From: Acholoe squamosa
Taxonomy: Eukaryota > Annelida > Polychaeta > Phyllodocida > Polynoidae
Assembly: GCA_949317995.1 (NCBI GenBank)
Contig: OX439035.1
Coordinates: forward strand, 80,353,959-80,417,958
DNA: 64,000 nt
Direction: 5' to 3'
In this document: piece by piece, positions 1 through 64,000 of the stretch
Layout of the letters: every line of letters begins with the position of its first letter
Position numbering within the stretch: position 1 is the first letter of the stretch
Notes under the pieces: generated by a model
The model's input: only the letters and a program-made list of their open reading frames with translations
Told to the model about the DNA's origin: nothing
Databases searched by the model: none
Translations under genes and position numbers: made by a program

Positions 1-2610
1 TCCTTGCATGAGACTAGACAGATGCACATCTAGTTAAGAAATAGACATGTTGTTAACTTTGTGATGAAGATTCAGCAGAGCTGTTCTATGTGGTTATTCT
101 CAACATCAAAATTTACCAATGAAAACATTTGAAAAATTGAAGTTCTCATACGATCGATTTCATCAATGTGCAACCATTCATATGTATATAGCCTTCTCAA
201 AGAATTTTCAAGGTCGGCCTACTTATAAGTTTTAGTCAGGTTTTAATTTGGTTAAATCATAATCTAGAAGGAAACTTACCAGAACTAAGCAGTGAATATA
301 AAATCCATACCTAGTGACGGCCACTGATTGATGCGGAGAGGGAGAAATAATGTAGTATTTTAAGAGCTGTATACACGTAAGTTTATTGCACAGCCACTGC
401 ATTCAATATTCAGATGTGTGCATTTAGTCTTAGATTATTAAGTTGGAATTGGAATGGATGCAAAGGCCCCTTTACTAAGCATGTTCAATGTATAAATTTC
501 ACTGATTTATATATGTTGAATGAAAACATACGAAAACGGAATATGATTGCATCAAATACATGTACTTACTTGCTGGAGATAAAAGAAGATAGCTTTAGTT
601 CCTTAGAAAGACGAGTCTATAGGGTCTCACACTAGATACAAACATGTACTGCCATTCCTGATAAGCGAGTGTTCATTATTTATCAACGGGTGGGGGGGGG
701 GCTTAAACTTTTGGATCCATTTGAGGGGGAGGATAATACGAGTGTTTAAGCGATTGATATCGCAGGTAACTCGGAAAGCTTTGGTCTGGCCATTTTGACA
801 CTATACTATAGTGACAGCAATGCGAAAGACTAACAGGTCTAATATCCGCAATTTCTTGCATACAAGAAAACCAGAGATGCATGTGAAGAAGAGGAACATA
901 CCAAAGATTATGTAGAGCTGTAGTAGTTGTTAATATTAAGAAATATCCCAAACAAAGAAGAAACATAGTCCATATGCATCCGCCATTTTGGATTTTGCCA
1001 TCAACCGGCTATGTCGTTATATCTTTGCAAAATTTTTTCAAATCATTTCTATTTATAGTTATTAGGCCAGTCTGCATGGATCCATCTTTTTTTCCTCTAC
1101 GCTGTAACATATTATCAATGTTAATTTAATAACCCCCATGTTTGTATCGAAGTGAGACACAATTGGAATGTCGCAAAATTCGAGCCACTCGGACGATTTT
1201 TGGCAAAAACATGCCGAGACGAACGTGAATCGTATCACAGAGGATTATACTACTAGATTGAATTAATTGTTATATTTTTAATGAGTATACAGAGAGAAAT
1301 GTCCAAAAGAACCATAGAAACAAGATTAACATGCACTATATCATTTTCCATTAAATTCTTATCACGTAAGTGACACCCAACCTGCCTGGACCTGACACCC
1401 AAAATGACACCTCCATAAGAAAAGCATTGAGTGCACCAAGCGTCTAAGTTGGACTTCAGGTGACCTACTTTTTTCAAACCTCAAAATCAGAGAAATAAAG
1501 ACAGATATAACAGGTAACAATTACACCTCCAAGTTCTTGAACATGTGTACTATTTCATTATATGTTTCATTTTCTCTCATATTTCTCCATTTTCATATTA
1601 TTTGAAGTTGAAGTGAACACTACCAGGTCAAAAATGCTGATTTTGCGGTCTTAAACATTTCCAGTGCCCTACCTGTCTCTTAAAAATTGGCTTTCCGAGT
1701 TAAAAATCTTGAATACTACTAAAGATCAAAGAGGGACTTGAAAATTTTCTGTGCATGCAGGGTGCACAAAACATTTTGACTGCCGTCGAGGGGGGGGGGG
1801 GGTCATAAAAGATTTATGAACGTCTGTAAGAAAACTCACCACCCCCATCCCCCCCCCCGTTGATAAATAATGACCACTCCCTGACTAGGCAGGGGAGGGG
1901 GGCAGTGTAACTATATGCCTAGTGCTACCCGAACCAGTGTAAAACGCTACTTTGAACGTAGCCATTTACCATAGGCCGTTAGCTATCAATATCATGGCGT
2001 TTGATCACGTTCCAACAACTGACTCACACTCAAGGGGTGACATGGACAACCCCTATCTCACCGAACCAGCCTTCCACCAAATAAGTGGTCAATATACTCG
2101 TTAGTACCGGCATAATGGCGATCATGGTCTGAACATAGCGAGGTATAATACTGGGGCATGTTGCCTATACGGAAAATAACCCATAAACTCTGTGTTTCAA
2201 CTAATGTGGCCAGAAAAGCTACCAAGGTCCACAGGCCACAACTCATTTCGTATTTACAAATTAAGATATTGAAGCATTTCCACAATACTCCCATTTCTTC
2301 TGAGCGATTTGAGGCACAGAACAATAAATCAATTTTGGTCATTGTTTTACAAATCAGATGTCGATTTAATAATGTAACTTTATTTCAGCCAACTCGATTT
2401 TAAGCTCCTTGAAATGCCCAATTAAGGACCCCTTAAATACATCACGAATTTATAGTATACAATATACCTATATTCTCCGTGAATACATGGATAGTATTTG
2501 TGCATGGATTTATATAGATGATTTGGGACCTGGAAATCCCTGAATTCAGAGAAAACAGTACAAACCCAGAATACTTCAATCCCTGTGATAGGCCCCAGGT
2601 GCCGCCCAAC
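1..2610. other. Intergenic AT-rich DNA, no gene seen
   Basis: No reading frame above about 95 residues and no recognisable exon. It contains two single ends of the G-run MITE family (near 665-701 and 1776-1886) and short homopolymer G runs. The rest is unremarkable AT-rich sequence downstream of the SENP8-like gene, which is read from right to left. Confidence 0.6.
1776..1886. mobile_element. Partial MITE-A end (G-run family)
   Basis: A C-rich run followed by GTTGATAAATAATGACCACT and CCCTGA matches the right terminus of the complete copy at 6724-6946. The matching left terminus is not intact, so this is a broken copy. A second lone terminus with TTCATTATTTATCAACGGG lies at about 665-701. Confidence 0.5.
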
Positions 2611-2613
2611 TAA

Positions 2614-2908
2614 GGGGGTGATCATTTTTTAACAACAGGGGGGGGGGGGGGGGCTGGTGGGTTTGAGAGGGGGTCAGAATTTTTTCAATACCTCTGATGG
2701 GGGGGGGGTTAAAATAATTTCACCTGTTTTCAGTGGAAAACCCAGCGCGTTACTATAGGCTAAAAGGGGATGTTCGCATGCGATTTTTGTCCCTTATGGG
2801 GGGGGGGTCGAAAAAATGTTACCCCCTCGAGAGGTGGAGGTCGAATTTTTTTTGCACGTCCGCACACAAACCCACCAGCCCCCCCCTTGTTAAAAAATGA
2901 TCACTCCC
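2614..2908. mobile_element. MITE-A, complete copy 1 (TAA target duplication)
   Basis: The ends are inverted repeats: GATCATTTTTTAACAAC on the left and GTTAAAAAATGATCACTCCC on the right. The element is flanked on both sides by TAA (2611-2613 and 2909-2911). Just inside each terminus lies a long G (left) or C (right) run. It is 295 bp with no coding capacity. A 3-bp TAA/TWA duplication is typical of PIF/Harbinger-derived MITEs; that assignment is inference. A related copy in the opposite orientation lies at 16525-16795. Confidence 0.75.
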
Positions 2909-3260
2909 TAATATATTGCTGTGGTTTCTCTTCCATGATAAATAACCTTGTGGGTTTGACATCAGATGGCAATACCTGTACTGGTACTAGGCGAGCAGCT
3001 CTAAAAGTCAGCTTGTTCTCTGAAGATGGCGCAAGTGACGGTCTATCATACCAGTGAGGTCTCCCCAATATCCAATATGACAGAAGCGAACTCATGGGAC
3101 TCAAGGTGATCTGTATGGACTAGTCTTTTATTTGATTGAATTCACTGCTCCATGTATAAACAATGTATATTACCTAACTGGTAATATATGCATCCGCATA
3201 TAAAGCCTTTGAAGACACCAGCAACATGTATGGAAAGGTGCTTGCCAACAGGTACACATA

Positions 3261-3605
3261 AGGTCAAATCCCACATGGCGAAAAATGGCTGAAATATCTC
3301 TGCGATTTTGAATCTCTTGCGATTATGGGACCTACCTCAAATTCGCAAGGATATAACTACACTAGGGTGTATAGAACACAAGGACACTGTTGCGTTTATT
3401 CATGTACTCCTTGGGTTATTTTGCCTTTGTTGATGTTTATATCTCTGCATTATGTATTTCCTGGCCTAAAATCGCAAAAGAAGTGCTTGTGTTCTATACA
3501 CCCTACTGCAGTGATATCCTTGCGAATTTGATGTTGGTCCAAAATTCGCAAGAGATACAAAATCGCAGAGATATTTCAGCCATTTTTCGCCATGTGGGAT
3601 TCAAA
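3261..3605. mobile_element. MITE-B, copy 1 (long inverted repeats)
   Basis: The left end contains CCCACATGGCGAAAAATGGC then TGAAATATCTCTGCGATTTT. The right end carries the reverse complement. The arms are about 45-50 bp with few differences, around a roughly 240-bp middle with no coding potential. The same termini recur at 5273-5514 and 14769-15084, so this is a non-autonomous inverted-repeat family. No clean target duplication could be defined for this copy. Confidence 0.7.
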
Positions 3606-4251
3606 ATATATCCTTTCAGATAACCATTAGGATCTATGTATACATACCCGGCACACAAAAAGACGAAAGTGGTCCATTATAAAAGGCTTTGCTTCTTAAT
3701 TAAAGTTGAGACTGAATCTCAACCTTTATGTAAGATACCCCAGGCAGCGTTACAAACACATAATCATACACAAGAACAGTTTGACTGGAAGAGGATCTTT
3801 ATGGTTTTTGTTTCTCTTCTTTGTACACGCTAAACCAATTCAGAATATACATTGATTAAAATTTCCGGAATCATTGAATACAATTGCCATGGTCAAACAC
3901 TTGAATCTCCTTTTTTTACTTCCTTTAGCCGAACCTGCCAATCACCTTTTCAGAGAGTTGAATGTCAAGGAAGCAGTGCCCACTTCTCAAAATGTGAGAG
4001 GGATTTTGCTCCTGGTGGTGGTCTTTCAGGTGTGGGTAAAACATCTCACAGGTCCCTTCCTCACCTCCTCCATCCCCTGTTATCCTGTTAGGGTCTCTGT
4101 TACATTGACATGGAGTCCATCCGATCATTTAAAACAAAAAAGAAGGCTACTTTTTCTCGTCTCTCAACTAGGAGAAAAAAAAGCACCAGAAGGACCAGAT
4201 GCGAGGGGAATAAACTTAGAAAAACTCTTAGGTGGAAAAAGAAGATAAAAA
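3606..4251. other. 3' flank of the SENP8-like gene
   Basis: Immediately downstream of the stop codon of the minus-strand SENP8-like gene, so the 3' untranslated region probably lies here. No convincing minus-strand AATAAA was found near the stop. Open frames on the plus strand in 3850-4250 are short and match no family I recognise. Confidence 0.4.
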
Positions 4252-4430
4252 TCAGGATCCATCCTTTTTCTGTGAGGCAAGATGATCAATGAGCTGGCGC
4301 AGTTGGTGTCGTCGCCTAGTGACTAACTGAGGAGTTACTGCGGCTTTGAGGTCTTGTTGTGAGTCACTGAGGAGCTGCTCATTAAGCAGGTGTTCCAGCA
4401 CACACAGGACGTACACACCGCAGTCTGAAC
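4252..4430 (-). CDS. SENP8: SENP8/NEDP1-like NEDD8 protease, last exon (catalytic Cys)
   Basis: This exon encodes the C-terminal 60 or so residues of a cysteine protease of the Ulp1/SENP C48 family, which removes NEDD8 from cullins and processes its precursor. The first residues, SDCGVYVLC, hold the nucleophilic Cys (compare YDCGMYVIC in vertebrate SENP8). They are followed by a helical tail with LTP-like and RRRHQLRQLIDHLAS segments that match the family's end, then the stop. The acceptor TTATTATAG precedes 4430. The exon starts with two bases of a split Gly codon, which fits the single base left by the exon ending at 14111. Directly joined, the product would lack about 20 residues of loop, including the family's oxyanion Gln, so one small exon in the intervening intron is probably unrecognised. 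Confidence 0.85.
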
Positions 4431-5272
4431 CTATAATAACGACCATACAAAAGTCCACTCTTAGTGATCTGCTTGTCAAATGCTATAACACTACAACAAT
4501 AACAATGTCAAAATATGTAGTTGTGCTCCTCTTTGAAAAAAAAAAGATAATTATTACCAATAGAATACCCAAGTCAAATCAATTTCAGAGCCTCAAGCAT
4601 TTAGAAAGCAGTGAAAAATCTTTCAGGTTTCCAAACTAATAACACAATGTTGCAATATTTCCTACCTAAGACAGTCATAACTTTGCTCCTGCTTTATTGC
4701 ATCCCCTCAATAGCTACACTGTGTCATATTTTACAGATAACTGGAGGTCGGTATAACAATGGGGAAATTCGTTATACCTTTGGGATCGCTTTCGGTCATC
4801 ATAATCAAGACCTAAGACTGAACCTGGGTTTTAATAGCAGATATAGCCACTGTGCTGGTCTAATAAAGTGTTTTTCAACATTGATATAAGTAGAGATTTT
4901 TGCACATCTGTATCACCGCGATTAGTATGATTAGTGCTCACAAAATACAACGAGATGTCACCAGGACATTATATCATTTGGACTGACGATAGATATGAAA
5001 GAAAAGAGACGAAAAATCCCAATTCTATAATTCCTATCCCAAATCCACAATTTGCTTAACAGTTGAACGCTGAGATGAACGGAAATAGGTTTGTCAGAAA
5101 GGAAGGCCACGGCAGAGCAAATGTCATAAGTTAATTCTAAATCCTCTTAGAAAACATAACTGTAACATTTAGACAGGCACACTCTAGCAGCCTATCGCAA
5201 CGACAATCTAGATTTATCTAGCCAACTGGCTTGGTAAAATAATTAAACCCCATTTTTGTGTGCAAACACTAT
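4431..5272 (-). other. SENP8-like intron, 3' part
   Basis: Start of the 9.68-kb intron between exons 14111-14226 and 4252-4430. AT-rich with no further exon recognised. A short phase-1 exon carrying the missing SENP8 loop is expected somewhere in this intron but was not found. Confidence 0.5.
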
Positions 5273-5514
5273 AGGTCGAATCCCACATGGTGAAAAATGG
5301 CTGAAATATCTCTGCGATTTTGTCTGTTGTGTTGTATGGCCCTTATTGAGGCCATAAAACGCAAGGACTACTGCAAACTTAACCCTAAACCACTGTGGGA
5401 TTTGGAATTAGTTGATCAATCCTTGCATTTTATGGTCCTCACAAGGGCCATACAATGCAACACACAAAATCGCAGAGATATTTCAGCCATTTTTCGCCAT
5501 GTGGGATTCGACCT
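5273..5514. mobile_element. MITE-B, copy 2
   Basis: Terminal inverted repeats beginning AGGTCGAATCCCACATGG run inward for about 50 bp and are near-perfect. The reverse complement ends at TTCGACCT. The middle includes a further inverted pair around GTATGGCCCTTATTGAGG. No coding capacity. It is 242 bp long, inside the SENP8-like intron. Confidence 0.75.
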
Positions 5515-6249
5515 TAAACGATCTTTAGACATACCCAAATTGTTATTCAGTTGCCACTAATTATTTATTTCCTGTCTTCTCAAGTGCATCACTTACCATT
5601 AGTTTGTTGTGGACATTCCTCATCTATTACCAAACAGGCGTTAGCTTGAAATAGAGACAACCCAGAGATTTATCATTGATTTCTATGGAGAAATAAACGG
5701 ATGAAGGGAGACGGACAGTCCATCCGTCGCGGTGGACGCAGCCCTTAACCAGGAAGGAGAGAGAGGACACGTGGGGGTGATATTATAGGGCGGGGTAATG
5801 AGCGTCCAGCCTTGCTGGCCCTCTTATAATCTTGCAATCCAGTAGTTTCTATTCTTGGTACACCTCAATATCGCCCACCCTATAGTACCCGCCTGCTAGC
5901 TGAATAAAGGCAGGACGTGTTCAAAGGGAGCTGTAATGTGGCCGGACCTCAGTGAAGGCTGCCAATCTGGTCAACTAACCTCTTCTACCCTGCCTGTTCA
6001 TCTTGCGGCCCACAACCCCTCTCAGAGACGAGCGGACTGGTCAGTGGATCTAATCACTGCAGCAGCTAAGTTTACCACATAGGCTCAGATATTATTGTAT
6101 ATCAAAGGTTATCAAAGGTTCTTAATAATCTTATAGGTCTATATATACAGCTGATCTTACTGCTGGGAAATTTTGAATAAGTAGAGAAATTAAGATAATC
6201 TGACCATGTCTTGTATGTAGTAGCTAGAGGCGTTATACACATCATTTAT
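5515..6249. other. Intronic DNA, no feature
   Basis: Slightly GC-richer stretch at 5690-6070 with no recognisable exon, repeat or RNA gene. It lies inside the SENP8-like intron. The missing loop exon of that gene could be here, but no phase-compatible candidate was identified. Confidence 0.4.
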
Positions 6250-6720
6250 TTAAAGTTGTATCTGTCAAAATTATATAGGGATCACTTCTGGTATTTGTCA
6301 AAATTATATAGGGAACTTTCCTTGTCAGTAGATACAGCTGTCAATAATACACAGGGAGCACTTCTTGTAAGTAGTAGATAAAAATATCAATATTACACGG
6401 GAACACTTCTTGTAAGTATTAGATAGAGCTATCAATAAAACATAGGGAACACTTCTTGTAAGTAGTAGATAGAGCTATCAATAAAACATAGGGAACACTT
6501 CTTGTAAGTAGTAGATAGAGCTGTCAATATCATATAGGGAACACTTCTTGCATATGGTGCATAGGGAACACTTCATAAAAGTAGATAGAGCTGTCAATAA
6601 CACTTCTTGTAAGTAGTAGATAGGGATGTCAATATAAAACAGGGAATATTTCTTGTAAGTATAGTGCACGATGTTAAAAATAAACCCCTAAATTTAGTGT
6701 GGAAACATCACACGGGGAAT
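6250..6720. repeat. 46-bp minisatellite (interrupted by MITE and DIRS insertions)
   Basis: Imperfect tandem copies of a 46-bp unit containing CACTTCTTGTAAGTAGTAGA, AGAGCTATCAATA and CATAGGGAA. The CTTCTTGTAA word falls at 6361, 6406, 6452, 6498 and 6544. Diverged copies continue on the far side of the inserted MITE (about 6950-7031) and of the DIRS element (12671-12740, about 13095-13150). The original array was therefore longer and was split by insertions. Confidence 0.8.
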
Positions 6721-6723
6721 TAA

Positions 6724-6946
6724 GGGAGTGTTCATTATTTATCAACAGGGGGGGTGGTGGGTTTTCGTACGGACGCCCAAAATTTTTTTACGCCCCCCCT
6801 CGACGGCAGCCAACATTTTTTCGCCCCCCTGTGCCCCTCAAGAGGGGTAGAAATTTTTTTTTGCCCCCCCTCGGGAGGGGTCTGAAAATTTTACGCCCCG
6901 CCCTCAAACATACCACCCCCCCTGTTGATAAATAATGACCTCTCCC
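6724..6946. mobile_element. MITE-A, complete copy 2 (subfamily)
   Basis: TAA target duplications at 6721-6723 and 6947-6949 flank ends beginning GGGAGTGTTCATTATTTATC and the inverted counterpart. G and C runs follow the termini as in the other copies, and the body has repeated GCCCCCC blocks. It is 223 bp and inserted in the 46-bp minisatellite. Confidence 0.75.
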
Positions 6947-7031
6947 TAAGTGTGTCAATATCACATAGGGAATACTTCCAGTAGTATTAGAATGGATAGC
7001 CTTTTCAATATTAGGGAGCACTGAGAGTAGT

Positions 7032-7145
7032 ATATTAAGATTATTTGAGACTTACCTGTAAGTTGAGGTATAATCAGGATTATACCGAGGGAACCTGGCG
7101 GTTCAGGGAATACACGAGAGGTGGATCCGCGCATGCGCAGTCAGT
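7032..7145 (-). repeat. DIRS terminal inverted repeat (element right end)
   Basis: Positions 7032-7116 are a perfect 85-bp reverse complement of 7273-7357 within the element. Positions 7113-7145 are a perfect 33-bp reverse complement of 12602-12634 at the other end. The outer parts of the two terminal repeats are only loosely alike. Confidence 0.9.
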
Positions 7146-7272
7146 CCTTAAGAGCCTGTGAAGGGGGGTCAACTAACTAATACCTAACCTTACTAGGGGT
7201 AAATTCCAATAACACCCCCCCTTATTAATTAATCTGAGACATCATGATTAACCGAGGGAGGGAGCGGTAGGG

Positions 7273-7399
7273 CGTGTATTCCCTGAACCGCCAGGTTCCC
7301 TCGGTATAATCCTGATTATACCTCAACTTACAGGTAAGTCTCAAATAATCTTAATATTATCCCTCGGGAACCTTCAGCGTTTCCGAGAATCCACGAGAG
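7273..7399 (-). repeat. DIRS internal complementary region
   Basis: Two adjacent segments: 7273-7357 pairs perfectly with the right terminus 7032-7116, and 7356-7399 pairs perfectly (44 bp) with the left terminus 12627-12670. The segments overlap by two bases (AT, 7356-7357). In known DIRS elements this region templates joining of the two cDNA ends into a circle. The perfect match of both halves means the element ends can be set at 7032 and 12670. Confidence 0.9.
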
Positions 7400-7660
7400 T
7401 TTCAGAGCAATTGACTACCCTGAACAGAAAACACAACAACGTATCTACATTCAACTTATATTGTCTGTGCCAATATTAAAGTGGTAATGTGGAAGAAAAT
7501 ATATATCCACATATGATAACAACTTGTCTATAATAAGTCTAACTTGACTTATACACCCAATATGTCATCTTAAGATGACAATAACCATAACAGTTCTAAA
7601 CTTACAAAGTTCAAATACTCGCAAGAGTAACTTTCAAGCCTTACAAAAGGAAACTTCATT

Positions 7661-8926
7661 TTACGCCAGAATGGCGTTACCCTCGACAATGTCTTCTATT
7701 GGTTTGTGATAAAACCGTGCAAATGAAACTGACTGGCGCCACCCAGCCCGTTTCATTAGCAGGTTTAAGTTGCCCCCCACCCTGAGGAGCCCCGACGCTG
7801 AGGCTCCTCGGGTTGAGTGCAGCTTGTACTGTTGCACGTCTATGCCTGATAACGCAAGTACGCCTAACACCCATCTTGATAGAGTGTCCCGACTTATCGG
7901 TAGATGTGGTTTTATATAACTAATAAGCAACTGCGATTCTTCCGATCTAATTGTCCTTGTTCTTTCAAGGTACTGTTCCAGGCACCGTACCACACACACC
8001 CTAGGGTTTTCATCAAATTTCCGAAGTACCAGTGTGTTCAGCGGATCACCTTGCCGGTTGCTCTTCAGTAGTTTCGTCATGCGGAACACTGCTCTGTCCT
8101 TAACAGACATGTTTTTGATTGACAGATTTACTATGGTCTGTCCCCTCTGGGATGTCACAAGAAGTAGTAATACGCTCAACTTCATTGAGAGTTTCTTAAG
8201 TGAGACTGTTTCATTGTCCCACTGCTGAATGACATCAAGTACCTTACGGACATCCCAAAAGGTGTGGTAGCGGGGACCCGGCGGGTTCATTTCATACGCT
8301 CCTTTGATCAATAGTTTGACTACCTGATGTTGTCCCACTGGTTTGCCATTGACATAATTGCAAACCGCAGAGAGAGCACATCTGGCTGCGTTCAGGGCCT
8401 GGTAACTTTTCCCCTCTCTTTGCAGTTTTGAAAGGAACTGACACACTTGCTGAATAGTAGGCTGGAGCACAGGAATGCCCCTTTCCACGCAGAAAACGCA
8501 CCAGTCTTTAAGATAAGTCGTATATGACTTCCTAGTGGCAGGTCTCCTGGCATTAACTGCCAGCTGAATAGTATGACTGTCAAATCCCCTTTTCACCAAT
8601 TTCTTCTTCAGAAGGAACGATAGACCACCAACGGGGTAGTTTGTAGCCTTAGCTTGTTCGCGGGCTCTCCTGGATGACACAAGTTTCCTCTGTCTCTCCT
8701 GAAGCGAAGTCTTCTCCAATTGGTGCGTTGGAGCCCGCCGTACCACGGTTGACCCGGCCAATCGGGGGTGACCAGAATCGCTTGTACCCTCTCCAGCCTG
8801 ATCCTTTGAATTACGGGTCCCAACAGACTGAAAGGAGGAAAAATATACATGTATTTTCCCTTCCATGAGATGGACAAAGCATCTTTGTCCCAGGCGCCAG
8901 GTTGTGGCCCCCAAGACACAAAACAT
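7661..8926 (-). CDS. DIRS tyrosine recombinase
   Basis: A 421-residue frame. The C-terminal half is a tyrosine recombinase, which integrates the circular cDNA of DIRS elements without making target duplications. Visible catalytic residues are Arg261 in SQRGQT, His370 and Arg373 in HSTRGAS, and nucleophile Tyr406 in FARFYHKP, with Trp396 in the second His/Trp position. The region about 115-210 resembles the N-terminal SAM-like core-binding domain. The first 105 or so residues overlap the RT ORF (8608-8926) in another frame and may not be translated from this Met. The catalytic region has no internal stop. Confidence 0.88.
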   Translation of the reverse strand: MFCVLGATTWRLGQRCFVHLMEGKIHVYFSSFQSVGTRNSKDQAGEGTSDSGHPRLAGSTVVRRAPTHQLEKTSLQERQRKLVSSRRAREQAKATNYPVGGLSFLLKKKLVKRGFDSHTIQLAVNARRPATRKSYTTYLKDWCVFCVERGIPVLQPTIQQVCQFLSKLQREGKSYQALNAARCALSAVCNYVNGKPVGQHQVVKLLIKGAYEMNPPGPRYHTFWDVRKVLDVIQQWDNETVSLKKLSMKLSVLLLLVTSQRGQTIVNLSIKNMSVKDRAVFRMTKLLKSNRQGDPLNTLVLRKFDENPRVCVVRCLEQYLERTRTIRSEESQLLISYIKPHLPISRDTLSRWVLGVLALSGIDVQQYKLHSTRGASASGLLRVGGNLNLLMKRAGWRQSVSFARFYHKPIEDIVEGNAILA

Positions 8927-10428
8927 GGCAATTTAGCGTTAGCACGAGAGGCAAACAAATCCACTTCTGGTGTACCAAAAATTTTACAAACCTTCTTGAA
9001 AATTTTTGGACTCAATTCCCATTCCAGATCTGGTGAAAAGTGTCTTGACAGGTAGTCTGCCAACACATTTTCCTTTCCTGGTATGTGGTTGATAGTCAAC
9101 CACATATCCCTCTCGGCACACCGGTCCCAGATTTGCTTTGCCAACTCGTTGCATTCAACCGAATTGATTCCACCCATTTTTCGGACATAAGCCAAAGCAG
9201 TAGTGTTATCAGTACGAATTTTGACATTGACCCCATGTTCTGGTACCAATGCTTGTAATCCTAATTGGATTGCCATCAACTCATGGATGTTACTATGAAG
9301 GTTCACTTCCTCCTCCTTCCAAATACCCTTGGTGGTTGTCTCACCCCTGTGAGCCCCCCACCCAGTGCCTGAAGCGTCAGTGATGATTTCAAAATCAGCA
9401 CCCTCGTTTCTGATCTTTTTGGAAGCAGTCGGAAGGTTTTCTAACCACCAGTTGATGTCATCCATACCATGTGAACCCACAATCATTTCCGCATCAAAAT
9501 TCCCTTTATTTTGTTCCAGCGCTAGGTTCTTTTCTCTCTCAAGACCCTTGATATGTGCCGGCCCATACTGCACTCCTGCAGAATAGGCCGTCATCAGACC
9601 AACAATACCAGCAATATCCCTTATTGTGTAAGGCTTGGGACCATTAGCCAAGTTCCACACCGCCATGTTGAACTTGTCTATCTTGTCCTGTGTGGGTCTC
9701 ACGGTCATAGTCTGTGAGCTCAACAGGAACCCCAAAAACACAATTTCTTGTGTAGGCGTAAATACTGATTTATCAGGATGCACCACAAACCCTAGAGAAT
9801 CTAACTCTTGTCCAAGCCTGTCAGTAGTAACCCTACACTGTTCTGCTGTATCTCCCAAGATAAAGGAGTCATCAATGTATTGAAAACACTCATGACCTCC
9901 CTCTCTCAGGTTGGAGAAGACTGGATTTAGAATTTTTGTAAAAATTCTAGGGGCACAGGCCAAACCATTGGGCATGCCCTGGAACTCATACAAGATTCCT
10001 TTCCAGTAGAATCTCAGGAACTTCCTATCCTCTTTTGACACCAAAACAGAATAGTAGGCATCCTTGAGGTCAATGGATGCCATAAAGCATCCAGGCCTCA
10101 TCATTTCAACAGCCGTGTTTAAACTTGTCATTTTAAAATGTGTGTACTCTACACTCTCATTCATTTTTGACAGATTCAAAATTAATCTGTACTCGCCATT
10201 GGGCTTGGGCCTTACAAACACGTTAGAAATGAATTGACCTTGAGCTGGTTCCACAGGAACTATGACACCTTTTATGAGCAACTTGCCAATCTCATTGTCA
10301 ACATGCTCCTCTTTCTCTGATCCCAGATCATAAGGGAAAGGCACCATTTGTTGAGTTGGTTCCAACTCCTCAAAAGGTATCTTCACCCCTTTAACCATGT
10401 CCAGGACCCATGGGTCACTAGTTATCAT
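8608..10428 (-). CDS. DIRS reverse transcriptase-RNase H
   Basis: A 606-residue frame. The reverse transcriptase occupies about residues 40-250, with FVRPKPNGEYRLILNLS, SIDLKDAYYSV, QGMPNGLACAP and the active-site YIDD at 184-187. RNase H spans about 345-460, with the first catalytic Asp in ITDASGTGWG and a second in RTDNTTAL. A conserved DIRS C-terminal region follows (PEVDLFASRAN, FVSWGPQPGAWDKDAL). The frame is open at least 80 bases upstream of the first Met, so the true start may be upstream or by read-through from Gag. It overlaps the recombinase ORF by 319 bp, as is usual in compact DIRS elements. Confidence 0.9.
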   Translation of the reverse strand: MITSDPWVLDMVKGVKIPFEELEPTQQMVPFPYDLGSEKEEHVDNEIGKLLIKGVIVPVEPAQGQFISNVFVRPKPNGEYRLILNLSKMNESVEYTHFKMTSLNTAVEMMRPGCFMASIDLKDAYYSVLVSKEDRKFLRFYWKGILYEFQGMPNGLACAPRIFTKILNPVFSNLREGGHECFQYIDDSFILGDTAEQCRVTTDRLGQELDSLGFVVHPDKSVFTPTQEIVFLGFLLSSQTMTVRPTQDKIDKFNMAVWNLANGPKPYTIRDIAGIVGLMTAYSAGVQYGPAHIKGLEREKNLALEQNKGNFDAEMIVGSHGMDDINWWLENLPTASKKIRNEGADFEIITDASGTGWGAHRGETTTKGIWKEEEVNLHSNIHELMAIQLGLQALVPEHGVNVKIRTDNTTALAYVRKMGGINSVECNELAKQIWDRCAERDMWLTINHIPGKENVLADYLSRHFSPDLEWELSPKIFKKVCKIFGTPEVDLFASRANAKLPCFVSWGPQPGAWDKDALSISWKGKYMYIFPPFSLLGPVIQRIRLERVQAILVTPDWPGQPWYGGLQRTNWRRLRFRRDRGNLCHPGEPANKLRLQTTPLVVYRSF

Positions 10429-10666
10429 GGACCAGCGGTCTATATATCTAGCAATACTACCAGCGACAAAATTCTGAGCAGAATGATTGAACTGTAGGGG
10501 ACTTACCTGCCCTGCTAAGGACCCTACTTCTGAAAACCCGAGGTTTGCTTCGCCTTCGCTGCACTACCCGCTGCTGCTGGCGCTGGTGCCCTGGGCCTCG
10601 GTCCATTCATCCTTGGTGCCACATTGTGACCAAACTGGGGAATCACGAATGGGAACCTCATACCAG

Positions 10667-11506
10667 CTAACGGGTTGAACCCCCTGGGCTGATGCTGATG
10701 CCTCTGCTGGGGAAACCCCCGCCGGCGCTGCTGTTGCTGGCCTCCTCACTCAGTTCATCCAACTGACTGTCCTTATCACCTCGAGATATCCACAGGTCCA
10801 TAATCGGCACAAATGCCAGCATGGCCTTTACCAGGTGCACTTGCAACTTCTTCAATGCTTCCTCACGTTTGAGAAACTCAGAGTTCTTGCTTTTATTAAT
10901 TAGAACCTTAAGGACTGGTTCTAACTCTGGCACAACCAATTGGCCAGCCTTCTCCGGCTGTGGGTACTTGCTGTGCAACGTTTCCAGGTCAGACCTGGTC
11001 CTCTTTTCCTTGAACATTGAGTTCAGAAAATCTGCCACAAAGGGTCTGATATCCTTTCCTTTCTTCCCTTTCTCTTGTTCCTGCTCCACACACTCTTTCA
11101 TGAGGTTGTAAAGTTTACCGGAAGGTTTAGGTTCGTCCTTAACCTCCTCAACTTCCTCATCTTCTTCCTCTTCCGAGGGGTCAGTGGGTGTTTGCTTCAC
11201 AGCTTGCATCAGTAGACTCCCCAAGAATTGGCCCATCATTGCCGATGTGTCCACATTCTGGAACAAGGATTGAAAGTCAAATCCTTGAGTACCAGAAGTC
11301 CCTGCAGTAGATTGGGTCGAAGTACCTGAAGTACCCTCCATAGGAGCCGTAGTCGTAGTACCTTCCGTACCAGCATGACCAGCCCCTGACGTGCCAATGG
11401 TCTCATTGGAGTCATGCATCTGAATGTCAGATCCATCCTCACTTATAGTATGTTTCCTCCTAGTATTTGGACCTTTCTTGCCCTTGTTTTCCTTCTGATC
11501 ACTCAT
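10667..11506 (-). CDS. DIRS Gag-like protein (frame broken near its C terminus)
   Basis: Starts at an ATG in good context (ACCATGAG, 11506) after a short leader. Basic N terminus, Ser/Thr/Gly-rich stretch, an acidic run (EEEEDEEVEEV), then a conserved-looking helical region with FVADFLNSMF, DLETLHSKYPQPE and VVPELEPVL, the part shared by DIRS Gag proteins. The annotated frame ends at 10667. An Arg/Pro/Gly-rich C-terminal tail continues in another frame to a stop at about 10524, with the change of frame between about 10715 and 10745. That points to a small indel in this copy, or a programmed shift, which is less likely. Confidence 0.7.
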   Translation of the reverse strand: MSDQKENKGKKGPNTRRKHTISEDGSDIQMHDSNETIGTSGAGHAGTEGTTTTAPMEGTSGTSTQSTAGTSGTQGFDFQSLFQNVDTSAMMGQFLGSLLMQAVKQTPTDPSEEEEDEEVEEVKDEPKPSGKLYNLMKECVEQEQEKGKKGKDIRPFVADFLNSMFKEKRTRSDLETLHSKYPQPEKAGQLVVPELEPVLKVLINKSKNSEFLKREEALKKLQVHLVKAMLAFVPIMDLWISRGDKDSQLDELSEEASNSSAGGGFPSRGISISPGGSTR

Positions 11507-11729
11507 GGTGAATCTGTAAGAAACAGGACCCAGAGTCACTAAAATTTAAACACTACAGTGTTAAAATAGGAAGAATCACAATTCAAGTTAATAGTTAGAA
11601 GAAACTAACCTCAACTGTAATCAACATCAATTGAACAGGCCCAGTAATGCCGATCGCTAAACCAAAACTTCCGGTAATGCCGATCGCTAAACCAGCAAAC
11701 AACTGCTTCAGTTTGTCAGTTTATGGTCA

Positions 11730-12205
11730 ATCGGTCCCCGTAGCGGTCGTGTGCTCGTCTCCGTCTTAACAGAGAACCACGCCGAACCCAGCGACAAAGT
11801 TTTCCGCCGCTCGGTCAACGTACCGGGCGGGTGCTAGTCTCCGTCTTAACCGAGAGACACGCCGAACCCAGCGGTCAACGTACCGGGCGCGCGCTCGTCT
11901 CCGTCTTAACCGAGTGATACGCCGAAACCAGCGGCAAAGTTTTCCGCCGCTCGGTCAACGTACCGGGCTCGCGCTGGTCTCCGTCTTAACCAAAAGACAC
12001 GCCGAACCCAGCGGCAAAGTTTTCCGCCGCTCGGTCAACGTACCGGGCGCGCGCTGGTCTCCGTCTTAACCGAGAAACACGCCGAAACCAGCGGCAGAGT
12101 TTTCCGCCGCTCGGTCAACGTACCGGGCGGGTGCTAGTCTCCGTCTTAACCGAGAGACACGCCGAACCCAGCGGCAAAGTTTTCCGCCGCTCGGTCAACG
12201 TACCG
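11730..12205 (-). repeat. 80-bp GC-rich tandem repeats in the DIRS 5' leader
   Basis: About six copies of an 80-bp unit (one shortened to 60 bp), with the word CGGTCAACG ending at 11820, 11880, 11960, 12040, 12120 and 12200. Each unit contains CTCCGTCTTAACCGAG, ACACGCCGAACCCAGCGG and a short GCGGCAAAGTTTTCCGCCGC hairpin. On the minus strand the array lies directly upstream of gag, so it may be promoter or leader sequence. A smaller duplication (AATGCCGATCGCTAAACCA) lies at about 11646-11696. Confidence 0.8.
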
Positions 12206-12601
12206 ATCGGGAAAACTCGCATTTATTGGCGAAAAACAGACCAAATGCTCGCCAAATGCCCGCAATGACCACCTGGGGGTGGGCAAAGCAGTGATTTGCC
12301 CTAAAAAGGGGCAAAATTCCACTCTGTTTACACCAGGGGGTGTAGATTGAATGAAATGTTGACGACCGTGAAAACCAAGATGGCCGCCTCGGAGGAGGAT
12401 CGGCCCGGTCGTTGAAAACTGCTCTAAACACAATTATACGAGCAGAAAGGGCAAACAAAGAATTGCCCAAACAATCTATACAGTAAAATTAGTCTGTGGG
12501 ACGAAAATCCTCCCCCAGATCAAACAAATTATATACTTACAGCTCGAAATGGCTAAGGGCTCTTGCAGACCAAAGAGACGCTGTCCCTCGGGATCCAAAA
12601 A

Positions 12602-12670
12602 ACTGACTGCGCATGCGCGGATCCACCTCTCGTGGATTCTCGGAAACGCTGAAGGTTCCCGAGGGATAAT
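12602..12670 (-). repeat. DIRS terminal inverted repeat (element left end)
   Basis: 12602-12634 is perfectly inverted with 7113-7145. 12627-12670 is perfectly complementary to 7356-7399 of the internal complementary region. Minisatellite-like host sequence resumes at 12671. Confidence 0.9.
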
Positions 12671-14110
12671 TAGAGAGAGCTGTCAATATTATACTGGTTA
12701 CACTTCTTGTAAGTGGTAGACAGAGTTGTCAATAATGGGGACCTTTAACAACTCAAACACAACCGTGCAAATTGACGTAGATGCAGGTATTTTGCATAGA
12801 ACGTCATCATGGGCAGTGCTTAACTCAGTCACTGAGAGAGGCTACCACTCCAGGGCCTCACTAAGCATGGTGATATCGTGGATAATAAGGCCTACATCGA
12901 TACATGATTTATTTAGTACAGAGCTGAATATATACTTCATTTCCAGTAAAAGAAAAACCTAGTATGATTTGGAATTACTTTATGGCAATATGATACATGT
13001 AAAGGGCCCATAAAGGGCGTTTCCCACGTTATTGACCTATGCATAGGGCTCACGCGCGTCTGTGTCTCGGGTCACGTTCTGCGCTGCTAAAGATACCTAG
13101 TATTCAGGAGGCACTTATTGTATGTAGACAGAGCTGTCAATGATATGAAGGACATGCTGGATATGCTGTTGTGTATAACTGATACTGGAAATGAAATTGT
13201 CAATTTCTTAGGAATTAACAGTATGTATCACGTAGACATATGTACAATCTCTTGGAAATGGTGATGGCACAATACAACATTCAAGTTTGTCCTCTTTTAT
13301 ATTGCGCTTCTTTATGACCCCCCTGGAACTTTACCAGCATGAGATTTATTGGGCCTCTGGTAACATGTAGAGATATGAAAAGTACTTGTTCAACTCATAG
13401 TCACCATAAAAATCACCTTATTGTATTGATGAATATAAAAAAAGGTTAACCAACATAAGTTAAAATGTTTGGTAATAAAAGACAACATTCGAGAAACCAA
13501 CTATAACTCGGTTAATATCCTGAATGTGCATAACAAATAATGGCATTTGCCTATAACGCCCATATGCTGTGATAAAAATCCCAAGAGCATGTGGTCATTT
13601 TTTTTAAGGGGGACGGGAGTGGGTTATGTGGAGGGATAGTGCTGCTGTGGACTCTGTCCCTCCTTATATTTATTTAGTCAAATTCAATTATAAAACATCA
13701 AAGGGGTGGTCAAAAAGAACATACTAAGTGGGGAAGTTGGAGAGGTGTGCAAATTTAGGACTGCTGGCGCAACTGCCCAAAACTATAATCCACTATCCTA
13801 TTCGCCGTATCTACATTAACTACATCTATCACTTAGATCATGTTGTCTACGTGTACACAGTGTATACACTATAAAGCTCACAGGGATGAAAGTCCTTCAT
13901 TTTCAACCAAGACAGAGCCCCGACAAGGCCACGTTCACCAGCCATTATAGGTTTGGCAGACACAGCGGTTCTCACCGGGGGTTCTTATTAAAGGGTATGT
14001 ATGTACGGCCCCGTGCCAGCAAAGGGAGACACGTTTTTAGTCAATAATAACAGCTGTATGAGGTGTACTAACATCACTAGGGGCATGCCTCACATAGCTT
14101 TATAACTCAC
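12671..14110. other. Intronic DNA: minisatellite remnants and unassigned sequence
   Basis: Starts with diverged copies of the 46-bp minisatellite unit (12671-12740 and 13095-13150) separated by unrelated DNA. A CpG-containing patch lies near 13010-13085. The rest is AT-rich intron of the SENP8-like gene with no recognised exon. Confidence 0.5.
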
Positions 14111-14226
14111 CTTTAACATAGGGTCTGACCTTGTCAGCTATCTCCCGTGCCGCGCTGTGGTTGGAGCCGCTGGAGGAGTCATAATGCCGGAAGGTGCCTT
14201 TCTGACGGTCATACATCAATAGACTC
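14111..14226 (-). CDS. SENP8: SENP8/NEDP1-like NEDD8 protease, middle exon (catalytic Asp)
   Basis: The acceptor AACGCACCAG precedes 14226 and the donor GTGAGT follows 14111. The exon opens with the last base of a Trp codon split from the preceding exon, then reads SLLMYDRQKGTFRHYDSSSG and a helix ending in DKVRPYVK. This corresponds to the HWSLLVY...FFHYDSHS segment of vertebrate SENP8. The Asp of HYDSSS is the catalytic-triad Asp. It ends with one base of a Gly codon, compatible in phase with the exon at 4252-4430. Confidence 0.9.
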
Positions 14227-14268
14227 CTGGTGCGTTTAAAACACATTTGTAGGAAAAGTATTAGTTGT

Positions 14269-14745
14269 TAAAGGTTGAATTCCACATGGCGAAAAATGCC
14301 TCAAATATCTCTGCGATATTGAATCTGTTGCGATTTCGGGGACTATCCCAGATTTGCAAGGGACATAATACACTACACAGGGGCACTGTTGTGTTTTATT
14401 GTAAAGCATTTACGATATTCTGCCCTGGTAAATGGGTATAACTTTGTGTCTGACATATTTACTCTCCTAAAATCGACCGCCGAATCTGACATAAAGGTAC
14501 CTTATGACTAAACATTCATAAAACAAAGCCCTTCTACTCTAAGTTATATTTACGATTTTGCTTGACTTCCTCCACGATTTTGAGTAAAAGGAAATGGGCC
14601 TTGAATAAAAACAATGCCTTAAACGCAAGGATACAGTAAAAAAAAAAAGCTAAATTGGTGTATACTCATTCGAGAATTGAACGAGAGAAGGGGTTCTCCC
14701 CACAATTCCTACAAATTGTGTAAGGTCGAATCCCACTAGGCAGTC
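14269..14745. mobile_element. MITE-B fragments
   Basis: A left terminus (ATTCCACATGGCGAAAAATG, AATATCTCTGCGAT) starts near 14271, and a lone AAGGTCGAATCCCACTAGG end lies near 14721-14740. A matching right arm is not intact. These look like decayed or nested copies of the family seen complete at 3261, 5273 and 14769. Confidence 0.45.
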
Positions 14746-14768
14746 TAGACCTCCAAATTCTCCTCTAA

Positions 14769-15084
14769 AGGTCGGGTCCCACATGGCGATTTAAGGCTCC
14801 AAGATCATTGCAATTTTGTCTGTTGCATTTTATGGCCCTTACTGATGTAATAAAATGGAAGGATTGTAAACAACTCATTTGTGTGAATTGTCCAGGAATG
14901 ACCGCATCCTCGTATGTGTTTTTCTGTGACTAAAGGGGTGTGCTCACTGAACCGAAAATTCTATTACGAAATCCACATTGGGTTATGGTCCAGTTCGCAA
15001 TTTGCGTGTCTGTTCCCTCAGAAAGGGCCGGCCAACACGACAGACAACCTCACAGAGATATTTGAGCCATGAGGAATCCCACCT
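14769..15084. mobile_element. MITE-B, copy 3 (diverged)
   Basis: The left end AGGTCGGGTCCCACATGGCG and the right end (AGAGATATTTGAGCCATGAG then GAATCCCACCT) are inverted repeats with several differences. The interior word TCTGTTGCATTTTATGGCCC matches the interior of copy 2. It lies in the SENP8-like intron between exons 15999-16107 and 14111-14226. Confidence 0.6.
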
Positions 15085-15998
15085 TAATGGCATTCTATTG
15101 TGTAACATTGATAATTTTCAGACAGGAACTTTGGTTGGAGGGGGATTATTCCTCCAAAGGCCAATGTAAAAATGAATTGTCTCAACACATTCACAGTCAG
15201 AGCTCTCTGGGCAGCGATCACATCTAGGTAAAAAGAAAGAAGTGCTTGCTGTGGACGACATCAATCACTCTGAACGATATGCCTGAAGAATAATTTTCTT
15301 TTTCGGTGCAAGCTTTTACATGTATCTAGAGTGGCCGGAGGTACATATGTATATTTCCTATACACTAAGCGAGTGGCAATGATTTAGCAATGGAACTGAG
15401 GGGTGGGTGGAAATCAATGAGGGTCCACGAAAAACAGGCTACTCTTCCCGCCTCTGAAATGGGCATTCTTTTTAAAGCTGTAGGCCTGAGAATATTTTCG
15501 ACGCTTTCCCACTCAGAACTTTTCGAACACCAAGGTTGTTTTCTTTGAGGAAAGGGATAAATTGCTACCCTTTTATGCAAAGATCTTAGCTCCCAGCCTA
15601 ATGATAAATTACCACCGGGTAAGTGTTCAAGACCAGCTCCATGATAAAGATACTTTAATAGAAGGCAAAACCTGAAATCAAAAGGTCTCGATGACAGATT
15701 ATGATTTCCAAAAACATGATCCAGACGGAAACATTATGTGTTAAGGCCATCCAACAATTAATCTAACGTCTGTCAAATGTGTTCTGATTTTCTGTAGGAT
15801 AATGAAAGCCATGCTCAATAGGCTAGCGGCAAGATAAGGCTTCCCTTTTCTAACCTAAAGCCTCTTTGTGCTTCGGGGCAGAGCACAGGAAGGCAGTGGT
15901 AATCTTAGCTGGTGGCCATTTCTACAGTAATGACGATCCTGGTACGGTGTCAGGTACAGGTGTCAGGGCAAGATGGAACAGTTGCTATTTTCTCTTAC
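15085..15998. other. SENP8-like intron, no further feature
   Basis: Intron between the His-bearing and Asp-bearing exons (14227-15998 in all, 1.77 kb). No other repeat or exon was recognised in this stretch. Confidence 0.5.
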
Positions 15999-16107
15999 CA
16001 GTGGGAGCCACCCGCCACGTCGGCTACTGCGTGGTTGTTGACGGCCAGAAAGATGAGACGCCTTGAGGCAAGGCCGAGGGGCTCTAGAAATATATCCAGC
16101 TCCGCTC
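15999..16107 (-). CDS. SENP8: SENP8/NEDP1-like NEDD8 protease, exon with catalytic His
   Basis: The acceptor TCGTCTTTTCCAG precedes 16107 and the donor GTAAGAG follows 15999. It encodes AELDIFLEPLGLASRRLIFL and then AVNN...AGGSHW, matching EIAMFLEPLDLPNKRVVFLA...AGGTHW of vertebrate SENP8. The His of GGSHW is the catalytic-triad His. The Trp codon is split 2+1 with the next exon. Upstream exons for the N-terminal substrate-binding part (family motif WLND) were not found within the window, so they are either diverged, very small or beyond a long intron to the right. Confidence 0.88.
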
Positions 16108-16524
16108 CTGGAAAAGACGAACAACTCATTAAGTCTTGTTTGTGGTTTGATATGTGGTTATATAGCCAAATGCCGGGATGTATAAATGATTATCCTTGTA
16201 ATCAGATTATTGAGTACATTGTAGGGATTGCATTGACAGCGTATACCTCTTCATTTGATGAAACTTGCCATTTCAAAACGCTCTATAGTAGAGGTAATTC
16301 GATGCTTTACTACATGTATAAATCTACATTACAAATCCCCTCCCCCACAGAAATCATGTTGACTGGCCAAAAATGATGACAGATCCACAGACTACAAAGA
16401 AACGAATGGTAATATTCTATTTATTATTTATCTCATGTGGCTATGTCATATGGAACATATATACTGATATCATTCCATCAGAAGTCGGTAGATTTTTCAT
16501 GATCCATTATTACAAAACATCTAA

Positions 16525-16795
16525 GGGAGTGATCATTTTCTAACAACGGGGGGGGGGGGCTGGTTGGTTTGACGCGCAAAAAAAAAATTGACCCCCCCAT
16601 AAGGGACAAAAATCGCGCGAACGTCTCTTTTAGCCTATAGTAACACGCAGGGTTTTCCACTGAAAACAGGTGAAATTATTTTGACCCCCCCATCAGAGGT
16701 TGAAAAATTCTGACCCCCTGGTCAAGGGGTTGAAAAAGTTCTGACCCCCACTCAAACCCAGCCCCCCCCCCCGTTGTTAAAAAACGATCACTCCC
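16525..16795. mobile_element. MITE-A, complete copy 3 (inverse orientation)
   Basis: TAA duplications at 16522-16524 and 16796-16798 flank GGGAGTGATCATTTTCTAAC at the left and the inverted form at the right. The body is an inverted, diverged match of the copy at 2614-2908, sharing AACACGCAGGGTTTTCCACT. It is 271 bp with long G and C runs at the inner edges of the termini. Confidence 0.75.
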
Positions 16796-16798
16796 TAA

Positions 16799-19700
16799 CC
16801 ATGTCATTAAAAGGATATTCAAGCCTCTTAAAGACGATAGTTACCAATAAAATAAGGCTGTAATATTGAATGAAAGGTTGGGCGATTAATATCACGTGTC
16901 AGATCACAGAAATACCACCCACTTATATCATCAGCTGCAGGCACACATTATGTCAATAACATTTTCTATGAATAACGTATACAGAAAACACCGCGCTACT
17001 ATTTTTACAAATAATCCTTTTAGAAAAGAAAACGGAGGAAGCTTAAGATAAGAGCGACGTGGACACCGGAAGATGTCGCTGCCTCTAGCCACATGCATTG
17101 GTCAGTTCCGCAGTATGCAAATTGGGGGCTAATGAATTTAGGAATTATAATGAAACTAATTGATGTGGAGAGTCGGCTACAGCGATTCCAATCGAGTGGA
17201 CCGATTTAGATGTGTTTTGTTTATTCTAATTAACGGACGAAGACGACAGTCTTTGTCTCCTCAAGTAAGATAATACAGGGTATTCCTATATAATGTTGGT
17301 AATCATGGGGGTAAAAACAATACGTTAACTGATACTCCCATTCAAAGTCTCCCCAAGTCACTTCTTCTCCTACTCCAATGTCTGCCTTATTCAACTGCCG
17401 GAAACCACAGTCGCACCGGCTTATTCATGTAATTTAACGAGTAAAGTTTCGCCAAGAATTCTCCGGGAAATAATAATCATCTGCCGCAGGCACTCGATGA
17501 GGTCCGCGCTGTGAAAAATTCCGACTGATGGAGCTTTTTTTGCCTCGGCATACCCGTGTGGAGGACTAACCTGTGGCAAACACAATTAGTGTTACTAATA
17601 AAATCACATGAGTTCAGCAGTTTTAAGCTCCTAATGTCCGCCCGTTCAGTGAGACTGAAAGCAGACGACATTTCTTTTTGAGTTCCCCAAAACCCAAGGC
17701 CTCTCCGCGCTTCCTCTCCGCGCACGGCGGATATCGAGCTGGTTGACTTGTTTACTCCCTCTGCACCAAGAGTAGTAGTTGTAGTGTATTTGTGTATTTA
17801 CCGAAAGTCAGGAAGTATCACTTATATATATATATGTGCTAATACCCAATTTGATAGCATCTCATCTTTTACGCATAGGAAACGAATCACCTTACACCAA
17901 AACCATTAATTGGTCGAAAATTGATCATGCGACAAGATGAGTGTTAATTTCAGACTGGCGACTTCAGTTGAGGGGGGGGGGGCAATGTAAATTATGTTCT
18001 AAGAAACAGGAAAATAAACATCTCAACTTTTGCACAATTTTATCTAGAGGAAGAGAAGCAATCCTTACTGAGAGACAAGACAAGGGATAACTAATACAAC
18101 CATGTACAACATATATAACTCCATTCGATTGGTGAATTAAATCAATTTAATCTTTATCAGCTGTGTAAGGAGAACCCCCAGGGAATTCGATACTACATGT
18201 ATAAGAGTTTCCACAGATATCCTACTAGTTCATTCGATAACTTTCTGAGAATCACTATACGCCTCCCGTTCGTCTCGCACGTTATCAAAAAACTACATTG
18301 GGGGCATTGTACAAACGACGTCATGCTTGTATGGGCCATTTTTGACCCCCTCCCCTCGTCATACTGTTGGTAAATTTTGCAAAGCTGAAGGTATATGGAA
18401 AATTAATCCTGTCATGCCGGGCCTAACCCTCCCCCCCCCCCCCCTCCTGCATGAAGTCATTTGTACACAGCCCCTTGACACCTATTCTTGTAATTATTCA
18501 TGTCACTCGAGAATAATATCTATATCAAACAAAGCTTTCTCCATCACTTTAATTTTGAGAAGCTTGGTACTACATGTAACAAAAGACTCTCTGCCCTTGG
18601 GCATACAGCAACCCATCTGGTGGTACCCCCCTGTAACGTTATATCCATTTGAAGGTTGTCAGTCACCAGGATAGAATACCTTCTGCAAAACCCAAGGACA
18701 ATTACCTTTAAATGACATAAAACATACAGAGCAACAACAGGAAATGAATAAGGTCTTTGGAGACCAATAATAACCTACGCCAGGCCCAAGCCAATTTAAG
18801 GCCACTGGTATTTTGCTAAACAGCACAGAAAACCCACCTATCCCATTGGGCTCTTGTAAATCGATCACTTCATCGTACACAACAGTGTACTTGATATCTT
18901 GATTTAATTATATTATATGCGGGTATGAATGGCCAGGACGTCACCCTCGGCTGGTTTGAATATAATAACCTTAAATTGTGGGTTGTCTCAGGTCATAGTG
19001 GAATGAATAGACAGAGCTGCACAAGAAGGGCAATGTTTTTATCACTCTGCATCCTTTGCTGATGTCACAGCGCGTAGATTGAGAGCAGGTTATTGTATGG
19101 AAGGCGGGCAGATATGGATAGCATTATTCATGTACCATAAACACAATTTGAGCAGGTCTCATATGTAACACAGGGCCTATCATCAATTAATACCATTGTT
19201 CCTAGTTAAAGTATACGGTATCACCAGTCTGAACTGTATTAAGCCAAAATAGGGCACATCGCTGAGGAGGACTTAAATATATGTGACCATATCTTCATAG
19301 ACCTACATGTACTTCTGTATTGATAAAGCAGGTGTTACAATAGTGGAGGCTCCACTACGCTATCTTGTGGAACATTCTCACAAAATGTTACCCAGACAGT
19401 CTCTAAGGTATGGGCTGTTGGCAGTTTTAAATTGTAAGTATAAGATTTACAATTGTAAAACATGAGATTTGAGGGGTCACTTGTAAACAATAGGGAGTTT
19501 GTTTACCTATAGTTCTGTTTAAATCTATTCCAAACTTGAGACTGAGATGTCACACTAATCAAGTAGAGGTTGGTGACCCGCCTCTGTTATATAAACAACA
19601 ACACAGTATGATATAGATTACAACACAGCAGTCTATCAACATCCTTAGATTGCAAGGTCTTGTCCTGTAAAAAATCAAACCTGTCTGATATCGGATTGCA

Positions 19701-20608
19701 GAGACTCCCCAGTGTGAAATTTTGCAATATTTCAATAACATCAACTTGATTTATTAAACCAAAACATCGTATTCACAACATAGAAATTCTACCTTGCAAT
19801 GATAATGATATTCTGTGTCCCATTTTGTGTGAGAATAGCTGCTAGTCTCTGCAAAAATTGCGCAGTGGAGCCTCGCCTAAAAGGTTATAGAATGCCTCTA
19901 CAACATTATGAATAACACTAAGACCTGAATTTGTTCTTTCATACTGGAAATGTGGGTCAACTGTCACTTTGTGCGTATACCCTCAGTAGGATTCATTCAG
20001 GCGTCAAGACTTCCCCTTGCCATGTCCTACTGGCGTGGGATAGTCCAAAAGCCATGGCTGTCCCGCGATCAAAGCTCATAGGACGAAATAGCACTTTGCT
20101 GTCGTGCAGAGAGAAGGTAAAGGGTTGTGAGGTTGAGATGAGTGGGGCGCTTAGGCTCTATCAACAGATCATATTTGACAGGAGGTAGATTATTTGTACA
20201 TTTGTACCATTAACAGCTGACAAATGTGCCCATTTTGGAGTTGACATCTGCTTCCTGGTCAGCTTCCCTCTCTGTACATTCCCTATAGAGGAATGGTAAT
20301 TCAATTGATTTAAAAAAATAGTAGTGTGGAACCCCTTAGCACAGATAAAAATGTAACCAAGGAAGTTCTGCTTTTTACAGAAGGCAGTTTTATGAAGATC
20401 CAATTTTATTACTGGGTTGATGTGGCCATATTCCTTTGCCCCACTCCCTGGGGACCAGGGAGTATCCATTGTTTTACCATAATCTATATCTTGAATTCAT
20501 GGAGTTATCACTAAGAGCATGTTATTTAGTTTACATTGAATTTTATTACTTTGGTAGGAGGCAAAGGGGATAGGCCTATCCCAATCCAATTCTATGTATT
20601 ACCAAGCT
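16799..20608. other. Non-coding DNA, weak exon-like segment near 18.85 kb
   Basis: No long reading frame or recognised domain. A CpG-containing block at 17470-17760 could be a promoter, with nothing decisive to show it. On the minus strand 18827-18878 is bounded by an AG and a GT and reads YTVVYDEVIDLQEPNGI, which looks protein-like but is too short to assign. The rest is AT-rich. Confidence 0.4.
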
Positions 20609-20823
20609 CACTGTAAAAATAGCTGTTGAATCAACAAGGGATCCTTGTAAAACTGAACAGTGGACCTCTGTAATTGTAAAGCATTGAAAGAGTGTAGTTT
20701 TCATGAGAAGCCCCAGGTGGCAGTGTGGTGGAAAAAGGAATCTCTGTGAAAATAACGACCGATCTCGGGCAACTTTGGGATGAGGAACGCACCGTTATTT
20801 TGACAACATCTTTTTTCACAGTG
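20609..20823. mobile_element. MITE-C, copy 1
   Basis: Bounded by CACTGTAAAAA and the inverted TTTTTTCACAGTG. The interior, including GAAGCCCCAGGTGGCAGT and AATCTCTGTGAAAATAACG, is about 75-80% matched by 44314-44525, so it is a dispersed repeat. It has no coding capacity and no clear target duplication. Confidence 0.6.
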
Positions 20824-21280
20824 CAGGTCAACCTCATCTTCCGAAACCAGAATACTTCATAAGATGAACGCATGGTTTTAAATTTTGGGCTAGGCTATAA
20901 TCAGGTTCCCCAGGAATCTTGTAATTATGGACATGAATAGTAAGGACACAATATGATTGCTGGTAGTCTGTACACCTACTACAACAGCTGTTAGATGGTG
21001 TCTTCCGACGCAATTTACCCCGTTCCTCAAGGACCAGCAGGGCAAAGAAATACATTTGGCAGGGAGCCTTCCTTGCAGGGGGTTTCTTGGGATGAGGGGT
21101 GTACGTGTATCGATCGTGGCCAGCTTCAATGCACTTTGATTTAGTGACGTTGGCACCCTCTCAATCCTTTATCTGACATTGACCTCATATGAGAAATTCA
21201 ATGAACAGAATAATCAGACAGCTTTCTCTACATATGGCAAAGACAGCTGGCAGCAACCTATACTGGAATCTTTGTCCATA
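20824..21280. other. Unassigned DNA
   Basis: Contains a short minus-strand open stretch (about 20957-21100) rich in Lys and Pro codons that could be an exon, but no splice sites or family support it. Confidence 0.3.
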
Positions 21281-24085
<2,805 letters not shown>

Positions 24086-24229
24086 AGGTCTGGTGAAAAA
24101 GCCTCCTCTGGATGAGCCTGATGGAGAGTGTACCAACCAGATGCAGGGCCCACCTGACAGCTGCCCTGAAGTTTTGTCAGGGATTATCTCCAACATGGGC
24201 GTCTGCCGGCACAAACAGCAGCAGAATAG
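24086..24229 (+). CDS. Possible host exon, unknown protein
   Basis: Bounded by TTAGGACAG on the left and a possible donor (AATAG then GTAGCC) on the right. The frame reads LVKKPPLDEPDGECTNQMQG, PPDSCPEVLSGI and ISNMGVCRHKQQQN, a non-repetitive composition unlike the surrounding AT-rich shadows. The same frame meets TAG at 24231, so it could also be a terminal exon. I do not recognise the family and found no linked exon. Confidence 0.35.
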
Positions 24230-27200
24230 GTAGCCATTACTACTATGTTCTATTACTAATGGCTATCGTTATACCAGGATATGAATACACACACTAGATA
24301 TCAAATTTTATCTTATACCAATGCCTTTTGGTAATTTGAATTAATTGTTTGAAATCGCTATCTGTAAAGTCCTATTCAGAAGAAGGATCACGACTGAGCA
24401 CCATGGCCATTAATGTCAAATCAATCTAGCTCATACAAGTTTTAGTTGACTAAGCCCTTACTTTGTTGGCCCCGAGGGAATACTTCATCAGAAGGGGACC
24501 AGAGACTATAACTCAGGCCCAAAAATACTAAGTGAGCCTTAATGGGATACAGAGGCTATATATGGCGAAGTAGGATTATGTGTGAGAGGGGGCAAAAGAA
24601 GGGATCTATGCAGTAAGAACAGTTCATATCATTCAGCTTAGTTATAATCATTCAAACTACTTTACTTCTATCAGTCTTTCTAGATATTGGATCCGACTAT
24701 ATGAGCATTTCACTCTTTCCCTTTGTGTGAACTTAGGGAACCGTCAAGGTAATTAGACACATGTGGTTTATTGTTTAAATCATGTCTGTAAAAAACAAGT
24801 GCAATTAATATTATGGAGTCTGGGCTGAGCCTCATTTTGCGTTTAGTCTCCCATTCCCCGATCAATACCCCTCTAATCAGCTGTCCATTCCAGATGTTCA
24901 GATCAGAGATGAACTGTCACTTTCTATGATGGCATTTTGTCAGTATGGTAATCTTGAGCTATCCCATCACTTCGACAGTACTTTATTGAAAGATAGCAAA
25001 AGCTGGAAACAGAGACCGACAATCAATAACCCATGGTTGATAAATTGCATGTTGCCGACATTGACTAAAGTAACAGAATTTAGGACCGACATTTGAAATA
25101 GCATTATACATAACTGCTGTTTGGAGTTACAACTGGGAGTGAAAATGTATTTAATTAAGACTCAGAATGCTCTTAAGGGGCGATTAAAGAAAATTGTCAG
25201 AAACATTCACTTGAAACCAATAGAGGCCATAAGAAGTCACAATTCTGTGATTAAAGGGCTACGACCTGGCACAGACAACCTAGGCTTGTTAAAAAGTCTT
25301 CACTGCAGATGAATTAGATAAATTGAGGTAATCATCCCCCTTTGATTGAGGAAAGTCATCATTTCCATTGCCTCATTTCTCCCAACAGTGACCAGGAGAC
25401 CCTACTATAACATAATGTGATATATCCTGTATAACCCAGATCATATGATATATTAGTAGTCTTAAAAGAGACCTGTTTTTATTCAGGTTCTGTGTATCTG
25501 CATCTATGTAATACTACTGAATTATATATCAGACAAAGCACATTTATTTTCTTATTTTAGGATCACACAATATTGTTATGACGAGTATCTAGCATGTTAA
25601 TGCAAGAGAAACCCAGAAGGAAAATGTTCAGGATACTATGATGAAATGTGTTATATAATGTTCTTATCAAACATGCTAATCGATATCATAGAATCTTAAG
25701 TTGAAAATCGTTATTTCATAGGCAAAGAATAGGTTAATAGTGACTATATACTACATTTTTTTTAATGTTGAAGACATATATTATCCACAACATATGAATT
25801 CAACTTCCTGTCAAATGTTTCACTTGTATCTGTTGTTGGTTTATTGCATTTCGTGCATCTTTAAAAACAAATAGCGGATAAATGAGAAGATCCCAGCAAT
25901 TCCATTATGCTTTCTGAATTCAGCACCCTTGAATCGACAGAGTTCAGTTGGTTTTATCTGTTGTTGGTTTTTGTGATTCCTCAGTGACAAAAAACAGGCA
26001 TATCAAACAGGCACATCCAGAACATAAACACCTGTTCTGTTGACATCCACTGCTTTAATGGTTTATGAAGCCTATATTCAAAGGGAAATTACTGCACTTA
26101 ATGCCTTAATGGATGTGGGGTAGCCATATGGTTTCAGTGTGTGTGTGTGGGGGGGGGGGCTTTTTAAAGGACACCAGGGGATTCTATTCAAAATTGAGGT
26201 TTTTGGATATATTCATAGATTGAGACCGTCATTTAGCATGAAAGGGCATTTTTAATTGAGTTTTAATCTTTTTATTGTCATACAATTCAACTTGATGGGC
26301 CCATATTCTGATTCTGGGGGAGCTGTGTTTCCTCACTTTTACATAAGTGGTGCTACAATAGCATGACCGTCATGGTTGACTGCACATGCTCTTAACCCCA
26401 GAAAACGTCCCCATTGACATTCTTACCTACAACTGGTGTTCAATTATGTAACCCACAGTCTCAAGACTGTAAGACCATTAGGCTTTATACTGTAAATAAA
26501 TAGAATGGAGGGATCTGTTAAATTGTATCATGGTGACCACAAGTCCATTGTAAGATCATCTCTCCCATCTACACGATGCTTAGAATGGCCCTGGAACCAC
26601 TGAACATGGCAGGGGTCTGTATGGCAGGGGTCTGTATAAGGACATCTGTCCCGCCTATATTTATATACATGACGCCCACAACGGCCCATATGCCTCTGTA
26701 CCCAGCTAACATGGGCCCTAGATATGTTCATTCAGAGGCCCAGCAATTGATGTCCACTGAAACCAAGTCCCATGGGTTTGAGGGCAGTTTGTGGCCAAAT
26801 GATGCCTGTGTGCATTAATTAAAGTAGACCCCTGTCTTGTTTTGACCTTTATGAAGCTGTCCTACTTACTGTGATAATTTATAATTGTCAATATATCCTC
26901 CCTGTGGGTTGGAATTGATCACACATGTCTCAAATGTCAACAAAACATCTCATCCATCAAGTTGGGATTGAACTTCCTGTCCCTAGATGGTCCCTAGGTG
27001 GCAGACCTTTACAGTTCATATTTTACTCACCAGAGGGACCTTGTGTCCCTCCCACCTGTACCACTACAAAGACAACAGTCAGACTGACCAGGAACCAGCA
27101 CTTGCCACCTTGCCCAACATGTCTGACTGAGTTCTAGATATCAGGTTACAAAAAGCAAAGGCATGGCATATGATGTTACATTTCAAAACAATACACAACA

Positions 27201-27593
27201 AGTAGGTAGGTCTTAGAGTTAAGATATCAAAGACCATCCCCACATAAGACTAGGGACCCAGTTTTTATTGGGGGCTTGGGAAACTACTCTGAAAGTTCCA
27301 CCACCACAACACCAGTGCCACCGCTTGCCATTGCTCCTTTTAGCGATGGTTCCGTCTAATGCCTCTGGAGTTCAGACAGAGGGGAGTTAGAACCAGTGTC
27401 AGGATTTCTAATCACGCCTATATTATGCCCACAGCGGCCCTTGTGCCTCTGAACATCAAAGCCAAGGTGCCTGTTGCCCTGTGTTGTAGGTTTGCATTTC
27501 TCACACCTAAAAAGGTGCGACCTCTTTGAGATGTTCCTTAGTCACAGCAATTGAGGTTTGCAACACCTTTTGTGTAAAGGGTAGTGTTATAGG
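24230..27593. other. Non-coding DNA up to the Gypsy element
   Basis: AT-rich, no gene recognised. A short segment with ATATT...CGCCCACA.CGGCCC..TGCCTCTG occurs twice (about 26655-26700 and 27420-27460), a weak dispersed duplication. Confidence 0.45.
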
Positions 27594-27733
27594 TGTGGTG
27601 GTCCCGCGTCGTCTTCGAGGTACCTTCGTGGTCCTCGTGGGCGACGTCGAGAGCACCTCTATTACCCGACGCCTGGGGGCGCTGGAGTCCAGCGCCACGT
27701 CACCACTTGGTCACGTGGCCCTCGACTCCGGTG

Positions 27734-27740
27734 TATATAA
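27734..27740 (+). promoter_or_regulatory. LTR TATA box
   Basis: TATATAA, preceded about 20 bp upstream by GGTCACGTGGCCC. In a Gypsy LTR this is the expected promoter of the genomic RNA. The same box recurs in the 3' LTR at 40213-40219. Confidence 0.75.
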
Positions 27741-27901
27741 GGCCGTTGTACGGCCTTCCTCAGGGTCAGTCCAGCCCCGACTGACCATTGTGAGCAATGG
27801 TCGGCGGCTGCCCGGCTACCATATTCTAATACTCCTCTGTGCTACTGCACAGAGGGGGTTCATGTGGAATATTAACTCTAGACACTAGAAGGCCTAGTGT
27901 C
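27739..27901 (+). other. Stem-loop series in the LTR R/U5 region
   Basis: Perfect short stems in a row: 27739-27757 (7 bp), 27765-27785 (7 bp), 27783-27802 (8 bp, loop TGAG), 27834-27855 (9 bp, loop TACT) and 27881-27901 (8 bp). The second and third overlap by 3 bases, so they could be alternatives. The third has the hexaloop GTGAGC when drawn with one less pair, identical to one hairpin of the internal chain near 36.3 kb. Confidence 0.6.
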
Positions 27902-27976
27902 GAACCTGCAATAGAGTTTAAACTCTGCCACCTGTAACTGTGATCGAGAACGGCTGATGCCTATGTGTTATTAGAC

Positions 27977-27982
27977 AATAAA
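27977..27982 (+). terminator. LTR polyadenylation signal
   Basis: AATAAA about 240 bp downstream of the TATA box, in the position expected for R/U5 processing. The copy in the 3' LTR is at 40456-40461. Confidence 0.6.
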
Positions 27983-28062
27983 GTTTTAACTGGAACCTGA
28001 ATAGTTGTTCTTCGTTGTTTATCGAAAGATTCGATATAACATCGAGGGGTAGAACGCTACAC

Positions 28063-28077
28063 TGGTGCCGTGACCAG
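28063..28077 (+). promoter_or_regulatory. Primer-binding site, probably tRNA-His
   Basis: TGGTGCCGTGACCAG begins one base after the 5' LTR. Its first 12 bases are complementary to the 3' end of animal tRNA-His (which ends ...GTCACGGCACCA). The identification of the tRNA rests on remembered tRNA sequence. Confidence 0.7.
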
Positions 28078-28121
28078 TTGTTAACTTTAGTCCGCATAGG
28101 TACTGCGAGCTTAAGTTCAAC

Positions 28122-30890
28122 ATGCAGGGTCACTTGGATGAAGGTGATGACCCCAATCATCAACATCAAGTGACTACAGGCCCGTTAGTGGATATGAATG
28201 ATCCACTAATTGGTGGTGGTTTGAACCACACCCTGATATTAGGCCCATCGTCTGACCCGTTGGGCCTGTATCAAAGGAGCCGGCTACTCAATTGGCGAGT
28301 ATCGACTCAACTCTCTCCGGCGGCTGAGAACTTCTTGAGGACACAGAGTTTGTCCTATGTAGAAAAATCAGCCTCGCCCGTGGGAACTCCAATGGGCCTT
28401 GGCAGTTGGTCCTTCGAGGGTCCCTCGCCCGTGTCGATACAAGGAAGTATTGACAGTGGCAGGGGGCTCAACGAGGAGTTGCTACAAGAGCAGCAACGCC
28501 AACTGCGCCAGGGTCGCCAACAGTTGGATGCTCTCGCGAGTAACACCATGAAAGCTCAGGAGAAGAGTACAGAAATAGAGCTGAAATTGGAACAGCTTAG
28601 GCAGCAGGCGTTAGAGGCTTCGAACAAGACTCAGATCGCAAATAGAGAACTTACTGATCTTCAGGAGAAGGTCAAGCAGCTCTCTAGCGAAAAGGAGTCC
28701 TTGCTTGCAACGAAGTCAGAGATCGAGCGTAGTCGGTTGACAGCAATGGATTGTCAATCGCTAAAAGCAAAGATCGATCGCCTTGCTACAAGCCGCCGAG
28801 AATGTGTCGAGAGAGCTCGAAACGATTTTTGGGATGCCCAGCACGAGCAGACGTCCCTTAAACATAAGTTGAAACTACAAGAAGTAGAAAAGACTATGTT
28901 GGAGGAACAACTGCAAGAGTTGTGGCATAAGTTGAACCAACAATCAGCCGAGCATACTGAAGAAGTAGCTGAGCACCTAACGGCTTATGAAAAGCAGGTG
29001 AAACAGCTACGTCAGGAACGGGAGTCGTTACTCTGTCAGATGCAAGCTGACGAGGATGCTCGAGCCAGGGACGAGGCAGAAATGCGTCGTCGCTGTGAGG
29101 AACGAATCGAACACGCAAACAAAATGGCGGAATATCAGGTCTTAATGGAACAAAAAGCGAGGCATGAGGCCGAGCTTAATTCCTTGAAGTCTGAATCCCT
29201 AGTAGCCCAGTCACTGAAAGATCAGAAGGATTCGGACACTTTGGGAGCCATACGTGGTGAAATCGATGAGCTCCGACGAGAGATATTGTCTCGCAGAAAG
29301 GCTGATGAAGCCAGGGTGAATAAAGAAGTTCGTGATGAACTCGCACTCGAAGAACGTCTGAAGGAGCAGACGGAATCGAAATTGCGTACCGCTAGACTTC
29401 GAGATAAGCAACAAAGTAGTGAATGCAGCACTACTAGAGTTGCTACTCAAGGGGATCTAGTCGAAAACCCTGACTACAGAGAGTGGCTTGACCATGCCAT
29501 GAAGGAGGCCAAGCAACTCTTTGCCATCAGCGAGCAACGAGATCTCTCGAAACCCGAACATGCCCGCCTGGAATTCCTAGTGTCGGAATTAAGACAGGCG
29601 GAACGTTCAAAACAGCAGGCGGAGATAGATAGAATGGTGGGAGCAATCGACGACATCTCGAAAGTGGATTCGAGGTCGCGCCGGACCCAACCAGTTCCTT
29701 CAATGCCGCGCACCGATGGTCTAAGTGAAGTGATCGGGCAGTTCTCGACCCCTATCACGACCCAACAACATGTTGATCCACCCAAATATAGGGATATCAG
29801 ATTCGAGGCTTCGCGGTTGAGTGATGCCGATTCTGGTAATCCCTGGGGGATGAATCACAGTCGTGCAGACACGACTATGAGAAACATGGGGATGGACCAT
29901 CAAATACCTAGAAGAGGCACAACATTCGCCCTTGATCAGGTCAGGAGATCAAGCAGAATGTTTGAAAATACCTCTATCGGGCATGAACCAGCCCGAACTA
30001 GGTCAGTCGAGTGCCCTCCATTTACATGGAAGGACGATTGGCTCCGTTGGTACCACGGATTCAATCACGTCCGTCGAGTAAATGTATGGACCTCGAGTAT
30101 GGCATTAGCTCAACTCCTCATGTTACTCCAGAATGGCCCTGCAGCTGATACTGTGTGGCTATGGGAGGAGCATGGAGATGGGACTTTGGAGGGACTGGTC
30201 GACATGGTAACGGAAGCCATGACTTCTAGCCTTCAAGACCCCATTGTTACAATGGAGAAGATACGCCAAGGCAAGAACGAAAGCATTAGAGCCTATGGCT
30301 TTGCTTTGAGACGTCTTGCCGGCGATGCCTATCCAGGTGTGGACTTCTCGGTTGAATGGCTCATAACCAAAGTCAACCAGTTGTTCATAGGAGGATTGTA
30401 TGACGTTGATTTACAACAAGACGTTCTTCGGGAGTGGCGTACTTACATGTCCCTAAAGGATCTCATGGACTTGGCAGACGAGTTGTTGCGGAAACGACAA
30501 CTCCTGCCGAAGTTGGTGAATCCTACCTCGACAAATGCATTGTCGGCGTTGGCCGACGCCGCTTTGGTTAAGGAAGGACAGGGCGAAGTCTCCTCATACT
30601 CGAAGCCCGGGGCGGGGAGTAAGACTAAGAAAGGTCAGAAATCCGCTGGTAAATCGAAAACACCAAACAAGGCCTCCAAACCCAAGGTACAGGAGCAGAC
30701 CTTCTCGCTGAGTCAATTGAAGAATTTACTCAGGGTTATCGAGGGAGGGGATGTCCCTGGTACTAGCTCGGAGAAGCCGAGTACCCCTCCGTCCGACGCC
30801 AAGTGTTGGAACTGCAAGAAGCAGGGGCATTTCGCACGAACTTGCCCCGAGCCGATTAAAGGACTACCACCTGACGCGACGGAAAACTGA
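28122..30890 (+). CDS. gag: Gag polyprotein of the Gypsy element
   Basis: 922 residues from the first ATG after the primer site. About residues 105-400 are a long Gln/Glu/Arg-rich coiled coil, unusual for Gypsy Gag, which normally starts with the capsid-like domain. A retrotransposon Gag/capsid region follows at about 625-790 (FTWKDDWLRWYHGF, MEKIRQGKNESIRAYGFALR). After a Lys/Ser-rich linker comes one CCHC zinc knuckle, CWNCKKQGHFARTC, near residue 895, which binds RNA. The stop (30888-30890) lies within a 16-base overlap with Pol in the -1 frame. Confidence 0.92.
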   Translation: MQGHLDEGDDPNHQHQVTTGPLVDMNDPLIGGGLNHTLILGPSSDPLGLYQRSRLLNWRVSTQLSPAAENFLRTQSLSYVEKSASPVGTPMGLGSWSFEGPSPVSIQGSIDSGRGLNEELLQEQQRQLRQGRQQLDALASNTMKAQEKSTEIELKLEQLRQQALEASNKTQIANRELTDLQEKVKQLSSEKESLLATKSEIERSRLTAMDCQSLKAKIDRLATSRRECVERARNDFWDAQHEQTSLKHKLKLQEVEKTMLEEQLQELWHKLNQQSAEHTEEVAEHLTAYEKQVKQLRQERESLLCQMQADEDARARDEAEMRRRCEERIEHANKMAEYQVLMEQKARHEAELNSLKSESLVAQSLKDQKDSDTLGAIRGEIDELRREILSRRKADEARVNKEVRDELALEERLKEQTESKLRTARLRDKQQSSECSTTRVATQGDLVENPDYREWLDHAMKEAKQLFAISEQRDLSKPEHARLEFLVSELRQAERSKQQAEIDRMVGAIDDISKVDSRSRRTQPVPSMPRTDGLSEVIGQFSTPITTQQHVDPPKYRDIRFEASRLSDADSGNPWGMNHSRADTTMRNMGMDHQIPRRGTTFALDQVRRSSRMFENTSIGHEPARTRSVECPPFTWKDDWLRWYHGFNHVRRVNVWTSSMALAQLLMLLQNGPAADTVWLWEEHGDGTLEGLVDMVTEAMTSSLQDPIVTMEKIRQGKNESIRAYGFALRRLAGDAYPGVDFSVEWLITKVNQLFIGGLYDVDLQQDVLREWRTYMSLKDLMDLADELLRKRQLLPKLVNPTSTNALSALADAALVKEGQGEVSSYSKPGAGSKTKKGQKSAGKSKTPNKASKPKVQEQTFSLSQLKNLLRVIEGGDVPGTSSEKPSTPPSDAKCWNCKKQGHFARTCPEPIKGLPPDATEN

Positions 30891-31090
30891 GGCGGGCGGC
30901 TCGACGTGGCAATCGAGCTGCCCGACCATCGAAAAGCCAAGGTATCAGCACCTCTGGCACTCCTGATCAGACGACAGTAGATTCGAGGGAACTAGGTAAG
31001 GTCCCGGTAGGGCCGTCCCAGCCCTTTACCACAGCGGCACCGGTTGATCACCGGTCGGGTTCCGAAGATGTCGGTGTAGAAAAAGCCTCA

Positions 31091-33868
31091 ATGGCCAAGG
31101 AACAGGGCGCTGGCAGCCCGAACTCCGAGGTCGAGGGTTCGACTGGATCGAAAGTGAAAGTCGACGCCGGGAGAGAAGCCCTGATGCGGCAGCTGGCCAG
31201 AGTCTGCGCAACAGAGCTTCCCTCAGATGATCCCTGTCTCTCTTTTCTGAAGAGGAGGGGGATCGATCTGAGTACTGACGTAGGGTTGAGAATGCTAGCA
31301 GGAACCGCCCCCTTGTCGGGGAAACGATGGTACCTGTCTGCAGAGATTCGAGGGCGTTCTCTGGACTTCCTGATAGATACTGGTGCCAGCCACACCATTG
31401 TCTCTCGAGAACTCGCGAAAACGTTAGTGGTGCCGTCAGATAATCTCTACGAGGGAATAACGGCGTGCACTGCGTCTGGAGCCGAAATGCGGACCTATGG
31501 TCGATTGGTTCTACCTCTTAAGGTCGCATCGACCCACTATGTGTTTAGCCCAATAGTGGCCGATGTGGCTGACGATGGCATTCTGGGGCTCGACTTCGCG
31601 GCATTATACGGTATGATCCTGAACCCAAGGACGGGTCAATTGGTCATGACCGAGCCGGTAGAAGAGCACCATCAGTGTAAACTGAAGAGAGTGTCATCGA
31701 TAGCCTCAGTAGCACAGACCACTAGGATACCTGCCAGACATCGGTGCGATGTCTTGGTAAAATCCGAAGGTCTGGAAAGAGACCGACAGGGCATAGTCGA
31801 ACCCGACCTGAACACTCTGAGATGTTTAGGGTTGGTTGGTGAGGCTGCCCTTGTCAGCAATGTTCGTCGAACAGTGTTTCCCGTCTGTAATCCACTGAAT
31901 CGAGACATTGTCCTGGAGAAAGGCCAGGTGGTCGGTACTATACAGTATGCTGACAGAAACGGTGAACTCTCGTCACCGGAGGTAGGATCCGTGATGATGC
32001 GTCTCGAGCAAGAAGCTGCAGACATCGAGACGGCAGAAATCGCGAGCACCCACACGGGGGAGCTCCCTACCTGGCTGTTAGACATGTATGGCGACACCCA
32101 CCTGACCCAGCCAGAGGAAAGACTGAAGCTGTCCGCCTTACTACGTAAGCATGTGGATGTCTTTAAATCCCCAGATGAGCCGTTAGGGCGCACCGATCGA
32201 TGTCTGCATAACATCGACACGGGTGACGCACAACCTATCCGAGTCCCTTATAGAAGGATTCCGCTCAGCAAGAAGGCTGCGGCGGATGAACAACTTAAGG
32301 AGATGTTGGATACGGGGGTGGTTAGGCCAAGTACTAGTCCCTGGTCCAGTCCCGTCCAGATGGTGACGAAGAAGGATGGGACCATGAGATTCTGCGTCGA
32401 TTATCGATGTCTGAATGGAGTGACTAAGAAAAATGCTTACCCCCTCCCGCGCATCGACGAATCCTTGGATGCCCTAGGAGGAAACAAGTGGTTTAGTTGT
32501 CTCGATCTCCAATCTGGATATTGGCAGATCGGGATGAATCCCGACGACGTCGAGAAAACCGCTTTTTCCTACCAGAGGGGGCTCTACGAGTTCGATCGCA
32601 TGGCGTTTGGTTTGTGTAACGCCCCCGCCACATTCGAGCGAATGATGGAGGAGATGTTGAGAGGTTTGCTAGGTAAAAGTTGCCTGGTTTACCTCGATGA
32701 TATCATCGTCTTCGGCAAAACGACGGATGAAGCAATGGCGAATCTGGCAGAAGTCTTCAACAGGATTCGGGCATGGGGACTGAAGTTGAAACCTAAAAAA
32801 TGTCAACTTTTTAGGACTTCAGTCGAGTACCTGGGCCGAATCGTGTCTGAACAGGGTATAGAAGCCAACCCGGGGAAAATTAGCGATGTAATGACTTGGG
32901 CTAGGCCCACTACAGTGAAGGAAATCCGATCCTTCATTGGTTTTTGTTCCTACTACCGAGAGTTCATCCCGGGGTTCGCGGAACTCGTGAGTCCTTTGCA
33001 GGACTTAGTGATCCAAAAACCTAAAGGTAGTAGAGGTCGTTACGAGGCATTCGCGTGGACGGAGAAAGCCGAACATGCTTTTGTCGAGTTAAAACGAAGT
33101 TTCAGGGAGACACCTGTACTTCGATTCCCCACACCCGACGGTCGTTTTATCTTGGACACTGACGCTAGCAACACAGCGATCGGGGCTGTTCTATCCCAGG
33201 TGCAGGATGGAATGGAGGTCCCGATCTCATTTGCCAGCAACACTCTAAGTAAAACACAACGAAACTACTGCACTACCAAAAGGGAACTGTTGGCAGTTGT
33301 CGTGTACACCAGGAAGTTTAGGCACTACCTTTATGGTGGTAACTTCACTATCCGCACCGATCATTCGTCTTTGAAATGGCTCCTAAATTTCAAAGAGGCT
33401 GAGGGAATGATGGGTAGGTGGCTGGCCCACCTTTCGGAGTTCGGTCTCGAAAACTCTAAGATCGAACATCGAAGTGGGGCCAAGCATCTAAACGCCGATG
33501 GCCTTAGTCGTATCCCTGTGCGGCTATGCCAGAGGTCGGATTGCACAGACTGCGGCAGTCATAATGCTGTTTTGGCAGCTGTAAGTGGTTTAGTAGGCAG
33601 CCGGGTGGGTGTTGCATTTTGGTCTCTCGATGAACTCATTGATGCTCAGAAAGCGGACGCTGACATCAAACGAGTTGCTGAATGGCTAGTTAAGGGGGCT
33701 AAACCCACTAGGCCTGATGTATCGATCGAGAGCGCCGAGGTACGGAAATTAGTAGGGCAATGGCCTCTACTAACCTTCCGTGAAGGCTTGTTGTGTCGCT
33801 GGAAAGTCGAGGCGGGTCGAGCTAGGCGCACGATTCAAGTAGTTGTACCACGCCAACTGAGGGGGTGA
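31091..33868 (+). CDS. pol: Pol of the Gypsy element: protease, reverse transcriptase, RNase H
   Basis: 925 residues from the first ATG, but the frame is open from 30875, overlapping the end of gag in the -1 frame. Translation by frameshifting from Gag is therefore likelier than initiation at 31091. Aspartic protease: LIDTGASHTIV, Asp near residue 96. Reverse transcriptase: FCVDYRCLN, LQSGYWQI, FGLCNAPATF and active-site YLDD near 535. RNase H: DTDASNTAIG near 690, then RTDHSSLKWLL. The frame ends at a TGA just inside the zinc-binding start of integrase, where a G run coincides with a change of frame. Confidence 0.93.
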   Translation: MAKEQGAGSPNSEVEGSTGSKVKVDAGREALMRQLARVCATELPSDDPCLSFLKRRGIDLSTDVGLRMLAGTAPLSGKRWYLSAEIRGRSLDFLIDTGASHTIVSRELAKTLVVPSDNLYEGITACTASGAEMRTYGRLVLPLKVASTHYVFSPIVADVADDGILGLDFAALYGMILNPRTGQLVMTEPVEEHHQCKLKRVSSIASVAQTTRIPARHRCDVLVKSEGLERDRQGIVEPDLNTLRCLGLVGEAALVSNVRRTVFPVCNPLNRDIVLEKGQVVGTIQYADRNGELSSPEVGSVMMRLEQEAADIETAEIASTHTGELPTWLLDMYGDTHLTQPEERLKLSALLRKHVDVFKSPDEPLGRTDRCLHNIDTGDAQPIRVPYRRIPLSKKAAADEQLKEMLDTGVVRPSTSPWSSPVQMVTKKDGTMRFCVDYRCLNGVTKKNAYPLPRIDESLDALGGNKWFSCLDLQSGYWQIGMNPDDVEKTAFSYQRGLYEFDRMAFGLCNAPATFERMMEEMLRGLLGKSCLVYLDDIIVFGKTTDEAMANLAEVFNRIRAWGLKLKPKKCQLFRTSVEYLGRIVSEQGIEANPGKISDVMTWARPTTVKEIRSFIGFCSYYREFIPGFAELVSPLQDLVIQKPKGSRGRYEAFAWTEKAEHAFVELKRSFRETPVLRFPTPDGRFILDTDASNTAIGAVLSQVQDGMEVPISFASNTLSKTQRNYCTTKRELLAVVVYTRKFRHYLYGGNFTIRTDHSSLKWLLNFKEAEGMMGRWLAHLSEFGLENSKIEHRSGAKHLNADGLSRIPVRLCQRSDCTDCGSHNAVLAAVSGLVGSRVGVAFWSLDELIDAQKADADIKRVAEWLVKGAKPTRPDVSIESAEVRKLVGQWPLLTFREGLLCRWKVEAGRARRTIQVVVPRQLRG

Positions 33869-33935
33869 GGTACTCTCCTTTTGCCACGGACACCGAACAG
33901 CGGCACATTTTGGTCGTAAACGAACGCTCGAAAAA

Positions 33936-35588
33936 GTGAAAAGGAGATATTACTGGCCCGGGATGGGAAAGGACATAGGTCGTTGGGTTCGACACTGTCC
34001 TACCTGTTGCCTGGTAAAGCCCGGCGAGGGCATGGGTAAGTCTCCTCTGCACCAAGAGTTGTTCGGGGTGAGATTCGGGAGGATAGCTATGGATATCATC
34101 TCGGGATTTGCACCCACGCCAAACAAGAATACTTGCATGTTAGTAATCCAGGATTACTTCACCAAGTATGTACGCGCTATTCCCCTACCAAATCACACGG
34201 CAGAGACCTGTGCAGAGGCCTTCGTGAACGAATGGGTTTTGACCTTTGGAGTCCCGTTGCTTCTGCATTCCGACCAAGGTCGAGAGTTTGAGTCTCGACT
34301 CTTCTCTGAGATGTGTGAATATTTGACGATTGTAAAACAGAGAACCAATCCATACAGACCACAGAGTGATGGTCAGGTGGAAAGGTTCAATAGAACGTTG
34401 ATTCAGAGTCTGACTATGTTGGTAGACAAACATATGGACGACTGGGATGAACAGGCTAAATATGTGGTGTCCGCATATAACAGCTCTGAGCACAGTTCTA
34501 CTGGATGCAGTCCAAATATGATGGTATTCGGGGAAGAAATTCTCATGCCAGCGGATGTGATTTTCGGCTCAATCGAGAACCCACTCGAAGTCCCTTGTTC
34601 CGTCACCTTCGTGGAACAACTTCGTGACCGATTGAGGGAGAGTTATAGCATGGTAAGGGAAAACTTAGGTAAATCTGCGGAACGCCAGAAGGTCGGGTAT
34701 GACTATGGGCTAAAGCAGAGAAGATACTCAGTTGGTGAACAGGTGGTGAGGTACCACACCCCCCAGGCAGCTATGAAGCTTGCCCCCAACTGGGATGGGC
34801 CGTTCGTTGTAGATTCTGTCCTCTCTGAGTCGACATTATTACTTCGATCATCCCGCGGACGGTTGCAAAAGAGCAATGTTGATAGAGTGCGCCGGTGGTT
34901 GGGCGTAGAACTATCACAAACTGTCGAGTTGTTGCAACCACAACTTGATGATGATTCACCTTCTCGTAAGGCTACGAAAAGGGCTAAGTCTGTTTCTGGA
35001 CAGGTCGAAATAGAGGTCGAAAGGTCGCGGCCGGAAGTCCAGTCTAAAGAACAAACTAAGCAGGGTCATCGAAAACGACAGCAAAAAGCTCGAAAACTGA
35101 GCGAGGTGGAGGTGTTGGATGCCAGTAAACCATCAAAGCGGCGCCGTGGTCGACCGGCCCGTCGAGATAAGTCGAAAACATCTAAACAGCCTTTGAAGGG
35201 ATGTCGGAAGCCCGACCCCCCCTCGAAGGTGCGAACGACTGAACAAACTTCACATCGAAACGTTTCGATTGAAGTGAAAGATCAGTCACTCCAGTCCGGA
35301 CCTATGACTCGAGCGAGGCTTAAGCGCCAAGGCTCATCAAAGGAACGGTCAGCGAGTGTCGAGGATGAAAGGAAACCCAGAGCAAACACTCTGGCTCCTG
35401 CATCCACACCGTCACAAGTGATGGGGGGCAGACGCCGACGGAAACGGGTTAATAGCCCGGTCGGCCCGGCCACATCAAAGGACGGCGGGCTAGGAGGGGG
35501 TGATAGTAACCCGCCCCGAGGCTCAACACTCGTTCCTGTAGTAAAGGTTAAAATCAGGAAAAGCCCTAGATTAAACCCTACTCAGTAA
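33936..35588 (+). CDS. int: Integrase of the Gypsy element
   Basis: The frame is open from 33861; the first ATG-like start is within the integrase, so this is not an independent gene but the end of Pol. The remaining zinc-binding Cys pair is CPTC. The catalytic D,D-35-E triad is Asp53 (AMDII), Asp113 (HSDQGREF) and Glu149 (GQVERFN). A GPY/F-like module follows (PNWDGPFVV). The last 200 residues are Lys/Arg/Ser-rich and disordered-looking. No chromodomain was recognised. The HHCC zinc finger is split by the frame change at 33861-33868. Confidence 0.9.
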   Translation: MKRRYYWPGMGKDIGRWVRHCPTCCLVKPGEGMGKSPLHQELFGVRFGRIAMDIISGFAPTPNKNTCMLVIQDYFTKYVRAIPLPNHTAETCAEAFVNEWVLTFGVPLLLHSDQGREFESRLFSEMCEYLTIVKQRTNPYRPQSDGQVERFNRTLIQSLTMLVDKHMDDWDEQAKYVVSAYNSSEHSSTGCSPNMMVFGEEILMPADVIFGSIENPLEVPCSVTFVEQLRDRLRESYSMVRENLGKSAERQKVGYDYGLKQRRYSVGEQVVRYHTPQAAMKLAPNWDGPFVVDSVLSESTLLLRSSRGRLQKSNVDRVRRWLGVELSQTVELLQPQLDDDSPSRKATKRAKSVSGQVEIEVERSRPEVQSKEQTKQGHRKRQQKARKLSEVEVLDASKPSKRRRGRPARRDKSKTSKQPLKGCRKPDPPSKVRTTEQTSHRNVSIEVKDQSLQSGPMTRARLKRQGSSKERSASVEDERKPRANTLAPASTPSQVMGGRRRRKRVNSPVGPATSKDGGLGGGDSNPPRGSTLVPVVKVKIRKSPRLNPTQ

Positions 35589-36077
35589 TCGATGTTTCGC
35601 ACAATACTAAGCAGCAGCTTTACTAACCTGTGTTTTTAATGAGACTTTAAAATAACGGGTGCCGTTCTTGAGTAAATCTGTCTGTGGACGTGAAGCCGAC
35701 GGTGAATAAAAAATTACACAACGAGAAGTCGTACGATTGCCTCTTAGTTTGAGACAAACTGACACTGGAAACATGGAAATTTGGAGCCTCTGATTTTATT
35801 GACTGTGAGGACGGGTTCCCAGCATAGGCTGGTGGATACTGCCCGAAGGGTAGATCCATATTGGAACCATTTTTTTTTTAATCCCGGTAGTCTGATGAAG
35901 GAGGGGGTGCCCAGATTAATCCATGTTAATAGTGTTGGAACCCATAGACCGCATAGGAAATAACGGCATATGCAAACATTGCGACTGGAGAAGCAGAGCG
36001 TGACGGTGAGGGGAGAGTGAGTCGTTCTATTTTTTTTGAGCAGTACCTTATTTGGTCATGGCGTGATGCGCTGTGGA
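35589..36077 (+). other. Spacer between integrase and the internal promoter
   Basis: Non-coding; base composition is closer to the AT-rich host than the flanking element genes. No feature recognised apart from short T runs. Confidence 0.5.
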
Positions 36078-36149
36078 CCAATAGGGTTCGCCCTCCTCGG
36101 TCACGTAGCCCCTTCCTCCAATCAGAGACGTGCGCCACAGGGATAAAAG
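36078..36149 (+). promoter_or_regulatory. Internal promoter-like block upstream of the extra ORF
   Basis: Two CCAAT boxes (36078-36082 and 36118-36122), GGTCACGTAGCCC between them, and a TATA-like GATAAAAG at 36142-36149. The LTR carries GGTCACGTGGCCC followed by TATATAAGGCCG; here the TATA-like box is also followed by GCCG. The spacing is that of a pol II promoter and it lies about 390 bp before the extra ORF start. Function is inferred. Confidence 0.55.
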
Positions 36150-36210
36150 GCCGCGTCGCCCACCACGGAGGTCACATCTGCGCCCTTCTCATGAGAGTCG
36201 GACGCAGATA

Positions 36211-36487
36211 AGCTGGACTAAGCCTAGCTTATTCCAGCTGGTACGCTCCGTCTGGGGACTCCCTACCTGAGTGTAGGAGGTCTCCCCTGCCTAGTGTCGA
36301 GGGACACGACCTGTGTGAGCGCAGGTTCGTGTTCTCTCGAGACTCCAGTCTTCGGTCCCTCGAGCCGCCTGAGTGCGGTTCGAGGTACATCGAAGGCACC
36401 TTCGAGGCTTCGACCCGCCAGAGTGCGGATCGAAAAACCTCGAAGATCCTCTTCGACGTCTCGTCCCGTCTGAGAACGGTTCGAGAC
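36211..36487 (+). other. Chain of about nine small hairpins in the leader of the extra ORF
   Basis: Type A hairpins have a hexaloop close to CTGAGT: 36262-36277, 36305-36331, 36358-36385 (11 pairs), 36409-36434 and 36458-36487. Their stems differ but stay paired (for example CCTAC/GTAGG, CCGC/GCGG, CCGT/ACGG), which is compensatory change. Between them lie type B hairpins of the form TCGAAG-loop-CTTCGA: 36338-36354 (variant), 36390-36405 and 36440-36456. A larger stem lies at 36211-36239. No protein frame explains the pattern. Confidence 0.7.
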
Positions 36488-36533
36488 CCGGAGTCTTCTC
36501 TCCCTGGTGGAACCCGGCAGTTCAGGAAGAACC

Positions 36534-39506
36534 ATGGGGTCCTCGTCCGACGAGCAGTCAGGGTACAGCTCTTCGGCGAGCCACAAGTCGCAGAAGAAGA
36601 AGAAGAAGTCCAAGAGGACCAGACCCGAGCAAGAGCTCGAGTCTACCTCGGCTAAGAGTGCAGCCCTTCTGAAGCAGATCGAGGATGCACAGAAAGCCTT
36701 GGCTGAGTCCCAGGAGCGGGAGAAGGAGCTCCGCCGGAAGGCGAAAGAGGCAGCTAAGCAGCAGAAGCGCGACTTGAAGGTCGCAGCTGCTGCCGCCTCG
36801 AGAGACTCTTCTCCCGATGAGATGGAGGTCGACGAGCCGTCGACACCTGCTCCATCGAAAAGTGCTACCCCTTCAGGTTCTAAGGGCAAGAAGCCGACTG
36901 AATCAAAGGCATCCAAGGGCACCTTGAAGGATTTCAAGATCCCTAGGGTGCCCAAGAAGGAAAGTAGCAAAAAGGAGTCCGCAGCCAAGAAGGCTCCAGC
37001 CCGGGAGAGGAGTAGCGAGTCTACTGCTCCACCGGAACCTGGAACTGAGCCGTCGGAGGTCGATGCCGGTGCCGTGGAGAGCACCGTATCCTCACCCCCA
37101 GACACGGCCAGGGCTGTCGACGAGTGGAAGCGACTGTCAGCGATCACTGCCAAACGACGTGCTGAGTACGTTGATGACAGGCCACTGACAAAGCTTCAGG
37201 ACTACCGCAAGAATGGTCAAGTGGTACTCCCAAGTCTCGTCGGAAAGGATGGTAGTGACGACGAGGAATGGTATTCGGACGACAGTCATGCCATTGACTG
37301 GTATGTCTCGATGATCGAGAATATCACGAATGCCTCAGACTCGTCGGGGGTGTCGCTGCCCGAGCGACAGCGGATTGGGTTCGCATGGCGCATCTTCAAT
37401 CCAGGGCAGCAGTGTGCTTTCGAGAACTGCACACGTAAGGGGTTCCCCCCTCGCGTATATGCGACGGACGGCAGGTATGCTCGACACTTGGTTGAAGAGC
37501 ATCGAGCCATCCGTCCGCAGTTCGGTTGTGTTAAGGTGGAAAAGACCATTCCATGTTACCAGGACCCGGATGACCCGACCTCTCCTCCTTTCGTGACTTC
37601 ACGAAGGGGCTTGATGGCGCGTCATCTCAAGTCGTACAAGCAGCCCCATAAGTACAACGCCGAGGGCGCTATCCAACTAGTGGAGACTCTGGTTGGAAAG
37701 TGTGAACGGAATGAGAAGACAGGCGCGCCGACGAGACACTGGATGCGGATGGCCCCCGCACCCCCGTCTACGAAGCGCCTGTATATCAGACCGGAGCTGA
37801 TGCCCGCTTTCTACGGTGCCTACCCCGAGTTCAGGGTAGAGCAACGGAAGAAGCGGGAGGCCAGTCGTCCTTGGGACCCAGGACCTACAGCCTCTACGAG
37901 TGGGAACAAGAGGCCCCACTCTACAGAGGCTGCTAAGTCTGCCGGTTCGACTGAACCTAAGAAGCCTAAGCCGCAGGCTGCTCCCTCGAAGCCCGAAAAG
38001 GCATCGAAAGCCGCCCCGGCCCCGGCTCCTAAAAAGTCGAAGAGTGCTTCGACCGGTTCGGCCAAACCAAGCACTAGTGGTGCTAAAACTGGAGGCAAGA
38101 CAGTGGAAACCCGGAGTGGTCGTGATCGGCAACCCAAGGTGACCACCAACTCGTCTCCCCCTGTCAAACCCCCTGCAGCGGCAGAGGGCAGCACCCCAGC
38201 TGCCACGCCGCGTGTCCACGTGGGAGGCGCGACACTGACCTCGGCAGCAGGAGCTAGCTTCTCCAACGTCGTGACAGGCGCCGACACCCCGACAGCAACC
38301 TTGCGTTGGGAGTTGGCACAGCCTGCATACGGCGATGGCGTCGAATGTGGGGTCCCGAAGACGTTCGTGGAACGTTGTAAGGGACTTCTACAGATGACAG
38401 GCAGCCCTGCTATCGACAAGTTCGGTGAGGCATTCCGTGAGGAAGCGAGTGCCTACTTGTTCGGCCTGTTTGATAGAACAAACATGGCCATCCGTAACGA
38501 GCTCCTTCCGGCTCTTAGGAATGAGGCGCGCCAGACCGTTCAGATGGAGATGGACTCTCGTCTGACCGACGTCCGAACGCGTCTCAATAACTTTGAGGCA
38601 CAGGCCCAATATGATATTACCAAGAGGGACAGTATCATAGAAGGCTGGGAGGAAATCGACCGCGAATTCTTTAGAGTCTTCGGGGTCCAACTCTCGGAAT
38701 GGATGAGGGACAAACACCATGGCGTCCGAACCCTGAAGCCCATTCGAACCGAGCCCTCTCGCGAAGCGCAGAGGTACCTCGTCGAGGGTGGAGTGATTCC
38801 TGACGTCAGGACGCTGGCGGCTCAGACGAATCCTTTGAGAGAGTTGTCTCCAAAGATTGACAGTCTGAGCTCGGCTATGACGATGTTGGGCCGAGAGCAG
38901 GTGGTGCAGGACAAGCCTGACACCCCGGGTAGGTCTCTCGGTGCCTCCGTCTACCCGCCAGCAGCCCCGTCTTCCTCCTCGGTTCCCTTGATAACCCTCT
39001 CGGGAACCACCGAGCCTACGCCGCCACCGGTCCAGAGAGTGGTGTCACCGAGGATCCATCCGGATCTTCAGGGCATCACTCCCCTGGCCCCGGCGAACGT
39101 AGCCGTCTGTCCGGACCCGTCGGCTTCCGCCCAAGCAGTAGAACCTGCCGAGGTGGAACAGTCGATGGATATAGACGGGGACGTCGACGTCGTCGATCAT
39201 TCTCCAAAGCCTCCCCCTGACCAGGGAGACAAGGACGACCGTGAAGGTCAGGAGAGCGACGACGACGACGGAAGCGACTCAGCAGACTCGGCCGTTCTCC
39301 ACTCAGATGCTGAGGGGGACTCCCGGGATGCACCCGAGACCTCTAACGAGGCTTGGAGTACGACAATGGACCGTGAGGTCCCATTGCCGGAGTCGCCGAC
39401 GTTTTCGGGCCAGCTAGCCGCCAGCGCTCCACATGGAGAGGAGCGCACTGACGGAGAGCAGGCCGAAATCGACGCCGCTACAGGGTCCATCTCGGAGGAT
39501 CAGTAG
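36534..39506 (+). CDS. Extra 990-residue protein in the env position, function unknown
   Basis: Starts at ACCATGGGG, a strong start context; an in-frame GTG nine codons earlier is less likely. N terminus Ser/Lys-rich, then a coiled coil (about 45-90), a basic/acidic low-complexity stretch, and a folded-looking region with two Cys/His clusters: CAFENC...ARHLVEEH (from residue 294) and CYQDP...ARHLKSYKQPH (from 341), resembling zinc fingers. A Pro/Ala/Ser-rich linker follows, then a helical domain at about 605-745 (LFGLFDRTNMAIRNELLPAL, WEEIDREFFRVFGVQLSEWM) and a long acidic tail. No signal peptide or membrane segment is seen, so it is not an envelope protein. Possibly a nucleic-acid-binding accessory or second Gag-like protein. 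The frame is fully open over 3 kb. Confidence 0.85.
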   Translation: MGSSSDEQSGYSSSASHKSQKKKKKSKRTRPEQELESTSAKSAALLKQIEDAQKALAESQEREKELRRKAKEAAKQQKRDLKVAAAAASRDSSPDEMEVDEPSTPAPSKSATPSGSKGKKPTESKASKGTLKDFKIPRVPKKESSKKESAAKKAPARERSSESTAPPEPGTEPSEVDAGAVESTVSSPPDTARAVDEWKRLSAITAKRRAEYVDDRPLTKLQDYRKNGQVVLPSLVGKDGSDDEEWYSDDSHAIDWYVSMIENITNASDSSGVSLPERQRIGFAWRIFNPGQQCAFENCTRKGFPPRVYATDGRYARHLVEEHRAIRPQFGCVKVEKTIPCYQDPDDPTSPPFVTSRRGLMARHLKSYKQPHKYNAEGAIQLVETLVGKCERNEKTGAPTRHWMRMAPAPPSTKRLYIRPELMPAFYGAYPEFRVEQRKKREASRPWDPGPTASTSGNKRPHSTEAAKSAGSTEPKKPKPQAAPSKPEKASKAAPAPAPKKSKSASTGSAKPSTSGAKTGGKTVETRSGRDRQPKVTTNSSPPVKPPAAAEGSTPAATPRVHVGGATLTSAAGASFSNVVTGADTPTATLRWELAQPAYGDGVECGVPKTFVERCKGLLQMTGSPAIDKFGEAFREEASAYLFGLFDRTNMAIRNELLPALRNEARQTVQMEMDSRLTDVRTRLNNFEAQAQYDITKRDSIIEGWEEIDREFFRVFGVQLSEWMRDKHHGVRTLKPIRTEPSREAQRYLVEGGVIPDVRTLAAQTNPLRELSPKIDSLSSAMTMLGREQVVQDKPDTPGRSLGASVYPPAAPSSSSVPLITLSGTTEPTPPPVQRVVSPRIHPDLQGITPLAPANVAVCPDPSASAQAVEPAEVEQSMDIDGDVDVVDHSPKPPPDQGDKDDREGQESDDDDGSDSADSAVLHSDAEGDSRDAPETSNEAWSTTMDREVPLPESPTFSGQLAASAPHGEERTDGEQAEIDAATGSISEDQ

Positions 39507-40059
39507 TATGAAACTACTGCTCCTCCTCGTCAGCCTGGATCGCTGACATCGAACAGAACTCGTTCCCGGACGACGGTGTACCCTCCATGAGTGGGGGTAC
39601 CTTTCCTGTCCCCGGACCTCCCTGCGGAGCTGTGTGGATCCGACGCCACCCTGGTCTTAGGGCCCGGTGGTGCCACACATCCTCGGCCTCACGGTCGAAG
39701 GACCATCATAGTAGTATTGTACGCTATCGATGGGCTTCCTACGCTGGAAGGAGCTTCTCAACGAGACAGGGAGGAAACGACACGACCCCGGTTGCCATAC
39801 CCGGTCGTGCCTCCCTAGGATCGACCAGGAGCAGGTCGTGAAGCAGTGTTTCGACACTGGTCTCCTACGTTGGATGGAGCAACGCCTTATAATTTAACTG
39901 TGATAATAATTTTTTTTCTACAGTACAGTAGAAACTATATTTCTATATATTCCTCTACTGTTTCTGTCGACTATGTCGACGGATCCAGTAGTTCATATTA
40001 TTATCTAATTGTTTAGACTGATCCGGGATCTCTGAATTTTCAGAGACCTCGTTTCAGTC
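39507..40059 (+). other. 3' untranslated region of the Gypsy element
   Basis: Non-coding, with several short inverted repeats, e.g. TCTCTGAATTTTCAGAGA near 40029-40046 and a CTACAGTA/TACTGT-type pair near 39915-39960. Leads into the polypurine tract. Confidence 0.5.
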
Positions 40060-40072
40060 TAGTGGGGGGTGG
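40060..40072 (+). promoter_or_regulatory. Polypurine tract
   Basis: AGTGGGGGGTGG immediately before the 3' LTR, the expected plus-strand primer position. It is interrupted by T, as in some Gypsy elements. Confidence 0.6.
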
Positions 40073-40540
40073 TGTGGTGGTCCCGCGTCGTCTTCGAGGT
40101 ACCTTCGTGGTCCTCGTGGGCGACGTCGAGAGCACCTCTATTACCCGACGCCTGGGGGCGCTGGAGTCCAGCGCCACGTCACCACTTGGTCACGTGGCCC
40201 TCGACTCCGGTGTATATAAGGCCGTTGTACGGCCTTCCTCAGGGTCAGTCCAGCCCCGACTGACCATTGTGAGCAATGGTCGGCGGCTGCCCGGCTACCA
40301 TATTCTAATACTCCTCTGTGCTACTGCACAGAGGGGGTTCATGTGGAATATTAACTCTAGACACTAGAAGGCCTAGTGTCGAACCTGCAATAGAGTTCAA
40401 ACTCTGCCACCTGTAACTGTGATCGAGAACGGCTGATGCCTATGTGTTATTAGACAATAAAGTTTTAACTGGAACCTGAATAGTTGTTCTTCGTTGTTTA
40501 TCGAAAGATTCGATATAACATCGAGGGGTAGAACGCTACA
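40073..40540 (+). repeat. 3' LTR of the Gypsy element
   Basis: 468 bp, identical to 27594-28061 except for C at 40398. It ends CGCTACA and is followed by TAGTG. Confidence 0.95.
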
Positions 40541-41221
40541 TAGTGAACCACTACGTGGGGGATGTTGCAGCATATTCAAACATTGACTCTAGCTCAGAAT
40601 AAGTAGCAGAGGACCTAAAGGAAAATGTACATGTCTAAAAACAGTAAGACTTACAAATTATTAAGAATATTCATACTACACTGTAGAGAAGTCTCAATAA
40701 GAGTCTAATCATCTATTTTGTCTGAAAAATAGAGGCTTTACTGGCAGAATACACATTCAATGTATTGTGGTGCTATGTGCCCCATGCAGGTAGGAAGCCA
40801 CTCTGCACTGGGGTATGTTGTGTTCTTGCCACCTCCGTGTGATGTCACACGGCCCTGTTTAGTTCAGTGTATTGCCACTGCAGCAGTATTGGCACTACTG
40901 CTGCAGTGAACATTTATTTTGGGGGTGTAACACCTAAAAATGCTGGTAGAATTGTTAATAATGGGTCTTTCAATCTGAATTAAAAAGCATATTTTATCCC
41001 AAGACCTAATCAGTCGAAATCAAGTCCAGAAAATAACACTTCTGGTGTCCTTTAAAATGTCAAAGACTCTTATCTTATACTTCACCCATTCAAGCATAAT
41101 GATAATGCGGTAAGGGGACTACATAGTACATCGGATAGTGCAGGTTGGCAATGACTATTCACTTAGGAATGACACGTGATGTCTTCTTCCCTGATTTAAG
41201 TGTCACTGATTAAGGGCCTTT
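40541..41221. other. Non-coding DNA, no feature
   Basis: AT-rich; contains a short inverted pair around CTGCAGCAGTATTGG...ACTACTGCTGCAG near 40878-40904. No gene recognised. Confidence 0.45.
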
Positions 41222-43347
41222 CAAGTTTCAAGTTCAAGTTTTAACATTTTTATTTATTCTAGACACAACATAGAACGACTTCATCACAATAGTATGTTGA
41301 TCCGCTGGTATACATGGTCTAGAGGGTTTGGCATAAAAGTATGACCCCGACAGATTCATGTTATAATTCCATATAGCCTACAATATTATATAAACGATCT
41401 TTTATGCCTTCATGAATACACTAACTCTTTTGTACAACACCTTATGAAAACAAAGTAACATCTTATTGTCTAACATTGAGTAGTCTGTAACTAAAGCTTA
41501 TTTGACCCAATAAGTATTTATAATGGGGCCAATCTTTGGCACATATTATTATTAAACCAGCGTTGAGGCGGGCATACATTGTCCATAATTTCATAGAAAG
41601 GGAGGAAGATTCATACAATCATTCATTAATTCATGCTTTGTCTTTAACAACGGCAGTTTTTATAAGGTAACACCTCCTTACATCCTTCTTATTACCAGCT
41701 TATTTCTGAACACTTATTATATCATACCCACATATTAGTCTACATCAAGGTCCACATCAAGGTTGCCCCAAGGTCGATTACATTCACCATCATACCAGCA
41801 CATATAAAGAGTGCCAGAATAACCCTATCTATATACGTCAGAATCACTATAGGATTGGGTGAGACAGTATACTTCTTCCCTCATACAAAAACACCATTCT
41901 GTCAGTGTCCCAATGACTTGTGAAGTAGTCAGACAATCTTGCCTATATTTTCCCTTTAAAAAGATCTTTGTCTAGTATCCATCTAATATCCGGATTTAAA
42001 TTATTCCATTGTAGCTGGGCTTTGTGCGTTGGGTCATTATCCCTACCGGTAGTTATGGGCCTAGCTTGTGCCATTAAAGGAGCCCCACTATGTCTTGTAC
42101 CAATGCATGGCGCAGTATCTAATTGACCAAATCAGATGGTGGCAAGTTGTAAGCTGGAGATAAATCCTTCTCACGTTATTGTGGATTAACTTGGCCATGA
42201 CATACAGATCTTTTATTCTAGCATCCCTAGGATCATTGACCAAGAAACAACCTCTTATACCTGTGTTATACAGTACATGTAATTTTTTCAATGTTGCTGG
42301 AGAGTCCTGTAGTGAAAATTAGCCCAAAATCAAAATATGGGATAGCCATTGTCTTGAATACCAACAACACCATATCTTTGTTTATAAAAGACCTTATTTG
42401 TAACAACAACCAAAGCTTATGTTTTATAGAGGTCATCATTTTATCAACATGATCTTGTAATGTGAATTCAGAGTCAAGATGTATTCCTAAATATTTGTAC
42501 TGGTCAGCACTGTCAAGCCTGTCTTGTCCCAATTTCAGCTCAAGTTCTTCATCTACCTGAGGACTAACTAACCAGCATGATTTGAGACTTTCTAGCATTG
42601 ACCATCAATCCATTATCTTTACACCAGTCAAGTATATTATTTAAATCAATTTGCATGTCACGGGCCAGAATGTATGTGTTTGCCGCTTTATGTATTATTA
42701 AAGTATCATCAGCAAATAAATACAGAGATCCTTTAGTCTTCAAGTCTGTCATTGAATTAACATAAAAGATAAAAAGGAGAGGACCCAAGCTGGAACCCTG
42801 GGGTATCCCATACTGGACTCTCTTATATTCTGAGAGGGCACTATTAGCAAAAGTGCGCTGAAACCTATTATGTAAGTAGCTAGAGAACCAATCAATCACC
42901 CTTGGAGAGAAATTAAAAGCATATAACTTGTCCAGAAGGAGCTCGTGATTCAAAGAATCAAAGGCCTTTGTAAAGTCCAGAAAGGCAATGGCCATCTTAT
43001 CCTTATCTATTTGACCCTGATGTACTTCAGATAAAACTCTAAAGACTGTATCAAGGGTAGACCAGCATTTTCTAAACCCATTTTGGTAAGGTGTAAGTAG
43101 ATTGTTCATCTCTAAATGCCTTGTTACCTGTTCCTGAATAAATTTTTCCAGGCACAGGCAGTAGCGGGATAGGCCTGAACTCAGAGGGATCAGCAGCCGC
43201 AGGGACCTTGGGGACTGGGGTAATTGTAGCAAAGTGCCACTTGTCTGGAAAGACTTTCCAAACTACGTACAATTTTAGAACATGAGTAAATCAAGACTAA
43301 AAGTGCATCCTTCAACAGCCTAGCCGGGATTGAAGATATTCCAGAGG

Positions 43348-43350
<3 letters not shown>
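41222..43350 (-). mobile_element. Truncated, decayed non-LTR retrotransposon (CR1/L2/Jockey-like)
   Basis: A minus-strand LINE remnant: broken reverse transcriptase at 42088-43345, then about 850 bp of 3' sequence ending in a TTGAA-rich tail (41222-41245), where repeated TTCAAGTT words on the plus strand mark the likely 3' end. The 5' end stops at a (TA)n tract, within the RT region. Endonuclease and ORF1 are absent. Confidence 0.75.
42088..43345 (-). pseudogene. LINE reverse transcriptase pseudogene
   Basis: RT motifs in order on the minus strand: GISSIPARLLKDA, WHFATITPVPKV, AFLDFTKAFDSL, YGIPQGSSLGPLLF, active-site FADDT, and a thumb region QYKYLGIHLD. They are spread over at least four frames (43190-43345, 43072-43272, 42564-43232, 42266-42598, then 42088-42291), so several frameshifts have accumulated and no functional protein is possible. 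The motif set fits the CR1/L2/Jockey group of LINEs. Finer placement needs a tree. Confidence 0.85.

Positions 43351-43422
<72 letters not shown>
43351..43422. repeat. (TA)n microsatellite
   Basis: About 36 uninterrupted TA units, exactly at the truncated 5' end of the LINE fragment. Confidence 0.95.
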
Positions 43423-43425
<3 letters not shown>

Positions 43426-44313
43426 ATCCCATTAACCCACTGAGGGCTAGCATCAACTATAGTCCACACCATGGTAGGCCTAGCATCGACTATAGTTGAC
43501 ACTATGGTAGGCCTAGCGTTGACTATATTCGATTCCCATTACATAGGATTTGTATAGGAATTGAAAATAGGCTCGTCCTCTAGGAACTATACTTTTTTCA
43601 GAGGCCGTCCCCATAGTCAGGGGACCATTGTTGCTCTGTCCTTAAAGGGTTAACCTCTCTCTTTACAGAGGCATGAGCGACCTTGACAAATTCAAAAAGG
43701 GGGTATCAGGAGGGGGTATCTGAGGGGGAAGGGGTGAAGGTCAACAATATCATTAGCTAGTCACACCCCTATGTCGGCAAAAAAGTTGTTAATTAAAGTG
43801 GGAACCTCCTTTGATACTATGCTACACGGGGGGATTGTTTCTATGGATACTATAAGTATACTATACTCAATATTGACTATACTACGCCTCCTTTAAAAAG
43901 AATTAAAATGTCGAGCATGACCTTGAAATGAGTGTCTAGTTTTGTGTGATATTTCCATATTTAGTGCAATAGGCACTTTATAAAACACCGAGATACACCC
44001 AATAACGCAAAGATAGTACAATGAAGAAAGGATCAAAGGACACAAATGGAGCCTTTGGTACCAAGAATAGACCAGCATTTCTTTCTTAAAAATTATATCG
44101 AGACACCGCCTTTTATTTTCACAAATCAACAGGGCCGTCTGTATACAAATCAATAGGCCTTCATAAATAGATTTTAACACAACCCCGCCTAACTAGAAGC
44201 ATCTATACAGGTAGAACGCTGTGTATATAAACTCTTACACATTAAAGCAAAGGGTGACTATGCACATACCTGTAGACTTGGGTGAATGGTGCAAAAGGAT
44301 ATACATAGCTACG
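43423..44313. other. Non-coding DNA with a short tandem repeat
   Basis: 43443-43528 has two to three diverged copies of a unit with GGCCTAGCATCGACTATAG. The rest has no feature. Confidence 0.5.
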
Positions 44314-44525
44314 CTGTAAAAATAACTGTTGAATCTACCAGGGATCCTCCTAAAACTGAACATCAGACTACCATAATTGAAAAGCACTGAATGAGTGTAG
44401 TTTTTGCAAGAAGCCCCAGGTGGCAGTATGGTGGAATTTACATGTACAGGGAATATCTGTGAAAATAATAACGTATCTCTGGCAACTTGGAATGTGCCGT
44501 TATTATGACGATATCTTTGTAATCT
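44314..44525. mobile_element. MITE-C, copy 2
   Basis: Diverged match to 20609-20823 in the same orientation, sharing GAAGCCCCAGGTGGCAGT, TGAAAATAA and the CTGTAAAAATA start. The right end is less clear than in copy 1. Confidence 0.55.
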
Positions 44526-44849
44526 AAGATGAGATGATACCAGACATGTGTGCATCTCCACTGTGATCGGAAGCTGACAGAATCTGAGCGTCGCAAAGAC
44601 TATCTGTTGACTACAGTTACATCTGTAAATATATACCATACAAGATCACGCATGGCGAGATTTGTATTTATGAGATTGACCATTGCATTACCAATGATGT
44701 GTATTGTGAGTTAATAGTTGACCAAAGTTCTATTAGCCAATTGGTTTATTTTGATGAACATCTTTTGATAGTAGATATTGATCTTTGATATCATGATGAA
44801 TTGTTTTGTGAGTTAAAAGTACAGCAAAGCTGTAATAGCCGATTGGTTC

Positions 44850-45830
44850 ATTGCTGACAAATAGTGAGTAACTACTAATATATATTGACTAATTGCTGAC
44901 AGATTGTGACTAAGTACTGATATATATCGACTATTTGCTGATAAATAGTGACAAAGCACTGACATATATTGACTAATTGCTGACAAATTGTGAGTAAATA
45001 CTGACATATTGACTAATTGCTGACAGATAGTTAGTAATTACTAATATATATTGACTAATTGCTGACAAATAGTGAGCAATTACTAACATATATTGACTAA
45101 ATGCTGATAAAATGTAAGTAACTACTACCATGTATTGACTAATTGCAGACAAATAGTGAATAATTACTAACATATATTAACTAATTGCTGACAACTGTCC
45201 ATAGATACTGACATATTCTGACAAATATCAGTCAAGGCAGGATGCACAATTGAATCAATGGCTATTCCTCTGTTATATGTATATTGACTAATTACTGACA
45301 GATTGTGAGTAAATACTGACATGTATTGATAATTGCTGACATAGAGTGACTAAATACTGACGTATATTGACCAATTGCTGACAAATTGTGAGTAAATACT
45401 GATATATATATATTGAATAATTGCTGACAAATAGTGAGCAATTACTAACATATATTAACTAAATGCTGACAAATATTCCATAGATATTGACATATTTTTA
45501 CAAATACCAGTCAAGGCAGGATGCACAATTGAATCAATGGCTATTTCTGTTATATATTGACTAATTGCTGACAAATTGTGATTAAATACTGACATGTATT
45601 GATAATTGCTGACATAGAGTGACTAAATACTGATGTATATTGACTAATTGCTGACAAATAGTGAGCAATTACTAACATATATTGACTAAATACTGATAAA
45701 ATGTAAGTAACTACTACCATGTATTGATTGACTAATTGCAGACAAATAGTGAATACTGACATATTTCGACTAATTGCCAACAAATAGTAATTACTAACAT
45801 ATATTGATTAACCACTGACAAATAGTGAGT
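44850..45830. repeat. Diverged roughly 42-bp minisatellite, about 1 kb
   Basis: Many imperfect copies built from TATATTGACTAATTGCTGAC, AAATAGTGAGTAATTACTAA and variants. A higher-order duplication is marked by CAAGGCAGGATGCACAATTG at about 45235 and again at about 45515. The short open frames here only translate the repeat. Confidence 0.9.
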
Positions 45831-47419
45831 AATTACTATCATACCATAGCATTAACACTAACCTGTTATAGCCCTAAACTCAATACATGTATCATAAAAA
45901 CACAGATTAAAATACAAATCAAAACACAGAATGACATCAACATTTTCAATCAAACACCAGAGAATGGAGAAATGGAAAGACCTCCATTCACTGCAAACAG
46001 GGCTTGTCCCCCGGGTGGCTGCAGGTATTGATATGTAAAGCTTATTAACAGTGATAATGCATTGCTAACTAGCATTTGGATCTAAAAGGTCTAAGCACCT
46101 GATCAATCAATGGCTGCCTACATTGAACAACTTGATTCATGCTATAGGAAGGTAGGGGAGGGGTATTTTTTGTCGAAACCCCAACTAGGTGTCAGTAGTT
46201 TATACGTGCAAGCATATGCATTCTATAAGGGAGCAATGACACACATCTATATATATGGAAAAGTACCAAGATACTGCATAATTATGCTAATTATGCAAAT
46301 AATATGCATGGATATGGAATGTTTGGTATCAATCTGGGGTGTTTAGTCCCTCTAAAAAACATGCCCCCCTAAAAAATTTGTTTCGGAAAAAAATAAGCGA
46401 AATAATTTTTTTAACTAGTGGCCTTTTCGGCCTGAGCTGGTCCACCTGCGCCCTACCTCCAGCCAAAACCTATCTGTTTATGTGTCACCGGCGAAAAAGG
46501 GCAGGTTTGAGGAAGGAACGGATCGAAATGAAGGTTTTTTTTGGGCGTGGGGGCACACGCCAGTCCAGGCAGTGGCAGAAAGGTCCAAGAACTGGCAGTT
46601 TTACAAAAACCATCATATCTCCCTTAATAATAGGAGTTTCCCATAGTGTGACCTATAGATAAATGGTAGCTCGAGCTGGCGAACGTCATGGCGGTCTTTA
46701 CTTTCAAATCTGCACAATGGAAACAAAGTTATCGATACTTTTAGTCTATTACACCAACTTAGCGATCTTTTAAGGACAAATAAATGCAATGGAACGTCAG
46801 TTTGAACTGCTAATAAGTACATCTATATGGAGAGGTATGTGAGTGGGGGGGGGGGGGGTACCTACTGGTGCTGGAGTGTTGTGGTGGTAAGGGCACGGCA
46901 TGAGGCGGCCCAGGGGGGCTAATGACACCTTAGGAGGTGAACAAACACTCAGGGAGCAATGCCACAGTGTGAGGCGGCCCGGGGGGGGGGGGGGGCTAAT
47001 GACGCCCATAGAGCTAATGCATGTTGATTTCATAAAGCTGTGAAACAGCCCAATTCAAACACGCCCTAGCTATAGGCGACACAAACAACATAGACTTGCA
47101 GATGTCCTAATTTATTGTTCCTACAAGTTAAGAATATTTATGTACTTGCTAGTATTGATATTCTACTTATTTAAAAGAATCTTTTGCAACAGATACCACT
47201 TACCCAACATGTCCTCATGTATTAATCTTACAGTTTAATGATGTCTAGGTATTTAATACTATCGCTATTCTATCAACAATACAAAAAAAAAATTGTCGCA
47301 GTAACCGAGATCAGTCTAATCCATTGATTTCAGTAGCTGATCTATAGTACAGAAAAAAGCAGTCTATTTTGTGAGGACAAATATGCAACACATGGGGTAG
47401 TGTGGTGGGAGTTGTAAAA
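45831..47419. other. Non-coding DNA with long G runs
   Basis: G runs of 13-15 bases at about 46845-46858 and 46981-46995. A short duplicated segment (GAGGCGGCCC, then GGGGCTAATGAC) occurs near 46901 and 46971. No gene recognised. Confidence 0.5.
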
Positions 47420-47477
47420 TAGCCGAAGAGGCATGTATGCCTCTCGGCTAAGAAGAGGCATGTATGCCTCTCGGCTA
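47420..47477. repeat. Duplicated palindrome
   Basis: AGAGGCATGTATGCCTCTCG is near-palindromic and occurs twice in tandem (47427-47446 and 47454-47473). The first copy has longer arms (TAGCCGA...TCGGCTA). Confidence 0.8.
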
Positions 47478-47540
47478 ATAATCAAGGGTCTTCCACAAAG
47501 AAGACATTGGCGACTCCTAGACGACCTTTGCACGGCATCT

Positions 47541-47542
<2 letters not shown>

Positions 47543-47622
<80 letters not shown>
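47543..47622. repeat. (TA)n microsatellite
   Basis: About 40 TA units without interruption. Confidence 0.95.
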
Positions 47623-47625
<3 letters not shown>

Positions 47626-49732
47626 TACGATATAGAGGACATGAGAGATATAGGTTGGTGCAGTTCTAAGGGGGGGGGTGGGCAAGGTTATGGACTGTAT
47701 GTATCTTGGGCAATGACCGTTGTGACCCCTATAGGTATGTGATCTGATGTTACGCCTGCGTTGAGTTCCGACCAACAAGACCCTGGAGGAGTATCAAGGT
47801 CCCATCTGTAGGCCTTTATTACAATGTACATAAAGTGGAGCATTGGTAGGAGATCTGCATCTCTTCGCTACTACCTTGGGTGTACCTATTATGATAGGTA
47901 CACCCAAATCATTAAGGCCTTCCACTAATGTTGCAGAGGGTGCAATGTTAGGCTTTATTGAAATAACCCCCTGGTAGGATAACCCCATAGACTTCTTTGG
48001 TCTAGCGTGACTCTTGTTCATCTTTATGTGACATCCAAGTATGGCCTAAGAACAGATACATTAGCGCATAGACGCTAAGGATACTAAGGTAGTACAAACT
48101 ACTGTCATGCAAGCACATGAGAGGAAGCCTATCAATCTCTGCCCCCACTCAAGAACGGTTTGCGTGTACAGGAATGGTTCCTGTCGCCCAGTTACAGGGG
48201 TATCAGGTCCACACTAACGGCAGATATCAGGAGCAGGGTAGGGTGCACGCTATCTCTGGTTGGGTTTCGTAGGGAAATGGAGGTGTTCTTACTGGCTGTT
48301 TAATTCCCATAGTCATAGATTAATACGAGCATGTTAAGCAGCATTGAACCATGCATGTGTCCTAAGTGCATGTGACTAAAAGGAGGTTTGAGTTATTTCA
48401 AATTACCTACAAAACCTTAATTCCGATTGATCAACCGAACTATCAATCACCATCTGTTCAACAATGACCATAGATCGAGCTATCGTTGGATATTTAATCA
48501 ATGTTTGCTGGAGAAACTAGAATCTGTAGGGGATTCTGCAGCATACTTCAAACTTCAGCTGAAGTACACCCACAGCATTTGAAGCCAACTGAAATAAGCT
48601 ATTATGCTTATACTTATTAGACCCTTATCATCATTTTACAGGCAATTCATGAAATAGTCATACTCTACTCTACAAACTGACCAGACATGTAACCGTCGTT
48701 GGGCTACACTAAAGAGCTATTATGGTAAAAGGGTGACTCTGCTCCCCGGGCTCTGCTCTATGAGGAAACATTGCTGTCTGTGCTTATCACTGGAAGATAA
48801 CTGTGGTGCCCCATCTTGTGTTCATTGCTCTTTGCCAGTATCTATAATGCCACATCAACCACATCTACCCACGGATAAAAATGCCCACCACTATACACAA
48901 GTTTACATTTATGCCATTAAAGCTGCAATAAATGTTGGAATACCCTTCTCTAATGTCTACACCTCCCTTTCTCATATACAGTGCTATTCAGTTTGGTGAG
49001 CGGTGAGGCGTGATGCATAAAGCTCACCAAAAAAGAATGGGAATCAACCATCACATTCTTCAAAGAAGTGGGATGATGATAGAAATATATAGAAAACGAA
49101 AAATCTACATATTTCACGTCTTGTTGCAGCCTGAATACATGATATCTTCATCCACCAGTGCTCAAATTGTGAACACTGTATGTCGGACAGTGGTTTAAGA
49201 TTTGATACCAGAGCACTTCGACCTTTCATCAACACAAAGTGCAATCCACAATGCGGAGTTAAACAAAGAAAAACAATTTGAAAGCTATATGCGAAAGACT
49301 CTTGCTTGCCTGAGCAAACACACATGTATACACACCGGAAAACGCTCTTTTTCTCAAACTCTTTGGACCAGTAAATCATATTTTGTCTAGACTTTCGCTT
49401 AGTTATGAAAAAACCAATATCTATAATGGAAATTAATGATGTCAATAAAAATCATTCAACAGAGAGTAATACAGCAATGCAGCCGGTAAATGACTTGTCA
49501 GTACAGCATCATGATGCCGGCCCGTCTTGATACACTCCAGAAGGGTCGGCGTGAACCAACATGTGACGTCCCACACATTCAGAGAGGGTCAAAGTAAAGG
49601 GCAAGTGCTGAGGCTGCTGCATCATAATGGAAGCAATTAGGTAATCTAAAAGTGATAGCTTAAACCGAAGTCAATATTTTGTGTTGAAACCCCAAACAGT
49701 CCAAAGTAGTCCCTTCTGCCATTTTTTGGAGT
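47623..49732. other. Non-coding DNA; perfect hairpin at 47876-47907
   Basis: TTGGGTGTACCTA and its reverse complement are separated by six bases (47876-47907). A minus-strand frame at 47794-48021 spans this hairpin and has a non-repetitive composition (IAPSATLVEGLNDLGVPIII), but no family or splice sites support it. The rest has no feature. Confidence 0.45.
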
Positions 49733-49819
49733 TGCAAGCCGCGTCAGCGGCCGGGAGCGTAGTGACCGTAGCTACTCCATAATGTTTTCGGTTTTCTCCG
49801 TCACCTATGATGTCATTGG

Positions 49820-49846
49820 TGACGTCATACTGCCTCAGTGACGTCA
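49820..49846. promoter_or_regulatory. Pair of CRE-like palindromes
   Basis: Two TGACGTCA sites, 49820-49827 and 49839-49846, 19 bp apart, next to a related TGATGTCATT. TGACGTCA is the consensus CREB/ATF site. No transcript start or gene is visible next to them, so a promoter role is unproven. Confidence 0.45.
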
Positions 49847-49932
49847 CCCGCAGTGGCTTGCTATGTTGCCATGATCTATGAGTGCCTGGTCAGTTTTTCA
49901 CGACAATACGGTATGCCCCCCCTGAGAACTCA

Positions 49933-50001
49933 AGAAAAATGTGGCTAGGACCACGGAGAGGAGTGCCAACTCCTATCCGTGGTCCTTGCCACATTTTTCT
50001 C
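49933..50001. other. 69-bp hairpin, microRNA-precursor-like
   Basis: AGAAAAATGTGGCTAGGACC with its continuation pairs with GGTCCTTGCCACATTTTTCT in the other arm. Arms are about 32 bp with two mismatches around a 4-5 base loop. The size fits a pre-miRNA or a very short fold-back element. Confidence 0.5.
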
Positions 50002-52938
50002 GTTCACGTTAGATTCATAAGTGTAGTGGAGACGGAGGCATGGGGATCTGTGAAGTTGAAGTACCATGGTCTGCAGACACCTATTGCTGCAATCCATTTT
50101 CAAAGCTTTTAGTCCAAAGCCTTTAAACACTTGGAGCTGCAGGAGCAGCACCTTGCTCATAATCCATTTAGGACGGATCCAGCTAGATTATGTGATTAAT
50201 TATGAGCCCAGGGGCGGCGAACACCACATTACCCATATCACCGTCCTGTTCGATTTGAGAGAGAAAAAAAGACCTATACATTTTCGTGGTATACTTTGTA
50301 AGATCTAATAGGAACTACACGATTGTATAACCCCTGGCACTATGTCAAAAACCCCTAAGGTCTGTAGATAGATCCTTCCCCACACATGCATCAGTCCATT
50401 GCACATCTTAAAAGCAGTGTCTGTTCATTTAGCCAGGCTAAGGACCCTATTTGACCTTGCTATGAGAGGACACACAACCAAATAGTCTGTCTAATGGTTA
50501 CATCATACACAAGGCCATGGCACCACTTACCCCTTTTCAGCTAAAACGCAACCTTCTCATATTGTACAACTATTAGTGCAAAAATCTCATCAGCATGAAT
50601 ACTGAGGCACCATTACATCATTTGGTGACACAACCGTTACCTTGGGTTTATGGAAATTTAAGGGCTGATATGAGCATGAAGGATGTGTATAGTTTTTTAC
50701 TCCTCTGTGAACAGTCATCAGTGCCATGCTGGCTGGTCGTTAGTCAATGCTTTAATAAGCCTATCAAGAAATCATTAGTGAGTAACATGGCAGAGACGAG
50801 CAAGAAAACGTGCTGGCCACATTTCCTTGACATGGCAGAACTGGGAACTACTAGTACCCAACTCTCCCACAAGGTGACAGAACCCCTAAAAATTGCCCCT
50901 ACTTAGGTTTTAGGCTTATTAAAACTTACCCCCATTTAGTATTATTCTATGAAATGATTAATTGGAAACTTGAAATAAAGGGCTTTCTCGCATTTTTTAA
51001 ATCAAAGTGCTGTGACAATTATAAGTAGGGCAAAATAATTGTTCATCAGTCAGTCATTCTCAGATAAAAAAAAACAAACAACAGGATTTCCAGCAGCCAG
51101 TTACAAATGGGGCAGTTTCTTTCTGGCACTTAGAATTTTCGTATCAACTCCATTAAAAAAAGGGTTGGATGGCCCTGGAACTGTACCTTGGAACCAAAAT
51201 GGTTTCTAATTGTGTGCTGATAGGAAAAAATTTAAAAGGGGGTATAAATTTTGGTAAATTTTTCAAAACATCCGAAATTTTAGAGCCTTTTTTGAAAATT
51301 GAACCCCCTAAAAGGTTTTTCTCATTTATACACCATTTATGTGGCTATTTTGGTCATATTCCTACAAAACCAGCCCTGCTGTAACAGAAAAATGACTTTA
51401 AAATGTAATCTGAAATATGAAGGCAAAATGCCCATACCTCCTATAGGTCACGTGGAACTAAATCCATTTCCTCTATGTTTCTATATAGCATAACACACAA
51501 AAACAGCTGCCAAAAATGTTCGTTGGTAAAAATTTCAACCATACCACAGTTAACTTATCCCTCATACACAATCTGACAGAATGTTGGATAGGCTTAACCC
51601 TGAAAATCTTAAATAAGGGAATGATATGTGCAGTGAGTGCCATTCTACCCTATTTTGGGCCTAAAAATCGCCATTGGCCAGATTAACTTTTGCATGCCTC
51701 ATAAAATCCCAAAGGCCTGGCATAATATAAAAGCACACCTACTATTCCATTTATTAACTATTTGGGAACACCTGTGATTTTTTTCATAATTTTACCAATA
51801 TTTCTTCTGTCTAATTCTAAACCAATCAGCAGTCAGAACACCCTTCAGTGCAGTCCTGAATACCATATGACTCACGAGAGGGCAGCATTTACGTCCACTT
51901 ACGTCCACGTAACCTATAGGGATTCTCATCCAGCAAAGTATACATGTCTCTGGTGAGTACGCAGAATGGGCACCGCAGAATGCCGGTGAGGAGTTTCAAA
52001 CCAAATCAAAACAAACTGACGACCAATTGACGGCCATGAGTCCATTATCATAAGTTTTTTTTTTCTAGTTCTATTAGAGCTTGGATTATGTTATCTTGGT
52101 TCAACCTTTCCCCAAAAGCTCACTATCACAGCATGCCGACGGATTTCTCCATAGGCTTAAGCGGGTCCTGCACTATAGCTGATTTGTCTGCCAATTTTAA
52201 ATTGGGAACCATTGGCCACAATTGGGGCTCCCTTCCGGAAATATCTAGCATGCTAGATATTTCCTGGTCTCATTTTTTGAGGCTCAATTTTAGGACCAAA
52301 ATCTTTTTAAATTGTTTTTTGCCAAAAATCGTGCACGTTTTTGACCAGTTTTTTATCAGCAATAATGGAGGGCCCACTGTATAAATCATTAAATCATTGC
52401 TTTTGGGCTATGCTGGGATGCACTTTAGCAACAACATAATGAAGAAAGTAAAGTAGTTTAGAAACTTTCCAGAAACTTGCACCTTCGGGTGTTAAGGCAT
52501 CGCTTTAGTTACAATCATGAAAAGTGAAACGCACGGGGACTTTAAAAATGGAGTAGCTGAAGTGCAAGGCAAGCAAAGAAACTCACAATGGAGAGATGTC
52601 TTGCTTAAACCGCCCTCCTCTTGTTACCCCTGTTGCAATTACCTTTTTAGAGCTGAAATGGGGAGAAATCTGAGACATGCCCTATCTGCTTCTTACAGGA
52701 ATAAAGTGGCACAAAAGAGCAGTTTGTCAAATGGTGCTTTGTTTGAGCCACCATCAAGCACCCTACACATGTTTCCATGAATTACTGGACACCTGGAGGG
52801 TAAAAAGGGACAGATTTGAAGTAAATACAAAGGTTTGAAGTAAATACAAAGGTACTGTTGGGTGCATTGTAATAGCAGTTGAGGGAGCAACTGAATAGTG
52901 TGGGGATTAGCTGTGTGAATTCTAGTATATTTCAATAT
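50002..52938. other. Non-coding DNA; one exon-like segment
   Basis: AT-rich. On the plus strand, about 51830-51951 runs from a TTCTAAACCAATCAG acceptor-like site to a good donor (CTCTG then GTGAGTAC) and reads QCSPEYHMTHERAAFTSTYV...KYTCLW, a plausible secreted/Ig-like exon with no partner found. A tandem 19-bp duplication (AGGTTTGAAGTAAATACAA) lies near 52812-52850. Confidence 0.35.
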
Positions 52939-52942
52939 AGAT

Positions 52943-52974
52943 GGGTGATTCCTGTGAACTGCCCCACCTTTGGG
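52943..52974 (+). repeat. Left terminal inverted repeat of the DNA transposon
   Basis: Perfect 32-bp reverse complement of 62345-62376. Beyond 52974 the two ends diverge completely. Confidence 0.95.
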
Positions 52975-53486
52975 GGTCAGGGGCCAAACATGACAAACTC
53001 AGCATTACATTTTAAGACTTTATTTTATTGATAACCCTATATCTTGGCTGTATGAAAAGGTCCATTCAAGTCATTAACTCCCAGGATGTCAGTTTTTATC
53101 ACAGCTGCAGTAAAAAGGTATAATTTGTGTAACGCGCTTGATCGATATAACTTCTTATGCATAGAACTTCATCAATAATGTCTCTGTGATTACCATATTG
53201 CATGTCCAAACTTGTATAGTAGTTATGAATAAGTGTACCAAAAATTAGGACTGAGTCTTGAAAACTTTTGAAAATATGAGACATAACTTTTTAAGAAAAT
53301 TGAGATTTTTCAAAAATTTCTAACACAAAACCTTAACTTTACTCTCACAAGCTTAATATGCATTGGGTATGCATGTAATTCAAGATATTATGTCTTCATT
53401 GTCTATATTTTCTTAAACAATCATCATTCTTCCATTCCTACATTTTTTTTTTTATGTGAGCAGCTGTCTAAAATTGGCAAAATAGC

Positions 53487-55400
53487 GATCAAGCGCGTTA
53501 CATACAGTCACTCATAGATAGAGGCTCCATAGAGGTACTTAGACCTTTCATATCATAATGCTGCTTCATACACAACTACTTAAGCAATGGGACTACTGTT
53601 TAAAACCAAGAAATGTACAATTAATACCTATTTGGGGTCTCCCGTATGCCTCGGAAAATAAAATTGCACTTTTTTGCGACTAATTTTTTTAAATCAATCA
53701 AGCCAGAAGGTCCAAAAATTAACTAGGAGTATCCAAACAGGTCTAAAATACCAGCCACACATGTCTAGTAACATATTAAATAGCAGTAGTACAGCTCAGA
53801 TAACTCTCAGGTTGCCCACAGCCAATGAAGCAATACCATGTCAAATGCCCTCCGCGCAGGCGGATACCGATCAAGCGCGTTACATACAGTCACTCATAGA
53901 TAGAGGCTCCATAGAGGTACTTAGACCTTTCATATCATAATGCTGCTTCATACACAACTACTTAAGCAATGGGACTACTGTTTAAAACCAAGAAATGTAC
54001 AATTAATACCTATTTGGGGTCTCCCGAATGCCTCGGAAAATAAAATTGCACTTTTTTGCGACTAATTTTTTTAAATCAATCAAGCCAGAAGGTCCAAAAA
54101 TTAACTAGGAGTATCCAAACAGGCCTAAAATACCAGCCACACATGTCTAGTAACATATTAAATAGCAGTAGTACAGCTCAGATAACTCTCAGGTTGCCCA
54201 CAGCCAATGAAGCAATACCATGTCAAATGCCCTCCGCGCAGGCGGATACCGATCAAGCGCGTTACATACAGTCACTCATAGATAGAGGCTCCATAGAGGT
54301 ACTTAGACCTTTCATATCATAATGCTGCTTCATACACAACTACTTAAGCAATGGGACTACTGTTTAAAACCAAGAAATGTACAATTAATACCTATTTGGG
54401 GTCTCCCGTATGCCTCGGAAAATAAAATTGCACTTTTTTGCGACTAATTTTTTTAAATCAATCAAGCCAGAAGGTCCAAAAATTAACTAGGAGTATCCAA
54501 ACAGGCCTAAAATACCAGCCACACATGTCTAGTAACATATTAAATAGCAGTAGTACAGCTCAGATAACTCTCAGGTTGCCCACAGCCAATGAAGCAATAC
54601 CATGTCAAATGCCCTCCGCGCAGGCGGATACCGATCAAGCGTGTTACATACAGTCACTCATAGATAGAGGCTCCATAGAGGTACTTAGACCTTTCATATC
54701 GCAATGCTGCTTCATACACAACTACTTAAGCAATGGGACTACTGTTTAAAACCAAGAAATGTACAATTAATACCTATTTGGGGTCTCCCGTATGCCTCGG
54801 AAAATAAAATTGCACTTTTTTGCGACTAATTTTTTTAAATCAATCAAGCCAGAAGGTCCAAAAATTAACTAGGAGTATCCAAACAGGCCTAAAATACCAG
54901 CCACACATGTCTAGTAACATATTAAATAGCAGTAGTACAGCTCAGATAACTCTCAGGTTGCCCACAGCCAATGAAGCAGTACCATTACAGATATCGGTCA
55001 AGCGCGTTACACGCAATGTCATGCAGTTAAACAATTCCTAGATGGTCTGAAACCTTTCATATCATAATGCTGCTTCATACACAACTACTTAAGCAATGGG
55101 ACTACTGTTTAAAACCAAGAAATGTACAATTAATACCTATTTGGGGTCTCCCGTATGCCTCGGAAAATAAAATTGCACTTTTTTGCGACTAATTTTTTTA
55201 AATCAATCAAGCCAGAAGGTCCAAAAATTAACTAGGAGTATCCAAACAGGCCTAAAATACCAGCCACACATGTCTAGTAACATATTAAATAGCAGTAGTA
55301 CAGCTCAGATAACTCTCAGGTTGCCCACAGCCAATGAAGCAGTACCATTACAGATATCGGTCAAGCGCGTTACACGCAATGTCATGCAGTTAAACATAGG
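53487..55400. repeat. 382/363-bp tandem array downstream of the transposase
   Basis: Three 382-bp units start at 53487, 53869 and 54251. Two 363-bp variant units start at 54633 and 54996, and a fragment starts at 55359. Each unit begins with the 15-bp motif. Units are nearly identical, differing by single bases. The 363-bp type replaces the CCTCCGCGCAGGCGGATACC end with CATTACAGATATCGG. The repeated open frame inside each unit lacks an ATG and is considered non-coding. Confidence 0.92.
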
Positions 55401-55468
55401 TACAATACAGTTTGGGTCTTAGTTATAGTGGCCAAAGTAAAACAGGTGATAACCGGGATCAATGACAT

Positions 55469-58201
55469 CTAACCAGTGCACTCGCTGCGGTACTTGAGAA
55501 GCTTCCGATCAGCCAGTTGGATGGTGAGGGGATCAAGTTTGTAGACAGCGTTCTCAGTGTTGCCATAACGACTTGGCTTGGGCAGAGTGACTCTGCCAAG
55601 AACGTTGAGGGGGTGGACCCTAGCTGGGATGATCTCCTTCCCCCACTTGAAGCTTCTCTTGTCCGACGCCATGTAGCGCAGCATGTAGTGCACTTGGTAG
55701 AAGTCATTGTCCTTGGCTATCACCTTACCCATAAACCACTTGTCCTTTGAGCTGGTACTGGCCAGGCTGGCAGTGATAAGAATGTCACCTACATGGTACT
55801 CATCCTGCACCAGTACCAACTTCCCTACACTGTCCGTTGGTTGTACATCCTCCTGAGGGAGGGTCGAGGTCGGTGGATCCTGTCGTGCTCGCTTGGTTGT
55901 AGGGACGGCGACGGCACGCTCCGCGGCACGCTTTCGTGCGGCACACGGGGCAATGTTCTCCTTGTCAGCCGTGGCAGGAGTTGGCACCCGGTCACTTCGA
56001 GTGTGCTTACGTGCCACGACTGGTGAGCCGTCCCTGGTGCGCTTGCAGACAGTGGTGCGCACAACAGGATCAAAATCAGGGTCGCCGGTGCGGGCATCCG
56101 CGTCGTCCACCTCTGCAGGGACACTGGCAGGCCGCGTTTTCTTCTGCCGTGTTTGCTTTGGTGGGGGAGGCTTCTTGTTCTTGTTGAAAACCAGCTCATG
56201 CTCAATCCATCCGGAGCAGCCAGTAACGGACCTAAGGTCGACCCAGCAGCAGGGGTCAAAACAGGATTTGTCACGGACAGCGAGTGACCTTCCTTCCTGT
56301 TTGACCATGGCAGCATGGACACTCATGGTGCCCTCTACTGACTTGTCTGCTACCACTGAGCCGAGAGTGAGGCGGGCGGAGGTGACATCCTGCAGAGGGA
56401 CATGGATGTAGTGAACGCGGCCTTCAAGTTTGTTACCTTCGGCCGCGAACTCCTCTGCATTGTTGATGACGGGATGTCCTTCCTTGTTGCGCTTGACGAT
56501 GTTGTCAGCGTTGCGCTTTGCAGCAGCGCCGACGCCATCGCAGGGGCCCTTTCCATGACCCGCCTCGAAGTAGGTCCATGTTGCCCGTAGTCCGTCAAGT
56601 AGTTCGGTGTGGCGTACGAGTATCGAGAACACCGAGATGTTTCGATACTGGCTGGAGGGTGAGTCAGAAGCATAATGGACCACCTTGACGTGTGGCAGGT
56701 TCTCCCTGATGAATGCTGCCAGGCAGCGGAGAAACGCCAAGATGGCGCCAGTGTCGTGCTTCCGGTCGTCAGTGCACAGAGCGACAGAGTGGTGGTTTGT
56801 GGTGCCAGTGTCCTCATCACGGTAGTGGATGACTGCAGGGTGCAGGGTCACTGGCTCCTTCGCGTAATATGTACTCTGTGGAGCATCGGGGTATGATACC
56901 ATCCAGTTTTCCGCAAAGTCCATCTGGATGGTAACTTCCATCGACGACATACTCGCTCGTAGCTCACGTACGATGCGGTGTTGGTTGTGAGCACGGTCGA
57001 CATGGGCAGCCATGGTGATGAACTCCAGTCTGGTTTTCTTGATGAAGTCCGCCTTGGATGCAATCTCTGTACAAGGGCGGAGCTTCTTGATGGTAGTCTT
57101 CTTCTGAGTTCCATCCTTGCCTGTCGACACATACTCATAGTCCACATTCTTCCACACTTCATACTTGACATTCTCGGGGGCTTTGTCCTGGAGAGTCTGT
57201 TCGAACTCTGCCCAGGATGTCATGAACATCTCGTCTTTGAAAGGGATACTGACAGCAGCAAGCCGGAGTGCAAAGTTCTGGTGCTTCTGGCAAAGGCACA
57301 GATCAGTGCTTTGGAGATCCACGGGGATGAACCAGGGAAGGTGTTCTTTCCTGATGCTGTAGAAGAGTGACCGTGAGACCTGCAAGTGAGGAGGTTGTGT
57401 CGCCTCGTACCTCTTGTGGAGCACATGGATAAACTCCCTGAGGTACATTTGCTGGTGCTTCACCTTCTTCAAGGTCTTAGTGTCTTTCTTACCAGGTCTC
57501 ATTTCGGAGTTCTCTGGGTCAGACAAGAACTCCTTGACACTCTCTATCTTGGCCTCCTGATTCACCACACGTGGAGATGGCTGGTCTGAAGGGGTTTTGA
57601 GTAGTGACCGCCTATCCATGCCAAGGGTCTTTGCCAAGCTCACCGCGATCCGCTGTTCTTTGATCACGACGGGCGAAAGCACCTTGTTCATGATGGCGGT
57701 TTTGTCCTTGCGAGGAAGGTTGGCCAGCCCTTCAAGCACAGCCTTCACACTCCTGTCATGCGCCGTCAGCTCTTCCTGTGCAGCTGCTGCAACGCGCTCC
57801 TCCACGTGCGCTACAGCAGGTTCCCCATCCGGTGCAGCTGCTGCAACGCGCTCCTCCACGTGCGCTACAGCAGGTTCCCCATCCGGTGCAGCTGCTGCAA
57901 CGCGCTCCTCCACGTGCGCTACAGCAGGTTCCCCATCCGGTGCAGCTGCTGCAACGCGCTCCTCCATGTGCGCTACAGCAGGTTCAGCGACAGTTGGATG
58001 GTTCGACTGGGCATGGGCAAGCTGAGCCTGCAACTCCTTGATCTGTAGATGTGCCTCAGTCAGGTCTCTGTTCAGTAGCCCTTGTTTATAGTAGTAGCGG
58101 TTGGTTCTGGGGGAGTTGGTCTTCCGTTGCTGTTTCTTCAGGTTTTTAGGAGTGGTCGGTGTCGGTTTGAGGGTCGGTCCTGGTGTCGTCATCATTTCGG
58201 T
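55469..58201 (-). CDS. Transposase, exon 4 (catalytic region)
   Basis: 910 codons plus stop. The phase-0 acceptor is GCGTGCACAG before 58201. A closer acceptor (TTTGTTTGCAG, exon from 58214) would put the coding frame out of phase with exon 3. The same frame is open to an ATG at 58255. Candidate catalytic acids are Asp in DFAENW (56918-56920), Asp in YASDSPSSQYRN (56663-56665), then Glu in FEAGHGKG (56564-56566) or Asp in GPCDGVG (56537-56539): spacing D-84-D-32-E or D-84-D-41-D. A CLCQKH cluster precedes. Four 20-residue repeats (AVAHVEERVAAAA) lie near the exon start. Nuclear-type basic stretches follow the core, then a C-terminal Tudor/Agenet-like segment (WFMGKVIAKDNDFYQVHY). No internal stop. 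Confidence 0.8.
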   Translation of the reverse strand, partial: TEMMTTPGPTLKPTPTTPKNLKKQQRKTNSPRTNRYYYKQGLLNRDLTEAHLQIKELQAQLAHAQSNHPTVAEPAVAHMEERVAAAAPDGEPAVAHVEERVAAAAPDGEPAVAHVEERVAAAAPDGEPAVAHVEERVAAAAQEELTAHDRSVKAVLEGLANLPRKDKTAIMNKVLSPVVIKEQRIAVSLAKTLGMDRRSLLKTPSDQPSPRVVNQEAKIESVKEFLSDPENSEMRPGKKDTKTLKKVKHQQMYLREFIHVLHKRYEATQPPHLQVSRSLFYSIRKEHLPWFIPVDLQSTDLCLCQKHQNFALRLAAVSIPFKDEMFMTSWAEFEQTLQDKAPENVKYEVWKNVDYEYVSTGKDGTQKKTTIKKLRPCTEIASKADFIKKTRLEFITMAAHVDRAHNQHRIVRELRASMSSMEVTIQMDFAENWMVSYPDAPQSTYYAKEPVTLHPAVIHYRDEDTGTTNHHSVALCTDDRKHDTGAILAFLRCLAAFIRENLPHVKVVHYASDSPSSQYRNISVFSILVRHTELLDGLRATWTYFEAGHGKGPCDGVGAAAKRNADNIVKRNKEGHPVINNAEEFAAEGNKLEGRVHYIHVPLQDVTSARLTLGSVVADKSVEGTMSVHAAMVKQEGRSLAVRDKSCFDPCCWVDLRSVTGCSGWIEHELVFNKNKKPPPPKQTRQKKTRPASVPAEVDDADARTGDPDFDPVVRTTVCKRTRDGSPVVARKHTRSDRVPTPATADKENIAPCAARKRAAERAVAVPTTKRARQDPPTSTLPQEDVQPTDSVGKLVLVQDEYHVGDILITASLASTSSKDKWFMGKVIAKDNDFYQVHYMLRYMASDKRSFKWGKEIIPARVHPLNVLGRVTLPKPSRYGNTENAVYKLDPLTIQLADRKLLKYRSECTG
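57783..57990 (-). repeat. 60-bp in-frame coding repeat in the transposase
   Basis: Three to four near-identical 60-bp units encode PDGEPAVAHVEERVAAAA, a length of 20 residues each. Near-identity at synonymous sites indicates recent expansion. Confidence 0.9.
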
Positions 58202-58320
58202 CTGTGCACGCGGGCTGCAAACAAATGAACAATCATTAATTTTCAGTTTCATCATGCCTCATTTATTTATAAGATACATGTAAGGCTACTACACCACTGG
58301 GGCCCCCATGCTATCATTTT

Positions 58321-58700
58321 GATCAAGCGCGTTACCGCTGACTAGAAATTTTGATCAAGCGCGTTACACATTGAAATGGCCTTATTCTATGATATTATAC
58401 ACAGTTATTCATCATTTTTGCCCTAGTAAGGCTACTACACCCCAGGATATATCATTTTGATCAAGCGCGTTACACATTGAAATGGCCTTATTCTATGATA
58501 TTATACACAGTTATTCATCATTTTTGCCCTAGTAAGGCTACTACACCCCAGGATATATCATTTTGATCAAGCGCGTTACACATTGAAATGGCCTTATTCT
58601 ATGATATTATACACAGTTATTCATCATTTTTGCCCTAGTAAGGCTACTACACCCCAGGATATATCATTTTGATCAAGCGCGTTACACATTGAAATGGCAG
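58321..58700. repeat. 106-bp tandem repeat in intron 3 of the transposase
   Basis: The 15-bp motif starts at 58353, 58459, 58565 and 58671, a period of exactly 106 bp, with a further copy at 58321. Units contain GCCTTATTCTATGATATTAT and CTACTACACCCCAGGATATA. A single diverged copy of the same unit, with two motif copies, lies at 61150-61278 upstream of the gene. Confidence 0.92.
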
Positions 58701-59027
58701 TACATGTACAATAATCTTAATTCTAAAAATTCAACAAGCAAGGAAACATTCAACATGGAACAAACTATTCTTATCTCAGATTTATTATGATAATTACATT
58801 CACTGAGGAACACTGTCTTTACGGACGGTGGCACTGTAAATTGATAACAATTAGTTAAATGTTATCATTGATTAAGTTAAGTTAAATAGAAGAGTGGAAT
58901 AAATCATACTAAGTAGCACTTTACTGATCAAGAATTTTAGGGCCAATTTTAGTTTTAGAATTATTATAAATTTATGATTCTTCACAGTTAAGAACACAAA
59001 AGAAGGGACTATGATTCAAATACTTAC

Positions 59028-59315
59028 GCGATGTCCTCGAGTAGTCCCACATTGAACCCCGGTGGGGAGGCCTCCTGGACCCGGCCACTTCGGCCTCTCT
59101 GGGGAGACGCGCCGAGCAGCCTGGCGAACGGGCCGGGCCTCCGCAACCAGGGCCCCCTCCTGTGTTGGGGCCTCCGTAGGCGGCTGTGGTGGTGCGGGCA
59201 CTACGGGGGCCTCCTCCTCCTCGGACAGCAGGAGGGGGTTCTCGGGGACATCACCTGCCAGCGTCCGTTCCTCCTCCTCCTCGCTGGAGATGACCTCCGG
59301 GTCTTCCGGCGTCTC
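59028..59315 (-). CDS. Transposase gene, exon 3
   Basis: 288 bp, 96 codons. The acceptor TTCTATACATCAG precedes 59315 and the donor GTAAGTA follows 59028. It encodes an acidic stretch (EVISSEEEEERTLAG), a Pro-rich stretch (VVPAPPQPPTEAPTQ) and an Arg-rich end. GC-rich against AT-rich introns. Phase 0 at both sides. Intron 3 (58202-59027, 826 bp) holds the 106-bp tandem repeat. Confidence 0.75.
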
Positions 59316-59518
59316 CTGATGTATAGAACAAGGAAAATATTCATGAATAACATTTACACGATGCACCAATGCAGTGCTGATGAGTTACTCTTTAAGTACA
59401 TAATTCTACTTTGATAACCAATTACCAAAATAACAGTGCTGATGAGTTACTCTTTAAGTACATGTATAATTCTACTTTGATAACCAATTACCAAATGACA
59501 CTTTTAATTCATACTTAC
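59316..59518 (-). other. Transposase intron 2 with a tandem duplication
   Basis: 203 bp, GTAAGT to CAG. Contains two tandem copies of a roughly 63-bp unit with GTGCTGATGAGTTACTCTTT and GATAACCAATTACCAAA. Confidence 0.75.
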
Positions 59519-59881
59519 TCCATACTCCTCGTAGGCCACCGACCCAAAGGAAGTGGTAGCGGAGCGGGAAGTGAACAGCGCGACCGGCAGGCCGCGCCCA
59601 CGTCCACGCGCTGGGCAACCTGCCGGTGTCTGCTTCTTGGAGGTCTTCCCGCGCCCCTTACCCTTGCCCTGGGCCGGTGGCTTTGGAGTGGCAGCAGTCG
59701 GGGTGGCGGTCTTGGCGGCGGTCTTGGCGGCGGTCTTGGCGGCCTTCGCTGGGGGACCAGCAGCAGGAGGTGCAGGGGCGGCAGGAGGTGCTGGGGCGGC
59801 CTCCCCGGAACACCCTTCCCCGGCTGCCTCCCTCTCCGCCACGGCCTCCGCCTCCTCGCGGGCCATTTCCGCATCTACCCA
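59519..59881 (-). CDS. Transposase gene, exon 2
   Basis: 363 bp, 121 codons. The acceptor TTTTCTTATTCAG precedes 59881 and the donor GTAAGT follows 59519. It encodes an acidic start (WVDAEMAREEAEAVAEREAA), an Ala/Pro-rich middle with repeated KTAAKTAAKT, and a Lys/Arg/Gly-rich basic end (GKGKGRGKTSKK, ARGRGRG) that may bind nucleic acid. Phase 0 at both sides. Confidence 0.78.
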
Positions 59882-60078
59882 CTGAATAAGAAAAGGGTCA
59901 CAACTTGCATTTGTCAGCAATACAATACAGGCATGTTTATGCTATACTAGAATTAAGAATTAAGAATTCATAGTTACTTTACATACATACATGTACATTA
60001 CATTTATAATTTACATTGGTTGAATGTCTGCTATGGTTTGCATTATACATGTACAAGTTTAATTTCATCATTTCATAC

Positions 60079-60363
60079 CTCAGCCGCATTGGCATCTGTC
60101 CATGCCGGCGGTGCGACGCCCCGGCGCCGGGCATCATCCAGGGCCCTCTTCTTGGCGGCCCGGAAGGCCCCCATCCTCCTCTTCCTCTCCTTGCCCTTCT
60201 CTGAGCGCTGGGCGTCGCACTGCCGTGCACTCAGGGCCTTGCGGAGGTTCTCAGCCCGCCGCACCACCTCCTCTCCCTCCTCCTCTGCCCTCCTCGCCAT
60301 GTAGGCCTTCTGTGAGTCGGTGTGACTCACCGCCTCACCCTCAGGCAATTTCTTGTGACCCAT
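60079..60363 (-). CDS. Transposase gene, first recognised exon
   Basis: 285 bp, 95 codons, from ATG at 60363 to the donor GTATGA after 60079. Lys/Arg/Glu-rich and helical-looking (AYMARRAEEEGEEVVRRAEN, KERKRRMGAFRAAKKRAL). An acceptor-like TTATCTCCTTTTCAG lies just one base before the ATG, so there is probably a non-coding or further coding exon upstream. Intron 1 (59882-60078) is 197 bp. Confidence 0.75.
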
Positions 60364-62344
60364 TCTGAAAAGGAGATAAAAAGCACTGAGAAAAGAGCAA
60401 ATATCAACACTGTAACATGTACAACAAATAGATGGAAATATGTCTATATTCTAAAGAATGGATGTATTGACCATGCCAGGATACTGTGCAAGATTACTGA
60501 CACATTGGGAGACCTCCGGGAAGCGACATGTGTATTGTAACTGAGAATTTATCAAAAATTGTCCTACCCCAGATACATGTTGAATTTTTTTTTTTCAGAA
60601 ATGAAAGGATGACCATTCCACATGATAGAGGTACCATAGGCGCACATTGTGTTAATTTTTGGGGGGGCTGACTACAGGATAGGTGCCTTTTTTATGCATA
60701 ATAGTGGTTATGTAACGTGCTTGATGAAAATAAATTCTTCTATAAATCAGAGTAATTAAAGTCTAACACACATCATATTAGGTCTGGACATTGGATAGTA
60801 GTCCCAAATAATATATTAACACCAAAAATACACGAGTTTGCTATTATTGTGTACAAAGGAGGGATTTTTGACTCGCCGGTAACGCGCTTGATGAAAATAA
60901 CATCTAACGTCTTCTGGTGGTCACTGTGCCAATATAATCAAACCCAGCAGCGATGTAACACATTTAGACAATAAAATACACATAGAGGAGGTATCATAAC
61001 CACAGGAATGTGTGTAAATATTGGGAATATGGTGAAAATCGATCGAAATGGTACCTAAAACAGTGCCAGCAGGGAAGAGAAAATGATTTGGCATGGGTGG
61101 GGGGGTCCAAAATGGCGGAGAAGGTACCAAACCTGCACTAAAGCACAGCAAAGGCCTTATTCTATGATATTAAACACAGTTATTCATCAATTTGGCCATA
61201 GTAAGGCTACTACACCCCAGAATATCATTTTCATCAAGCGCGTTACCGCCGACTAGAAATTTTGGTCAAGCGCGTTACAGGCTATTTTGGGTCACAGAAG
61301 CTACCAAAATGGCGTCAGGGCTTGGATTTTCGCCCACGCCGATCGTCTAACACGTATTCGACACAATTTACATACTTTTGGTACACAAAAACAACATCAA
61401 CAACATCCATCGGCATCAAACATCAAAATTTCATCAAGTTTCGATCAATATCACTCACCTTTTGGTTGTTTTCTAGAAAACTGTTGGCGATAAACACCGG
61501 GGTAAACGATCCTAAACAAGTTCAGAACCGGATGACAACTTTTGGGAAGTCCCCGGTGGAGGCCACTTCCGCCCGGGTAACAGGAGGTGATTTTCTTCTC
61601 CCGCCATAATTTTGCCGAATACCGATCAAGTGCGTTACATATGATAAACGACCATGGTTTGGGGCAACCGAAGCATGTAGAGACCCGATTTTTTTTTTAA
61701 AACGACACCTCAACAATAGATACACACTATATAATAGGTGAGATAACCCCTAGATGATTTATATAGGCTGCACAGAGGAAAGTGTTGCTTCAGGGGGAGT
61801 GGGGATGACTGACTTGAAAATTACTTGAATGTGTATTGCGCGCACGGGCTGGGAGATACAAAAAAAATTTTTTTCCTCAAAAATACCCCATATGCTCCCC
61901 CTCTATGGTGATAGATGAGAAACCACAAACAACTGTTCTAGTATCTATTATATTGATTTTCAATTTTGATCAAGCGCGTTACACGTACTATTTCAACTTA
62001 GAAGACCTGATGTTAAAAAAGAATTACTGGACATGTCACCTCCAATACACATGGAAATGTTAGATAGGACCCCCAGCTATGAAATAAATAATAATATGGT
62101 GGACTACTACTGCTTTCCTTGATGATATTTGGTCTGGAATAAGGTGGAAATTGAAAAAAAAAAACAATTTTTGGCAATTTTCCAACTTTGGGCCACCATA
62201 GCTCAAAAAATATTGGTCCGACATACGCAAATTTGCCCTCTTTTTGAAGCCCAACATGTTTTCTCATAAATGAGACCATAAACAGGAAGATTGATGGAAC
62301 AATTTTTATTCTGGAGTCACATGTATCCAAAAAGACCCCAAAAA
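60364..62344. other. 5' side of the transposon: promoter region of the transposase
   Basis: About 2 kb without a convincing coding frame, between the first recognised exon and the right terminus. Holds six 15-bp motifs (two in minus, four in plus orientation) and the diverged 106-bp unit (61150-61278). The transposase promoter and any leader exon should lie here; no TATA box could be chosen with confidence. Confidence 0.55.
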
Positions 62345-62376
62345 CCCAAAGGTGGGGCAGTTCACAGGAATCACCC
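62345..62376 (-). repeat. Right terminal inverted repeat of the DNA transposon
   Basis: Perfect 32-bp reverse complement of 52943-52974, followed by AGAT. Confidence 0.95.
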
Positions 62377-62390
62377 AGATAATCTATTAG

Positions 62391-62570
62391 GGGTAGACAC
62401 TAACATTTTGGCTAATTTGGTCACCCGGGCCAGTAGTCTGGTATGCGGCAATGTATTTTCAAATATTTTACTGGCCAAATGACCAATTTCAAAAGGAATC
62501 TAGAAATAATCACTGGTCCCCAGCCAAAACTACTGGCCATTGGCCACCGGGCCAGTGTTAGTGTCTACCT
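62391..62570. mobile_element. MITE-D, small inverted-repeat element
   Basis: GGTAGACACTAACA at 62392-62405 is exactly inverted at 62556-62569. It is 180 bp with internal repeats of CTACTGGCC/GGGCCAGT type and no coding capacity. It lies 14 bp from the right end of the large DNA transposon. No clear target duplication. Confidence 0.65.
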
Positions 62571-64000
62571 CTGATCTATAGAGGAACCTGAAAAAGTGTG
62601 GGACAAGCACCCCCTATACAGCACTGAGTAAGAATAGCTGGCCACAGCAAAGATTAGCTTGAAAAAAATAATTCATTTTGCTACCCCCCCCCCCCCCGCA
62701 AAATAAGAGTGGTACATTTAGCAACAGAAGGGGTGAATTTAATTGAGAACATGTGAAGAAGTTGTTGTTTTTTGTCTGGTGGGGAGGATGGGTGCCCCCC
62801 TTGATGCGACATGGAACTGAATTGTACCTACACCCCGATCATGCACACCACAGTTGAATGTAACATGAATCACTATCTTGCTGATAAAAGTAGACTGCTT
62901 AAAACACACAGCCACTCCAACCCCCTACCCTTCTATCAAAAATGTCCTTTTGATCTAAGTATCGTACTTCTTGTAGAGATAAAGGAGTAGAATGGAAACT
63001 CTATACATCTTTGGCACATTCCTTAGCGATGTATACCGGATGTTGCGCCTACATGACACCATGAATCCGTTTTAATTCATGCTATACATGATTCCAACAA
63101 TACATGGCTTCAAATAAAATGAGAGCATGTATCAGCATTATAGTACCTATACATATAAAAAAGACACTACTCATTGATTAGAACTGTCACCACAGATACA
63201 GACGAGAGCTTTCAATAAATCATGGCTTTTCCCTATCACAGCTATAAGAAGAAATTCGTTAGTTCCCTCAAGAGCTGCCTAATTAGGCAGATCTCTATAA
63301 AACAATGGCTGTTGATTAATGAACTGCGCTTTATCTCTCCTGGAACGCCGCTCCAGTTGCACCACGTCCGGGCCCATTCCCGTCACCTGCCAACACAGGG
63401 TGTGCGGGGTAGCATCAAATACTCAAAACTACAAGGACGAAGACGCCGGGTTAACTCCATGACAGTAAAGCTTTTTTTACTAATCAAAAATATATTCTAC
63501 AAGAGCAACAGTCAGCTGTCAACTAGTAATAGAGTGTATCACCATATCCTTTGTTATATTCAGCAGATTCATTTGATTGTCATTTGTATTTAGCGCTAAT
63601 GAATGTACCCCATGATATTGAGTTTTTTGTACAACACAAGTTTTACTTAATTTATGGGACCATATAGTGATCTGTGCATACGTTAATTGCACTTCGCCAT
63701 GTCTGCAAGGTACAATGTGCTCTCATCAAAGTCCTCACCAGCGTCCACAATAATGATTTGCCCAAAGTCCAGCAGGATGAGCGTGTTCAAGAAGGGGTAG
63801 CAAACTGTAATAAAGGGCGTGGGGGACATATCTGGACCTGGGAAACTTTAATGGCAAATCCAATTGTCTTCAATTTAACTGAAGTTTTTGCCTTAAAATA
63901 TGTTTCCTGTCCAGATGCCTGGTGGATTTTTTTTTTGTTGAGAATGGGAAAATCAGTCAGGTCGCAGGCATAGACTGAAAATTTGCAACGTCTATGTCTT
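62571..64000. other. Non-coding DNA, no feature
   Basis: AT-rich with short homopolymers. An open stretch at 63222-63593 shows no family resemblance or splice sites. Confidence 0.45.

Follow-up and report, generated by a model that had tools for sequence, protein, structure and literature searches.

Accessory genes and internal promoters in LTR elements

Foamy viruses drive their accessory genes from an internal promoter, and Cer1 of Caenorhabditis elegans is a Ty3/Gypsy element. In the part of the foamy virus literature consulted, transcription is described as starting both in the LTR and at the internal promoter (PMC7828637). The CERV protein of Cer1 is encoded by a spliced mRNA of five exons, the first three of which are in the gag frame, and the accessible sections of the same report give it no obvious homology outside nematodes (PMC10309623). 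A third point of comparison is the Sireviruses, for which an internal promoter has been suggested and not conclusively identified, according to excerpts of the source (PMC2829016). How extra genes are expressed in LTR elements that lack a recognizable env is poorly known, and two related families in the polychaete Acholoe squamosa offer a concrete, testable candidate for a promoter and a leader.

The window analyzed here is a stretch of 64,000 nucleotides of the A. squamosa genome (assembly GCA_949317995.1, contig OX439035.1, positions 80,353,959 to 80,417,958 of the forward strand), and all coordinates below are counted from its first letter. It contains a Ty3/Gypsy element with an additional gene after pol, preceded by a chain of hairpins that we interpret as the probable leader of a separate mRNA.

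A Ty3/Gypsy element with an additional gene

The element, of the Ty3/Gypsy group (Metaviridae), occupies 27592-40540. LTRs flank gag and pol, and the pol domains follow the order protease, RT, RNase H, integrase.

27592-28061, plus strand: 5′ LTR, 470 bp, 99.8% identical to 40071-40540
28122-30890, plus strand: gag-like ORF with a zinc knuckle (zf-CCHC, PF00098)
31091-33868, plus strand: protease, RT and RNase H part of pol (Pfam)
33936-35588, plus strand: integrase part of pol (Pfam rve and Integrase_H2C2)
35708-35744, plus strand: conserved non-coding motif of 37 nt
36534-39506, plus strand: extra (accessory) ORF of 990 aa with two homologs, 36 and 35% identical
40071-40540, plus strand: 3′ LTR, from comparison of the LTR pair

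The pol frame of the window copy is broken between the parts ending at 33868 and beginning at 33936; in the relatives P0003 and P0005 both parts lie in one protein. A search of the 1.48-Gb assembly (63 contigs) found at least 40 near-identical copies of the leader that precedes the accessory ORF (99-100% identity; 40 of 756 candidates scored), and this similarity indicates that the family of the window copy, called family 1 here, is young.

The LTR carries its own TATATAAG box. Downstream of this TATA box both LTRs contain a TGAG-loop hairpin with a 10-bp stem (27781-27804 and 40260-40283), which sits within a chain of other palindromes. When windows of 360 nt were ranked by a Watson-Crick palindrome score, LTR stretches came out on top, including sequence upstream of the LTR TATA box. 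Derivation of the leader from the LTR was considered and rejected, as the local alignment between the LTR and the inter-gene region was reached by 198 of 300 shuffles.

The 37-nt motif lies about 120 nt past the pol stop, inside stretches that align with two relatives from the same genome, L031 and L032. These stretches align strongly between families, with none of 300 shuffles scoring as high. The motif is a candidate splice, poly(A) or reverse-transcription signal; in the window, an AATAAA overlaps its start.

The accessory ORF has no match in Pfam. By eye, its product has a basic N-terminus and two Cys/His clusters that resemble zinc fingers, and the structure prediction of the accessory domain (mean pLDDT 43) was too poor for use. 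Among 5.8 billion proteins, from which 7990 candidates were scored, two homologs were found, and a second search with the three-sequence alignment returned the same two. Scans of viral and of prokaryotic contigs, each with two peptide patterns, gave no confirmed relative of either the accessory protein or pol. The accessory homolog P0002 and the pol relative P0003 (78% identity) each come from a contig of 59,662 bases; presumably this is one contig, on which the two genes are neighbors. Polymorphisms common to at least two copies comprise 52 synonymous and 17 nonsynonymous changes, with 2.8 nonsynonymous opportunities for each synonymous one, and singletons comprise 74 synonymous changes, 76 nonsynonymous changes and three stops. 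The counts were made on 51 distinct copies (22-24 for the ORF's second half), part of which were found by their match to the ORF, so that intact ones are favored. The shared polymorphisms point to a conserved protein family whose sequence was apparently kept by selection while the element family spread.

Other features of the window lie outside this element. Overlapping ORFs on the minus strand at 7661-10428 carry domains of a reverse transcriptase and of a tyrosine recombinase (phage integrase family), which suggests a DIRS-like element. At 55469-58255, also on the minus strand, is an ORF of 928 aa without a Pfam match, with an internal 104-bp repeat at 57774-57985 and 106-bp repeats just upstream of it at 58348-58698. 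Long tandem arrays occupy 44842-45843 (shorter units) and 53482-55396 (units of about 380 bp).

A promoter-like block between pol and the accessory ORF

A block of promoter-like motifs, which is new and absent from the earlier note on this sequence, precedes the hairpin chain.

36099-36108, plus strand: upstream promoter-like element GGTCACGTAG, 75 nt before the predicted start
36118-36125, plus strand: CCAAT box CCAATCAG, 56 nt before the predicted start
36142-36149, plus strand: TATA-like box GATAAAAG, an imperfect TATA, 32 nt before the predicted start
36172-36178, plus strand: Initiator-like TCACATC, with the predicted start at the A of 36174, from motif and spacing only

TCACATC resembles the Initiator consensus. 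The first hairpin begins 2 nt after the predicted start, which itself lies behind a CCAAT box and a TATA-like box, and the chain is therefore probably the 5′ UTR of a separate mRNA for the accessory ORF.

The same block recurs in a second family. When the homolog P0001 was used as a query, two decayed relatives were found in the same genome (L031 and L032); the pol sequence upstream of L031 is 83% identical to that of the window across 342 integrase residues. Ahead of the accessory ORF, both relatives read GGTCAC, CCAATCAG and TATATAAG, followed by a leader of about 180 nt. A DNA search for this family 2 returned 21 matches, at 78-100% identity, from 19 candidates; 17 further pieces were cut from these. 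Promoter spacing was measured in 17 of 19 pieces, with the start set by motif at the A of CTAGTT. GGTCA stands 75-77 nt before this start in all 17 copies, CCAAT 55-56 nt before it in 16, and TATATAAG 33 nt before it in 15. Since the start sites of both families were chosen from motif and spacing, these distances are not independent of that choice.

The intervals between the boxes do not depend on the start. GGTCA and CCAAT are spaced by 19 nt in family 1 and by 19-21 nt in the 16 copies of family 2 that have both; the spacing of CCAAT and the TATA box is 25 nt in family 1, against 24 nt in L031. The order of GGTCA, CCAAT and TATA box is common to both families, and the promoter blocks by themselves align weakly between them (25 of 300 shuffles do as well). 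Judged from these motifs, an internal promoter between pol and the accessory ORF is likely.

The hairpin chain of family 1

The earlier note had described a chain of small hairpins at 36211-36487. The chain is borne out and is slightly longer, with seven consecutive hairpins at 36176-36493, between the pol stop (35588) and the accessory ORF.

36176-36209, plus strand: hairpin 1, apical loop GUGA in 29 of 30 copies and AUGA in the window copy
36211-36239, plus strand: hairpin 2, from the predicted fold
36254-36285, plus strand: hairpin 3, type A, loop CUGAGU (CTGAGT at 36267-36272)
36293-36344, plus strand: hairpin 4, type A, loop GUGAGC (GTGAGC at 36315-36320)
36348-36397, plus strand: hairpin 5, type A, loop CUGAGU (CTGAGT at 36369-36374), lower stem formed by the arms called type B
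36400-36445, plus strand: hairpin 6, type A, loop CAGAGU (CAGAGT at 36419-36424), lower stem likewise formed by type B arms
36451-36493, plus strand: hairpin 7, type A, loop CUGAGA (CTGAGA at 36470-36475)

The minimum free energy of 36165-36540 is -186.9 kcal/mol, compared with a mean of -142.6 for 100 dinucleotide shuffles, none of which was as low (z -6.75). For 36174-36533 z is -8.34, and -8.84 when the pair span is limited to 60. Strong folding is not unique to the leader: among 798 scanned windows of 160 nt it belongs to those with the lower z, and the LTRs and long palindromes elsewhere are lower still. The lowest z of the scan (-17) belongs to the window at 21281, and related near-perfect palindromes lie at 21281-21440, 43346-43429 and 47541-47624. 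What sets the leader apart from other strongly folding windows is its repeated loop. It holds four TGAG-loop hairpins with stems of at least 4 bp, as well as the CAGAGT variant; 1000 shuffles had a mean of 0.09 and a maximum of two.

The type A stems vary on both strands while pairing is mostly kept, as had been proposed, with five of nine pairs changed on both sides (a number reached by 2 of 500 shuffles). When the five hairpins are aligned around the loop, 88.4% of 43 cells are paired. None of 500 shuffles reached their covariation score, whereas 176 of 500 reached their number of pair types; the alignment consists of short pieces cut by hand around the loop and is biased towards pairing. 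Three of the units are 46-nt repeats, two of them 76% and 61% identical to the third. The separate type B hairpins of TCGAAG and CTTCGA, said to alternate with type A, had to be given up. Their pair probabilities are 0-0.01 and forcing them costs 6.3 kcal/mol; in the favored fold these arms form the lower stems of long hairpins.

Without a span limit, the minus strand of family 1 folds at -189.3 and the plus strand at -178.5 (z -9.32 and -8.34), and at a span of 60 the minus-strand z is -8.33 against -8.84 for the plus strand. As both strands fold nearly equally, family 1 provides no evidence on the strand. No match to 4227 Rfam families was found in the window at the curated score, and lowering the threshold to E 10 for 36050-36560 gave one match of 19.6 bits against a cut-off of 50. 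The iron-responsive element has a hexaloop of the form CAGWGH with a bulged C; as a candidate it was rejected, there being no Rfam match. A search of plasmids with the leader DNA was also negative.

Variation among copies of family 1

The earlier note had proposed other genomic copies as its test, with stems broken there without compensation as counter-evidence. No kept double change occurs in either of two sets of family-1 copies, 30 picked by leader match and 28 picked by ORF search, and some variants do break pairs, at 5 of 13 variable leader positions in the first set and 6 of 25 in the second. Five of the 13 positions are unpaired. In the 28-copy set, 13 of the 25 are unpaired under the global fold (116 of 360 positions unpaired overall) and 11 under the span-60 fold (106 of 360). 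Because many of the changes, here and in family 2 below, are private to single decayed copies, the lack of compensation neither proves nor refutes a selected structure; the copies of family 1 are, besides, too alike to allow a test of covariation.

No ATG occurs in the leader of 29 of 30 and of 26 of 27 full-length copies. In both sets the copy that departs from this is the one at the window's own locus, where an ATG at 36191 opens a short ORF of six codons; 29 of 30 copies read GTG there. An upstream ORF with ribosome shunting was dropped as an explanation for this reason, the sole leader ATG being private to one locus. The leader of family 2 lacks an ATG in 10 of the 13 copies tested. Upstream of the leader, the nearest ATG is at 36066 in family 1 and at 770 in L031. 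The chance that a shuffled leader has no ATG is 0.17 for one copy of family 1 and 0.03 for each of two copies of family 2.

A differently spelled chain in the sister family

The leaders of the two families cannot be aligned, since the scores obtained were reached by 109 and 75 of 300 shuffles. Folded locally, the family-2 leader nevertheless also forms successive hairpins, UUCG and CUUG being among their tetraloops. By eye, the UGAG loop is not common to these hairpins, which makes one conserved binding motif unlikely. At a span of at most 45, the plus strand has a lower z than the minus strand in all 13 copies tested (13 of 19 pieces, which also served for the ATG counts; mean -2.40 against -1.16), and four control stretches upstream in L031 have z values of 0.15 to 0.38. 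With unlimited span two copies show no plus-strand preference (z -1.38 plus and -1.49 minus in one, -2.87 and -3.08 in the other).

Sixteen of the 19 pieces were aligned (A5), leaving out L072 and L073, which resemble L074, and the short L078. Under the hairpin-chain structure 95.4% of the cells of these 16 rows pair; this structure combines the folds of two rows with the fold of the alignment itself, the rows being related, and an additional long-range helix from RNAalifold was left out. Covariation among the rows does not exceed that of shuffles, 393 of 500 reaching the score, and a kept double change occurs in 1 of 56 pairs. RNAalifold counts none of 46 pairs changed on both sides, with a slightly unfavorable covariation term.

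When columns with fewer than 12 letters are excluded, variants common to at least two rows occupy 11 of 112 paired columns against 18 of 54 unpaired ones (Fisher p 0.0004). Columns variable only through private changes run in the opposite direction, 33 of 112 paired and 8 of 54 unpaired (p 0.054). If the shared variants mostly predate insertion, paired positions would have been protected while the family was active and not afterwards. The shared one-sided changes comprise four to G-U and four to A-C, with no strand preference.

The proposal that the chain bears the signature of a selected RNA structure thus stands in part. Covariation among the repeated hairpins of one sequence speaks for it, as do the non-alignable chain that a sister family has in the corresponding position and the avoidance of paired columns by the variants shared among its copies; compensation between copies, absent in family 1 and at shuffle level in family 2, does not. 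That a differently spelled chain occupies the same place in this older family hints that the folded shape itself has been kept. Taken together, we lean towards selection acting on the hairpin-chain structure.

A proposed structured leader and its alternatives

The reading that we prefer, with a probability of roughly 42%, sees in the hairpin chain the structured 5′ UTR of an accessory mRNA with an internal start; the shape of the chain would be selected and would serve as a docking array. The starting points of this reading are features of the sequence itself: a hairpin chain in excess of chance, a conserved ORF and a sister family of the same layout. To these it adds a promoter predicted from motifs. 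An RNA polymerase II promoter between pol and the accessory ORF would start a separate accessory mRNA at 36174, and the chain would form its untranslated leader, selected for its shape as plus-strand RNA. The leader would then be present both in this mRNA and in the genomic RNA. The repeated UGAG-loop hairpins could serve as a multivalent array for an element-encoded protein, either the zinc-finger-like accessory protein or the nucleocapsid of Gag, and docking would adjust how strongly the accessory mRNA is translated or would collect RNA of the element in particles. We regard the docking role as doubtful; its protein partner and effect are ones that we infer. A point against the leader reading as such is that seven hairpins beginning 2 nt from the cap should hinder scanning ribosomes.

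An unlikely alternative is that the chain controls export or splicing of the unspliced genomic RNA, much as the Rev response element or the RNA target of CERV does, and that the accessory protein is its partner. On this view the accessory mRNA would arise by splicing, with the chain inside its intron. A large protein encoded after pol, with a basic N-terminus and Cys/His clusters, would suit this role, and the portion of the Cer1 report consulted describes a nuclear accessory protein that has a Cys-rich loop and is needed for export of genomic RNA (PMC10309623). A pyrimidine run at 36496-36504 with a CAG shortly before the ATG is a possible acceptor in family 1; by eye, however, family 2 lacks such a run followed by AG directly before its ATG, whereas it keeps the CCAAT/TATA block. 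The available account of CERV also places exons 1-3 of its mRNA in the gag frame, while the ORF described here has its own ATG.

We consider it quite unlikely that the chain acts as DNA, as palindromic sites for a dimeric regulator of the promoter, with RNA folding as a by-product. The near strand symmetry of family 1 would be expected of such sites, LTR stretches, including that upstream of the LTR TATA box, lead the palindrome ranking, and in the text available some Sireviruses carry palindromic repeats on the 5′ side of ENV and ahead of the LTR TATA box (PMC2829016). The stems change while pairing and loop stay, however, which is the opposite of a sequence-specific DNA site. Both chains lie downstream of the predicted start, and all 13 copies of family 2 prefer the plus strand at span 45, although not with unlimited span.

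It seems improbable that the hairpins are a mutational by-product, generated without selection by tandem duplication of a unit and by template switching, during reverse transcription or replication, that perfected inverted repeats. Three of the units are indeed tandem copies, and neither the near strand symmetry of family 1 nor the lack of a compensatory excess among copies would then be surprising; a different chain at the same place in a second family, with shared variants that avoid paired columns, argues against it. Finally, a packaging or dimerization signal for Gag in the genomic RNA, independent of the accessory gene, is highly improbable despite the TGAG-loop hairpin with its 10-bp stem downstream of the TATA box in both LTRs, since the chain is about 8 kb from the 5′ end and directly before another gene, and that of family 2 has, by eye, no TGAG loops.

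Extended further, the structured-leader reading would describe a Ty3/Gypsy lineage with a transcription unit in the env position, composed of a promoter, a hairpin-chain leader and a zinc-finger-like protein. The leader would be a docking array that is rewritten fast while its architecture is conserved, and the accessory protein would read it and control both its own mRNA and the genomic RNA in a two-promoter circuit. This larger picture is speculative and, in our estimate, unlikely to hold as a whole. If it is true, a leader that keeps a hairpin chain through total turnover of its sequence would clearly exemplify RNA conservation at the level of architecture in a retrotransposon. Such a two-promoter circuit in Metaviridae was not described in the literature searched, which comprised titles and abstract openings and few subscription papers.

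Comparison with known systems

The Retand elements, a Gypsy lineage, are described in the part of their literature seen as carrying both tandem repeats and extra ORFs in the stretch from pol to the 3′ LTR, which is the position of the chain and the accessory ORF. They differ in being plant elements with mainly antisense ORFs, and the main text available on them uses neither "hairpin" nor "secondary structure". Sireviruses, as portrayed in the excerpts consulted, likewise have palindromes near the gene in the env position and near the LTR TATA box. They are plant Ty1/copia elements, however, and their motifs mostly share a CGG-CCG core and are discussed there as transcriptional elements, whereas in A. 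squamosa the loops are kept, the stems vary and the chain is downstream of the predicted start. The pol domains of this element are in Gypsy order, and three of the five type A hairpins read CCG and then CGG, which sets them outside the Sirevirus motif.

CERV, set beside the accessory ORF by its description in the sections consulted, is also a large, fast-diverging accessory protein with a candidate NLS and a Cys-rich region. The same sections give it a spliced mRNA, whereas the ORF described here has its own ATG and a promoter-like block. From what the available foamy virus text describes, the likeness lies in a second promoter inside the provirus besides that of the LTR, which in A. squamosa is putative and based on motifs. 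Here, in contrast to the foamy viruses, the block lies between pol and the 990-aa ORF, no env is recognized, and a long hairpin chain follows the predicted start.
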